From assembly GCA_014871385.1 (NCBI GenBank), contig CM026432.1, positions 1,691,194 to 1,755,193 of the forward strand: 64,000 bases of DNA. Reading direction: 5' to 3'. Of this stretch, positions 1 to 64,000 are shown piece after piece; the first letter of the stretch is position 1; each line of letters begins with the position of its first letter. This stretch comes from Ceratodon purpureus (Eukaryota > Streptophyta > Bryopsida > Pseudoditrichales > Ditrichaceae). The translations under genes and the position numbers were made by a program. The notes below the pieces were generated by a model. The model ran no database searches. It worked only from the letters and a program-made list of their open reading frames with translations, and was not told the DNA's origin.

Positions 1-2041
1 CATGAGAACAAGTAGTCTAATTGAGAAAATCGTCACAGTTCTAAGCTGGGGTTTTGTGTCGGTATAGACTGTATTCAAGAATATCCATCCTCAAACAGCT
101 GTGTATCATCAGCCTGAGTCGCCGGAGGAAAGATTGCAAGCCCTTCAAGCTCTACTTTCTTGTCCGACTGCCTCTATTCATACTGAGCGCCCTCCCAAGG
201 ACATCAAGGATGCGCACAATTCGTTCCCTATCCCTGTTGATGTTGATGAAATACCGGTACGTAAACACAGATTTACCATTTGTTTCCATCATTAGTTCTG
301 TTGCTGCAACTGTAAACCCTAAATCTCCAACTACGAATTCTGCCTTGTACTACTTTGTAGATTAATTAGTAAAATCCTTTGTAATTCTACTAATTCTTAA
401 TTTCTTTGTCAAGTTTGTTCCTTTTCCGTGGGCACCTCAATACGAAGTGAATGGGACTGACCTCTAAGTTTTTAAACTGTGTTTTCCCTCAAAGGAAGTT
501 TTGAAATTCTGATGTTTTGGAGTATTGCAGGGAGTGTATCATTGTGGATATCACTCTGAGGCGTCATATGCTGCAGCTTCGTACCTCATAACCCGTCCCG
601 AGGGAAACATTCTTGTTGACAGGTGGGATTTCTTACTTCTGGGTTTTCCGCTAGCATTTTCTTTAATTTTTATTTTTACCATCCTTGGTCACTCATCGAA
701 CTTTACATGTAAGCTTGCAAATTTGATATAGTACCGACTGTTAGCCGGAGGCTGGAGGTTCGATTACGAGTTAGATAGTTATTGTTAATTGAAGAATTGG
801 AGCCTGACTTGAGAGCTGGTGTTTTGATTGTGCAGTCCTCGCTATTCAGAGAACTTGGCAAAGAAGATTGAGGAATTAGGTGGGGTGCGTTACATGTTTT
901 TGACTCACAAGTAAGTGACGATGTTGGAAATGGACGGCTTTTCAATTTAGATCACTCCAGTTTAGAAGACTGAATAGACCTGACAAGTGCTGTTTTCCTT
1001 AGTTATGTTAGTGTTTTATCAAACTAAAAATCAGCTGAGCCCCTTGGTTTGATCTTGTGACAGAGATGATGTAGCAGATCACAAACGCTGGCAAGCCCGC
1101 TTTGGTTGTGAGCGCATCCTACATGAATTAGAGGTAAACTTTGGTTCACACCAATTACTTCAAAGAGTAGAAACTGCCAAAGTTTGGGTTTAATGTATAT
1201 CAGCTTGAATGTTATCACTAAGCTGACTTTTCTGCGTGGTGATTAACAGGTACAGCCACATACTCAAGGTGTAGAAACAAAATTACAGGGTGAAGGTCCT
1301 TGGACCCTAGGCTCCGACATCGACCTCATCTTCACTCCAGGTCATACTGAGGTACGCCACTGTTGCACCTTCCTCAGATAATAATTTGTGGCATTATAAC
1401 GTGTATTCCAATTTTGATGTTTGTTGACACAGATATGATAATTTTTTTTAAAGATTTGTGATACATTTTCGTCAGTGATCACATCATACTAAATCTCTTG
1501 ATTGTAATCATGTAGGGACACGTCTCTCTACATTTGAAGAGAGGAAAAGGTGTACTGTTTTCCGGTGACCATTTGAGTGGAAATAGTTCAAGCGAACTAG
1601 AACTCTCGGCAAACTTGCGGGTCAATTGGTATAATGGTACGTTACGTCAAATTCAAGATTTGGATCTGTTTTGTGAATGCAGGAAATACTTCAGCACTTT
1701 TACTTTGAACATGTATCTTTTATCTACTCTAAAGTTTCTGAGCTGATCATTTGTGATGGTGGATGCAGTGAAAGTCCAGCTTGAGAGCATACAGAAGCTG
1801 CTTCCTTTGGAGTTCACATGGATTTTACCTGGTATGTCATTGTTTCACTTGTCCACTTGTTACGAAAGCTTGTGATTTATATTCAGATGACAATGACTAT
1901 CATTTAAATTCTTAGCGAAGCACGTGTTTTGGTTTGTAATTTTCAGGTCATGGACGAAGACGGCATTATACTTCTTTGGAAGAAAGAGACGAGTCTATCA
2001 AGAGCTGTCTTGCAAAGAGCAATGCAAGCACATATAATTAG
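1..2041 (+). CDS. Metallo-beta-lactamase-fold hydrolase, 5' partial
   Basis: Exons I can place: about 68-256, 531-622, 836-910, 1064-1133, 1250-1351, 1516-1636, 1769-1831 and 1947-2041. All have GT/AG borders and joining phases, and they give about 268 residues ending in NASTYN. The left end of the first listed exon (acceptor near 67) is less sure, and the start codon lies left of the window. The fold is shown by THKDDVADH (a variant of the HxHxDH zinc motif), TPGHTEGH, FSGDH and PGHGRR, in the usual order. It should be a soluble zinc- or iron-dependent hydrolase of the glyoxalase II/lactamase superfamily, similar to plant chloroplast or cytosolic MBL-fold proteins also found in cyanobacteria. 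The substrate is not deducible. The frame is clean throughout, so the gene looks functional. Confidence 0.88.
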
Positions 2042-2186
2042 AGAAGAATCAAATTGTACATATGCTTTGATTGTGGTCCTATATTATTATCACCACATGT
2101 ATATTGATTTGTATAGAGATGTATTTTAAATATTATTTTGATTAGCTAATAGCAAGCGAAGCAAATGAGATACTATGTTACTTGAA

Positions 2187-2735
2187 GAGTTTGTCCCCTT
2201 TTTTGTTAACAATATGAAACCTGACATTTTCACTTTGGGTAGAGGCCAAAGTTTTCTACTCATGATCTGTTCTCACTCGTCAATCAACCAAGTCGTTGTT
2301 GCATTACTTATACTGAGCTAAGGTTTGCAGAATTACTCCAATACATATCATCAATCCTCTAAATGACAGTGGCCTGCCAAATGCTGTCATCAGACATGAA
2401 GCAATACTATCCCGATCTCTCATATGAAGCCGAGTAGTTGCAGCATCTGATGTTCCTAGCAATGCTCTGCTTAGACATCCGATCTCGGGATTGATAAAAG
2501 TGGACATGAGAACTGCGGATGTTGGCAATAACAACTCCCACCTCAAACCCACAGGGCAGGTTCAGAAAAATCCACCGTTTAAGAAAATCTTTCAAACTTG
2601 AATGTGATGAGCTTTCTGAATTTCACGTATTAATCTTACATCCAAGAACCTCGTCACAAGCCTCGTCAAAGGCCCGTCTACATTTACACCTGCACCTTTA
2701 GATGTCAATGCGAAGATAACTCGTTGTAGAAGGTG
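2187..2735 (-). repeat. Duplicated 3' end of the methyltransferase gene
   Basis: This stretch is a diverged direct copy of 7460-7955. It holds the last roughly 40 codons of the methyltransferase gene (stop at 2592-2594, ending AHHIQV) plus its 3' flank, including the shared text around TTTGTCCCCTTTTTTGTTAA. The copied reading frame is still open, which suggests a fairly young copy. It differs by scattered substitutions and an extra piece of about 30 bp near 2440-2475. At its upstream edge (2724-2738) the sequence flips: TTGTAGAAGGTGAC is the reverse complement, with one change, of 7961-7974 in the parent. A copy of about 35 bp from the same flank also lies at 5633-5668. Confidence 0.85.
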
Positions 2736-2749
2736 ACATTTACTGTTGC

Positions 2750-4246
2750 TCAAGGAATGGCATCCCATCGAAGCTCACACATAAAAACGCCTTCAATCGA
2801 CGGAGGAAGGTCACGCCATTGACCAATAGATATGTCGTAAACACTCGTAAGTTGCCGGACTCTCCCATTCTCAGTAACCTTATCCCAAGTCGAAAGGATG
2901 AACCCAGAGCTTGTAAAGATCTCCACTTCATGCTCAAGGTCACGCTGATTCGCATATGATCTAAAATCTAGACCCTTCAAGGTGACCTCATAGTCATTCA
3001 CCTTCCTTACATCTGACGTGATGCTATCCCAGGTGTACTCCGAGATTACCAACATGTCAGTCGAGTCACTTGGGGAATCCGGATTGACAAGAACGTGAAG
3101 CACAAACACACGATCCCTCATATTCGAATAGCATAATGCCGGAAGATATCGAAGAGAAGGGCAATACTCAGGTACAATCAGCTTTTTTGTTGCGCAATCA
3201 AAAAGTAGAAATTCAGTTCTCCCACCCGAGAGCGTGTTTCTATTTCCATAAACTAAGCCAGAGTCCATTGTGCTCCATGATCCACTTTTGGAGTCAAACA
3301 TAAATGCTCCAAAAGTTTGCCCAGTATCCTCACTTTTGAGCTTCTCACTATAAACCACAATTACTCTGAAACAAATGACATCACTGTCAGTCACCAGCTG
3401 TAGCAAAACGATTCTTTGAAAACCAAAGGGGATATCAGGAAGCTTTTTCCAATGGTTTGTTAAAGGATTACAGACAAAGGCGGACTTAAAACAAAAGTCA
3501 CCTTCCCACACAGGCACGAAACAAACCAAGCCCCCATCGCACGCGAACAACGAGTCCATGTACCCGTTCCCCTTGGGAAAATCCAACTCAATACCATGAC
3601 ACTCCTTAGATGTGACGTCAACGATTCTGGCACGAAACTTATCCAAATCACCATCCCACCCCAAGAAACCGAACAATTTGGGATTCGCCTCCGCAAAGAC
3701 CCCTTTGAAGCTGGACGAATCTGACATGGCGGACCACGCCTCGGAGCACTTCCGAAGCCCAATGATTCGAGGTATGGGTAGCCGTGCGAAGACCTGGACA
3801 ACCAAATCCTCCGTTAACTTGCTCCAGGTGTGCTTACACATTTTTGGATCATTCCATGTAGCTGTCTTTGTTACCCTTGTTTCTTTGCTGGAGCTTCCAC
3901 ATCCATTGCTTGGTTCTGCTTGAGTGGAGAGTCTATTCCGCTTCGACCTAGTGTTATCGTCCTCAGAAGCACGGTCCTCCGTTGAATTCATTTCTTGAAT
4001 AGCCACTTGCATTCTCTGTTTACCTGAAATTCCCTCGAGACCCGTTTCCAGAACATTCAACATGTCGCGCACAGTCTCCGTGACGAGGAGAAGGTCTGGC
4101 CTTTCGTCGATAAGCTCAGAGCTACTATCGGTTTTCAGCACTGTCACGATCCTCTCTATCTCCTTCAGCTCCGCAGAGCAGTCTTCCAATTTATGAAGCA
4201 CCTGATTGACCCTACATAATACGTCCGTGTAGCCTTTCTTTGCCAT
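2750..4246 (-). CDS. F-box protein, intronless
   Basis: A single open frame of 498 codons starts MAKKGYTDVL and ends ELRWDAIP. Residues about 1-90 are helical and charged. Residues about 90-135 are polar and low-complexity. An F-box follows at about 141-180 (WSKLTEDLVVQVFARLPIPR, with the WSAM tail). The rest has the kelch- or F-box-associated-domain look, with CNPLTNHWKKLP and YDISIGQWRDLP as typical strand/turn signatures. The family acts as the substrate-recognition subunit of SCF ubiquitin ligases. The target is unknown. Lack of introns is common in plant F-box genes. The stop codon lies only about 12 bp from the fold-back junction of the duplicated methyltransferase tail, so the 3' UTR is probably made from that copied sequence. 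Confidence 0.85.
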   Translation of the reverse strand: MAKKGYTDVLCRVNQVLHKLEDCSAELKEIERIVTVLKTDSSSELIDERPDLLLVTETVRDMLNVLETGLEGISGKQRMQVAIQEMNSTEDRASEDDNTRSKRNRLSTQAEPSNGCGSSSKETRVTKTATWNDPKMCKHTWSKLTEDLVVQVFARLPIPRIIGLRKCSEAWSAMSDSSSFKGVFAEANPKLFGFLGWDGDLDKFRARIVDVTSKECHGIELDFPKGNGYMDSLFACDGGLVCFVPVWEGDFCFKSAFVCNPLTNHWKKLPDIPFGFQRIVLLQLVTDSDVICFRVIVVYSEKLKSEDTGQTFGAFMFDSKSGSWSTMDSGLVYGNRNTLSGGRTEFLLFDCATKKLIVPEYCPSLRYLPALCYSNMRDRVFVLHVLVNPDSPSDSTDMLVISEYTWDSITSDVRKVNDYEVTLKGLDFRSYANQRDLEHEVEIFTSSGFILSTWDKVTENGRVRQLTSVYDISIGQWRDLPPSIEGVFMCELRWDAIP

Positions 4247-6010
4247 TGCTGCGATTGCCGTGGAAGAGCACTAATATGTGGCCGGCGCTTAATCTAACAC
4301 TTTAACAGCAGTTTGAGACTTTGGCAGCAAAGAAACCCTCCTGCAATGCCTATGGGAAACCATTCATCGAGCACACTCCGTTCCAATCAGATACCCTCCG
4401 CCCTAGGCGCCAAATTCAACCACGTACAAGAAACGCAGAGAACACCAACCACCCACCTCCTGCAAGAATTACACTGTGCCTCCTTAACACCCAACTCCAC
4501 AGCTCCAGTTCGCAAAGCTCCTTCACAACTCCCTAAACTGGCAAACCTCAACGCGTCACGAAGACACCAATAGAACGCTTTCTCCTCGCAATAACCAGCC
4601 TCTGACCCTAAATGCTGCTGTCGTTGCCGAAACCTGCCACTCCATCCACGTCTTACTAATCCAGCCCCTTCACCTTCACAGTCTCTTCACAGCAATCCAA
4701 TACAAACACCATAGTCAGCAACATGGGCACCCCTCGATATCCCTAATTTAACTCATCACCACACAAAAAACCGACATGTTTCACCATCGAATTCAAATTA
4801 CAACTATGATCCATCCATAAAACCATCCCACCACCACATCCATGCTCCATACAGCCCAACCAAACCAAACCAAACCAAACCCAATTCAACCCAACTTCCA
4901 AACCCTAACAAAAGTATGTTTCAACCACTCACCGAAACCTGGACGGTCTCCTTCTCCTTCTCCTTCTCCTCTCCCTGCACCATGCAAAGGATGAAGTCTG
5001 CCCACACCGCAGAACGATCCGGCTACTCAAAACTAGGATCCTCCAGTCAGTGATCCTCGCATACTGCAGTCTTGGAGCTTGTCATGAATGCTGCAACATC
5101 CAGTAGACTCCGGAGTCCGGCACCCCGAGAGCTTCAGAGATGAGTGCAAAGTGAGTCAGCGACAACTGGGTCATGTCTCAGCCTGCTGCACCTGCGAAAT
5201 CCCATGCAAACATAAGTTAGTGGAAATATGAAGAGCTTCTCAGAGTTGTATGCAATTCTTAGATGAGAGTTGTTTTTTGTACTTTAGATCCACCTTGGAA
5301 GATGGAGTTACCTTTGGGCGGATATAGAAACTGTAAATCTTTTCTGAGTTAATCGGTACTGTCAGCAGGTTAACTGCTGATTAACATGCATCACCCCGGG
5401 GCCGGGTGATGATCACCAAGGTCACTTTCTGTCCAACATAAAAAAATACTGCAACTTCCAGTTGACTCTGGCTCCCTGAGAGCTTCAACGATGAGTCCAA
5501 AATTCAAATGGAGTCATCGACAACTAAATTATGATATTCCACAGGTGCAGGCTTTTCCTTCTTGGATTTCAAGGCTAGTGAAGCTGCAAAACCTGTAAGT
5601 AGCTCAACACCTTCCTGTTTGTTTAGACTGCAACCAAAGTTTTCTACTCATGATCTGTTCTCACTCATGACGTCCCTGTCCGCTGTGTGAATCTCAGTTT
5701 GAGTCAAAACTTTGAGAACGGGACAGGGACGACTGTGATACTCCCTCCCATTCATGTGAAATTCGTGTCGCATGTACAGGTGAGGACGGTAGATAGACGA
5801 CGCAGAAACCCAATCATTCAACCTGGAAGCGAAGATGTCCTTCGTGGTCAGCGTCATGTATGCTTAGCATTTGGAGTGGTTGGAAAAGCATGGAAGAGAA
5901 AGGTGAAGGGCACAAAGATCAGTTCAATGCAAACTCTGAGAGGTGATCAATGACCAGTAGAAGTTTGGAATTAGAGCCTTCATATATATATGGCTGGCCA
6001 AAGGGCCATT
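4247..6010. other. Intergenic stretch with diverged short repeats
   Basis: I see no convincing gene. 4855-4885 holds ACCAA-type simple repeats and 4955-4975 a CTTCTC run. Two related blocks of about 90 bp occur at about 5090-5177 and 5450-5535. Both run CTGCAAC, TCCAGT, GACTC, then GAGAGCTTCA, GATGAGT and GACAACT. A piece at 5633-5668 repeats the methyltransferase 3' flank. This is probably the F-box gene promoter and 5' flank plus duplicated debris. Confidence 0.5.
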
Positions 6011-7204
6011 TCAAAGCTTACATTCATGCGGCACATCTTTCACATCTTCAATGGCTGCTACTTTTAATCTGGACAAAAAAAACTCGAGGGCAGCGATGTC
6101 GGCACACCGCATGGCCCGCTTGTCCGCGCTGCTCAAAGAAGGCGAGCCGACGACGTCATGTACGGGCTCGGAGAAGTTAATACTGGTCGGCGACGTCGGC
6201 CACGTCTGTTGGCATGCGTCGAAGTGGTGCCGTGCGCCAGGATACTCCGAGAATAGAACAGGTTTCGAGTATTGAGTGACGGCCAAATTCTTTCGAGTTA
6301 CGCAGTTTTTGTAGAAGGGGTCGCAAACTCCCATGTGAAGTTGCATTGGACGGAACGGTCGCCAGAAGCTCCTGGACACCGAGGGGCCGAATCCTAGGTT
6401 TACACCACACCCAGGGTAGAACGCCACAAAGCACACGAATTTGTGATCGGACTCCGGGCGAGGTTCGTCGCTGTCGCGCCCGGTCTCAGCGACCTCCACC
6501 ATGACTGCACCAACCCACAATCGTCACGGCAATTGCAATTAGCCCTCTGAGAGGAACGAGAAACCTAATTCATAATCCTGTCTCTGAAAAGAAATGGAAC
6601 GATCCCAACCTGATTGCGCCCCATGCGACCAACCGAGGAGGCCAATTCTCGCGCCATCGATCTCCGGCATAGCGTTGAGATACTCCCACGCGGCGCGCGC
6701 GTCCTGCACGCGCTCCGTGTACGGGTTCACAACCCCGGCGTAGCGTCCAGCGTTGTCGCTGCACTGGTTCTGCCACTCCTCGCTGCTGGTGACGTCCACT
6801 GGCTGGCGCGGCGTGAAGCTGTCAACGGCAAGTGCCACGACATTGCTCTCGGCGAGCTTGATCCCCCATTTCTCAATGTTGTTCTGCAAATTGGGCGTCC
6901 CATCCGGATTTTTGTTCCCTACCACGCGCTCCGACCATATGCCGCTGCACCCGTGCATCATCACCACCGCGGCGTAGCGCCCCACCTTACCCACATCGTA
7001 CACCCTCGGCCTGTAGATCACCCCTGACAACTCTATGCTCCCGTCATTGCCCCGAAACGTGATCCTGTGGGCCGTCACGCCCCTGGCGTCCGATCCCCCG
7101 CGCCTTGTCCCCACAGCCGCAACGCAGACCAGAATCCCTGCCATCACCGCCGTCAGGCACGACGTCCGCCCCATCGCCTCCCCTGCTGCTCGTCCTCCCT
7201 GCAA
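6011..7204 (-). CDS. Secreted dienelactone-hydrolase-like alpha/beta hydrolase
   Basis: Two exons, 7204-6610 and 6504-6011, with the donor after GCAATCAG and the acceptor at GGTGCAG, give 362 residues. Residues about 11-32 (MGRTSCLTAVMAGILVCVAA) form a signal peptide or anchor, so the second Met (nt 7174) is an alternative start. The fold is seen in VVMMHGCSG (about 80-88, oxyanion region), the nucleophile elbow GWSHG (Ser193), a plausible acid at Asp260 (GVCDP) and histidine in GARHHFD (His291/292). The intron falls just after the nucleophile elbow. The family hydrolyses dienelactones and related esters. Secreted or vacuolar members with HGCSG are mostly bacterial and fungal, so a transferred origin is possible but unproven. 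The true substrate is unknown. Confidence 0.82.
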
Positions 7205-7459
7205 CCCGCCCCTCCGCGTCCTCAGTCAGCCCCGATTCCCGTTCTTCGACAGCAACGATCCAGTCAACGATCCAGTGGGTCCGCATTAAGCCACTCGGAT
7301 TCATCCTCACCTCGATCACCTCTCGATCGCTCCCTCACGCCAACAGTCTCGCGCTCCTCACCCGCACTGCGACGCTCCCGCTGCGACCGCGTCCGAGCTA
7401 TGTACAAATTGTCTCTGGCCCCGGAATCTACTACCGTCATTTTATACCTTGGAGGGAAG
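7205..7459. promoter_or_regulatory. Upstream region of the hydrolase gene
   Basis: About 250 GC-rich bases lie between the hydrolase start and the methyltransferase 3' flank. Several frames are open here only because of base composition. No clear TATA box can be assigned. It presumably holds the 5' leader and core promoter of the minus-strand hydrolase gene. Confidence 0.4.
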
Positions 7460-7822
7460 AGCTTGTCCCCTTTTTTGTTAACGATATGAAACGCGCCTTT
7501 TTCACTTTGGGCAGAGGCCGAAGTTTTCTACTCGTGATCTCTTCTTACTCATCAATCAACCAAGTCGTTGTTGCATTACTTATACTGAGCTAAGGTTTGC
7601 AGAATTACTCCAATACATATCACCAATCCACAAAATGACAGTGGCCTGCCAAATGCTGTCACCAGAGATGATGCAATATTATCCTAATCTCGAATGAAAA
7701 CCGAGTAGTTGCATCATCTGATCTCGGGATTGATAAAAGTGGACATGAGAACTGCGGATGTTGGCAATAACACTCAAACCCACAGGGCAGGTACACAAAA
7801 ATCCACCATTCACTCAAATATT
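7460..7822 (-). other. 3' flank of the methyltransferase gene (source of duplication)
   Basis: This non-coding stretch follows the methyltransferase stop codon. It is the parent of the copy at 2187-2591: long identical runs include the segment around CAATCAACCAAGTCGTTGTT and the one around ACTGAGCTAAGGTTTGCAG. It probably carries the polyadenylation region. No gene is seen. Confidence 0.7.
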
Positions 7823-9633
7823 TCAAACTTGAATGTGATGAGCTTTCTGAATTTCACGTATTAATCTTACATCCAAGAACCTCGTCACAAGCCTCGCCAA
7901 AGGCCCGTCTACATTTACACCTGCGCCTTTAGATGACAATGCGAAGACAACTCGATTCACGTCACCTTCTACGACAGTTTCATAGACATCATCAAAAACA
8001 GAGAACAATGAAGACACCACCCCATGGTAAGACTTTGCTCCGTTGGGCACCACGTTCATGGCAACCAAACCTCCCTCGTGAAGCACAGTTCTTGCATCCG
8101 AGAGGAAGTTGTGTGCTAGGAAACTTGATGGAGGGGAGCTCAGCCCACACCGAGGATCTCCTTCATCCACGTCAACAACTATTGCATGAACTCGATGGCT
8201 GTCAAAATGACGGTTCCTTCCATCAACTCGGCAAATATCTACAGAGCTTGAACTCAGACCAGTTGCAGTTCGTGCATTACATGGTTGAGCTACAACGTCC
8301 TCGCCTTCAGCTGCAGACGCATGTGCTCTATCTTTACACTTTGGAGACGCATCTGCCAATCTTGAGTTTGAAGGATTCAGCGTAGCATCCTCTGCTCTGA
8401 CGTCCATGGCTAGTTTGGCAACAAACTGAAGAGCATCCCCCAATATAACCTCCATGTCGACGCCATCATCCAGACCGAAGTGCCGATGCGCGGCATCAAG
8501 TACAGCTTTGTCCACGTCTACAGCCTGCACGCAAAATGTACCCATGAGCTCGCAATCGATGTGGTCATGCACAGGAATTGAAATGCGATTTCTACACGCA
8601 TATAAGAATGGTCATTGGGAAGTGAAATGGTATTTTAGCTCATTACCTGAACATGGAACCCTAACTGCTTCTGGAGAAAAATTGGGAGTGCGCCTCCACC
8701 GACCCCGAGAGCCAAGACCTTCACTTTCTCTCCACGCTCCATACAAGGTTCAATGCACGGAGCTGCAAGAACTAATCCCGCCACAATTGGGGGCAAATAC
8801 TTATGCACTAACCAACCATGGTCGATCTGGGAACCACGCATCACCTCCTCACAAAACTCCTCAACGGATCCCTCCTCTATCCCAGTCCGCGCAATCGTCA
8901 TCCCAGAGCTCCGAAGCTCCTGCGGCACGACAAGCGCAACTTCTGTCTGAATCAGATTCGGCATACGCTTGAACCGCAACCGACGCCGGTACACCACTTG
9001 GTCCAGTTTCCTAATTCCTCTATCATCTACCCTGTGCTCACACTCTGCCTCCCCATCTGCCCAAAACATGCTCCCAGATTGAGCTTCCAAATCATCCAAG
9101 GCAACATCTTCAACCACCATAAACCCCGTCAGAGACGAGAAAAACTCCTCCACCACCACGCGATGGATGATGTTGTCGGAGTACTCAACAAACGGCACAA
9201 TGGGTGAGCCAGTTCGGAAGCAAATGCGGGGCGCCAGTGCAACGACGATGGAACGCAACCTCGTCTTGAGCGCTTCGTCCTCACATCGCAAGCAGATGGG
9301 TCGATTGCTAGCATTAGGGCTTCGGACTCCAGAGCTTCGAGCTTCATCACGAGAGCCATGAGTGGTAAACTGATTCTCAGAACTGGTTCGGGAGACGATG
9401 ATCATGCGGGAGAAGGCCGTGGCCGCGAGGAGCTGCCACTGGCCGCCCTCGGAGGTGTAGATCCAGTTCCGCTCCTCCCCGGCGGGCACCAGCATCGCAG
9501 CGCAGGACACTTGGTCGGATTGCGGGGATGGTTCAGTGGCGGAATCGAGAACTGCGATGGTGACGGTGTCGTGGTCGGAGAGAGGGAGCTGGAGCACGAT
9601 CCGTCGCCCCGGGTGCAGCGTCTCCGTAGCCAT
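7823..9633 (-). CDS. METTL13-type SAM-dependent methyltransferase (C-terminal half form)
   Basis: Two exons, 9633-8647 and 8524-7823, with clean GT/AG borders and phase 0, give 562 residues. Residues about 1-290 match the linker and middle region of plant METTL13-like proteins (FHRVVVEEFFSSL-like and WLVHKYLPPIV segments). The class I SAM site follows: VLALGVGGGALPIF (about 304-318), then the acidic strand AVDVD (330-334), and HAIVVDVDEGDPRCGLSSPP further on. In animals the family methylates eEF1A. The C-terminal half is spermidine-synthase-like. The N-terminal methyltransferase domain usual in the full-length family is absent: I see no matching exons upstream to about 10.5 kb. The start at 9633 has a good context (GCCATGGCT). 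It is probably cytosolic. Its 3' end was copied to 2.2-2.7 kb. Confidence 0.85.
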
Positions 9634-10535
9634 GGCATGGCCGAGCTCTGGAGCTCAAATCCTACCGAAATCCCAACCGTAACATCCGATCAGAAGCGAA
9701 TCGACGCAAATTGAAGCAAATTGAAGGAATGCTCAAGATATTCAACGGGCCACAGATCGCACTTGGGTCATACGGAGCTTCCATCCTGCTTTAAAGAGAT
9801 CGACTACACATGCTTGGAGAGATAACCACGACCTTCTCAACGCAACTATACTAGGTTATGTGCGAAGCATGTGAAGCTCAACAATGATTCCAGTGCTGGC
9901 AGACAGCTTCACAACGTCTTGTCCACTTCAAAAGACACCCACCTGAGAACGCCAAGTGATTGCTTGGATATTACTAGAGTAACATCTCTTGTATCATGAC
10001 GAGTCTTGCAGCGTGCTTTGCTTCCGCAGTGGCTGTGGCCATGCCTGCATGCTTGATCATGCCGTTTCAGGGGATGTTGAACCCTGCCTCAGTTGTTAGT
10101 TCCCAACTACTGATTCACCATGGATTTGCAAAACCTTATCGAACATCGATTTATTCCCTCCCTAGAAGCCTTGCAGCTACAACAGGCCGAGCTTGCAAAA
10201 GAAACCCCAGACTTGAGCTAAAAAAAGAGTCTCATATCAGAACAATTGCCTTCCCTAAACCAAAAACATGTCGTTGCAGCATTCTTGTACCACATGGAAA
10301 GGATCAAGAGTGGGACATGTGGACAACTATGTCGATGCCCCACACCAAACATGAATGCCTTGCTACATTTACTGAATGAGGATTCAATTTCCATGAAACA
10401 TAAAAGAGTTGGTTTAATTTGGAAAATATCAAGCGAAGAAACGATTGAACTCCTACTGCACCTGTCATAACAAGGTCAAGATGAACCTGGCAAAATAAAC
10501 CTGGCTCAGTAATGTAGGAAACTGAGATTTAGGGT
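9634..10535. other. Intergenic, no gene recognised
   Basis: This holds the methyltransferase promoter and about 800 bases without a recognisable product. A plus-strand open frame of 127 codons (9996-10379) has no family signature, no plausible splice partners and ordinary composition, so I do not call it a gene. Confidence 0.5.
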
Positions 10536-10925
10536 TTAAGGTCGTATGTCAAAACTGGGAGTAGACGCCAAGCAAGGGAACACATCCTCACCCAAAGATG
10601 AATCACTGGAGTGGCAACTGTTCGTCCAAACGTTGGAGGCAACATCATACTGCAGCAAAAACTTATTCTCCCACGCCAACCAGATCACACCCGACATGGC
10701 CGTGCAACTGAAATGGTCTCGTCTCACCCAGAGACGGGAGAGAAGAGGCCGTCCGCTAAGCGTAATCTCTACAACATGATGCACATGTGAAGGTTCCAGA
10801 ACTGTGCTTCCCTCCAGCTGGAACTCAAATATGTGGAATTTCCTCCTCATCACGAACACATGAGTAACTCGAGAAGAATAATAAGTATCACATGTAGATC
10901 TATTTCTAGTGATAAAAGAGTAATG
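10536..10925 (-). pseudogene. C-terminal remnant of an F-box-associated-domain protein
   Basis: A minus-strand frame, open from about 10920 to a stop at 10536, encodes segments such as VTHVFVMRRKFHIFEFQ, FSCTAMSGVIWLAWENKF and LLQYDVASNVW. The last two have the pattern of the final blades of F-box-associated beta-propellers. There is no F-box and no start region upstream, and the gene at 2750-4246 is only distantly similar. It is most likely a truncated gene copy. A real 3' exon of an unrecognised gene is the alternative. Confidence 0.35.
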
Positions 10926-11541
10926 GTGTTAAGAATGTTGTTATGCGTTGAAGCGGCTTCACGACTGGACATGAATGGCTAATTAGATTTTCATTTTGAG
11001 TAGCTGTGACATGGACTAATACATATTAAGTGAAAGACGTGCACGGTCACTACACTCGAGTGCGCCGTTCCTTTGCTGTATAAGGTGTTCTGGACCATGG
11101 CCAAGCAATCCTTCGTCTCGTCAAACCTCGCTGCTCTTGTTGTAGCGGTTGAGCGCCGCACAGCTTAGGTCGATTGTTCGTCGTCGAGCTATCTGCGCAG
11201 TATTGAATGAAAATTATGGCGATAGCTTTTGTTGGATGATGACTAGCATTAGCTCTGTAGACGTAGGAGCAAGCAACTTGTCTTCAACCTCCAACCGAGA
11301 GCGAAGGTAACCTCCAACCGAGAGCGAAGGTGATGCTTTTTTAAATTGGTAAGTCTTCAAAGGGCGCAGCTGCACATACGACGTGGGTGCGATGATGCTG
11401 AAAGAGTCTCGGGGCTGTGTGTAGCTGGATTTGTTTTGCTTGTACTTCTAGTGTGTCAACCTAGTCAAAAATCTTGTCAAAATAGTTTGTTTTTAAATTT
11501 CAATTGCTATAATCTTCTAATTTCTAATCTCTACGGTGGAG
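10926..11541. promoter_or_regulatory. Upstream region of the arginase gene
   Basis: No gene is seen. An exact tandem duplication of about 23 bp (ACCTCCAACCGAGAGCGAAGG, twice) lies at about 11287-11331, some 210 bp before the arginase start. The region should carry the arginase promoter and 5' leader. Confidence 0.45.
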
Positions 11542-12951
11542 ATGAGGAGGGCGGGTGGGAGTTTGTGGAGGGCGAGAGCAGGATTGGGAGGTGCGTTGCA
11601 ATCCCAGTTGCAACCCCAGCATGCGAGATCATACGCGAGGTCAGTGGTGTTGTCGGAAGAGGAGGGGCAGCAGCGCGTTGTCGAGGCTTCGCTGACGTTG
11701 GTGCGGGAGCTTGCGCGCCTCAAGGCCGATCATGTTCGCAAGCGTGGTGGCGCCATTGCCACTAGTTGCATGCTCGGAGTTCCCTTGGGTCACAATTCCT
11801 CATTCCTCCAGGTACGTCACTTCCCCAATTCCATCTCTCACAACCAAATCAAAATCACCGTTAGAAATCGCTTGAAATTGTTCAGGGCTCATGCTATTCG
11901 TTCCATCCAAATTCCAGTTCTTAACCCAACCAGAGCCCTTCCAGATGCGATGCTATGCTTGATCTCACGAGGGTTATGTTTTGAGATGTGATGATACAAT
12001 GGATAAGACATGTTGATGCGATTTGCGTCTGGGTTTTGTCGAATTGGGTTGGGATTTTGCCCTGGATTGCAGAAGCGGTCGGTGGGGGATGTCAGTTAGA
12101 ATGCAAATGTACTGTAGAAGAATATCTAACTGACAACAGTACTTATTTGGTTGATATTTTAGGGTCCAGCATTCTCTCCTCCGCGAATCCGTGAGGCGAT
12201 CTGGTGCGGCAGTACGAATTCCACCACCGAGACAGGGAAGCAGCTGGAGGATGTTCGGGTGCTCACCGACGTCGGCGACGTGCCCATCCAGGAGATGCGG
12301 GGATGCGGCCTCCCGGACGAGAAGCTCATGCGCACCATCACGGACTCGGTGAAGCTCGTGATGGACGAGCCCCCTCTGCGGCCCTTGGTCTTGGGAGGCG
12401 ACCATTCGATCTCATTCCCTGTTGTGCGTGCGGTTTCGGAGTTTCTCGGGGGGCCTGTGGACATCCTCCACATCGACGCGCACCCGGACATATACCACGC
12501 GTTCGAGGGGAAGCACTACTCGCATGCGTCTCCTTTCGCTCGCATTATGGAAGGTGGCCATGCCCGGCGGCTCATCCAAGTGGGGTTGCGGTCAATAACC
12601 CAAGAGCAGCGTGATCAAGCGAAGAAGTTTGGAGTGGAGCAGCATGAGATGCGAACATGGAGCCAGGACCGGGAGAAGCTTGAGAATCTTCATCTCGGCG
12701 AGGGCGTCAAAGGCGTGTACATCTCCATTGATGTGGATTGCCTCGACCCCGCATACGCTCCCGGCGTCTCACACATCGAGCCTGGTGGTCTCTCGTTCCG
12801 TGATGTCATGAACATCGTGCAGAATTTGAAGGGGGACATCGTAGGCTGCGATGTGGTTGAGTTTAACCCTCAAAGGGATACTGTGGATGGGATGACTGCC
12901 ATGGTTGCCGCGAAGCTCGTCCGGGAGCTTTGTGCGATGATGTCCAAGTGA
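11542..12951 (+). CDS. ARGAH: Arginase (plant agmatinase-like ureohydrolase), organelle-targeted
   Basis: Two exons, 11542-11811 and 12163-12951, joined at GGTACG/TTTTAG borders, encode 352 residues, close to the usual plant arginase length of about 340. It hydrolyses arginine to ornithine and urea. The binuclear manganese site is visible: GGDHS (about 169), DAHPD (about 195), and DVDCLDPAYAPG (about 281), with EPGGLS after it. DAHPDIY is the plant variant of the animal DAHAD motif. Residues 1-40 are rich in Arg, Ser and Ala without acids (RRAGGSLWRARAGLG ... RSYARS), a mitochondrial-type presequence. I chose the ATG at 11542 because it opens this presequence. A GTG six bases earlier is unlikely. 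Many plant arginase genes carry more introns, so the single intron is worth noting. Confidence 0.95.
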
Positions 12952-14262
12952 TTTTTTGGTAACGATTTTGCGAGCTAATCTTGATTATGTTTTTCCTTTG
13001 GGTAGATGAGTAACTTTCAACATCCCTGGTTAGCGTCTATGTTATGGAATTTAGATTCTTCAAGGGTATACGAATTGTTTTGTAAGGCTAATCTTGGTGG
13101 AGAGCTCAGCTACTTATGGTGATCTTTCCGGTGACTGGAGAATCTGTGCAGTATGCTACATGATGGAATTACTGTAGGGATATATGATGTTAAGGGATTA
13201 TTTGTTGGCGAGTCCAGTTGGTGAGACCACCTCGTGGTTTTTGAGGAAGATTATAGATACTCGATATTTTGTTCTGTTGGCTCAAAGTCATCAGAACAGC
13301 TAGATCAATATGGTAGTCAAGTGTACAAAGTGTCATGGGTTGCAACGATGCAATACGGTCAGGTTCATAGCTATGAACGCAACCTCAGGTTTTGGTCATA
13401 ATAAAAATGTTCGACTAAATTTGTTGCCAGGTTTTCACTCCTGATGCTTATATCATTTTGTGGCGTAGTCATTCATGCTTTTTACATTAGAAACTCAACA
13501 TCATCTCCGAAGCCAAGTTCTTGCTTCATCTCTTGGCAGCTGTAAAATTGGAGACTTAAAGTGGTGCAACCATGGAGCAGCCATGGACCAAGTCCTCTTC
13601 CCGACTAAAATATTATAGAAAAACAACTAACAATATCAAATCCCGGGTGATAATCTCGGCATCGTCGTTGGTGGGGGCATCCACTGGTCGAGGGAAAAAA
13701 GTCCTCTATTTTTTTTTAATGCTGATCAAAAACATAAGAAAAATATGTTTCAGTTGTTTAATTTAACTATTAATACTATGATCTAAATTGATTATTTTCC
13801 AATTAGGTTCTCTGGTTTCAAAAACAAACTCAAAACAGGGATGGGAGGAGGAGGCCCGCCCCGACATAAAGCCGAGGGAGAGCTTTATTATCATCACGAG
13901 TACGAAATATTGTTCAATTTTTTTCTTTTTTTCTTCGCATTCGCATTTGCAGAGTCTGTTCATACAAGACTAGAATTCAATACCAGTAGCTAGTCCATGA
14001 CAGTCTACTTTAGAGTGTAAATTAGAGTACTTCAATTCCCTGAGATTCATTTCTCCCTCTAGTCCTAGTATCCTAAAGTACTCACGCCTGGCTCCAGTTT
14101 TCAAATCCTAATTTGGACGGAAAACTCAATCTCAAACATGAGATCACACGAGCAGGCTCAAGAATTCATTCCAGCTGAACGCCCAGGTGACGAACTCAAT
14201 CATCGCATGCTTGGCGCAAAGAGCTTGAATCAAGGCCGGCGACTGATATCAAAAACGGTGAT
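12952..14262. other. Intergenic between convergent arginase and glyoxal oxidase
   Basis: The two genes converge, so this holds both 3' flanks. Only short open frames and AT-rich runs (for example 13708-13720 and 13917-13935) are present. I see no gene or repeat with clear ends. Confidence 0.5.
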
Positions 14263-15954
14263 TTACGCGACGCCGGAGGCAGCTCTGCGGAGGGGTTGAG
14301 CAGGAGATTGAGCAGGCTTGCGAGTGATCTGCACCCAAACAGACGGGCTGGGCGTGCCCTCATTCAGCACTGTCAGCAAGTAATACCCTGCGGGAGCGCG
14401 GACGGGATCCGGAGGCGCATACACAACTGTTGAGCACACATTCGATCCTTGCGCTGGATCACCAACAGGGTCGCTCGCCAGTACCAGCATGCGCTGGTTC
14501 ATGGAGTTCGTGTGGGTGGCAAACGACGGCGCGTAGAGATGGAACTGCACGCCCTTGGGCTTGCTCGCAGTTTCAAACCTGACAACAAAGCTTGAGCCGT
14601 AGGTCACCACTTTCGGCGCGTCGACGATGTTCGGCCTCCGCGCGTTGTACTTCTTCGCGAGATAATACGGGCTATACAGCTCGATCCGCAACTCCGTTGG
14701 AAACTCCACGTTTCTGAACGAGTAACCTGGGTTTGCATTCCCGCCCGCGACGAACACCTTCCCACTGGGCAACATGAGCGCGACTGAGTGGTACATCCGC
14801 GGGATCGTCGACGCGCGCCAAACGGTGAACCGGTTTCTAGCGGGTTCGAACGTGACGGGAGTCAGGACAGGGTCCTTTGCAGAGCGCCACCCCGCGGATC
14901 CATTCCTTGCGCCGTTGATGATCAGGAGCTCTCCCGTGGGCATGATCACCATGTCCCCCATCACGCGCGGCATCGGCATCTGCAACATTGTCCACTTCGG
15001 GTCCTTCGCGGTCACCACCATCCGCCCACACGAGGTTAAGGCGAGATCAAACACCCCCTTCCCCACATTCTGAAACGCATCGACGGGGGTACCCCCACAA
15101 ATCATAATCTCGCTTCTCGTAAACTTATCCCTAGCGGATAATGGCAGCAGCACCGCCGCACCCGACGCGGGGTAGTTCCTTGGTCCATCAGGGATCCTCG
15201 GATAAGTCCTGACTACGGAGTTACTCCGATAATTGAACAAAATGCAATCCTGGTTCGCGAAGATGATCAAATTTCCGTCCGTGTTGAGAAACAGAAAGGG
15301 ATACAAGTTAAGCTCGGAGCCTATCGTGTTGGTATCGCGGAGGAAAGGGAGCTTGAAGAGGCCCTCGCCTGTCGCTCGCGGGTGAAACTCGTAGCTCATT
15401 GCGCGGCGTCCGCCGACGATGATCACGCGGTCGTCGGGGAGGATAAGGACGGAGGAGTACCAGCGGCTCGAGAGTAGCGCGTCGGGTGCGTTTGGGTACT
15501 CGATCCAGTCGTCATTCGGGTTAGGCCCAAGAGTTCGCACTACATTGCCCCCGTCGTTCCAGCCGCCGGCTTGAAGCAAGGTGCCGTCGGCCCTGTGCGC
15601 GCCGGCGGAGCAGAACACGTCGGAGAACACCTTTAGGCACTGGATTGAGTTCGTGGCGATGTCGTACGCGACGGAGTGCGCAGTGCAGTCGCGTTTAAGT
15701 TTCTGGTCGCGTGGATTCTCCCTGCAGTAGCCGTCCGGGAAGGTGATGTTCGACTTCCCCATGTTGGTTCGGTCGAAGATGACCACTCGGTTCGAAGGCA
15801 TCAGAGTAGCGTGCATGGCAGAAACTCCCGCATCATTGACGACGACTTCCCATGAGTCGGGTGGCGGCCCAGCAAAAACTTGTCCTGCCAAGACGCTCAC
15901 CACACACACCACAGCACACCACAACCTGCACACCTCTCTACTAGACATCGCCAT
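14263..15954 (-). CDS. GLOX: Glyoxal oxidase / galactose-oxidase-like radical copper oxidase, secreted, intronless
   Basis: One uninterrupted frame of 563 residues. A signal peptide spans about 1-28 (cleavage near VFAG). Then comes the seven-blade glyoxal-oxidase domain and a C-terminal DUF1929 beta-sandwich. All catalytic residues of the family are in place: Cys114 (FCSAG) and Tyr165 (RWYSS) for the thioether cofactor, Tyr387-His388 (RMYHS) and His480 (THTNSMNQR) as copper ligands. The enzyme oxidises small aldehydes or sugar alcohol groups and makes hydrogen peroxide at the cell wall. Plant members take part in wall loosening, pollen and cuticle functions. MAM at the start gives two possible Met starts, and the choice does not alter the signal peptide. 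The strong GC bias at third positions is typical of the well-expressed genes of this window. Confidence 0.95.
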   Translation of the reverse strand: MAMSSREVCRLWCAVVCVVSVLAGQVFAGPPPDSWEVVVNDAGVSAMHATLMPSNRVVIFDRTNMGKSNITFPDGYCRENPRDQKLKRDCTAHSVAYDIATNSIQCLKVFSDVFCSAGAHRADGTLLQAGGWNDGGNVVRTLGPNPNDDWIEYPNAPDALLSSRWYSSVLILPDDRVIIVGGRRAMSYEFHPRATGEGLFKLPFLRDTNTIGSELNLYPFLFLNTDGNLIIFANQDCILFNYRSNSVVRTYPRIPDGPRNYPASGAAVLLPLSARDKFTRSEIMICGGTPVDAFQNVGKGVFDLALTSCGRMVVTAKDPKWTMLQMPMPRVMGDMVIMPTGELLIINGARNGSAGWRSAKDPVLTPVTFEPARNRFTVWRASTIPRMYHSVALMLPSGKVFVAGGNANPGYSFRNVEFPTELRIELYSPYYLAKKYNARRPNIVDAPKVVTYGSSFVVRFETASKPKGVQFHLYAPSFATHTNSMNQRMLVLASDPVGDPAQGSNVCSTVVYAPPDPVRAPAGYYLLTVLNEGTPSPSVWVQITRKPAQSPAQPLRRAASGVA

Positions 15955-17369
15955 CGAATGCGTGCTGGATCACGAAAGTACCACGTCCCTAATCTGCAGC
16001 ATCAGTGCCGAACCCGCTAAGCCGACCAGCAAAGGAATGCAAGCGTTTCGAAGGAAAGTGATGGACTCCTCCTACCTGATGGCATTGCAGTGAGACTCCA
16101 GGGCACTGGGACCTGAAGAATGACACCTCGTGCCGACGAAATTCTAATTTCATTGCAATCTGGAAGGCAATTGCCAGTCGATAAGGAGCGCTACGGAAGG
16201 TTCAGAGCATGTCACCAACGTCAACGCTGGATTCCTACTGCATCTCGGATTTAGTGCGCACATCAATACTGCAAGTACCGGTAAGTACATTCATGAAAGC
16301 AAAGGGCGCACTACTGTACCCAGATAACCAGCTTCAAGACGAGGATGCCAGGAGTTGGTACTCCCGGCTCCGGGATGCAGTTTGCCTGGGGAGTCGACCA
16401 TGTCATTTTTGTCATGGGATCATGGACGCCGCATTGCCGCGGCGTCATGTATAAACTTAGAACGCCCGACCAGGAAGTGGTTTCAAATTTAGAGACTTCG
16501 AGTGGTTCATAGCTTTGCACAAGGAGTTGGTGAAGACTTTACAAATAACTCTCTCATGTAATTTTCCTTTTTGATAACTTAGCTTTCTGTATTGTCTACA
16601 GTATTCTGTACCTACTCCTAGCGTATGTTCTCATTCAAAGCAAAGTGACGGTGGGTAGGCAATAGGTTTTGGCATATTTAGAATGACCTTGAATTAGATT
16701 TGGTGGAACAGTAATGAAGTGTCCCACCATATCTGAACCATACCACGCAAATGACATGTTTAATACAGTGCACCCTGGCACGTTCTCTTTCTGGATGTCA
16801 TCCTGTCATATGTGATTTAAAGCTTCTTTAAATCTCGTCGATTGCATATAACGGTATATACGAAATCTGTCCGGAGTAGGTCGTACAATATTTCGCCTAG
16901 ACCTGCGAGTTGTATTTCAAGTAGTGCAGAATGTGTCATCAAATCCTTTCCGTAGGCACTTTTCGCAGAAGTAATTCTTTGTGCTCTGAAGTCGGATTAC
17001 AAACAGAAGTTCTAGAAGTTTAAAAGTTGGGGAGTCTTTACAGTACTGATTAGCACAAGTAACAAACTCGGAATGTGAGCTGATAAAAAAACTGCGGACT
17101 TCACGATCGCGCCACATACGCACTTTATTGAAATGCAGTGAGCGAAAGCCTTCTACATGGACTATGAATTGGCCACAACTCTGAACATACCGAATTGAGG
17201 AAAAAGAAAAAGCTCTCTGCCGGCTACAGCTTGCACTCTAGCGGCATGGCTTCCCAAGAATGAATGGAGCCGAGATCATAAATTAAAGCGATCTACATAA
17301 CGAACTATTTTTGAGGTTCCCTCCATCTGACATGGTTCTTCATTTGCGGCTTCCACCACAATTATTGTG
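15955..17369. other. Promoter side of glyoxal oxidase and 3' side of CCR4-4
   Basis: No gene is recognised in 1.4 kb. The first part should hold the glyoxal-oxidase promoter. The last few hundred bases should hold the 3' UTR of the minus-strand CCR4-4 gene. Open frames here (16209-16454 on the plus strand, 16917-17123 on the minus strand) are short and lack family signatures. Confidence 0.5.
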
Positions 17370-20125
17370 CTACTGGACTGCAAAATCTGCCCCAATTGGC
17401 AAATGATCACTTGGATGACTGTGATTAGGGAGACCGCCTTCAAGCTCAGGAGAGCCTTGATCAGGAAGGGCTAGTAAATTAACAATTCGCAAGGAATCAG
17501 AAGGCCGGAAGAAAACGTAGTCCAATGTGCCAGTGAATCCAGGAGTCACATTTGTGTTGGGATGTTCACCTAATGCTTTCTCGTAGAGACTCGTTAAATG
17601 AAGTGGGGCCCTTTCTGGAGATGGCTCTTCCAAACCAAGTTCAGTGAATTTTGATTCCAAAGACTCGTCTACAATCCCTTTTAATGTACCATTTTGTTGG
17701 GCACCAGATTCTTGGGAGCCAGAGGTAATATATCGATACACCTGTCAGAGAGTAGAGCCTAGATTAGATAGAATTCTAGTGTACAAACAAAGAACCTGAG
17801 GACAATATCAAAAAAGGTCATGGGATCAGGAAAATACATCTTAGATACAGATCCAGTGAGGCTTGTTAAGGCACAGATACCAGGTTGGGCTGTTCATTTA
17901 TCTTAGAAAATACAAACATCTTACACAAGAAACCTGATACAGCAAAACCCTTCATATGTACACGAGAAATATCACAATGAGGAATCACAGAGAACGGCTG
18001 TAGAAGCAGCTTGAATTTTTAATGTGTGAATACCACATGTCGCAAAGAGACATCTAACCTGATCTCCTGGAGTCGAGTTGTAGTCGCCACATACAAACAC
18101 CAGAGGATTGCTATCCAGCTTTGCAGACAGGTTATTTTGAAATCTTACGGTTTGCAAAAGCAGGTACCTTGCTTGAGCCAGCTTTACATCAGCCCATTCC
18201 GGATCCCTGATGTACAGAAGCAAGACATGAGATACTGCCAAAAATGAATTGTGTGATGAGCTACAACCTGGTTGAGAACTAGAAAAAATGCATACCAGTA
18301 AAGGTGAGTGTTCCCCAGAATCAGACATTTGTTTGGTGCCTCTAGCATGCGGAAGGCAGCCAAAATAGCTACACAATCTCGCTTGAGGCGAACACGTGGG
18401 TCATTCGGATCCCCTCGTACTTCTGGACCAGCTGTATCCACAAGATTATAGGATCCGATTAGCAAATAAACTAAGGGTTCTCGAATGATAAGGTGCAGAG
18501 AGAACACGAAAACAAAGACGATAAATTCCCAAGAATTAGTGAGGCTGGCAGCAAAGTTATCTGTCACCTTTCGTAGGCGAGGATGATCGAGACCGGCTTT
18601 TTGACCTCTCTGGTCTTGAGTCTTTCACAGGAGCAGAAACATCAGGGGTCTGCGGATCGTCCTCTGAAGATAATTCGGGTGTATCCACCTCCGTGGGAGG
18701 GGGAACAAGATCATTGAAGTCAATTGCTTGCTCCTCGACGAGTTCCATTCTGATCAATATTCCTCATTAAGTTGATAATTGATGGAGAAACAACATTAAG
18801 AGGCAAAAAGAAATCAGAAGGAAAAGTCCTGTATAAATGTCACTAGATTAACATTCGAAATATAAAGATGACAACACCCATTGCGCATGCAATGGAACTC
18901 ACCAGATACATACCTATTTCGTTTAAAGAAGATACCACAGCCATCACGTTTCCTACCACTACGTTGGATGTAAACACTGCTGTAGCCCTCTCTCGTCAAT
19001 CTACTCCTGTAATAGCTTTCATATTCATCTAATTCCTGTAGGAGCAACATTTATGCAGAACATCAAACATCACATCGGCAAAATAATAATTCCATAAACG
19101 AATTGCGAATTACATCTCTAGAATGTTGGTAAAATTCATAACCTCACATCACTTTATAAAGATGGATTGCAACAGATTAACAAAGAGAGCATCCATGCTC
19201 CAATCAGACACTTTGAAAAAAGTATATTTAAAACAAGGTCCTCAAAGCTGAGTGGAAACAAGAAAACAGCAACTGGAGACAAAACAAAGGTAATTAAACT
19301 TTGGCCTCAGACATCATAAACACTACAATATCTGTTAACCAAAGAGGAAGAAGAGGAAAACCTGTAGACACAGGACGTCCGCATCAAATGACAAAAGCCG
19401 CTCCAAAACAGCCTTGGACCGATTTTTCCATCTGCAAGACCAGAGGGGATTGAAAACTTTCATCATCGGCTCGTGAATAACTAAGATCATAGTAAGGTAC
19501 ACAATAAATTCCAGCTTAATAATCTTTCAAACCTGAACCTGACAACCACAACAATAGTATTCACAAAGTCCCCAAAAGCTCCTCTAATCATTTTCAAAGA
19601 TGATCCCGATTCTCACACCCAGGGTTTAAGGTTTGGGCTAAGAATATTCAAGTCTAGAACATCCATAAGTCATGCACGAACTCTAGATACAAGATAACCA
19701 GACTCATGGAGACTAGAACTGACCTTAAGCATGGCGATGGAGAATGTGGAAAGGAGATACTCTTCACATAGGACTGCGCGAGAATATTGTACGAAACAAT
19801 GCGAACCAGCGCTACAAAATCCGACAAGAATTCACAATCAGACAACATTGCAGGATACTGAATTCTCCAACGACGTAGATAGAAACCCTAAAATCCAGCA
19901 CACAAGCTCTAAACTGTCACGCCAAATAAATTCTTCCCTTGCTCTTAAGCAGACCAGTTTGAAGAACTCTAGGACATGATTTGGACGACGCAGCGAATGA
20001 AGCCAGAAACAAAGGGGTAGGAAACCAAGTCCAATGCGCTTACGAGAGGAAGAAGAAACTTCAGGCTGTTCTGGAGACTGGATTGGGATGAACGTGGGCG
20101 ACCACTTGGGAACTGCGGCAGTCAT
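17370..20125 (-). CDS. CCR4-4: CCR4 homolog 4 type endonuclease/exonuclease/phosphatase-family nuclease
   Basis: Eight exons: 20125-20044, 19811-19724, 19431-19362, 19035-18914, 18749-18568, 18431-18296, 18206-18059 and 17741-17370. Every phase joins and gives about 399 residues. The product matches the Arabidopsis CCR4-4 (hesperin-like) type over its whole length. Active-site blocks of the EEP fold are intact: VSYNILAQ, LCLQELDEYESYY, RKRDGCGIFFK, NTHLYWDPEWADVKL, GDYNSTPGD and the final PSDHLPIGADF. Members shorten mRNA poly(A) tails or cleave 2'-5' phosphodiester bonds in the cytosol or mitochondria. Between RKRDG and the histidine block lies an acidic then Arg/Ser-rich insert (about SSEDDPQ to SRSRSSSPTK). 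The start at 20125 opens MTAAVPKW. Upstream only a GTG is in frame. The gene lies head to head with RAE1. Confidence 0.95.
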
Positions 20126-20912
20126 TGTACCATACGTCTTCTGCACCTGCCAAACAATTCAACAACCAAAACTCAGCGTCTCCGCAACGACACTAGAGTA
20201 AACAACGATATCCCTTTACTCTGCAATCAGAACCACCTCGAAACCAGCTGAGCATTCCGCTTCTGAAAAGCCCTGTTCCTCAATCGGAACTCGCTCTAAA
20301 CCCTCAAACCATCAAGTCCACAACTCATCTCCGTTTCAGTAATTCACACAATCGAGCTCGCAATCCAATCCAACAACTGTGAAGAGCATAATGCAGCTCC
20401 CATACGAGCTCTCACTTCCACCCCACATCACGAAACAAAAGGAAAACACATTCCAAACCCTCCTCAATCATGAAACAAATCTTCTAGCTTCCAAATAAGA
20501 ACAGGACAGTTGACTCCATCAAACCAATAAAACCTTGGAATCATTAACCCAATACACAAAAATGAAAGCTAGAAGGCTGGATTGAAAGCAAGAGTGAGAT
20601 TAAAGGGAGTGAACAGCGATCTCACAATCCTGCAGAAGGGTGTGCGAACCCCAGCAAAGCGGTGCTGCAGCATGCTCAACGCACATCAACAAATGCGTCA
20701 CAACATCACAGATTAGCAACGAACTTCGGGACATGACCACTGATGGGGTTTCCGAATCCTCTTCACATAACCGCTCCAGAACCGGAGAGGACTTGCTCAT
20801 ACACAGCCGGGTTTGGAGCCGCCTTCCATCGTCAACAGATTTGATGGCTTGCCATTAGTGTACTCTGTCGCAGTTCCTGGTTTCCTCGCGCTGGGTTGTC
20901 GGAGTGGTGGCC
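20126..20912. promoter_or_regulatory. Shared divergent promoter of CCR4-4 and RAE1
   Basis: Start codons of two oppositely oriented housekeeping genes are about 790 bp apart, so both promoters and 5' leaders must lie here. I see no obvious TATA box, as is common for housekeeping plant genes. No other gene is seen. Telo-box-like text (TTTAGGGTT, then TTAGGGTT) lies downstream at about 21151-21174, inside RAE1 intron 1. Confidence 0.55.
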
Positions 20913-23900
20913 ATGGCCAATTTCGGCATCGCTGGCGCGCAACCGCACAACCCAAACAAGTCTTTCGAGGTTGGCTGCTCTTCACCCACCCAATTGTGCT
21001 GATTCATGTGGGTTTGATTCGGCCTGGTTTTGTTGCATTTTGGGTAGGATTATTTGGCACCGGGATTCAACGAAGGGTACTTTCTCTTCAGACTGGGCTG
21101 ATGAACCGATTCATTGATTGGGAGGGGACTGGTTTTTTTTATCTCGAGGTTTAGGGTTCGCTGAATTAGGGTTGAGCGATCATTTTGGTTGCTGGGATGA
21201 GTTTTGGTGAGGTGATTGCGTACTGTAGGTTGGTACTCGGGACATGCTTTGAATTAGCAGTGGGCTGTTGCGATCTCAACTGGGCGCATTTGAAGACGAT
21301 CGCTGCATGTCGTGGTTTTGTTCAACGTGGTTCCCAGTTTTATTGATTCAATGGGCAATTTTTTTCTCCAGTTTTGGGTCGGAAGCGTGATAATCTGTAC
21401 CTTGTATGGAATTATCTAGATCACGGTATGTGAATTCGTGGCACGCATCCGGGACGAGTCGTGGGCAGAGTCTCTGTGAGTTTGCAGGCTTGGAATGTCG
21501 TGTTTCAGGACTGGCATTGTTGAGGTTTACAAGGGTAGGGTGTCGGGTTAGAAGCTTTACACACGGTAATTTACGTCGGGAATGCGTTTTAGGGAGTGGA
21601 TTTGACGACTAATGAGACTGGCGTTTCTAAATTAATGTAGTAGAACTGAATTCGAAGTTTCCCAAGTAATTGATGTGCTTACGCATGTAACTCTTCGCTC
21701 ATGTATCTCTTTAGATGTTCCCGAGTGTTCAGTGTTCGTCGTTTGTTGCCTCGGCAGGGCTGTGTGTTGTAACTTTACAACTTCTCAGAAGCTCAGCAGT
21801 CTTACTGGATGTTGTTACGTGAAACAGATCAATTCCCCACCAACTGATGGTATCTCAAGCCTCTCCTTCAGCCCCAAGGCGAATTATCTTGTTGCGACCT
21901 CGTGGGACAATCAGGTGATGCATCTTGCTTGCACAGACTGGCTGTTACCATACCATGCCTTGTGTTTCCACCTATTTAGTTTAATGAACTCAATTCTTTA
22001 TGATAAGAGTGAATTTCTGACACTTGTGATGATGGCAAATAGGTGAGGTGCTGGGAGATTCAGTCCAATGGCAGCAGTGACCCCAAAGCAGCAATTTCCC
22101 ATGATCAGCCTGTAAGCTCAGCATATTCTTGTATTTCTTTCTGGGCAACCATGTCTGAATTTTTCATAGCTGTTCTATTTTTCTTCGGAAATTCAATTTC
22201 AACCTTTAGCTAGCCCACCATTTGGGGTTTTTGAACCGTTTGCGAGGAACTTCACATCTAACTTTGCTTCCGTAACAAATGTATGGTATATGTATGCTAG
22301 TATTACGTCCGTGATGTTGCATGTAGTCACGATGTTGGTTGTAGGCTTGTGGAATTGGTTCCTCAATCAACTATCCCGTGTGGCGAAGCATCCTCCTGTT
22401 GAGTGTTGATAATGCATGCATTTTGTAGGTGCTATGCTCTGCCTGGAAGGAGGATGGAAGCACAGTGTTTTCAGCAGGATGTGACAAGCAAGCAAAGATG
22501 TGGCCCATTCTATCAGGCGGCCAGCCAGTCACCGTAGGCATGCACGATGCACCTATTAAGAGCATTTCATGGATCCCTGAAATGAACCTCCTTGTCACTG
22601 GCAGCTGGGATAAAACTCTCAAGTATGTATTCACTGTGAAGCACTTAGATCTAGGCACTGAGGAGTGGCGGGTAGTTAGTCTTTCCTTAGTCCTTGAACT
22701 TTGGAAATGGTTACCGAGTGCGGTGCACATCTGTCTCATGTTTATGTTTGATAATAAAAAAGTTGTTTATATGTTGCAGATTCCTGAATGTGTTTAGGAA
22801 AGAGATTGCTATCTTGGTTTATGCCTCGTGAAGTGGTATTTGAGGTGGATTACAATATATTTCTCAAGTAGCTTCTAACGTTTTCAGCTGAAATATGTGG
22901 CTCATCTGTGAAGGTATTGGGATTTGCGGCAACAGACTCCAGCGCACACGCAACAACTTCCTGAACGTTGTTATGCTTTGAGTGTTCGGCATCCGCTCAT
23001 GGTGGTTGCTACGGCTGATAGAAATATAGTTGTCTACAACCTTCAAAGTCCACAAGTAAGCTCGTCGTATTTGCTTGGAATCGGATAATCTGAGTGAGGA
23101 AGCTAGATGTTGAAGATTGAATATATAGTTTTTAGTAATTCTTTTAAATAGGCATGTCTTACGACGAAAGGAACAATGCTCTTAGGTTGGTTGTCTTTAA
23201 TAGTCATTCATATTTGCTAGAAGAGGCCGAGATTGTGGAATCTGATCTTCGTCGATGTTTTGAATTTGTTGACGCCTTTGTGGATACCTGATGTGTCATT
23301 GTGTTGAAACAGACAGAATTTAAGCGGATACAGTCTCCATTGAAGTATCAAACTCGATGTGTTGCAACCTTTCCAGGAAAAGAAGGCTTTCTTGTAAGTC
23401 AATCCGACTAACTGAGACATTCCTGTTTTCAGTTTTTGGTCTAAGAGAGGATGTTTTAGTATGAAGTACGGCTTGTGCATTTGTCCTTTGTTGATGTTGA
23501 TGTGTGTGTTGCAGGTTGGTTCAATCGAGGGAAGAGTCGCTGTTCAGCACATTGATGAGGCTCAGCAGTCAAAGAACTTTACTTTCAAGTGCCATCGAGA
23601 CAACAATGATATATATGCAGTGAATTCGATTGACTTTCATCCTGTACGTTTTTATTTCTGTTCAAAAATCGCCGATTCTGGTCAGAAGTAGTTTTTTATA
23701 TGTACACATGGCATTTTCTTATCTCCTTTGCCCACGCTGAATAGTTGTTTTGTGAGAGTTTTATGTTGCTAATGCAATGTCTGGGAACTAGCAGGTCCAT
23801 GGAACGTTCGCCACCTCTGGATCTGACGGAGCATTCAACTTTTGGGACAAGGACAGTAAACAAAGACTGAAGGTAACTAAGCATCCTGGTTTTGGTTTAT

Positions 23901-24507
23901 TGAAGGTTGTTAGGGACTTTCTTTTTTATCTTGTTTACTGCTAAGAATAGGTGAACTGATAATTGAAATGTCTATACAGGCAATGCAGCGGTGCAATCAG
24001 CCGATTCCGTGCAGTACGTTTAATCATGATGGAACCATCTTCGCTTATGGGGTATGTATCACTACGTCCTGAGAAAATTAGTTTTAAGTTTTCAACAAAC
24101 AGAGATGTTGAAACTTTAGTTAGCTCACTTGATTTGACAGCTTTTACTTCCAAACTACATAGATGTATTGAGAGAGAAACATTGAATTACACATTAAATC
24201 TGGTATTCAACAGGTTAGTTATGACTGGAGCAAAGGTGCTGAGAATCACAACCCTTCACAAGCCCGCAACTACATTCTTCTCCATCCCACTCAGGTAATT
24301 ATAGCTACCTGAATCAAGTAGATATATTCAATTTAACTACCAGCTTACCATCTTTAACCATTAGTCTGAATCCTACACAATTTATTACAGAGTACACTAC
24401 TGCAAATCACCAGTTCTTATCTATTGTATGTGCCAACATGTTATTTCTGCCGGCAGGATTCTGAAGTAAAAGCAAAAGCACGTGTGGCTGCGAGTGGAAG
24501 GAAGTAA
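20913..24507 (+). CDS. RAE1: RAE1 mRNA-export factor, WD40 protein
   Basis: Eleven exons: 20913-20969, 21828-21914, 22043-22111, 22429-22622, 22914-23055, 23313-23393, 23515-23643, 23795-23872, 23980-24051, 24214-24294 and 24457-24507. Phases all join and give about 346 residues, against about 349 in Arabidopsis. The first exon was found by its junction text NPNKSFE, the same place as in Arabidopsis. It starts [10 protein letters not shown] and is followed by an 858-bp intron. WD40 blades are evident ([55 protein letters not shown]). The family-specific segments [12 protein letters not shown] and NFTFKCHRD are intact. It acts at nuclear pores with NUP98 in mRNA export and in spindle assembly. 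The gene appears complete and functional. Confidence 0.97.
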
Positions 24508-26611
24508 ACATGAACTAGGATGTTCTTGTCTTGCGTTGTGGTGCTGTCTACTGGCAGCGTTGAGCAGTTGACCATCATTTGTGTTATTTGAAGACGATAT
24601 GCACAGCCTCCCCGAGTGTTCGCTGAGGTTCACATGACTTTTCCTGCACGGCTCTGCATCAGCGTACTTCAGAAGTTCTGCTATTCAGACTGAAGGAAAG
24701 TGAAGTCTTTTCCAGTCATATGAAGTGATGGGACCTCTGCTGAGTGGATCGGGAGGATTTATGATGGTTGGACCTCAGGATAGCAATGATTTCTTAACTC
24801 ACAAGATGTTCTCCGAATGCCACGCATTATATAACTTACCTTTTCGGACAAATTTGGTCGAACTACGATGGGGCCGTATTCAAGTCTACGTGTAGAAGGA
24901 ATGTTAAGTTGGTAAAGTCTTCATTGTGTTCATTGCGTTCCTTTCCAGGCCAGCGTAGAATTTTCGGATTAACCATTACATGAGTCCTTGTAAAAGTGGG
25001 GTATTCGGTATTGTAAATCTGTTGGAAGGGACTCGCCCACGGATGCAAGTGAATGTAAGCTTTTGTGGCTTGACTCGCATTAAACTTTCCTCAATAAATT
25101 TCTGTAAGTTGAATGTCATGTGGTTGTAATAGGCTTCTAAAGATATGACTGACCTACTCGTCTCAGCCAGCTGCATTGTAGTTCGTTGTTGTAAATTAGA
25201 CGTGGATAGTCGTTTCCAAAAGGTTACATATTGGCTCGTTTAATCGAGATCCATTAATCGTTCATCAAGCTTTTGTTAATATGTCGTATTACATATAATA
25301 CATACTATATGTTTTCTTCTATTGAGCAATGAGTATCACCTTCATAAGTTCCATCCATGCAACTATGTAAGCAATGTCCACATGGAGTACTTAGTTGTTC
25401 ACATTCGTTTTGTGGCTCCAAGCTCCCTTGATAAATGGTTGTTTTTCTCAGTAAATTCATGGACCCAGAAGCGGTGTCTGTTAACTGCTCATTGACCCCA
25501 TTTCAATATTTCAAACCCAACTTCTGATTTCAAACCCAACTTCTGCTTTCAACAATTTAAAGTTGTTACAGTCAAGACCAACTGAGCAGAATCTTTTCTT
25601 CTTTTCAAGTTTTACATACGAAAGGATTACCTTTCATTTCAGTATGCTTCCTAGATCCTGCCTCCTTTGAGGACCATTGTCACATCCTACCCCTATAATG
25701 AGGAAACTTTCCTGAGTCCCATTTGTCAAAGTTTCACACCCAAGCATTGTCCAACTACCTTCACCTACAATCTGTTTGTATGACCTATTAGTCAACACAA
25801 GTGAACCAATTTGCTATAAAGAGAATCTCACAGCAACGTTTCAGCCACTGCATAGGACACATAACCATGATCATGGCAACTCAACTGCACAAAATTGAAC
25901 AGTGTCTCAATAGTGTCTGATAAGCCCAAATATCTCCAAGAACCTCTCTTGGACCCCCACGTTTATACACTGAAACCTACATCTCTACAAATTAAGACCA
26001 CTACCCCAAATTTTACAAAATTCCCGCTGCAGTCTCAACAGCATGTAGTCTCATCCTACAAAACTTCCAAGCTAGCGATGAATTTTACAAGAATCTACAT
26101 CTCTATCACCACACTAGGATGTCATTGTTCACGTACTAAAAAATAACCCACTGGACTATCCTATTGAAAGCACTTGAAACCTCTACTGTAATGAGAGTAC
26201 CTGTAGATGTCTATGCAGCTCAGCCACGGACATTCCTTTCTTCATTTGCCACATCAAAATTTCTCCGTAATATATGTCTCTGAAAGATCAAATGCAGTAC
26301 CATTATTTGCACAAGCGCATAGACGTCTGTACGATACTCGACCAAAGCAGAATTCTCCAATGGTAAGTCTAGCTCTTTGTGACATATATAACCATAATTC
26401 CAATCTGTCCCAAACTTCAACGACTACCAAATTTGCTCCTGATTTGCAGTGAGCACCAAAAACTGTATTGATCGGTGGCACCAGACCTCATTCACTTTGA
26501 TCGCCATGCATTTAATCAGCATGTAACGCACTGTACATGCAACATGCAACGACCAAAATTCAACCCAAACAATCACAACTGTCTTTCAATGAGCGGGAGT
26601 TCGAACTTCGA
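24508..26611. other. Intergenic between convergent RAE1 and receptor kinase
   Basis: No gene is recognised. RAE1 and the LRR kinase converge, so the 3' UTRs lie at the two ends. An imperfect tandem pair of about 20 bp (TTTCAAACCCAACTTCTG, twice) sits at about 25506-25545. The rest is ordinary unique-looking sequence. Confidence 0.5.
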
Positions 26612-29600
26612 TCAATGGATCACGACTCCCTTCATGTGAGCTGGAGTTGAACCTAGATCGACTCTCGAACGATCAAACGCCTGCATCGTCGAAATCATTT
26701 CCAACGACTTCACGACCTCGAGCATGGAAGGTCGTAGCGCCGGCGTCGCCTCGGTGCACCGCAGTGCGAGCGCCAGAAACGCCGAAACCTGCTGCGCGGC
26801 GCCGGAGTCTAATACATTCTTATCGAGCACCTCATCGAACCGGCCGCTAGAAACCAGAATTCTTGTCATTTCGATCAGGTTCGACCCGCAGCGGCCGGTG
26901 AAGTGCGGGCCAGTCGGACGTTTTCCGGCGAGAAGCTCAAGCATGACAACGCCGAAGCTGTAGACGTCGCCCTTCGTCGTCGCACGCCAAGTCTGGGAGT
27001 ATTCTGGCGGGACGTAGCCTGGAGTCCCTGCAACAACGGTGCTCACATGCGTGCAGTCGATGTCCATGATGCGCGCCATGCCGAAGTCGGTCAGGACGGC
27101 TTTGAATTTCTCGTTGAGGAGGATATTGGAGGTTTTCATGTCGCGGTGGATGATTAGGTGGACGCACTCGTGGTGCAGAAACGACAGTCCGCGCGCTGTC
27201 TCGAGCGCGATGCTGAGGCGGAGCGGCCAGTTGAGCTTTGCAGCTCTCTCCTCGCTCTCGTAGAGCCAGTCGTCGAGAGAGCCGTGTGCGAAGTATTCAT
27301 ACACGAGCAGCATTTCGTCATCGCTGCAGCAATAGCCGAGGAGGGAGACCAGATTCTCGTGCTGGATCATGCCTAGCGTTTCCATTTCAGCTTGGAACTC
27401 CCGCGGGCCTTGCGCGCCGTTTTGGACGAGTTTCTTGATGGCGACGGTTGTGCCGTTTGCGAGTTGGGCTTTGTAAACGATCCCGAATCCGCCGTCACCG
27501 ACGATGTTGCTCGGGCTGAAGTTGTTGGTGGCTTGCAGGAGGTGGGCGTAGGTAAGTGACTCCAGGCACGGGGTTCCGAAAGACGCCACCGCGATGTGGC
27601 GCATATGGCGCATGCTGCGAGACTTCGGCACTTCCGAGAAGTGTGACTTCCCCGAGTCGTCCTCCCAGTAAAGGCCGAGTGCCTTCTCGGTCTCCTCCGC
27701 CTTGCGTTTGCGCCAATTCACCACTAAGCAGTAGCATGTGCACACGATCAAGAGCGCTGCCAATGTAGAAAAGCTGCTGAGAAAAGCGATCGTAAGCGCC
27801 TTCATAATCTTCCGTCGTCTAATATTCGGTCGGTCGCCCCCCGATGGTGCACCACCAGAACCGCTGCTCGATCTCATTTGACTACAAAGCAATGGCACAT
27901 TCATAGTGCCATTCGCCCAATTCGCGTTCTCAAGGACGTTCTTCAGCATCGGATCTGAGTCGTTGAAACAGAGATTGATGTCGCCCATGTAGGGATCCCA
28001 TCCCAAGGTCGTGAACTGCCCTTTGCTTGGAATGGTGCCGCTCAGGAGCCTGTTGTAGGAGACGTTCAGAACTGTCAGTGAGCTCAGTTCACCGAGCTCT
28101 AGAGGCAGAGCTCCGGAGAGGTCGTTGTAGGCCATATCCAGCGTTACGAGGAGAGACGCATTGCCCAATGTGGCCGGAATAGATCCGTTCAAGTGGTTTT
28201 TCGATACGTTGAGGTTGTAAAGAGGCTGGCTGCCTAGTTCTGGAGGAATTGGTCCTGTTAAATGATTCTCGGACAGGATGAGGAATCCTAGAGTTGTAGT
28301 GGAATTGCTGCGGTTGAAGTTGGGTATGGACCCGTTAAGATCATTCTTCCCTAGTTGCCAGTAGCTCAGCACTTTGCTCTCGCCGTTGAAACTGTTGCTG
28401 CGGAACTTCAACCCGCCGCGGACGAGGAAAGGTAACCATGAGTGACATCTCTGAGGGTCATTTAAGTCCAGCAAGGTGTCGAAGTGCTGGGACTGCCCTG
28501 GCGACCATGTGGAGACGATAGAGCACTCGCCCACTCCATCAAGGATCCAAGGATTCTCCTGGTTTTGCCGAAATACTCGACCTGCATCCCATCCCACGGT
28601 ACTGAAATCTTCGGGAATGGGCCCTGTTAACTCATTTTTGGCCAGGTTGATCCATAGCAAGCTGGAGCAGTTGGTAAGCTCCGGTGGAATAGTGCCGTTG
28701 AGGGTGTTGTTTCCTAGCTGCAACCACAGAAGATCCCGGAGGTTCCCGAGGCTGCTCGGAATGGCGCCGCTGAGCCAGTTGGACGATAAATCTAGTCCCT
28801 GTAGGTGTGTTATGTTTCCCAGCTCGGCCGGAATAGTGCCTGTCAAATTATTGCCCGACAGGCGAAGCATCCTTAAGCTGGCGACTCGTCCAAACTCCGG
28901 CAGCACGCTTCCTTGAATAGAATTCACACTCAAATCCAAGTAACGAAGCATCGGGAGCGTGGTGACCTCCACTGGAATCGTCCCGGAAAATCTGTTGATC
29001 TGCAATGTTATGAAGTGGAGATTGGGAAGCTGACCTAGCCATGTGGGGACTGGACCTGTGAGGTTGTTGTTGCCCACATCCAGCAGCTCCAGTAAGCTGC
29101 AGTTTCTTAGACTCTGGGGCAGAGTTCCGGTCAGATTGTTGTTGCCCAGCGCCAGGAGCCTCAGCTTCTTGAGATTTCCGAAGTCGTCGGGAATTGATCC
29201 GGTGAAGTGGTTTCCTTGCATAATCAGCATGTCTAAGTTGCTGCAGTTGCCCAGCTTCTGCGGAAGCGGGCCCGAGAAATTGTTCCATGCAATGTCCAGA
29301 CTGACGAGGTTTTGACAATTTGAGAGAAGAGTGTCAGGAATGGATCCAATGAAGCCATTATTATCGGCCATTATCAGCTCCTGCAGGAACGGCAGCTGCC
29401 CTACCCGTGGAGGGATCTCTCCCATGAGAGTGTTGTTGCCGACGTCCACGATGCGCAGGTTTGCGCAATCTCCCAACTCGTTCGGGAGGCTCCCTGTGAG
29501 TTTATTGGAGGATACATTCCAGTATATAAGGTTGGTGCAGTTGGTAAACAACTCAGGTGGAATGGGCCCCTTTAGCCGGTTCCGGGACAGATCCAATTCC

Positions 29601-30519
29601 TGGAGCTGAGCAAGTCTTCCAAAATGAATTGGGATGGGTCCTTCGAGCTTATTGTCTGTGAGATTTAGCTCCTGGACGTTTGACAACAAATCAAACTCTG
29701 TAGCACTTGTCGACATATAACGATCGAACCATGAACATTTTTGAATAAGTGTAACCATTTCATGAAGTCTTGTCCGTGCAATCTACTCCTCAGTTCAAAG
29801 CAAATGGAAATTATGAATCGTTCCAGCAAATGGATTACACATGGGTGTGCTGGAATTGAGACTTACCTTCAAGTTGAAGCAGTCACCAATTTCAGGAGGT
29901 ATGTTGCCGGTGAGGTTGTTAGAAGATAAGGAGAGAAAAGTGAGAGCCGAGAGGCTGGATATTTGGGCAGGGACAGGGCCGGTGAGGTTGATAGAGGTGA
30001 GGTTGAGAACGGTGACCCGGAGCTCGCCTTGCCATTCTCCGCATCCGACCCGGGGCCAGTCACAAGGACCGGAGTTCCTGTCCCGTTCATCGTTTTGTCC
30101 CCAATATGCAGTGAGGAACGGGCTACTACTCTTCCAGGAGAGAAGAATCGCTTCGTCCTGGCTCAATCGGCCACGAGAGTAATTGAACGCCAGCAATTCT
30201 GCGAAGTAAAGTTGTAAATTAGTTGGCTGTGCATGAATTCTGGCGGCACTTCGAAACGGAAGGGATGAACCTCTTCAGACGCTACAATGTAGATCATCTA
30301 CGAAATTAATGCACTGAGTTATATTTTGAACTCGCCAATATTAGAAACTGTTGGTTCATGTTGAGAGCACTCACCTCGATTCCTGAAGTTTGGACGTCGT
30401 CTTGCAGCTCTTTGGATACCACCATCAACCCTCGCAGCTGAGGTAAATGTGTGTGACTGCGTCGTGCTCAGCACGAAGCAAAGAAACAGAATCCAAGTTC
30501 TAAGAGTGCACATAGACAT
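26612..30519 (-). CDS. LRR receptor-like serine/threonine kinase with island domain
   Basis: Three exons: 30519-30375, 30198-29867 and 29671-26612, about 1178 residues. Exon 1 encodes a signal peptide (MSMCTLRTWILFLCFVLS). Exon 2 encodes the LRR N-terminal cap and first repeats. I placed the exon 3 acceptor at 29672 because NLK then ELNLTDN keeps the 24-residue repeat period. About 20 plant-type LRRs follow, interrupted by a non-LRR island (around WDAGRVFRQNQENPW to FLVRGGLKF) as in the BRI1/PSKR subfamily. A transmembrane helix lies at about 784-810. The kinase domain (about 870-1160) has VGDGGFGIVYKA, the HRD loop IIHRDMKTSN, the DFG motif in TDFGMAR and GTPGYVPPEY, so it is an active RD kinase by motif. 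It acts at the plasma membrane. The ligand is unknown. Steroid or peptide binding through the island is the family precedent. Confidence 0.92.
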
Positions 30520-33194
30520 GCTTAGATGGGGAGCGCCTGAAATCAGCCACTTTGCATGGTATGTGGTTGAATCCAATCCGACAAAACGGCGACTTGCAGC
30601 GGCCCTAGAACTAACTCTACAAAAGTGTGGTTCAATACTGTGGCCATCAAGTACTAAGGAGTTAGTGCCCTCTCGGTTGGTTGCACTATTGCTTTCTTGG
30701 TTGGTTGGTTGTGAGTATTTGGTTCTCGGGTGATTGGAAATGCCAGGTTCCATCTCTTGCACTCTAGATATTGTGTTGTGGAGTCAAAAAGCAAAGTCAA
30801 GGAGAAATGTGTATCACAACCTTTCCTAGACTTAGAGATAACAGAAATTGCCCAGGTACATCTTGGAAGACAACGGAACATAACATTATCGGAAGGGGAA
30901 GCGGATCAGCTCAGAATAGACGACGATAGTTCTGGACGGGGTTCTGGAGTTTTTTTTCTTTGAGAGGTTTTGTGAGTTAGTATTTGGCTATGGAGTTTCC
31001 AAACATCTCCCTCAATGGTAGTCAACAAAGAACACTTTCTGCTGAAGGCTTCCATATCAGCCACTCCAGGGAGCCCTCAAGTCTTGACTCGTTTTCACAG
31101 GATTCCACTTACTTGCTCAAAACAACATGCAGCAGTGGATGTCAATCTGACTTCCAACCATCCTTCTCCTCCGAGAGTCCATTCCAATCTTTGCTCTCTC
31201 CCCTTGCCAATGAATGGAAAATTGCGCTGTACGCCTCGCAGCCAGATCTCTCCTGGACTCCGCCGACATGATTCCCATACCTAGCACTCAGATGGACAGA
31301 ATCGTCTTAACAACTATGGCGTCAGCTAGTATTGCCTCACAAGCTTGTAGTCTAAGTGTTTCTACGATCTCATGTGTCGAAAGCCAGTAGAGAGCAACTC
31401 TTGTATCGTGTGAGTTGTTCCTATCAAGGTGGAGCTTATTCGTGACTTCAAAATAACGTCTAGGGAGCCTGGTGAGTCTGTCAAAGTCTATAATATTGCA
31501 AGCCACGATCATCAACGTCGAGTCACGATAATTGTATCAACAGTGACGTCCGCAGTACCACTTGGCTTGAATATGAGGCTCTTTTTCCAGACAACTGAAA
31601 CTTTGTTAGAACTACAGGTTCTTGAAACACTAATTCCTGCTGCGGGGTCTATCAAATTGATGACACCAAGATGGCCGACTACGAGAAAGCGGTCCTCATG
31701 CATGCAAGGAACTGGAGCTGTAACACAGGAAGGAGCAGGAAAGGAGCAGGATGCGGGCGTGTGCATAGTTGTAGACCTTGACCACGTCTAGAATTAAATC
31801 ATTGTTTTTTCTGCACACTCATTTGATGTACAGGTGCACAATCCTCCATTTCCTCGGTTCCCTCGCAGGAGCGCAGCTCGAGCGTCAAAGACCGTGACGC
31901 ACGTCGACCTTCATGTCGTCAAAGTAGTTCTTCTGCCTACATAGTTAGAAGAAATTGAGATTATAATTTGTGCTGTTACCAAACACAAAGATTCCATTCA
32001 CTATGACCTGTTAACTTCGTACTGGTGTCGGTGTGAAACAGCAAATAAGCTACATTTGTTATCTCGAAGAAAATAAATTTTTGAATTGTCATCACCATCC
32101 CTTTCCGTTGACACTGTCTTGCAGTAGAATTCACGCTAGCTGTGGAAGTCAAATTATACCAAACCATGAATTGCGCACCACCTCTGCTTCCGAGTTGTTT
32201 GTAGCCCAACTTCTCAAATCTGTAACTCTGAGGTTATGGACAAAGCAGCAACCAAGGTGCCGCTGGATGTGCATTATGCAACACCTTCTGTAGACACTCC
32301 TATGGAACAATTTCTGTACAAACATCTATTTTGTGGCCAAGTGCAGATTGTGCATTAACTGCCCATTTCTCAGTTAGAGCTACACTTGGCGTGTGATCTG
32401 TTGATATTCAAAAGAGTTCTCTAGTTCTAGGAAATTCATTTTGACGTGGCTGACCGATATTTCTCGACATGCTGACTTCTTTATTAATTTTTTCTCAATG
32501 GAGTGATATTATTTGAAACTGTAGTAGCTGGATTTAAATGACAAGCGTAACCTTTGACGTGGAAGGAAGAGTTTGAAAAACTGTTGAAAAAGCATTGAAG
32601 CTTGATAAAGAAGGTGATCCAAAGTTTAGTTCTGAGGAGACCTGGAGTTGCGAGACCTTGACCCTAACTGATCATATCTGCTGTACTTGATACCTCATTC
32701 GAGAATAGCAAAAAAACAACTCCTGTTATTTATTTCATAATCATTTGTACATTGATGGCTCCCTGCTTTGTTAACCTTGAGGAAGGCCTCCATGTTTGTG
32801 AAGCCTAGTCTTCATTCAAAGTGGCCATTTAAAAAAATTAATTTCTTTTTTCATGATTATGTTGAAGTAAATTTGGAAATTACATCTCCATGGTTTACAC
32901 TCATTGAAATTTATTGTAAACTATACGCAATGTTAGAGTGTCATTTAGAAAAATAGTGACCATTAAAAAACAATAATTATATGTACTTTTCAGTCAGGAC
33001 TATGATTATCAATCCACATTACCAAAAAATGATAAAATTTATTTTTTTGCAACCAACTTAATAAATTTTAGCTTCCTAAAGTAATACTTATTTGTAATTA
33101 AGCTACATCATATAGTTGAAGTACTTTGCCACTTTATTCTTAAAGTTCCTTTCACATTCTAACATTGTATCAATTTCATCAAAGAATTGATTAT
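30520..33194. other. Receptor kinase upstream region and AT-rich transition
   Basis: The first few hundred bases should be the promoter of the minus-strand receptor kinase. From about 31.3 kb the sequence becomes AT-rich. I see no family signature in any of the open frames, including 31429-31791 on the plus strand. Nothing further is supported. Confidence 0.45.
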
Positions 33195-33200
33195 CTACTA

Positions 33201-34595
33201 CTTCCTCGTCTCAAAATAATTTGCTGATTTGCTTAATTTGGTTGTTTTAAGGCCAATTTGTCTCTACCCTTTGTAATACGCTTTTAATGCTGACTCATCC
33301 ACATCTTCGACACCATGCTGACAAATCCGAGGGATGTAATAAGGTTCCAACCTAGTTCAAGAAGCAGCAATGAATTGACAAGGTCCTTTTTGTGCACACC
33401 TTTGACTTGTCATTTATTGAAAGACGACTTTTTTTAACCCCTAAAGTATCAACTCAACAGTTTTGGTATGATTTAGGGTCCGGTCAGGCTTCCTATGAGT
33501 CAAATTTTATCGGATGTGGCTGTAACTTTGGCACAACATGGGAAATTGTCATATCTTTCTAGCAAGACCAAATTTTACTTCCATCGGACCCGTAGTTAAG
33601 AAACTATTGGTGTTTAAAGATCAAATTTCAATTCAGGGCAGCTAGGGCAGGTTTGTGGCCGATGGGAGTGGTGTACCAAATCTGTGAAAGTCTACAGTGA
33701 CTTCCAAATGATCCTTTCTGAAATTGTTTCATAAATTTTTTTTAAATTTGATTTTGAAAAATCCAACCGTAGGATCTTGTTTAGAGCCATCAAATTAGTC
33801 TACGTGCCAAGTTTTGTAAACTTTGACCGTACGGATCTTGAGATATATTTAGTCAAAGTTTCAAGTTTTATAAAAACTGTCAAGACAGTTCAACAGTGAT
33901 TGGGTCACCTTCATCACCCATTTTCCCTTCACCATTTTCTCCTCCTAAACCACAGTATATGCTGTAAAATTCATATCTATTTTGGATTTATTTATTTTTT
34001 GGATTTTTTTCCTCTAAAATTTCTTTTCCATACAAATGCATGTATACACCGTTTGGATTCCCAAAAATTGATGATCTTCTTAAGCATTTGTAGTGTAGAA
34101 AAAGACCTAGTGTATAAGCATTTCATTTGACTCCCGTCACTAGAAATGTGGTTTTCCAATGCTTTTGTGTGTTGTATTGTCTTCAATTTTTTTGGACATA
34201 CTCCCAACTCACTTTAGAATCCAAAACTGAAGAGCCTCCACCCATGCGATCTTCAAAAATGGACTGTTTTACTCTCCGAAGTCTGGCTGTCCCTGCCGGG
34301 CAGGACCAAAAGAAACTTTTCACTCAAGTTCAAACCTTACGATCTTCCAAACGGTGAAGAGTTACAGTCTAAAATTTTGTGTACACATACATGTACAAGT
34401 AAGGTAATAGATCCTACGGTTAGATTCTCCTAAATACATTTAAATTTGCATAATTCTACTTTGAACTAAAACATGGCAGAATTGAGGCAGAATCTGGGAT
34501 TTTATGGCCAAATACTTTAGGGGTTAACAAATCAAGGTATTTTTTTGAGAGAGATTTTTCAAGCAAATCACGATGTTATTCTGAGACGGAGGGAG
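33201..34595. mobile_element. Stowaway-type MITE split by a later insertion
   Basis: The ends are CTTCCTCGTCTCAAAATAA on the left and, read inward on the other strand, CTCCCTCCGTCTCAGAATAA on the right. Each is flanked by TA. CTCCCTCCGTCTCAGAATAA is the standard end of plant Stowaway (mariner-related) MITEs. The terminal similarity continues inward to GATTTGCTT on both sides. Removing the inner element at 33439-34523 and one TTAA leaves about 306 bp, a typical Stowaway size. It carries no coding capacity. Confidence 0.8.
33439..34523. mobile_element. Non-autonomous TTAA-flanked element A (piggyBac-like ends)
   Basis: 1085 bp, bounded by TTAA at 33435-33438 and 34524-34527, with perfect 12-bp terminal inverted repeats CCCCTAAAGTAT. 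A TTAA target site and ends starting with C runs are hallmarks of the piggyBac superfamily. There is no transposase-like frame. Internal copies of an ACCGTAGGATCTT-like motif occur near 33768, 33825 and (inverted) 34416. It lies inside a Stowaway element. Confidence 0.65.
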
Positions 34596-36152
34596 TACTA
34601 TTTTCATTTTTGTATTTAAAAAAATGTTACAATGTAGCCAAATACTATGGTGTATCCAAAACAATTTACATTCACCCATATTACAGAAGAGAGCTCGATC
34701 CCGATCGAGGCGTATGGCCTTAGAGGGGTCTCGAGGCAAAGGGCAAGGACGCAACCTCGCCCCAGCTGAATGGCCTCTCCCAAGCCGTGGCCCGTGAGCC
34801 CCAATCTAGAGGAACTCTCCTAGCAAAATTCTCTACGGGTTTTCCAACGTAGAGGGGATTACGCTCAAAAACTCAGAAGGCTCTTTACCTAGCAGTGCGG
34901 GAGGTGCACTTATTACCGCAATAAGAAAACTGAATGGGAGTTACAAATTAGTGAATGTATTTTTCATCTAAGGCTCGTAATTTTATTCATTATTTTTAAT
35001 AAATGATTATTAATACTTGACTTCTTCATCCATTTTTCTTCATTCTCAATCCTTAAAGCTAGGTGCTTGCCAATGACTTTTGATGTTTTTTGTGTTTTTT
35101 AGCACTCAAAAGCTAAAAATAAAATAAAAAACCATCGGTCAATGACTTGAGATACTGCTAGTATACATTTATAACGGTGTGGCACATTAGAGATAGAGTG
35201 CAAGCATTGCACAAAATGCTCCTGGCTACCAATTCAGTATCACTGTTCTAGTATTCCAGTCTTGTAGGCCAAACCTTTTTTTCATTTTTTCTTAAAAAAT
35301 TTCCTTTATCTTTTTAATTTATTTTTCTTTTGGTACATGTTTAATTGCAGAGTTTAATCCTATTTTCTCAAGACTGAGATGAGAAATGTAGCAGGCTTAC
35401 AACTTTTGCAAAACCCTGCAATTTCACTCTATGTAGAGTCACCTTTCAAGTTTGAGCTTGTTTTTGGGGGCCATTCTGCATTATTAGCTACCAGGAACAT
35501 AGAACAAAACAGAGATTGTGATTTGGATTCCTTTGACTGAGTTGCATAAACCAAGGTTAAGTTAGATGCATTCATTGGAAAACTACATGGTGCCACACAA
35601 AAGCAAGTTCAGAAAGTAGTACGCATCTTCTGCAGGTTGCCAAGTTTGACTCATGGGTTGAAAGATGGTGCCATGTATACATTGAGCTACGAGAAAGTGT
35701 ACATCACTGCTATGTCCTTTAGAACAGGCAAAAGAAAGGTGACCAGTTTTAAAGGATTCGGTGGACATTCCGCATTGGTCCCTTAGCATGTCTTGCATTG
35801 CCTTTCATGAAAGTCAGTCCTTGTAAGCTGGCATGACAACGGCCCTAAATTTCATGTCTTAGCACGGGGTGCTAGTCAGCAGTATTTTGAGTCTTTTTAG
35901 TTTATTTTTCAATGCTTTATTAATTTTCTATTCCTTTTAATGTCTTGAAGAAAATGAATATGATGGTTTCTTTTGAATTGAGGAGAGGATGGCAAGTATA
36001 GCATTATGTATTTTAATCAAATCCAAAAGGTATACAGCTTGCAAATAATGTCAGTGACAGCTTGGAGCAAAAGATTTAAAGAAATTTCATATGAATATGA
36101 AAATATGCTGTAGAGAAATTTCAAAAACTCTACCAAAGTCACAAAATACGCT
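34596..36152. other. AT-rich sequence without a gene
   Basis: No coding family is seen and I find no paired repeat ends in this stretch. A short frame at 35583-35798 (minus strand) has no signature. It probably consists of old, unrecognisable repeats. Confidence 0.4.
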
Positions 36153-36281
36153 TTAACCCCTAATCGGCCATTTCTCACCAAAAACACTCCAAAAACTAGC
36201 ATTTTATAAGCAAGAGTGAACAAACCAAAAATAAAATAGCTTTTGCATCTCTAACCGTAGGATCTAATCCAAGACTTTTAA

Positions 36282-37142
36282 CCCCTAAAGTTCTAAGGGT
36301 ATTTTTCATCAAAACTGCCTGAAAACAGCCCCTCTTCAAATCAAGGTGGATTTTGCTAATTTGGGGTCTTAATTAGTACATCTAACCGTAAGATCTTGTA
36401 GTTAACTTCTATGTCTACATGTCCACCAAATCTTACACACTCATTCCTCACCAATTGCAAGATTATAATGTTCAAAGTTGAAAATCAAGTTTTTTTTCCC
36501 TGCGCAAAAAGGGAACAGCAGAGTTTTGAAGGCCCAAAAAACCATTTTTTTTCATTATGGATTTTGGCAGTTTTGATGCACATCAAAGAAGACTAAGTTA
36601 GCTAATTGGAATAAAAAAATCATATTCAATAAAGTTGTGGAAGGTTGCCAAAAAAATCATTTTCCGCTAAGGGGTATACTGAAATTCACAAACAAAGGCT
36701 GTTTTTTGACAATAAAAATAGCATACCAAAAAAAATTGGATTAAAAATCCAAACGGTGGGAACATGCTCTACTGCCTTCTCTATACATAGAAATTTTTAT
36801 TTTTGAAAAATATCAAAATCTCAATTTTTGGTGGAATTTCAAAGTTTTGTCTTTGGGCAGATTTGGGCAATTTTGGGCAGTTTTGGGCAGTTTTGGGCAG
36901 AATTTGCTGCATTCACTGTCATTCTCATTGGCTAAGTGACTGCCCTTGGAGGAGCTTTTGCGGTTCAGAGGTGAATAACTTTTCACTCCGACATCGGAAT
37001 TGAGAATAAAAAATACCGACACGAAGCTCTTACCAAGGCCTACTTTCATTAAAATTTTCATAAATTTTGAATTCAAATTGCATCTGCAGGTACATGCCCA
37101 AACTCCAAAATAGCCCCATTTTGCCACATTGTCCTTTAGGGG
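36282..37142. mobile_element. Non-autonomous TTAA-flanked element B
   Basis: 861 bp, bounded by TTAA at 36278-36281 and 37143-37146, with inverted ends CCCCTAAAG. A further left-type end, TTAACCCCTAA, lies at 36153-36163 and could be the original left end or a truncated neighbour. Inside is a direct array of TTTTGGGCAG units at about 36853-36900. The element also contains the recurring ACCGTAAGATCTT motif. No protein is encoded. Confidence 0.55.
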
Positions 37143-37938
37143 TTAAAGGATCATGCACAAAAAAAATTCAATAAATTTGACTGCATGGATTAGAAGATTA
37201 TCGAGTTTGAAGTAAGAAACATTCTTCTTTTTTATCCTTTCAAAATAGGATCAACTGACTTTGACTTCTCTTTGAGTAAATCTTTTGCATTAAACATGTT
37301 GGAGGTTTTGTTCTAAATTTATGTATATGATGTTAGTTACTTGTATACCAAATTTTAGATCTCACAAAAAGCCATAGCATTGTGAAAAACATTGTCTAAG
37401 GAACACGGGTTCATGTTATTGTTAATACTCATTTTATTTTTTTGATAATCCATTTTTTGTCAAAATAAAAATCCATGCGGTAAAAACAAAGGTCTATGTC
37501 TATTCTTGAAGTTAAAAAAAAAAAAAAAAAAAAGACGAGAAAAAAGGAACAAAATCTCTATCTTTTATGTGATAAAGAAAGAGTTTTTTCACGCTTGACC
37601 GAAAAAAAATGATAAAACTTTGGTTGTTTATAGATTGAAAATCTTCCACAATATAAGAATGTTTTTTTGATAATCTCAAAACCAATCATGTTAGTTACTT
37701 GCATTAAAAATCCCAAAGGTAGTTAACCTCTAAAGGTTCAACTTGTTTTTGGACTTCCAAAACCAAAAACTATGATTTTTGACAACTTTGTAGAAGTTCG
37801 AGTATGATTCTTATTTTTTACTCTTTTGGTACATCCAACCAAAAGATCTTGAACCTAACTACCTGCATTGATACCATGTCAAATTTCAACGGTTGGATCT
37901 TTACCATTTGTGAGATTATAATGTTCAAAGTTTATTGT

Positions 37939-37975
<37 letters not shown>

Positions 37976-38602
37976 TTGCGCAAAAGGCATATTCTAAATG
38001 GTGTCAAAGAAGACTTGATGATTGTTACCCCAAACATTTTGCTCATATTTTTTTCCATGTAGGTGACAAAGTTGGGCACCTCCATGCAAAATTTTAGAGT
38101 CTCATTACGCTTTTTTGACCTTCAAGCAAATTATTTCTAGAAGAAGGTACAATAATATGGTAAAACTTAAATAACGTCAAATGTTTTTGGTTTTCTAAAA
38201 AAGCAAAAGGTTAAAAGTTATGTCTATGAATTTTTGAATTGTAGAAAAAAAAAAAAAAATTGAAAAATTCCTGAATCTCAAATTTTGAAAAATTCTGAAA
38301 GAAAAAATTGTAAAATTACCAAAAACTGTGAACATTGTTTTTGTAATTTTTGGAGGTTGCCCTTGTAAAATTAGTAAGATTTTTGACATAGACCACTTTG
38401 GATTTTGAGTAGTGAATTGGTTGTGAACACATTTCCAAAAAAAATTCTAAAAAAACCTAATTTTAAAATGCTCGTTCTGGACTTCAAACCTAAAACGTCT
38501 AGATGAAGGTTTTAAAAGAGAAATTTGGTTTTGCAAATTTTACTACATGCATCTTGCGGTATAGGGAGCATCGAGTAAAATTCTTAGGCAAAAATATTAC
38601 CT
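37143..38602. other. AT-rich repeat debris with homopolymer runs
   Basis: No gene. There is an A run near 37507-37530 and a T run of more than 30 at about 37939-37972. A single left-type end TTAACCTCTAAAG lies at 37723. The motif family around GGATCTT recurs (37850, 37895). This is probably more of the TTAA-flanked elements, too eroded to bound. Confidence 0.4.
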
Positions 38603-38606
38603 TTAA

Positions 38607-38901
38607 CCCCTTTATTTAGGCTGCCCGAAACAGCCAAGAGCCATTTCGGATTTCTAGAACCTTTAGGACTTAAGGGATGTATCAAAATTTTGGAGCTACC
38701 GAGAAGTAGGAATTACCGCTTTGGCACCATAAATATTTTTTCCAATGTCTAGCGCAAAAAAATTATACTCCCGCAATTTGCAAAGCTCTTACAATTTCCT
38801 ATGTCTACAAATTAATTTAGAAACTTACATCCAAAATTGACATCGTAAGAACCTGCCCAAAATTTCAAAAAGCCCATTCTAGGACTTTTGCCATTTAGGG
38901 G
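38607..38901. mobile_element. Short TTAA-flanked element C
   Basis: 295 bp between TTAA at 38603-38606 and TTAA at 38902-38905. The ends begin CCCCTTTATTTAGG and, on the other strand, CCCCTAAATGGC. The inverted match is short (CCCCT plus scattered bases), so this is weaker than elements A and B, but size and flanks fit the same family. Confidence 0.45.
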
Positions 38902-38905
38902 TTAA

Positions 38906-40531
38906 ACTCACTCTTTTATTGCACTCTATACAACCAGGATTTCATGGTAACACAAATGTTTTAGAAATGGGTGTATAATTTATACTTCCTCTTGTAAGTA
39001 GATAAGATTTTGTATTTTCATACAAGAATTCTAAAATAACATTGTCATAATGTAGAAGACATGGATAAGGATATTAAATTCATTCATTTATATATGATGA
39101 GAGCTGTTGAATGTAGAATCCGTCCTAGAATCTTCAAGGAATTATTCCATATTCTAAAAATATCGTTTTATTTGATGATATAATTTATACAGATAATAAT
39201 GACTAATTTATACAACAGTCTATTAGCCACGACAAATCATTTGTGCCTACAGCCCAATGTACAATTAATCATATAAGCCATTATAATTTAATAATTTATA
39301 AGTCTATGTAATAAAACATTTATACATCCACTTTCTTAATGTAATTTTGCATTAAAAATTTAATTATAGCTACTAATTAAATTACATCATATTAAAATAA
39401 TAAAATTCATACTTGTTTTTAACTTAATTATATATGATGTTATAATTCTTATTAATCGAGGGAAAAAATTAGGAGTATAATTCAGAATATGAATTTTGTG
39501 AAAAATTAATATAAAAATAATTTTATTTTATATGATGTCTTAAATTGCTTTTGAATTGAATAATATTTTTAGGTTTAAATTTGTGTTTAAAAATATATGA
39601 AATGTAGAGAGCTTTTCTTTGTTTTTGCAATTTTTAAAACTTTTGTTTTTGAAAATTATCGTGCATTTTATAAAATGCATTAAATAAAAAGTTACATTAA
39701 CATTGAAGATGTTGATTTTTTTTAAAAATACATAGAAAATTTCCAATGAGTTACAATTGACAATCAAACAATCCTTCAAGTAGTGAAAAAGGTTTCATAT
39801 TTTAAAAAGATACAAAATTGGATTTTCATAAAATATTTCTTGTGGAATAATTGTAGTGTCATTGAACGGACAAATTGTGGTTTTTCTTTTTTATATCATA
39901 GGTTCTATTATATCACACTTACAATGTTATTGCCCCGATGACACAAATTTGATATTAAATTCACAAAAACAAACATGTATACTTCTGGAATTGAATTGGT
40001 AATTTATTTTATTATATATTGATTTATTTCTACATATATAATACATTTGTGGTGTACAAATTTTCTGATATCAATTGTTAATGATACATACATCAATAGA
40101 TAATTTGAAAACAACTTTTTCAAAAGACAATTTCAATAAATTTATCATGAATTTAATAAAGATAAGATCTAATTTAGGGATTCAAAGGATTCTGAAGAAT
40201 ATTGTTCTTTTAAGATATCCAATTGTTCTGAAAATTGAATAACATCATTAAAATCTACAAAACCTTTTATTTTTAAATTATTATTTTTGTAATTTTGTTT
40301 TTATCATTTTTACATTTTTATTTTTAAAATTTTGTTTGGGCAAACCTGCTACAGTACTGCGGTACCTTACTAATACCAAGGTGATTATCTTGGAAGGCAA
40401 CAATGTCAAATATGATGGGCTGAATTTACATATGAACTAAGCATACGTGACTGATCATGGGTACAAATTGTCACATATGCTTAGTACATATGTCACAATG
40501 AGTCTACTATTTATCACTGCAACTACCATTT
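38906..40531. other. Very AT-rich, no gene
   Basis: Long runs of A/T words, with open frames only by chance (for example 39540-39779). A segment at 40315-40385 (GGGCAAACCTGCTACAGTACTGC) has a diverged direct relative at about 41160-41215 (GTGCCAAGCCCGCTATGG). The two bracket the inverted-repeat element that follows. Confidence 0.4.
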
Positions 40532-40902
40532 AAGGTAGAGATGGGTATTTCCGTCAGTTTAAGCCATTCAGCAAATATGGGATTGAGAAAAATTTTGGGA
40601 TAAAATTTATACAAATAGATGTTAGGTCGTAAATCACAAATCTGATTTTTTATTTTTTATTTATTTTTATTTTTTTAAATTCAATTTTTTTAAAAAAAAT
40701 CATGAATATTTGAAGTGCAAAAGTGTAGACCACTATTTCCGTTAGTAGGTATATGTAATACAAAGATTCTAATTTCTTGCATCAAGAATATGATAGGTTG
40801 TTATGAAATATGCTAACTGCAATAGTCAGGTGATGCTTGGATATTGGTGCTCTGATAGGGCACCAAATTAAGAACCCTCACGGAAATACCCATCTCTACC
40901 TT
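40532..40902. mobile_element. MITE of about 370 bp with AAGGTAGAGATGGG ends
   Basis: The left end reads AAGGTAGAGATGGGTATTTC. The right end, on the other strand, reads the same and continues CGT, so the inverted repeats are about 23 bp and nearly perfect. The flanks are TTTA on the left and TTAT on the right. A TA or TTA target site is possible, so a mariner-type or PIF/Harbinger-type MITE. No coding capacity. Confidence 0.7.
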
Positions 40903-41492
40903 ATCATGAAAACTTTATCACAAAGATACAAAACAACAAATACTGTAACATCATATTAGGTTTGTCACCTGGCACACAAATAAATATATATGTTTTGAAA
41001 AAATAAGGTCCACCTCTCAGATTTAACTGAGTTTCTCAAATTGTTTTAAAGCAAAAATTAGCAAAAATGACCTTAAATGACTTAGAAATAACAAAATTAA
41101 TTTATTCTATTTTTAATTTTTTTTTGCCTTCATGGTTTTATAATTTTATTTTTAGAATTATTTTTGTGCCAAGCCCGCTATGGTATAATGGTACTACAGT
41201 AAATTTCAAGGCATAATACATTGCTAAGTATATTTATATGCCAAGTCAAGGCAATATGTTCTCTCATCAACTTCTCAACTTCTATTGCTGCCAATGAAAT
41301 TCTGTTACAAATTTAAATAAAATTCAAAAGGACTTGCCCTGTAATACATCATCAGATGTGAAAGGCCAGGTCTTCTTATACTTCCAGGAAGAGAAAGGGC
41401 ATTGTATCCATCAATTGCGCCGACTCAAGAGAGCAGTTTAGCTCGACTCGAGCTAAACTTTCATCAGCCATATTTTCTGAATACACTTCAGG
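40903..41492. other. 3' flank of the secreted-protein gene
   Basis: AT-rich, with no gene seen. The last 100 to 150 bases before 41493 become GC-richer and probably form the 3' UTR of the neighbouring minus-strand gene. Confidence 0.4.
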
Positions 41493-42044
41493 TCAAACTA
41501 CTACGCCAGGCCTGTACGCGCAGGTGGTAGCAATTCTGGCCGTCCCATGGATAGTATACAAATCAAGCTGGAGGGCAGGTTGGCTGGTACTCTTGCAATA
41601 TCCAACGATCACAATTCTGTAACCGGGCAAGGAAATACTCGGGAGAAAATCCCTGCTGGTGACATATCCCAGCCCTTGGCACCCAAGCAACTTGAAGATG
41701 CCGCAGCAGCCTCGGCAACCCGTCCCAAGTGGATCCTTTCCATAAACTGTAATTCGAAATAAGGCCGGCGACGGGGACTGTGTTGCCTGAATCAAGCGAA
41801 CGATCGACCCTTGAGCTGGCACGTAAAAGGTCGCCGGCTGTCCTTCAGCAAGTTGTGGAGATATAATGGTGAAATCTACATCATTGGCAGAAGTTCCGTT
41901 ATCCAAGTTGTTGTCAACCTGCAGGTCGAAAAGTTGTCCAGCATCGGACGCACCTATTGCCAAACCTCCCACCAACACCACCACCAACAACAGCAGATCT
42001 GCCCGACGAGCACGGGAGAATTTGCAAAAGCTGGTCGGTGCCAT
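41493..42044 (-). CDS. Small secreted protein of unknown function, intronless
   Basis: 183 residues from the Met at 42044. The open frame extends 35 codons further upstream to 42149. I prefer 42044 because a TATA-like ATATAAA lies at about 42152-42158, immediately before the upstream Met, so that Met would fall ahead of the transcript, and because the 42044 start opens a good signal peptide (ADLLLLVVVLVGGLAIGAS). The mature part has a beta-rich N-terminal half (FTIISPQLAEGQPATFYVP) and a cysteine cluster (CRGCCGIFKLLGC), then single cysteines near the C-terminus. Codon use and GC content resemble the genes left of 31 kb and not the AT-rich surroundings. I do not recognise the family. An apoplastic protein is inferred. 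Confidence 0.65.
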   Translation of the reverse strand: MAPTSFCKFSRARRADLLLLVVVLVGGLAIGASDAGQLFDLQVDNNLDNGTSANDVDFTIISPQLAEGQPATFYVPAQGSIVRLIQATQSPSPALFRITVYGKDPLGTGCRGCCGIFKLLGCQGLGYVTSRDFLPSISLPGYRIVIVGYCKSTSQPALQLDLYTIHGTARIATTCAYRPGVVV

Positions 42045-42149
42045 GATGACTGGTTGCAGCTCCCACAGAGGAGACCGATCAGAAGGTGAAGCTCGATTGA
42101 AATGCAAAGGAGGAGTCAGTGAACGCAACGACTTGTGAAGAAACTTCAT

Positions 42150-42300
42150 GTGTTTATATGTGTACTACAGATATGATCGATTTGCGGCGATTGGGGACGC
42201 TCCCATCGGGTATACTATACTGGCCCGGGTGTGCTTCCTAGCGACGATATTGTGCGTACAGTGACTCGATCGATCATGCCCGAAACATATTTAAACGGGC
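42150..42300 (-). promoter_or_regulatory. Probable core promoter of the secreted-protein gene
   Basis: On the minus strand ACATATAAACAC lies at about 42149-42160, some 105 bp before the chosen start codon. This leaves a leader of about 75 bases if transcription starts about 30 bp after it. A second AT box (TTTAAATA) lies near 42287-42294. GATCGATCG-type words surround 42265-42275. Confidence 0.45.
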
Positions 42301-43183
42301 CCTTAAGTGTCCGGGTTCCTCAAATTCCTCAATATGTTAGATTAGTATATTGTGGATATTAAGGATAGTGATCAGTTTGCAAAACTTGTACTGTCACTTG
42401 CAAGTTGCGGACCACGAGGAATCAATGATTTTTTTTACGTAATATTTTCGTAGCAGATCACTTACTGTACATAACTAAAATACATTGCACGATATTTTTC
42501 CAAGTTTTCAATTTTGTTATGAATCTTGTTTAAATGAACATTACATTTCAGAGTCCAGCTAGAAATATTTGTGATTTACACTGTGACAGGTTTGAGATCG
42601 CGATTGAGATTGCTCCCATTAACAGCAGTGACTTCTATACATCCGGCATTTCAAGTTCGAACAAGGCAAGGTAGGATGGGAATTTGGCTCCGAAGTGGAC
42701 GGTACCATGGTAGGAGTCTTACATGTCTTCATCAAGTCGTGATAGTAAAGGATAGATCGTCTTCTCCTCGATCTGCTTGCAAACAGAGCGCTGCAATCGT
42801 AATGAGTTCTGCAAATCCATGATGATTAAAGTTTGCTTATTTGCATTTCGTCTCATCTCCCGCAATGTGCACAGACCTTTATTGGGCGCACATTGACTTT
42901 TGTTGCAGAGAGGAGCATGGTGCTCGCATTCTGGCTTCATGGTATGATCTGGCTTTCAGAGTGCCATAGCTTTCTCTTTGATGAGGCATTAAATTTGTAC
43001 TCTTAATGGACTCACGTCCGATCATGATACTCACGTTGACCTCCTACGGCACATCACAAGCTTCGTCTTACCATTGCTTCAAATTATCCATGGACACATA
43101 CACAACTTTTTGCACATAATGTCAACGTACAAATAATGTCAATACCACAGTATTCCAAATTTCGAAATCGTAGTTAGGAGCTT
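42301..43183. other. Intergenic, no gene
   Basis: Unique-looking AT-rich sequence between the secreted-protein gene and the next transposon. The frames at 42571-42822 and 42719-42940 lie on opposite strands over the same bases and lack any signature. Confidence 0.4.
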
Positions 43184-44680
43184 GGGGGAGAACACAATAA
43201 AGTGGACCACGAAGTGCAAAATGTGATCAATAACAAGTGAATATGAAGTCTGCTGTTTTTTTAAAGCTCAAAGCTGATTTTAGCATTTTGGTATAGTTTT
43301 TGAGCATTTTAGTTACTTTCTAAGGTGTCATAAGGTATCTTACACATATCTTCATAAAAAGAACACCTTGAATTGAAACTTGATTTGACCACTAGTTTTA
43401 CATCATGAAAATGAATTTTTCCAAAGTCTTGATTTCTTCATTTAGGGCCCTCTAGGCTCTACAGTCTTTAGAGGATGTCTTTTTCAATTTAAAAAACAAT
43501 GTTCGGTGATAAAAAACGCACAAAAAGTACCACGGAAGCACGACCCTCTCAAAAAATATCCTTGCGGTACTTTTGGAACCCTAAACCAATTAATGAAAAT
43601 AAGAATTGACTATTTTAGAATACGGGAGGAAGCATAATAAAGTGTACCACAAAAGTGCTTAGCTCATTGCCAATTTCAGCCCCTATCGCAAAGACTTAAA
43701 AAAGTGGCATCTCGGTTGTTGGTATGATGGAAAGAAGTTTGGATATAGAAAATAGACTTAATTATCTAAAGTGTGGGAGAATATGGTTCGAATTCGCCTC
43801 TTCTACAATGCCGTAAGAGAACCTTAAAGTCCGACAAAGTGAATGGAGTCATTTGAAAAAGTGATAAGAACATCTGTTAAATGTTGTCGGAAATCACTTT
43901 TGATTCCACGGTGCCCTCCGTTTGTAAATTGCGGTTGTAGAAATGACAATGACCACTTCAAATGAAAGTTTAGGCGGACAAGAAGTACCGCAAGCCTCAA
44001 GGACGTTTTTGAGACCCAGTTTTCTGCGAAACTTTTTGGGGTTATTTTTTCACCAGACATTGTTTTTTAAATTGAAAAAAACATCCTCTAAAGATAATAC
44101 AGGGCACCAAATGAAGAAATTAAGACTTTGGAAAAGTTCATTTTCATGATTTAAAACTAGTGGTCAAATTAAGTTTCAATTGAGGACGTTTTTTTTATGA
44201 AGCTGCGTATAAGATACTTTATGACACCCCAGAAAGTGACTAAAATGCTCAAAAACTACACCAAAATGCTCAAAATCAGCTTTGAGCTTTAAAAAACAGC
44301 ACACTTCATATTCACTTCTTAGTGATCACATATTGTACTTTGTGGTCCACTTTATTGTGCTCTCCCCCATACCTCTTAAACATAGAGAGGGCATCACTTA
44401 ATAAAAAGTGATTTTTTGATAGTTTTTGAAAGTTTTTTATTCTTTTATAGTCACTTTTTCAAATGACTGCATTCACTTTGCTTGGATTTAAAACCTTCAT
44501 ACAATAACTTTAAAGTGTCTACTTTGCACGAAACTTTTTCAAGTTGTAGAAAAACAAGTTGAGAATCCATATTGGCAAAGAAAATTGACTTCAATTACAT
44601 CTTTCCATCACTTTTGTGCAATTTTTGCAAAAGGGTTATAGCTAAGCACTTTTGTGGTCCGCTTTATTGTGCTTCTCCCC
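43184..44680 (-). mobile_element. GGGGG-ended element, outer copy, interrupted by a second copy
   Basis: Ends: GGGGGAGAACACAATAAAGT at 43184 and, on the other strand, GGGGAGAAGCACAATAAAGC at 44680. The 4-bp flank GCTT is duplicated on both sides (43180-43183 and 44681-44684). The two halves, 43184-43623 and 44373-44680, together make about 748 bp, the same length as the other copies, in inverted orientation relative to them. The forward copy at 43624-44368 sits in its middle. No protein is encoded. Confidence 0.85.
43624..44368 (+). mobile_element. GGGGG-ended element, inner nested copy
   Basis: 745 bp, beginning GGGAGGAAGCATAATAAAGT and ending TGGTCCACTTTATTGTGCTC then TCCCCC. It is flanked by the 4-bp duplication ATAC (43620-43623 and 44369-44372). 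Comparison with the copy at 49345 shows the insertion split the outer element at GTAT in a segment around TTTAAGA, TCTAAAA. Internal text (GGTTCCAAAAGTACCGCAAG-like, AGTTTCAATTGA) is shared by all three copies. Confidence 0.85.
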
Positions 44681-44684
44681 GCTT

Positions 44685-45037
44685 ACGCTTTATGCACACA
44701 ATCTTAGAAGCGTACGTGGACATATCAACTCTCATAAATTTTAACAGATTCAGGTACTTCACGTGCAGGTATTTTGGTATTTATTTTACAGATTGTATGG
44801 TAACATTTTGGTTACTATCATTTCTGGGTAATACTTTTTTTTATTTTTTTGAAGCACATGAACGAAATTCGCATTGCAAGCTGGGGCATTTCTCGAGGGT
44901 AATATTTAGATGTTGGTGACTAACCCTTCAACTACTTATCATCACTTGAAGGTATCATGTCATTACGATCCCACACCACCAGCTCAATCAGTAGGAGTAC
45001 AAAGCACAAATATTCTCGATTCAGGAAGTGTGGAGGT
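44685..45037. other. AT-rich spacer
   Basis: About 350 bases with no gene. The frame at 44572-44919 begins inside the preceding element and has no signature. Confidence 0.4.
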
Positions 45038-45041
45038 TTAA

Positions 45042-45391
45042 CCCTTAAACGTCAGACCCAACCCGAGGGGCTGGGTTTAAAGGAATAATTGGAGACAGAA
45101 GTTTCATTTCTCAACCAAATCAAGCGAGACTTGTTGCGTTGGAAAGCTATTGAAAAAGCGATCTAGATTCCAAATTTTCGCCTCATTTGATCGATTGTGG
45201 AATCGTTGGTAAGTAATCAAAGTTATCAAATTGAACAAGTTTTGAGCTTGGGGCAGCTCAAGTTCAGCAGTGCTCCAATGGTACAGTGCTACAGTGCGAT
45301 GCTACAGTGCACTGCAGAGCCATTTTTGGGGGAAAAAAGATTTAGATTCCGTCCGGGCTGCCCACCTAGGACCCAAAATGTCGTTTAAGGG
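45042..45391. mobile_element. TTAA-flanked element D, 350 bp
   Basis: Bounded by TTAA at 45038-45041 and 45392-45395, with inverted ends CCCTTAAACG followed by T or A then C. The interior near the ends is GC-rich (CAGACCCAACCCGAGGGGCT on the left, GGGCTGCCCACCTAGGACCC on the right). It has the same kind of flank and C-run end as elements A to C but a different sequence, so it may be a sister family. No coding capacity. Confidence 0.6.
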
Positions 45392-45395
45392 TTAA

Positions 45396-46265
45396 GTACT
45401 AATTTACTGTGGACGTACCCAAGATTGAGGACTCTTTCTTGTCAGATCACTCCCAATATAAACCACGGGCGAAATCGCACTACTCTCCTCAACAAAAACC
45501 TTATGTTTCTTCACATAAACAGAGCTTTCGGCATTCTGAACTCAGACTTGCAACATCAACGTACTTCTTCAAATACATGTTTCAGAATTAGTTTGAAAAA
45601 TATAATTATAAAACAAAACAAATGAATATAAGCTGCAGCAGTTCATACATAAACTGTTCTGAAGGCAATAACACAAGAGTATGCTCTACACCAACTCTAT
45701 ACGAACATTGCAGTTCCAAGAATTGGCAATGTTTATGAGAAGCTACAAACAGCCGCTTCGTGATCTCGCAACTGTACCAGCGAGTTTCACAACGACAAGA
45801 AAACTTTCTATCTACTCGGGTGTGCAAGAATCATCGAACTGGAGTCTGGTGTCTACATCATGAAGGGCATTGATGTCCTCGATCTTGAGAAATTTGAACG
45901 TGATGTCCAGATGATCCCCCAAGAGAGTTGATGATATGAATCAGTAATCATCTTATATTTTCTACAAACAACCGGCCTCAACAACCAATTCATCTAGTTA
46001 CTGTCTTGAATTATTATGTTGGTATCATTCAAGTATCACATTTTTAGATTTGGTTTTTAGCCAAAAGCTTTTAATATCAACCGTGATTTTTTTAGATGTC
46101 ATTAGGTGTAGGTTTCCTTGTTCATTGACATGAATTGAAGCCACTCTACCAAGTAACAATCCAACTTCATCATATTCATTATATTGGGAGATTATGAGCC
46201 TTCCAATTCAATATGTGTTACTCTCAAGTTCTAAATGTACCCACAGTGAAGATTTAGGTTGGATC
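45396..46265. other. AT-rich sequence, no gene
   Basis: I see no product or repeat ends in these 870 bases. Overlapping short frames on both strands (45409-45863) are chance. Confidence 0.4.
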
Positions 46266-46876
46266 CAGCGACGCTATCTTATGAGCGGAGAACGGTGAGC
46301 AGTGAGCGGTGAGCCAAAAAAATTAAATCTTTGTATAAAAATTTGATTTTTTTTTTTTTTTTTGAATTTTTTTGAATTTTTTGAGAGCAATTACACAATG
46401 ATGAGCAATTTGGAACACTTCGTTGGAATATATGAATACAAAAAACGTAGACCCTATAACCGTGGAATGAATGAAATGTGCATGGTTCGAAGTAATATGT
46501 AATTGTTTAAGTCACATACAGAATATATATCCATTTTTTTTTTTGAAATTTTTTATTTAATTTTTGTGGTCTCGGATCCCAGACAAGAATATTTTCAAGG
46601 TATGAGGGAATATTCTTCCCTCAGATCTGAGGGAAGAATATTCCCAAAGTATGTCAAAATATTTGTTTCATACTTAATTTTACGACGACCAAAATTGAGA
46701 GGTGAACATTCAATAAATAAAAAAGTGACCTTTACTTTTGTTCCGCGAATTCCAAATCCACCACAAAGCCAAAACAAATCAATTCCGCTATTCATATAAT
46801 GTAGTTTTGAACTGTATTGGTCACTCCATATCACACTGTAACCATAAATGATAAGAAACTACTCAATCGGTTCAAC
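46266..46876 (+). repeat. Left terminal region, copy 1
   Basis: A diverged direct match to 52421-52955. Shared blocks include CACAATGATGAGCAATTTGG, CCTATAACCGTGGAATGAA, GTTTAAGTCACATACAGAAT and TCCGCTATTCATATAATGTA. It is the terminal and subterminal part of the large element. The GTGAGC-rich start is the kind of motif cluster that transposases bind. Confidence 0.8.
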
Positions 46877-46885
46877 ATAAGTTCT

Positions 46886-47030
46886 GCCCTTCCCCCTAAG
46901 GAGGGACTCGGCTCCGAGAGAAGGGGGGGGGGGGGGGGGAGGGGGGGGGGGTCTGCTTTTTATTTTCTTCAATATTGTAAGTCCTTGGTTTATTTTGTTT
47001 TAATTGATCAATTATAGTTCTCCATCCGGC
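46886..47030. repeat. Single satellite unit with a G run
   Basis: GTTCTGCCCTTCCCCCTAAG then GAGGGACTCGGCTCCGAGAG is a relative of the units in the array at 56449-57800, followed here by an expanded G tract (about 46923-46951). It lies between the left end and the copied methyltransferase segment, as in the parent gene order. Confidence 0.6.
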
Positions 47031-47046
47031 AGTAGCATACCGACGA

Positions 47047-47317
47047 CCTTCACTCCATTGATGTCTCAGGTACATCTTTTAGTTCCTCCCATTCCTTCGC
47101 AAACTGTTTACACCATTCTCTGCACCCAAGTGGAAGACAAACAGTGTGGAGTCACGAGTGGAGGTCATCAACGACAACATTAAAGGAATTTTGGAGTTAT
47201 TTAGTGATATCATACGCGGAGGCGAGCCTCTGATTTGGTCAAACATTCAAGAGTGGATTATGGCTCACCAGGGGAACAAGATTCGTCACAAGCAAGGAGA
47301 TGAGGATGATATTGTTG
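47047..47317 (+). repeat. Near-identical copy of a methyltransferase-gene segment
   Basis: These about 270 bases match 59011-59281 with only a handful of differences. They cover the end of one exon, a short intron and the exon encoding NIKGILELFSDIIRGGEPLI. The high identity, compared with the more diverged left ends, indicates a recent exchange or copy between the two halves of the composite region. Confidence 0.85.
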
Positions 47318-47629
47318 TCACCGCATTCGTGAATAAATTCAAAGTCACCGCATCTACTCTAGTAAAACAAAACACCTTCTAAGCACTACCTAATGAAAAC
47401 TACAAGATAGTACCAATAGACCTGATAAGATCATCTTCAGCAAGTTTAGGAATACTTAGAATGGGAGACAATACCTTTTAAAACCGTCTTGTAGGCCACT
47501 TTGTGACTCATTTTGAAGATCAAGCTAGCAGTTGGGTCTTCCTTCTCAGCTGTCCCATTAGCCTTTTTAGCCTTGGCTCCTTTAGCATGTAGATCATCTG
47601 CTCCGTTTTCCTTGTTCTCAGGGCCATGG

Positions 47630-47695
47630 GAGGCATGGGGGATAGGGGACATGGGAGGCATGGGGGGCATGGGAGGCATCGGAGGCATGGGCATC
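47630..47695. repeat. GGGAGGCATG minisatellite in the DRP2 fragment
   Basis: A run of 9-bp units (GGAGGCATG and variants) codes MPP repeats on the minus strand. Its expansion coincides with the place where the captured DRP2 reading changes frame, so slippage here may have broken the copy. Confidence 0.6.
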
Positions 47696-49344
47696 CTCAA
47701 GGATACATTCTTCCAAATTGATTACTCCTCGGAAATTCCTTTCTTCAGGCTTTTTAATATATGCAAGCTGCCAAGGCAAAGCAAGTATTAAAAATGGTAA
47801 TAAACAGCACCAAAGAATAAAAGATCTAGTGTGTCCAAAGTAATCTCAAGAAAATGTTCCAAACCTAGAAATAAATAAAATAACTGAGAATGACCATCTA
47901 GAAATGTCGTAATTTCGTACCTTGCATGTCTTTTCATTGAGAACAAACCAACGATTAGCTAGTCGTTCTCGTTGCTTAGTTTTAACAGATAACCTGCAGC
48001 ATTATCACCCACAATCTGCAAGGTCGATGGTGCATCCGTGCCTTCTTACTTCACATCCTCAGGCTGCGCTTTCATATCCTTCAACTTTCCTCCAACATTC
48101 GTGGAAGCTGTTGCCTGAGAGTCCAACCTCTTAACAATTTAGTTCGGCTGGACATCGATAGAGATTACGAAGTAACAATCGGTAACTAATTGCATCAACA
48201 ACCTCCTTAATTGCGGCAAAGTTAACCACTACAGTACATCGAAAAGCCTACAGTCTTGAAAAGGTGATATTGGGACATGACCAACTTCGGACCGAACCTT
48301 GCGTTGAACAAGTCTAATGAAGTGCTGAGGTGGGATAAATGCACTCTCTATGTCAACAAGAGCGACGACCATTTTCTTCGCCTCTACCATGTACTCATCC
48401 AACGCTGAAGTCGCAATAGCAACAATCTATAGTAGCATGACACGAAATAAGCATTGAATAATATTAGCCCAACCACATTAATCGAAATACTAGAGGATTT
48501 CTAATACCACAAATACAAGAAAAGAGCTGAGATTGCAATACATACCACTCTCCTAAGGGGCGGGTATCTTCGGGCCAACAGCAAAAACTATATCAACAAG
48601 AATACGGTGAACCTGATCATGCAATTTTTCTATTAGTTAGACTTCTGTAGTTAACGTTTCATGCTGTCATTTCCATTATTAAAAGGTACAGAATCTTCTA
48701 CACCATCATCCAGAACATTGCAATATAAAAGACAATAGCTTGATAGCAGAACTCAAAAAGCCAATTACCAACAAACGACAGGTAATAACAGAAAATCACA
48801 CCTCATCCACGCGGGCCTTTGACGGATCCTTGGCCAACTCAAGTGCCTTTCTTACTAGTGCTCTCAAACCCTTCTCTGGCAATAGAAAGAAGGGTTGATA
48901 ACCATCTGCTTCAAGAACGAGCTGCTGCAGAGAGTTGCAATAAATAGATTAGAGATAGAAGCCTTGCAGATACAGAAAGTACCAACAAATTCTAGGACCA
49001 CCGCCAAAATAGAACTTGGCTGTTTACATTAAATATAAAGATCAAACTAAGGTATAAGGGAATACCTTCTTAATGGTGCTGGTTTCAAACATCTGATCAA
49101 GCGGAAGACTCTTGATTCTTTTTGGTAATACACCTTCAAAGCTTGATACCACTTTCCAGCCTTGGCCTTGTAGAGGTATCACATACAAAAAGTCAGAATT
49201 ATAGGATAGACTTTAGTTAGGATAAGAAAAATGACCGTGCAATAACCACACAAACAACAGACTAAAATATCTAGGCTTAGTCAACGATGCCAAAAGAAGG
49301 TGCACCTAAGTTTCAACTTTGCATTGTATTGTCAGAGAAGTAGT

Positions 49345-50084
49345 GGGGGGAAGCACAATAAAGTGAACCACAAAAGTGCTTATCTTTTTTCCAATTTCAG
49401 CCCCTTCTGTAAAGACTAGAGAAAGTGGGATTTACATTATATTGATGCAAAATTAAGTTTGGGATACGGAAAGTAGACTTGATCTTCTTCAACTTCCCAA
49501 AGTTGCGAGAAAAGATATTGAGTTTACAATGGAAAACGGAGACGTCAAAGTCAGGCAAAGTGAATGGTCGTCATTTGGAAAAGTGAACATAACGGTTTAG
49601 GGTTTTGTCCAAAATCACTTTTAATTTCGCGGTGCACTCTATATGTTTAAGAAGTATTCTAAAATAGTCAATTAATATACTCATTGATTGGTTTAGGGTT
49701 CCAAAAGTACCGCAAGGATACTTTTTACGAGGGTCACTTCCACGGTACTTTTTGTGCGTTTTTTTTCACCGAACATTGTTTTTCAAATTGAAAAAAACAT
49801 CCTCTAAAGACAATAGATGGCTCCAAATGAAGAAATTAAGACTTTGGAAAAGTTCATTTTCATGAATTAGAACTAGTGGTCAAATTAAGTTTCAATTGAA
49901 GATATTCTTTTTATGAAGATGTATATAAGATACCTTATGACACCCTAGAAAGTGACTAAAATGCTCAAAAACTACACCAAAATGCTCAAAATCAGCTTTG
50001 AGCCTTAAAAAACAGCACACTTCATATTCACTTGTTGGTGGTCACATTTTGCACTTTGTGGTCCACTTTATTGTGCTCTCCCCC
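49345..50084 (+). mobile_element. GGGGG-ended element, third copy, in a DRP2 intron
   Basis: 740 bp, starting GGGGGGAAGCACAATAAAGT and ending GTCCACTTTATTGTGCTCTC then CCCC. It is flanked by the 4-bp duplication TAGT (49341-49344 and 50085-50088). It is colinear with the inner copy at 43624. It inserted into an intron of the captured DRP2 fragment, so it is younger than the capture or came along with the donor gene. Confidence 0.88.
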
Positions 50085-50323
50085 TAGTAAGACTCCACGA
50101 TTAGAGGTCCAAGACAGCCTAATTTGTTCTGAAAAAAAAAAGAAGATAAAAGATAACTAGTCAATAACACGAGTTCAATGCAGTAGGCATACCTCCCCAG
50201 TATTTATGTGTTTCAAAAAAGTATCCACAAACTCTCGACATAGCTCTAGAGCAATTGCACGTGTCCCTTCTGAGGTCTGTACCCTTTGTTCTCCTAATCT
50301 GCTCGATAATGGAGTTCCATCGT

Positions 50324-52420
50324 CTGCTCAATAATGGAGAACATGCACGTTAGATACTGAACCTAGAAACAATAATAATCGTTTAAAATCTTTTGCACTC
50401 AAACACATCTACATGACTTAACATTCCTCAGCGACTGTAGTTGAACGGTTGAACTCATGAGACAATACACATGAATTCGCAAGTAATTCTCCTAGTCTGG
50501 AATTACCCATGTAAAAGACACAAAATTGGCCATACTTTTCAACCAAAAGGCAGACCGACTCGCTATCAGGAAGACAAACCATGTTCAGTAAAGATCTGTT
50601 GTAAGACGTTGTTCGTCATGGTAAATTCTTGACTTAACCAGCCATGGCTGTCATTAGGATCATAAGAGGCATAACAGCCATCCCAGAAAAATTGTAGCCA
50701 AACATCGACGCTTCGTGGGTGGTGTCAGAGGTTGCTGGAGCTCAAGACCTCTTAACCAAATAGAGATCGCGACCAAGCTTCAACAGAACTCTGCAACGAG
50801 GTGCAGTGCAAGCATGAACACATATTTGCAACAGACGAGAGACTAAAATATTGACTACTACATCATGACATCTTGACATCTAGAGCCTTATCCTTCGCTT
50901 CCGCTTCCGCTTTTGCCATGGCTCTTGAAAGAACCAACACCATCACTGTTGAATGCTTCTTGCAGCAGCAATGTGGACACTCGCTATCCTGCAAATAAGT
51001 AGAATTTGGGTTAAAAATGAATCTGGAATACAAGAAACTAAAGATGGGACTCGAGAACACATAGCGTCTCACGATCCTATCGAGAAATTCTAATCCAGCC
51101 TCCAAATACAAGCTCAAATCGCTATCAAAGTATTTTCTTCCGCGGTATCAAAACTTGCAACAACCACAACTCGCCTCACATTCGTTACACCAATCTCAGA
51201 AATCAACCTCCCGACATTTCCAGCAAACAATCTCTCATCGTCCAATTTCCTGCTCCAAGCTGCCAATTCACAACCACGCCAAGTTACCAAAAAGCGACTA
51301 CTAAAAACGCGCACAGCAACTCCTTTGAAACCAAGAATTCGTCACAAACATAACAACTCCCCACTCAAACACCATACCCGCCAAAAAGACCAAATAGACA
51401 CATCCAATTCTACCATCAGCGCTGACCTCAACCAAACTAGAAAAATCCAAACCAGGAGCCAAATCAAGTACAGAAATCAACACAGAACAGGCCTCCAAAC
51501 AAGCAGAAGTATGCAGCATCCAACAGTAGAAGCCATCCGCGGCACCACAACCGGAATCAAAAAACTCACCGCAACAAGCGACAACAAGCTCCGAAAAGCT
51601 GCCAACGAGGTCTACCACAACGGCGCTTGAACGCAATTGATGAACATGAACTCGTGAACCGCAGCAACATTAACTATTGTCTCCGGAATCCGCACAACGA
51701 CTTGAAACCCCGGCAATCCTCTCGCTCCGAAGCAAACTAATACTTGTCGTAATGCGCTCGCCACAATGTATTCCGATGATCTATGTTGTTACGTACAAAA
51801 TGTTATTGTACTAAATCGGCTATTACGAGGACCAGCTAGCCCGAGAGAGTGCTCCCATGCATATTCACAAAAACTAGAATATATGTCAATCGACACCTAT
51901 TCCCGACCACTACTCTTGACAACTTATGCCCCATTTAGACATAGAGTTACAAACCACCTCCAGAACACCCTGGACCACTGTGCTCATTGGAAAAACCAGA
52001 AAGTGTTCACACTATGATTTGACGGAAGTGGACATTTTGGAATGGAGAGGTAAGTAGCAAGAGTGGCCTGGACTTGACCATTCCCACTCGCGTTGATTAC
52101 TACCTCTAGCGTAACCATGATGACACAAATCTTAAAGTTTGGATTTGGAGGTTTTGATGATTCTGAAGTGACAGCCCGAGGGTGGGCTCACGAGCAGCTC
52201 AGGGCAGCATTGGGCAGGAGTAAAAAATAAATTTCGAACCACCTCTCTCACCTACCCCCCTCATCATCATTCGCAACGTACTCTTTTGTTGTGTCTGCTT
52301 TGGTCTCATGTGCACTAGCTTCAATGCGCGCTCGCGTTCATGTCTGGTTAGAGGCATCGTGAATCGTAGTACTCAGTTTATTCTTGACATTTTCATTGCG
52401 GGCATCAAGTTCACGTTCAC
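50324..52420. other. Unassigned part of the composite element, possible second captured piece
   Basis: The stretch 50870-51640 is richer in GC than its surroundings and has long minus-strand open frames. 51314-51114 encodes WRGCELAAWSRKLDDERLFA, then ISEIGVTNVRRVVVVASFD, and 51117-50863 ends in AKAEAEAKDKALDVKMS. The pieces could be exons of an unidentified host gene carried with DRP2, but I cannot name a family and frames do not join simply. 50330-50870 and 51640-52420 show nothing recognisable. Confidence 0.3.
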
Positions 52421-52955
52421 TAAGTGGTGAGCGGTGAGCAGTAAGTAGTGAGCCCAACTAAATTCAGTTTTTTGTAAAAATTCGAATTTTTAGTTTATTT
52501 TTTGAATTTTTTTGAGAAGAATCACACAATGATGAGCAATTTGGGACACTTTGTTGGAATACATGAATACAAAAGAAGTAGATCCTATAACCGTGGAATG
52601 AACAAAATGTGCATGGTTTGGGGTAATATCTAGTTGTTTAAGTCACATACAGAATGGATATCCAAATTTTTTTTTAATTTTTTTATCTCATTTTTGTGGT
52701 CTTGGATGCGAGACAGGAATATTTCCAAAGTAAAGAAGAATATTTGTTTCCTAAACAGTTTTACCACGACAAAATTTGAGAGGTGAATATTAAATAAATA
52801 AATAAATAAATAACCTTTATTTATGTATAACGGATTCCAAATCCAACACAAAGCTAAAACAAATCAATTCCGCTATTCATATAATGTATTCTTGAATTGT
52901 ATTGGTCACTCAATATCACACTCTAACCATAAGAAACTACTCAAGCGGTTCAACA
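52421..52955 (+). repeat. Left terminal region, copy 2
   Basis: Diverged direct repeat of 46266-46876, beginning in the motif cluster TAAGTGGTGAGCGGTGAGCA then GTAAGTAGTGAGC. With the right end at 61039 it would bound an 8.6-kb element holding both element genes. Its outermost bases do not match the CAG/GCTATC end of copy 1, so its tip has been lost or changed. An AAAT microsatellite lies at 52795-52812. Confidence 0.7.
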
Positions 52956-53116
52956 ATTTTGGCTAGCTCCAAAACACACATAACTTCGTTGTAGCTGAAG
53001 CTAGGGGCGTGCATAAAAGTATTGAACTTGTAATCCATCTCACATAGATAGCGGAAGATACAGTATACATGCTTACACTACTTCCACTGGCCTCTTTTGC
53101 CAAGGGTTTCCGAAGT

Positions 53117-54090
53117 TCATTTTCGAGTCGTCAGATGTGTATCCGAATTGAGAGGAACGGGGAAATGATACCTTGGAAGCGGCATATTAGCAGCAACCTG
53201 GAACTGATGACGAGGTGATAGTGCTCCATGTTGTTGGAGATGGAAGCCAGCCTCTTCAAGAGGGAAAATCTCTTTCATGGTCAAGTTTTTGCCCCTTTTC
53301 ACAGGCCAAGTCTATGAGATAGATGGCCAATCAATCACAAACGACTTCTTTGTGCCCTTCACACATCTATTAATGTCATCGGCCCAAAACCAGAAGTTAG
53401 TAGAAATATGGCGATCGGTTCTGAACTCCTTCTTCAGCCCTACATAGGTAGGAGCATGCGTACCATGTGTACCTCGGCGCACTCGGGTATCGCACTTCTC
53501 ATTTGTATGAGGCTGCATTGCTTGGCATTTTCGGTTAGACTTGCCGGACAGTCTGACAATGTGCCTCTTTGACGGGTCGCTTGAATTGAAGTAGTGTGTT
53601 CAACACCCGAGTCAAGTTTCGAAAGGGTCTCCTCAATGCGTACTTTGGTGGACCTCCTACCATCACGGGGGATGGAATAATTCATTTTATCATAGCGATG
53701 CGAGTCATGACTTGAACCGGGCGGCAAATCTAACTTCCGTTTTGTAGATCCAAAACTCTCTACACCTTCTAAGCCTCCTTTCTTCGTTAATACATCCTCG
53801 GCTCCTGGGTAGGAATTAACTGCCTCAGCAATCAACTTGGGGTCACCAGAGCGTTGAGCATGGCGTAAACAAAGTTCTGCTCTGTCCGGACCTTTACCGC
53901 TCTTTCCTCCTTTCAGCCAAGAGCGATAACTTGTGATCTGCATGAATGCTCGAATGAGATCATTCACTGTAGCCTCGTACAACAGGTCATTGTATTTCCT
54001 GATTGTTCAAGCCATCTATTGTGGACGGTTTCCGCAAGGTTGCAGAAAGGCATGTCGGCTCTCTCGTCGAGTGTAAGATCCTGGAAAAGT
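53117..54090 (-). pseudogene. Broken minus-strand gene of the large element
   Basis: Consecutive coding pieces: about 54082-53985 (LDERADMPFCNLAETVHN), 53982-53522 (LIRAFMQITSYRSWLKGGKS, then GPDRAELCLRHAQRSGDPKL and FGSTKRKLDLPPGS), 53518-53312 (YVGLKKEFRTDRHISTNFWF, DDINRCVKGTKK) and 53302-53117 (EEAGFHLQQHGALSPRHQFQ). The text looks like the C-terminal half of a kind of uncharacterised, transposon-associated protein I associate with non-seed plants. This is from memory and not verifiable here. It is interrupted and has no N-terminal part. It runs away from the plus-strand gene that starts near 54.4 kb, so the two may once have shared a promoter. Confidence 0.5.
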
Positions 54091-54481
54091 AAAAAAGAAA
54101 ATGATGTCATTTTCATGATTATAGATGAAATTTAAGGTATAATAATAGTTGATGGAAGTTTGAAAGTTAGAAGTTGCATCGTGCCTCTTCATTTTATGTA
54201 CCAAAAGTGCCAAAAAGCCATCCAATCATTTAGGTGAGGGTTGATTATTAATTGTATCATGATTCAAATATAAGTTAATCGGATTTTTGGTTGTGCTCTA
54301 GATTTAGGATTTGCTGATTATGGGGTACTATTTATAATTTAAATTATCAATTTTGTTGTTGATGACTATAGAATTTGAGTGGCATGTGTGTAGGTGTTGG
54401 AATCGTCGTTGGGAGCTATTTTGTTGCAGCAGCTAACGTTGGCCTCGGAGCGACTAAAATCTTCACCGAAAGTAAGTGTTT

Positions 54482-54612
54482 TGGAATTCACGAACACTCA
54501 TTGGGATTTACGATTGCACATAGGAATTCACGAACGAATATAGGAATTCACAAACACTCATAGGTATTAACGAATGCACATAGGAACTCACGAACAAACA
54601 TAGAAACACACA
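54482..54612. repeat. Tandem repeat of about 24 bp, ATAGGAATTCACGAAC
   Basis: About five imperfect units of the form CATAGGAATTCACGAACACT occur in a row (variants GGGATTTACGATT and GGTATTAACGAAT). They lie in the likely first intron of the plus-strand element gene. Confidence 0.75.
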
Positions 54613-56448
54613 AAAGCAAAAGAGTTAAGGATTAGTTTTCACATGGACTGACTTATGCTTGCTATTGATTGCTTGTATGTCGAGTATCAATTCTCAAAAT
54701 TGATAAGTGTTCTCGGAATATAGGTTGAAGACGATTTCAATATCAAAAAATCCACATCGTTTACTGAGGAGGTCATTGAGCTTGCATTTGAAGAAATTGG
54801 ATTAGACGTGCTAATTTTTTATTCCGAGTCTGGACTTAACAGTTTGACATGGACACTTCATTTTAATTGGTGATCAAGAAGCTTCAATGCGGTTAGCTAA
54901 TTAGATTAACCAATTGCTGTCTGTGCTCTAAAAACATTGCATCCTCTAAATGTGATCAAATTGGTTCAAAATCTTGTTCAAGTAGTATTCCTCTAATGAA
55001 ATTTCAGTTTCATTTAGTGCTTTGATTCATGACAGGTTGTCAAAAACATGACTTCACCAATGATGGTTTCAGACGAGCCCGATTATATTGGCACCACGTA
55101 TGGTGTTAAGGATGTCGTACCCTAGATAGAGCACGAAGAAGGATCTTTGGCACAAATGGAGGAAAAGCTCCGCCGAGCAGTGAGGGAAAATAGCCACGCC
55201 GCCATCCAACAGGCATTGGACTATGAAGGCCTCAAAATTGGCGTGCCACTTTGTCGTATGATTCCCATGACAGACGTCATGCATCCTTTGAAGACTGGCA
55301 TTGCAAAGTTGAAGGCTAAATTTGCGAATGGTTACAGGCGGGCTTCAGCTTCTTTTTATTTGTCATTGAAGAGCTACTCAATGGAGGAGTCAGTTGTTAC
55401 AGACGAGCATCGTGTAAAGTGGTCACTTCTATGGCGTATGCAGGATGAACTATTTGAATCACGACTAAAGGAGGATTCTAGATTACAGAAGTTCTCAAAC
55501 CGTTTCTTCTACGTTTGGGATGGTAATCACCGCCATCTTGCATGGATGGACATTATCAATTCTCTTCATGGCGATGATCCTGCCTTTCATGTTTCTGTTC
55601 GTTCCATGATCATAAATGTCACACCCTAGAAGTTCTAGAACTGCAACATGTTGTTGCATGCCATGACGGACTGGAACAAGTAAGTTGTCTATTTCATAAT
55701 CTTTGATTATACCGTATTATTTCTATAGGGGGTTCTCTTCACACGAATTAAAAGCATTGATCTAAACTTGTGATGAATACAGGAAAAATCAAGTTGATCA
55801 TGTTGCAACACACTTCACACACGAGATTAAGCGTGTCCAGCAATTAGGCTTGCTGGACTTTGACCAACTCAAGGGCCTTCTTAATGAGAACGACCTCCAA
55901 GCTAGCATGATTGACTTTAAGAAGCTCAAGAGGAAGAAGTGGTACCACTTGACACAAGATGCGTTTGTCAGTTTTCTCTATGAGGCATTACATATTAACT
56001 ACAATTCTATGCTTTAATGTTTATCAATTTATTTCGTGAATTAAGTTTCTAATTATTATATTTATGAACACATCGTGACTCATATTTGCTGCGCAAGAAG
56101 AGGCAATTAGGAACTACAAGGACAGTCTCATTTCCAGTACTGGCAACAACAAAACGGGAAGCCCTGCCGAACTTGAAGAGGTTGTAGCAGAGGCAGTTGA
56201 AGTAAGAAGGACACAGTCATTGACACGTCTTTCTCGGTTCCTTGCAATTGCTGATCCCGCGAATGGTCCAAGCTTATTTAAAGAGATAAACTCCTATGTT
56301 TTCTGAATTTATGTATACTTGTAATCTCTATGTCATCTACATCATAAGGTTGACTCCACTAATACTTTACACGGAGTCATTGATGAGTTAACAACTAGTG
56401 AACTGCATGTAATCTGTAAGTTAACTTCGTCTACAGTTGATGCTCAAT

Positions 56449-57800
56449 TTGAGTTCTGCCACCTCCTAAAGGAGAGTCTCGGATCCGAGAAGGGAGGTGG
56501 AATTGTTTGTTTTTTCTCTTTTTTTTAAAAAAAATTTAAAATCTCAGTTTTAAATATTCAGTTTTTCAATTTTTTATAAAATTCTTGACCCCTTCAAGGA
56601 GGGTCTCAAATCTAAGAGGGCGGTAAGGGCAAATTTATTTTTTATTTTTTAATTAAATATTTATTTTATTTTTAAAATTTTTAAATCTCAGTTTTGAATA
56701 TTTTGTTTCTTAATTTTTTATAAAATTCTCGACCCCCGTAAGAAGGGTCTTGGATCCGAGAGAGGTGAAGGGACAATTTTTATTTTATCCGTTTTTTTAT
56801 TTTTTGAATTCTTAAAATCTCAGTTTTAAGTATTCAGTTTTTTAATCTTTCATAAAATTTTGGACCCCCTCAAAGTGGGTCTCAGATCCGAGAGAGGACT
56901 AGGGGCAAATTAATTTTTTTTATTTTTTAATTTTTTTTAGAATCTCAGTTTTAAATATTCAGTTTTTTAATTTTTTATAAAATTCTCAAGGAGAGTCTCG
57001 AAGGGATATTTAAGTAATTCTGGACAAAACGCCTAATTCTGGACTTTTTATCATTCCGTCGGCGGGCCGCCGACCAAAATAGCAAGTTTGAAAAAAACTT
57101 TTTTTTTTTTCAATTTTCGCTCAAAATAAGCTGTAAAAACCAGTTTTTGGCTTAAAAATCAATGTTTTGACTCTACTTCAGCCATAAATTCTACATTTGG
57201 ACATCATTATGTCTAATTTTTTGTGAATTTTGTGAAATATGCATTGTTTTATAGTATTTATTCTTTTTTTTTTTTGAAATTTTCAATGATTTTAAGTTAT
57301 TTACTACAAACATTTTGTCGGCGGATGAGCTGACTACTAATTGTGGACTTTAAAAAGTCCAGAATTACCTAAATATGCCATCTCGGATCCGAAAGGTGGG
57401 TGGGATTTTTTATTGTTTTTTCTCTTTTCTTTTTAAATTTCCTGTTTATTTTTTTTTGGTGAGGGGCCCTACTGGAGACCCTGGTTTTTAATTACGCATT
57501 GTCACTTGTGCATTGGTGCCTATTATGGGCACCTTTTATAATTTGCCAACATTCTGCACCCCCCCCCCCCCCCTTCCAGGAGGGTCTCGGATCCGAGAAG
57601 GAGGGTAAGGCATTTTCTTTTTTCTTTCTTTTTTGAATTTTTTATTTGTTTTTTTTAAAGGGCCCTTTTTGCGACTCTTTGTTGAATTACACAATGAATT
57701 GCTCATTGTTTAGTTGTAATAGATGGGCAGCTTTTAAAAAATTATCAAAGGTTCTGCCTCCCTCAAGGAGGGTCCCGGATCCGAGAGGGGGGTGGGCCGG
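56449..57800. repeat. Satellite-like array with TCTCGGATCCGAGA core, inside an intron
   Basis: At least seven units of about 125-150 bp, at about 56455, 56584, 56733, 56864, 56983, 57378, 57560 and 57750. Each has a GC-rich head (CCCCTCAAGGAGGGTCTCGG, then ATCCGAGAGGG) and an AT-rich tail (CTCAGTTTTAAATATTCAGT). The head can fold as a hairpin because of its palindromes. The array lies in one large intron of the ParB/methyltransferase-like gene. A C run lies at 57559-57573. One stray unit occurs at 46886. Confidence 0.8.
57006..57376. mobile_element. MITE of about 370 bp inside the satellite array
   Basis: Inverted ends ATATTTAAGTAATTCTGGAC on the left and, on the other strand, ATATTTAGGTAATTCTGGAC on the right. 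The left arm repeats TAATTCTGGAC internally. The interior holds a GC palindrome, GTCGGCGGGCCGCCGAC (about 57058-57074), and a related GTCGGCGGATGAGC near 57318. A clear target duplication is not visible. No coding capacity. Confidence 0.7.
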
Positions 57801-60615
57801 TGGCATGTTTTATATTTCTTTTAAATATCGTAATTTCTTGATTTATTTTGTTTTTTTTTTTTATCAACTTCATTTTAGTTGTTTTGTTATATTATTGGTT
57901 TACTTAAATTAAGTATTATAGATGTGTCTCATTTGTTGTAGGTTTTAGGCCATTTTGATGTTTACCAGTCCAAGCCCGAAATGACTCCTGAAAAAATTCA
58001 ACGAATCGCTATTGCCAAAGTGTCAACTAAGCACAAAGAGAAGTGGTTGAGGTTGTGGAACATGAGCAAATTGAGTCGGCAAGAATATAATTTCCCACCC
58101 ACGCTTGCCTCAGACAATAATCTTTGTGTCTGAATAAACCAAGCTGCCTTTTGGGCAGGGGTAAGTTTTTTTCTAGTCATCCATTTTCAATCCTTGTCGT
58201 TAACAGGGAGCTTGAGCCAACTTATGATTTCAATGGAATTGAGTGTTTTATGCCTTCTTATGTGGCAACTAGAGGATGAAGCAGTCGCTCGATTCAATGA
58301 GATAGTGGAAGATGATGGTGTTGTAATTCAAACGGAGGGCCTAAACGTACTGTTTAACGATATTGGAGCTTGGATTGCTTCGCATTCGATTACGTTGGGG
58401 AGAAAGGCCTTTAAGGATTTCTTCCCTAAGGTTGGAACGTTCACCAAGAAGTTGCCATTCCTTGATCAAGCAAGAGCTGAAAGTGCCATGAAGCGGGCAA
58501 TTTTAAGGTACTTCTGTAGAGAGCTTGTAGTTAAGGATGAAATTGCCAGAAACGACATCACTATCCGCTTCAATAAATGGGTGGATGTTTTGAGCAGTGA
58601 ATGTATTTTCCCTGAGTACCGGAGAAAACTGTTTTGGAGGCCTCATTTATTACAGTGTCCGTGGTATCCTGAGATGAAGGTGAACGACGGATGTCCAAGG
58701 GAGGAAAGGAATGTGAAAGCGAATTGTGAGCAACAGATGAAACAGAATGTGTATGAGCATATTGTCCTCCCCGATTCCCCTACTTCGGATGCTGGTGGTC
58801 AAGATGAACTTTCGGAGAAACAAAGGCAGAAGGAGGCCGCAAAGAGGACAAGGATGGAGGCGTGATAGAAGGTCAAGGAAGACAAAAAGAAGGAAAAGGA
58901 GGAGGAGCTCAATAAAAAGAAGGGGGTCTCGGCCCGCAACAAGGAATTGGCTAAGTTGATGGCAAAGGAGGGTCTGGAGAAGCTTCTTTCTCTTCCTGGA
59001 AATTCTCCATCCTTCACTCCATTGATGTCTCAGGTACATCTTTCAGTTCCTCCCATTCCTTCGCAAACTGTTTACACCATTCTCTGCACCCAAGTGGAAG
59101 ACAAACAATGTGGAGTCACGAGTGGAGGTCATCAACGACAACATTAAAGGAATTTTGGAGTTATTTAGTGATATCATACGCGGAGGCGAGCCTCTGATTT
59201 GGTCAAACATTCAAGAGTGGATTAAGGCTCACCAGGGGAACAAGATTCGTCACAAGCAAGGAGATGAGGAAGATACGGTTGTGGATCTCATTATATTTGA
59301 TGTGCCAGAGGACTTACTAGTTCTAGGCCTTAGCCTTTCTGGTGAAATTCCTCCCTGGAATCACCACCCCAAAAGTACCTGTAGCGGGTGTGGAGGGGAG
59401 GTTCAAGGCAGACTAGATTCAGCACTTTATGGATTTTGCTTCTCAGTTCCTTCAGGATAATGGAGCGGTCATTGTCTTCTACCGCGATATAAAGTTTATT
59501 TCAAACGAGCGTCTGTCTTGGGCAAATTGGGCGGGCTTTCAGGAGGAGAGAAGGTGGTTTGCAATCAATGGGCTTCCATTGACTATATCAAATAAACCTT
59601 CCTTGAATCATAAGTGCTTTATGGTGAAGTGTTTTGTCTGGAAAGAAAACTCTAGCGAAGGACAAGCAGTATCTAGTTTTGTTTTCTATTACAGGCCAGA
59701 ACAAGCTGCTAAGGGCATTACGTTGTCAAATGATGGTCATGTCAACAACTTCATCAGTGTGGATTCTCTTACGCTTGATTCAGTAAATCGCAAACCGTTT
59801 AGAGGAGCTCGGGAGAAGTCTGTCAATTTTCTCGAGGCTCTTGTGGACCTTTGCACCGTGGAGAATGATATTGTCATGGGCCTTACTGCATCCACATGTA
59901 TATTCTATATTCTCTTTCTTAGAATTAGCTGGTTTTATTTGTTTCCAATCTTTCTACGCTTTCTAATTCTTTATGCAATTTTCAGGTGCATCCATTTGTG
60001 CTTGTAAAAGCATCAACCGACATGTCATGGCTTTTGAAGATGACAATGTCTTGTACAAGGAGGTACTACTGCCGCTCATTCCACAACCCGATGAAGTCCA
60101 ATCTGACCAGGCCACTTTACCTCCTCCAAAGAATAAGCGCCCCTTGAAAGATGACGATGAACTTGAGAAGAATACAGCCCCCAAGTGCTCTTGTAAGTAA
60201 GTCTATACTATCAGTTTCTGGTGTTTACATCTACTTTGTATTTTTGAAATAGTATTTTCTAAGTACCTCTTCTTTCTCTTGCTTTAGATGGGGGCCGAAA
60301 ACGTTGAAGTCTCAAGGAATTGTGTCAAGGTATTTAAGCAAGATAAAAAGCCCAATCCGTTCTTTGGAGCTTCCTTACCATGTAGAGAACCTTGCGCATG
60401 CAATGGCGGCAGCTCCTTCACTACCATCTTCTCCGAAGCATCGTAGACCTAATCGTGATGTAGAGCAGTATTTTGAGCTATTTGCAGAAGTAGATAATGT
60501 GGTACTATCTGATGAGAGTGATTCTGAGCACATGAGCATTGAGTCAACTAGTAATGACAATGACTCCGAGCATGGGTACATTGAGATTTCTAGCGATGAC
60601 AGTTTTTGTACTTGA

Positions 60616-61039
60616 TTTATCCTGTTATTAAAAAGTGTGTGACTTTTTGATACATTAATCTATTTCCGTTTCTTATACTTCATTCTTATTTTGATACACT
60701 TGAAATATGACTCTTCATGTCCTAATTTTGAATTCATGACATTAGGCTTTGTTTATAATTTAGGTGTCGTAAGAAACCGTATTCAACAATGACTTATAAC
60801 TTCAACGATTCAATTCTAATATAATAATTATAAAACCAGACTTAAACGACCTACACGGAAATAAGGTATGTGCATCATATCTAATGGTAATATTTGTGTA
60901 TTATCTTCAAAACGTACTATTTAAAAAACCATAGTCATAGGGCTCCATTCTTGATTTAAAGCACATTTTAATGGAAAAAAGTTCCAAAATTATTGAAATT
61001 TAGCGCTCGCCGCTCACCGCTCATAAGATAGCATTCCTG
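60616..61039 (+). repeat. Right terminal region of the large element
   Basis: AT-rich sequence after the end of the ParB/methyltransferase-like gene. It finishes in GCGCTCGCCGCTCACCGCTC then ATAAGATAGC, the inverted partner of the left end at 46273. Confidence 0.75.
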
Positions 61040-61770
61040 TAGTATGGAGTAAAGGAAAGGAATAAAAATTGTGTCACAATTATCTAATTTATATGAAATA
61101 ATATTAAATATTCATTTTGTTTAAAAATAATTCAATAAGTTAAATGGAAGGAAAGAGGATGTGTTGATGGATTATGAAGTCTCATCCATTGATTTATTTT
61201 CAACGGAATTTGATGTGCGGCCTATAGTTGAAAAAAATCCAAGTTGGGTTGAAAATCTTCAAGTAGATTTTTTGAACTGAACTACTAGTGCGCCTACAGC
61301 TCAGTTGAAAACTTTCGAACACTAGTTGAAAAACTCAACTAGTTAACTTCAACTCAACTCAATTGGACTACTAGCCCCCCTCCTCCAAAATGGTTATTTG
61401 AGTAACAATCCCTATTTCATCTATCTTGCTATTCCTTCCTGTCAAAGCTACTTCAAGACAACCACGGTGAGTATGGCTCCTCCATGGCTATGTATGTTTG
61501 ATCAGGCCATTTCAAGGGAAGCAGCGCAAAGATGGTGAAGAGGTGGAGGCGGAGCCTGCTCATGATCCGGGTGCTGAACATTGTGTAGTTCAATTGCATT
61601 AGCGTGATCAAAAGGAATACTTTCCCAGACTCGTCATTAGGCCTAGTTGCTGAGCTGGTGCCTCTACCTTCCTCTCAAGGATAGTTATAAGAAATAATAT
61701 TGTAACCAGAGCAGCAAGTTTGTGCACCTAACAAGAAATTTTTCTAAAAAATAAATAAATTAGTTCCGTT
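61040..61770. other. Sequence right of the large element, no gene
   Basis: Mostly AT-rich. A moderately GC-rich patch at 61440-61640 (CATTTCAAGGGAAGCAGCGC and following) might be an old gene scrap, but it matches nothing I know. An AACT/AGTT-rich patch lies at 61230-61370. Confidence 0.35.
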
Positions 61771-61772
61771 GA

Positions 61773-62880
61773 CGAAGAACTCGGAGGGGGTTTTAACCCA
61801 AAAAAATAATTGAAGAAAAATCATAGTCGTCGTTATAGTTGTAGTAGTCGTAGTAGTGATTGTCGTCGTCATGTCCTTTGGTATTATTGGTCGTATATGG
61901 TTGTGAAAAGAAAAAAGAGATTGAAGTTGGAAACTTGAAAAGTTGTTTGAAAGGTTATATAGATTATATAAATGGCTATTGCAAAAGTTATTGCAAAAGT
62001 TATTTCAAACAATATTTAAAAATCAATTAATATATTTTAAAAACAAAAGCAAAGGCCTCTCAACCTCATTCATTTTTTGTGTAAATTTATTTTATTACAT
62101 ATTTTACATGACCACTTTTCATTTTTTATATTCAAATTAAAAAAGTATGACTACTCAATGCGGCAATGCCACGCACAACCATCGTCAGAAGTCATAATCT
62201 ATCATGACTTTTGGTACAAACTCCATATTTTTAATTTTAATATAAATTAAAATATTTTACAACGAAGTGTCTATTGCGGCATTCGCCAAAGAAGTGTGAA
62301 GTCTTATACTTAGAAAGTAAATAAATAAATGTATATTTAGATGTATGTTTAGGAAGCTGCTAGATTGACAACGATCACAACCATGACCATGCCAACGCAC
62401 ACACCTTCCAATTTCCTTTGTTATTTTCTTAGATAAAAACTCTCTCCGAGTACCTCGTCAAGGAAATTACAATAAAATTAAAAACAAAGTTATTTGTTTT
62501 TTGAATGATTGTTTTTTGAATTTAAAAAAAAAATAAAATTCAAAACTAACAAGTAAGAAATGAAAGGTATTCATACAAAAATAAAATAAAATAAAATTTA
62601 CAAAAAAAATGAATTAAATTGTCAATGAGCTCTGCTTTTGTTTTAAAATATGTCAATTTATTTTTAAATATTTTTTAAAATAACTTTTGCAATAACCTTT
62701 TGATAGCCATCTGTATAATCCATACAACATTTAAACAACCTTTCAAGTTTTCAACTCCAACTTCAATCTCTTCATTCTTTTTACAACCATATAGGTTTTG
62801 CTTTTGTTTTTAAAATATGTCAATTGATTTTTAAATATTTTTTATAATGACTTTTGCAATAACCTTTTGAATAGCATATA
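61773..62880. repeat. Fold-back (inverted-repeat) element
   Basis: The arm at about 61890-62055 (CGTATATGGTTGTGAAAAGA, GATTGAAGTTGGAAACTTGA, AAACAAAAGCAAAGG) is repeated inverted at 62640-62880, where its parts occur twice: TTGCTTTTGTTTTTAAAATA, TTGCAATAACCTTTTGA and CAACTTCAATCTCTTCATTC. The arms can pair into a long hairpin. No coding capacity and no clear target duplication. Confidence 0.65.
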
Positions 62881-63254
62881 AAATGAAAAAAAAAATAAAA
62901 AATAAAAAATTACACAAAAAATGAATAAAGTTGAGCTTTCATTTTTATTATCCATTTATATCCAATTTGAACTATATTATCAATTTATATCCTTGAATCA
63001 ACATTGTTTATATCTATTTATAAATTTACTCTTATATAATTATAGCATGCAAAATTTTGGACCTACCATTTATACCCTTCTCACAAGCACAATTTGAGTC
63101 CAAGGGCCAGTCGGCACGTTTTTTCAAGCACACGGTCCAAACACCACATTTAGCATCAAAAGCACATTCAGCAATAAATTGAACACAAGATCGCAAAGCG
63201 CATGAATAGAAGAGTACCAGATAATATTTCCAAGGCCGAGACAAAATCATAATT

Positions 63255-63482
63255 CTATCAATAAGGAACTTGGAGAGGGTTTCAAACCGGAAAAATATTG
63301 AAGAAAAATCATAGTAATAGTAGAGGTTGTAGTGACCGTCGTCGTCATGTCCTTTGGTATTATGAAAAGAAAGCAGAGATTGAAGTGGGAATTGGAAACT
63401 TGAAAGGTTGTTTGAAAGGTTATATAGATTATATAGATGGCCATTCAAAAGATTATTGCAAAAGTTGTTTCAAACAATATTC
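63255..63482 (+). repeat. Second direct copy of the fold-back arm
   Basis: It matches 61773-62018 in the same orientation (TTGAAGAAAAATCATAGT, GTCGTCGTCATGTCCTTTGG, GGTTGTTTGAAAGGTTATAT), with small deletions. It shows the arm is mobile or was duplicated locally over about 1.5 kb. Confidence 0.75.
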
Positions 63483-64000
63483 ACTAGAGGAAAATAGTGA
63501 CGTTGTTTAACGCGGGTTTTAATGCGGTTTAACGCAGTTTAACATGTAGTATTTTTTTGACGCAAAAATGCCAAAAAGGTCACGGACATCGCTTTGGTTT
63601 AACATGCTGCATTAAAACATGTTAAACGAGTTAACACGTTTTAACGTGTTGCGTCAATAGTGACACAAATACAAATTATGGAAGTTACCTAGGGTGAGTA
63701 ACTTCGAGAGTAAGTTTTTTGCCACGTGAGCATTTCCCTCTTTTGTGCATTCCACATTGGATGTGACATGAACATTTCCCAATGTTTTTTAATTCCACGT
63801 CATATCTGACGTAGGCAAGGCTCCGTTGTCCTGATGGATGAAAAATTTGCTGATATGGCATGGAAATCTGACGTGTCATTTAGGTTTCCAATGGCCAAGA
63901 TTGTGACACGTGGAGTGATCGTGGATTGAGGGTATATTTTCGCATTGAATTTGGGATTTGTGTTATTTTGTGTTTATGTAAACGCAGTGTGACGTGTTTT
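63483..64000. other. Right edge, TTTAACGC-rich sequence
   Basis: 63500-63660 is full of TTTAACGCG, TTTAACATG and GTTAACACG words in both orientations, an imperfect inverted cluster of unknown nature. After it no gene is seen up to the window edge. Confidence 0.4.

Follow-up and report, generated by a model that had tools for sequence, protein, structure and literature searches.

Within a 64,000-nucleotide stretch of moss DNA (the window) lies a large DNA transposon that has terminal inverted repeats and is present as a decayed copy. Its accessory gene joins a domain with a DGNHR motif to a domain related to the N6/N4-type DNA methyltransferases, and a palindrome found in and around this gene may be the DNA target of the accessory protein. 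The palindrome set and the exchange of modules between transposase and accessory genes are new observations that go beyond the original prediction, which dealt with the accessory gene of a mobile element.

The element spans positions 46266-61039, more than the interval originally assigned to it. The left terminal inverted repeat (46266..46320; no strand assigned) reads CAG..GCTATCTTATGAGCGG.., contains GTGAGC repeats, and is an inverted match to the opposite end at 61039; the right one (60989..61039; likewise unstranded) has GCATTCCTG as its terminus. The element is composite, its left subterminal sequence being doubled: a second copy at 52425..52960 (unstranded) matches about 46290-46900. In addition, part of the methyltransferase gene is present a second time (47025..47320, plus strand), matching about 59010-59300 by eye. 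The region at 47.3-50.3 kb was considered as a dynamin-like gene and rejected; Pfam gave only an E value of 0.096 in one of five pieces, and another piece had no PDB match.

Terminal-repeat matches with at most 2 mismatches number 427, against 0 for the reversed control. In the better copies, a divergent gene pair, the candidate transposase and the accessory gene, lies between the inverted repeats, and one other copy is 19.7 kb long. The predicted mobile element is borne out by its terminal inverted repeats, multiple copies, and adjoining candidate transposase, and relatives between the same terminal repeats are found. No target-site duplication was seen at two end pairs (C2 copy and window); a third pair tried turned out to be an inverted duplication.

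Of the candidate transposase gene, a decayed 3' portion occupies 52937..54131 on the minus strand, with NLAETVHNRW at 54.0 kb and CKHVYCIFRYLC at 53.0 kb; the 5' portion of the gene was not found within the window. Read by eye, the predicted protein has an acidic-triad-like pattern and, toward its C terminus, a SWIM-like zinc motif. Pfam searches at E≤10 returned no family for it except a Cohesin match at 0.13. Mutator-like (MULE) transposons have long terminal inverted repeats and a target-site duplication of 8-11 bp. The element shares such repeats (the two inverted ends of the C2 copy agree at 173 of 205 aligned bases), whereas the MULE transposase profile has no match here. For 73 of 82 transposase ORFs, exon 1 of an accessory gene is found in divergent orientation 2.5-4.5 kb away. 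In five pairs of subfamily A and B elements, transposase dS is 0.08-0.11, compared with 2.1 or more for accessory exon 1. This pairing of near-identical transposases with anciently diverged accessory genes between two subfamilies points to module exchange.

The accessory gene lies on the plus strand. Exon 1 (55048..55679), which encodes the domain with PLCRM and WDGNHRH (the ParB/sulfiredoxin-like motif), has stops inside; its ends were placed by eye from the relatives L046 and L011. The ends of exon 2 (55783..55989), exon 3 (56079..56284), and exon 4 (57943..58163; one in-frame stop) were also placed by eye. The frameshifted exon 5 (58268..59898) covers a middle region, a basic stretch, and the methyltransferase-like domain, which runs from motif IV (DVPED) into motif I (DIVMGLTAST). 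Exon 6 (59986..60200) holds what remains of motif I together with the acidic strand (ASICACKSINRHVMAFEDD), and exon 7 (60289..60618) encodes an acidic C-terminal tail followed by a stop. The stops in exons 1 and 4 and the frameshift in exon 5 agree with the broken state that had been predicted. The motif strings named at the outset are all present in the window: IPMTDVMHP and WDGNHRHLAW both lie within the ORF at 55126-55629, DLIIFDVPEDLL within that at 59026-59460, ENDIVMGLTAST within that at 59417-60007 (its last G being supplied only by splicing), and ACKSINRHVMAFEDD within that at 59967-60200.

These motifs are far beyond chance: all 150 exon 1 candidates scored (of 1827 in the same genome, window included) match at E≤0.001; 127 of the 150 match without a stop inside. 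With a dN/dS of 0.16-0.20 (unsaturated pairs from different lineages), the methyltransferase-like exon is under purifying selection among copies. Both pieces do belong to one intron-bearing gene, their order being common to the subfamilies examined, to L046, and to a third divergent family (the same order within one gene is seen in L011, L013, L017, L021, L022, L046, and the DQPY family). The motifs, described as unusual, are so in the window copy but look less odd in better copies, where DIVMGL becomes DIVMDL and DVPEDLLVLG becomes DVPEDLPVPG.

The homology of the exon 5/6 domain to methyltransferases, part of the original prediction, is well supported. Comparison by hhalign with the N6_N4 DNA methyltransferases (Pfam family PF01555) gives a probability of 98.9% and a score of 127.7, which none of 60 shuffles reaches (maximum, 21.8); motifs IV and I are collinear with those of N6/N4 enzymes in this alignment, motif IV preceding motif I. 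In a whole-genome search with PF01555, two copies score 27.3 and 26.7 bits, against a cut-off of 26.7, over profile positions 29-190 and 29-187; the DQPY-family exon scores 33.4 bits. Scanned singly, the open exon 5 proteins of L011, L013, L017, L021, L022, and L046 match PF01555 in two of six cases, both under the cut-off, and Pfam finds no meaningful match in the window's own exons. The DQPY-family exon matches CcrM-type models of NCBIfam (E = 5e-5) with scores that fall far short of their cut-offs; NCBIfam shows nothing relevant for the other proteins scanned. PHROGs gives weak matches only (best E, 0.021), and PDB profile searches with queries A1 and A2 return nothing relevant.

Motif IV of N6/N4 methyltransferases has the pattern (D/N/S)PP(Y/F/W). 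The corresponding residues are DVPE or DVPQ in L046 and in the open copies compared from the window's clade, which lack the canonical aromatic residue; they are DIPE in L037 and DQPY/DQPF in L036/L038. Where the second exon was identified in open copies, motif I reads D-x-x-A/T-S-T-G-A-S followed by an acidic pair, with S replacing the first glycine of the canonical loop. Because its motif IV is DVPE, the protein of the window's clade may not methylate, and its status as a methylating enzyme is doubtful; for this clade, the suggestion of a working amino-methyltransferase is not supported.

The first domain had been assigned to the ParB/sulfiredoxin fold. This assignment, which rests on the DGNHR motif, is not established: all 9 of the rows compared share an unchanged WDGNHR, including the conserved arginine of a G-x-H/R-R type motif, but a genome-wide search with Pfam ParB_N (PF02195) yields no match at E≤10 (it does match in 11 of 14 control genomes) and profile-profile scores are weak. 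An hhalign comparison with the five-protein set yields probabilities of 2.3% and 2.9%, with only the DGNHR segment aligned, and values under 1% with subsets of that set; the domain also has a 42-column insert. It is conceivable, though less likely than not, that the domain is novel and its DGNHR motif convergent. The missing ParB_N matches, the low hhalign probabilities, and the insert speak for this; the strand-DGxHR-helix order, the invariant arginine, and the hhalign score of 24.6 that is obtained once the insert is removed (a post hoc step) and that exceeds 60 of 60 shuffles speak against it. Single-sequence AlphaFold2 models of the window pieces have pLDDT values of 41.9 and 43.8, too low for use.

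The palindrome TCTCGGATCCGAGA has 1160 exact occurrences genome-wide (control, 0). It consists of a conserved center, TCGGATCCGA, containing GGATCC/GATC, and of outer arms that vary symmetrically and are subfamily specific. Nine of the 10 matches in the window lie inside the element, compared with 0.13 expected in the window. Six of them (starting at 56477, 56748, 56880, 57381, 57585, and 57773) fall in a part of the long intron 3 (56475..57790, plus strand), partly in 132-nt tandem units. One with a single mismatch is found at 46570..46583 (unstranded) and others, with 2 mismatches each, at 46906 and 52700. Of 50 listed C1 sites, 40 are no more than 20 kb away from an element feature (random mean, 2.2); the other 10 are not close to any listed feature. 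Coding sequence contains 0 of 222 core sites, and a count made without any search key ranks this palindrome first among palindromic 10-mers in 19 of 24 stretches. L026, L033, and L034 have one core site each.

We tentatively favor, while holding it somewhat short of probable, a role of the accessory protein as a self-recognition, perhaps anti-silencing, module acting via the palindromes. The protein, probably dimeric, would recognize them through its N-terminal part, and its methyltransferase-fold part would establish or protect the state of chromatin or methylation on its own elements, which would thereby escape host silencing. Binding of S-adenosylmethionine is plausible; methyl transfer is doubtful in the DVPE clade and plausible in the DQPY family. 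In a more far-reaching and rather less likely version, a plant DNA transposon acquired a ParB-methyltransferase module of prokaryote type and evolved parS-like palindrome arrays; the catalytically altered methyltransferase fold would serve for self-recognition and anti-silencing, with a recognition domain that elements exchange among themselves. Points that weigh against self-recognition include the single core sites and the 10 distant C1 sites just mentioned, the ParB homology, which is not statistically secured, the lack of Pfam support for the candidate transposase, and the DQPY family, which shares the architecture but has no palindrome in 6.7 kb (one locus read).

In a less likely reading, it is the candidate transposase or some host factor that recognizes the palindromes, with the accessory protein doing something else, e.g., excision or repair. 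Palindromes occur outside the intron, near the element ends and outside the accessory gene, as this reading would have it. However, the B copies L026 and L028 have arms unlike those of subfamily A (L009-L012), and their accessory proteins differ too, while the transposases are almost the same (dS 0.09-0.11 in the A-B pairs that include L026 or L028); the argument is only partial because the B copies L017 and L027 share the inner 14-mer with subfamily A. Slightly less probable again, the palindromes might be hairpins in intron RNA or a mere satellite spread by the family. Tandem units in the long intron, symmetric arms, and a center that is conserved yet not invariant would suit this, and the arm positions show 35 G-U versus 11 A-C pairs on the sense strand (the search behind the arm and pairing counts fixes the inner bases), an excess that hints at an RNA hairpin. 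However, repeat units of quite unequal length (about 86 to 393 nt) all bear the palindrome, which also occurs outside the intron, and over 97 contexts the 10 inner positions have 34 mismatches compared with 58 in the 4 outer ones, a difference that the 3-mismatch limit of the search favors.

Active modification, whereby a working amino-methyltransferase methylates the palindromes, with their GGATCC/GATC center, on element DNA and marks it for protection or transposition, seems improbable. In its favor, the fold is related to that of N6/N4 enzymes and the motifs come in their order, motif IV retains its D, P, and Y in the DQPY family, and GATC is at hand in the center. Nevertheless, neither L046 nor the open copies of the window's clade have the aromatic residue, and it is the family with the better motif that lacks the palindrome in the locus read.

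Proteins of the divergent DQPY family are built in the same way, with a near-canonical motif IV, DQPY. L050, from the same cyanobacterial bin as L046, was considered as a ParB-methyltransferase fusion and rejected; only ParB_N is supported (28.2 and 25.1 bits; cut-off, 26.3). There is no relative among 24 pattern matches in viral contigs. Phage and plasmid tblastn searches gave a best E value of 2 or worse for the DGNHR exon; for the methyltransferase exons, phage and plasmid searches gave weak matches among the records covered (up to 5000 in one of the searches; best E, 5e-4), most of those listed being annotated methylases. A host gene family or bacterial contamination in place of a transposon gene is strongly disfavored and hardly credible: although L046 lies on a contig binned with a cyanobacterium, its accessory gene has GT-AG introns at corresponding positions and a palindrome upstream, a second contig of that bin bears the transposase, and the window's genome has multiple copies of the gene, accompanied by inverted repeats and a neighboring transposase.

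To our knowledge, few transposon-encoded proteins counter or rewrite host epigenetic silencing. The accessory gene is abundant, with many open copies, in a moss, a plant group with tractable genetics, and the candidate DNA target makes the self-recognition model testable by one binding experiment. If the model is true, a eukaryotic transposon would have turned a bacterial-type modification module into a sequence-specific epigenetic tool, with a conserved methyltransferase fold and an altered active site.

Among known systems, Bce_0392 of Bacillus cereus is described as a ParB-like domain fused to an adenine methylase (PMC5512222). The accessory protein similarly joins a domain with a ParB-like motif to a methylase-like domain but differs in its insert, middle region, introns, altered motif IV, and location in a eukaryotic transposon, and the sequence-level link of its DGNHR domain is unsecured. 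DIRS elements are reported to carry Dam-like N6-adenine methyltransferases, and LINE, DIRS, and Gypsy elements carry cytosine methyltransferases (PMC5890265). These too are eukaryotic mobile elements with a DNA methyltransferase domain; however, they are retrotransposons, whereas the element here belongs to the DNA transposons and its domain is PF01555-like. Bdelloid rotifer N4CMT and the Marchantia 4mC enzyme, eukaryotic amino-methyltransferases of bacterial origin, are described as host genes, N4CMT having a canonical SPPY motif and, in the sections concerned, no mention of a DGNHR domain (PMC8885841). In contrast, the gene studied here belongs to a transposon and combines a DGNHR domain with a DVPE motif IV in the window's clade.

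The closest parallel is with the Mutator-like VANDAL elements of Arabidopsis, in which an accessory gene for an anti-silencing protein, VANC, is described beside a more conserved transposase, VANA, and recognition motifs form tandem repeats in introns and upstream regions, shifting between related elements (PMC5735166). The VANDAL21 motif is given as YAGTATTAC or YAGTATTAT, and VANC is described with DUF1985 and DUF287 (PMC5735166). Here, the motif is a palindrome around TCGGATCCGA, the accessory protein has DGNHR and methyltransferase-like domains, and Pfam matches neither DUF1985 nor DUF287 in the exons scanned. Like VANDAL, this DNA transposon, known from its sequence, has intron and upstream motif arrays and an accessory gene beside a transposase that is more conserved, much as VANA is relative to VANC. 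The role proposed for the accessory protein may be likened to that of VANC for VANDAL elements, and the module is most likely VANDAL/VANC-like in anatomy, built from unrelated domains.

The DGNHR domain and the methyltransferase-like domain occur, in this order, in a single accessory gene, as the original prediction had it. In five copies from the same genome (L011, L013, L017, L021, and L022), exon 1 precedes exon 5 on the same strand. The same order is found in the DQPY family (L036+L052), where PLCRM and WDGNHR precede a methyltransferase domain bearing DQPY and DLAASTGAS, and in L046 (positions 1-4181), on a 4.7-kb contig labelled Synechococcales MAG81 (AVDCRST_MAG81 bin). Since both pieces sit together across subfamilies, in L046, and in L036+L052, they cannot be assigned to two unrelated genes. 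L046 is the one relative among 65 pattern matches in an alignment-based scan of prokaryote genomes; it shows 45% identity across residues 21 to 204 and contains the first six exons of the gene, separated by GT-AG introns as judged by eye, together with the motifs DVPEDLPVP and DITASTG|ASIKAC and three palindromes. The same bin encodes one transposase ORF that is 72% identical to the query, on a second transposon-bearing contig (G001:C80:2043-3542). These contigs, at least two in the bin with this transposon family, are probably eukaryotic contamination.

In the window, the element ends at 46266 and 61039, with CAG..GCTATCTTATGAGCGG at one end and the counterpart in inverse orientation, CTCATAAGATAGCATTCCTG, at the other. 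The motif strings of the original prediction are present and the copy is indeed broken: stop codons interrupt exons 1 and 4, exon 5 is frameshifted, and the left half is composite. The within-plant comparison covers the window's own genome alone (362.5 Mb in 151 contigs, one of 110.5 Mb; the window is C12:1691194-1755193), and the counts given for this large repeat family are minimum values. When up to 2 mismatches are allowed, the genome has 204 terminal-repeat matches in forward and 223 in reverse orientation, with 0 for the reversed control. All 150 exon 1 matches scored among 1827 candidates have E ≤ 0.001, and 127 of these 150 are free of stops within the match. Twenty stretches of 9.9 kb each, fetched around chosen exon 1 copies, include subfamilies A (L009-L012 and the window), A2 (L013, L014), B (L015-L017, L026-L028, L033, L034), C (L018-L021, L024, L025), and D (L022, L023). 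One C2 copy was completed and spans 19.7 kb between inverted ends, which are identical at 173 of 205 aligned bases. Two further element ends (L054/L055, G000:C1:23784890-23804330) are 19.4 kb apart; their flanks, mutually reverse-complementary, were rejected as a target-site duplication and point to an inverted duplication or an assembly effect. Just to the right of the window's element, at 61800-63500, lie AT-rich inverted and direct repeats with arms of up to 79 nt that are 89% complementary. Exon-like pieces on the minus strand at 47320-50350 resemble a dynamin-related protein 2 gene (Pfam Dynamin_M, E = 0.096, for one piece only) and may be part of a host gene that the composite element has captured.

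On one strand, the C2 copy has an extended coding region in which WIMFDH, MADNAGANW, and NLAETVHNRW occur, together with a C-terminal C-x-C..C-x-H pattern; its accessory gene is on the opposite strand. By eye, we take this region to encode a candidate transposase of the Mutator-like type that has a SWIM-type finger; a Pfam search of the region returned no family in support of this reading. A divergent exon 1 at a gap of 2.5 to 4.5 kb accompanies 73 of the 82 transposase ORFs scored (of 2584 candidates), as judged from a list of 109 of the 150 scored exon 1 copies that omits weaker ones; 4 of the other 9 have an exon within 30 kb.

The predicted similarity to amino-methyltransferases is borne out by profile comparisons. 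Searched with PF01555, the whole genome yields at least 146 matches with E ≤ 0.1 when 150 of 773 candidates are scored. Of these, 33 pass the curated cut-off, among them at least two from the window's family (C1:5958254, 27.3 bits, and C5:15306119, 26.7 bits), which lie within exon 5 ORFs, 3.4 to 3.6 kb downstream of the exon 1 start. Scanned individually with hmmscan, exon 5 gives PF01555 hits below the cut-off for L017 (15.8 bits) and L013 (10.6 bits) and none for L011, L021, L022, and L046. In hhalign, the moss rows (19 from 21 loci tried, 9 after the redundancy filter) match six plasmid and phage enzymes, all of which match PF01555, with a probability of 98.9% and a score of 127.7, motifs IV, X, and I being collinear; without three rows from other families, the values are 97.8% and 94.7. 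Pairwise hhalign E-values are uncalibrated, and shuffles serve as the test: the top score among one reversal and 59 column permutations is 21.8. The reference enzymes are biased toward a match because they were drawn from records found by tblastn (five via methyltransferase exons, one via the DGNHR exon); a seventh, L043, whose match runs over two ORFs, was excluded.

Methyltransferase-like motifs are seen in all four other PF01555 matches fetched (L035-L038), one of which, extended upstream, has a DGNHR exon. L035, L036+L052, and L038 form a family apart from the window's, with similar methyltransferase exons; PF01555 matches the DQPY-family exon at 33.4 bits (E = 5.8e-8). Motif IV reads DVPE or DVPQ in the compared open copies and L046, DIPE in L037, DQPY in L036, and DQPF in L038. 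DPPY and SPPY are named as catalytic motifs in PMC8885841, where changing the Ser and Tyr of SPPY to Ala abolished activity; because of this result and the DVPE/DVPQ motif, methyl transfer by the DVPE clade, to which the window belongs, appears doubtful. The DQPY family, with DQPY in L036+L052 and DQPF in L038, is a candidate for an active enzyme. L037, with DIPENLPVP and DWNAGTGAS, represents a further family, to which many 20- to 23-bit PF01555 matches at profile positions 163 to 193 may belong.

The DGNHR domain is likely but unproven to be ParB/sulfiredoxin-like. WDGNHR, PLCRM, and AW are invariant in all 9 rows compared, which favors the assignment, but the ParB_N profile has no match in the whole genome at E ≤ 10, while being positive in 11 of 14 control genomes. 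Likewise, the hhalign probability of a match to five ParB-type proteins from the cyanobacterial bin is 2.3%, or 2.9% once the DQPY family is added. The DGNHR segment alone aligns, and of 60 shuffles, 1 and 0, respectively, reach the score; subsets or single ParB-type proteins give less than 1%. Post hoc removal of a 42-column insert raises the value to 14.9% (score 24.6, versus at most 15.4 in 60 shuffles). A cyanobacterial protein (L050, 484-1815) has a ParB_N domain whose score is close to the Pfam threshold (28.2 bits in one scan, 25.1 in another); its C-terminal part, by eye only, resembles a degenerate methyltransferase.

Unsaturated pairs from different lineages give dN/dS values of 0.19 to 0.20 for the methyltransferase domain (L033/L017 and L017/L034, dS 0.31; L011/L013, dS 0.59) and 0.16 to 0.17 for the middle region (L033/L017 and L017/L034, dS about 0.6). 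In the closest pair, L033/L034 (dS about 0.05), the values are 0.29 and 0.49, respectively. Exon 1 pairs of these copies are saturated throughout; for L017/L027, exon 1 has dN 0.09 and dS 0.61. In five A-B pairs, transposase dS is 0.08 to 0.11 over 228 to 360 codons (0.18 for a 76-codon piece), whereas dS is at least 2.1 for exon 1 and, in the three pairs that have an exon 5 value, at least 1.8 for exon 5, so that genes 3 kb apart have very different histories. This contrast applies to A versus B only; in comparisons with subfamily C, and in those of C with D, the transposase is saturated too. From these sequence comparisons we infer that accessory genes were exchanged between element backbones. 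In L017/L027 and L011/L013, divergence is greater in exon 1 than in exon 5, and the first domain was perhaps exchanged by itself.

The elements also share a palindrome, which we liken to parS. TCTCGGATCCGAGA with up to 2 mismatches has 10 sites in the window (0.13 expected), 9 of them within the element, which makes up 23% of the window. The 10-mer TCGGATCCGA is found in all 22 stretches, with 212 copies versus 7 for the runner-up palindromic 10-mer with at least 4 G/C; these stretches are not independent, as L031 and L017 are one element and many others are near-identical copies. Without the G/C rule, and with N runs and pure A/T words set aside, it ranks first among palindromic 10-mers in 19 of 24 stretches, shares first place in 3, and is outranked in 2. 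The exact 14-mer occurs 1160 times genome-wide (reversed pattern, 0) and 3 times in the cyanobacterial bin, always on the L046 contig. Among the matches listed, all on C1, 40 of 50 sites lie within 20 kb of an element feature, compared with a mean of 2.2 and a maximum of 9 over 2000 random trials, as do 15 of 18 clusters; a single element holds 16 of the 50. The family's proteins match 39% of the length of 24 stretches, and none of the 222 CGGATCCG sites in these stretches falls inside the matched parts. Repeat units measure about 86, 96, 126, 149-161, or 393 nt depending on the subfamily. The arms also vary by subfamily, with several 26-bp perfect palindromes in C, D, and L046, and flank complementarity in 154 distinct GGATCC contexts exceeds all 500 shuffles, which disregard relatedness, at 11 of 14 offsets. 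The 6.7-kb DQPY-family locus (L036+L052) has no CGGATCCG palindrome.

With up to 3 mismatches allowed anywhere, 236 matches are found versus 7 for the reversed pattern. In 97 distinct contexts, the 10 inner positions carry 34 mismatches and the 4 outer ones 58, so the center is conserved without being invariant, which slightly weakens the main explanation given below. This, and an excess of sense G-U over A-C pairs (35 to 11, arm positions of 68 distinct sites) that hints at RNA pairing, would fit palindromes that act as RNA hairpins or are a satellite spread by the family, an unlikely explanation overall. Our main explanation, offered tentatively, is that the accessory protein recognizes the palindromes of its own elements and counters silencing. 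Such a protein would bind its own elements, act as a dimer, use SAM, and relieve their silencing.

A ParB-methylase fusion is known from bacteria (PMC5512222), and methyltransferases are present in eukaryotic retrotransposons (PMC5890265). A ParB-methyltransferase gene in a plant transposon was not found described among the literature titles and abstract openings listed, a scope outside subscription journals and plant repeat libraries. The proposal of self-recognition and anti-silencing comes from a match in anatomy: VANDAL21/VANC, as reported in PMC5735166, combines a conserved transposase, a fast-changing accessory gene, and motif arrays in introns and upstream regions, and the moss element shares this arrangement, with its own conserved transposase, fast-changing accessory gene, and intronic and upstream motif arrays.
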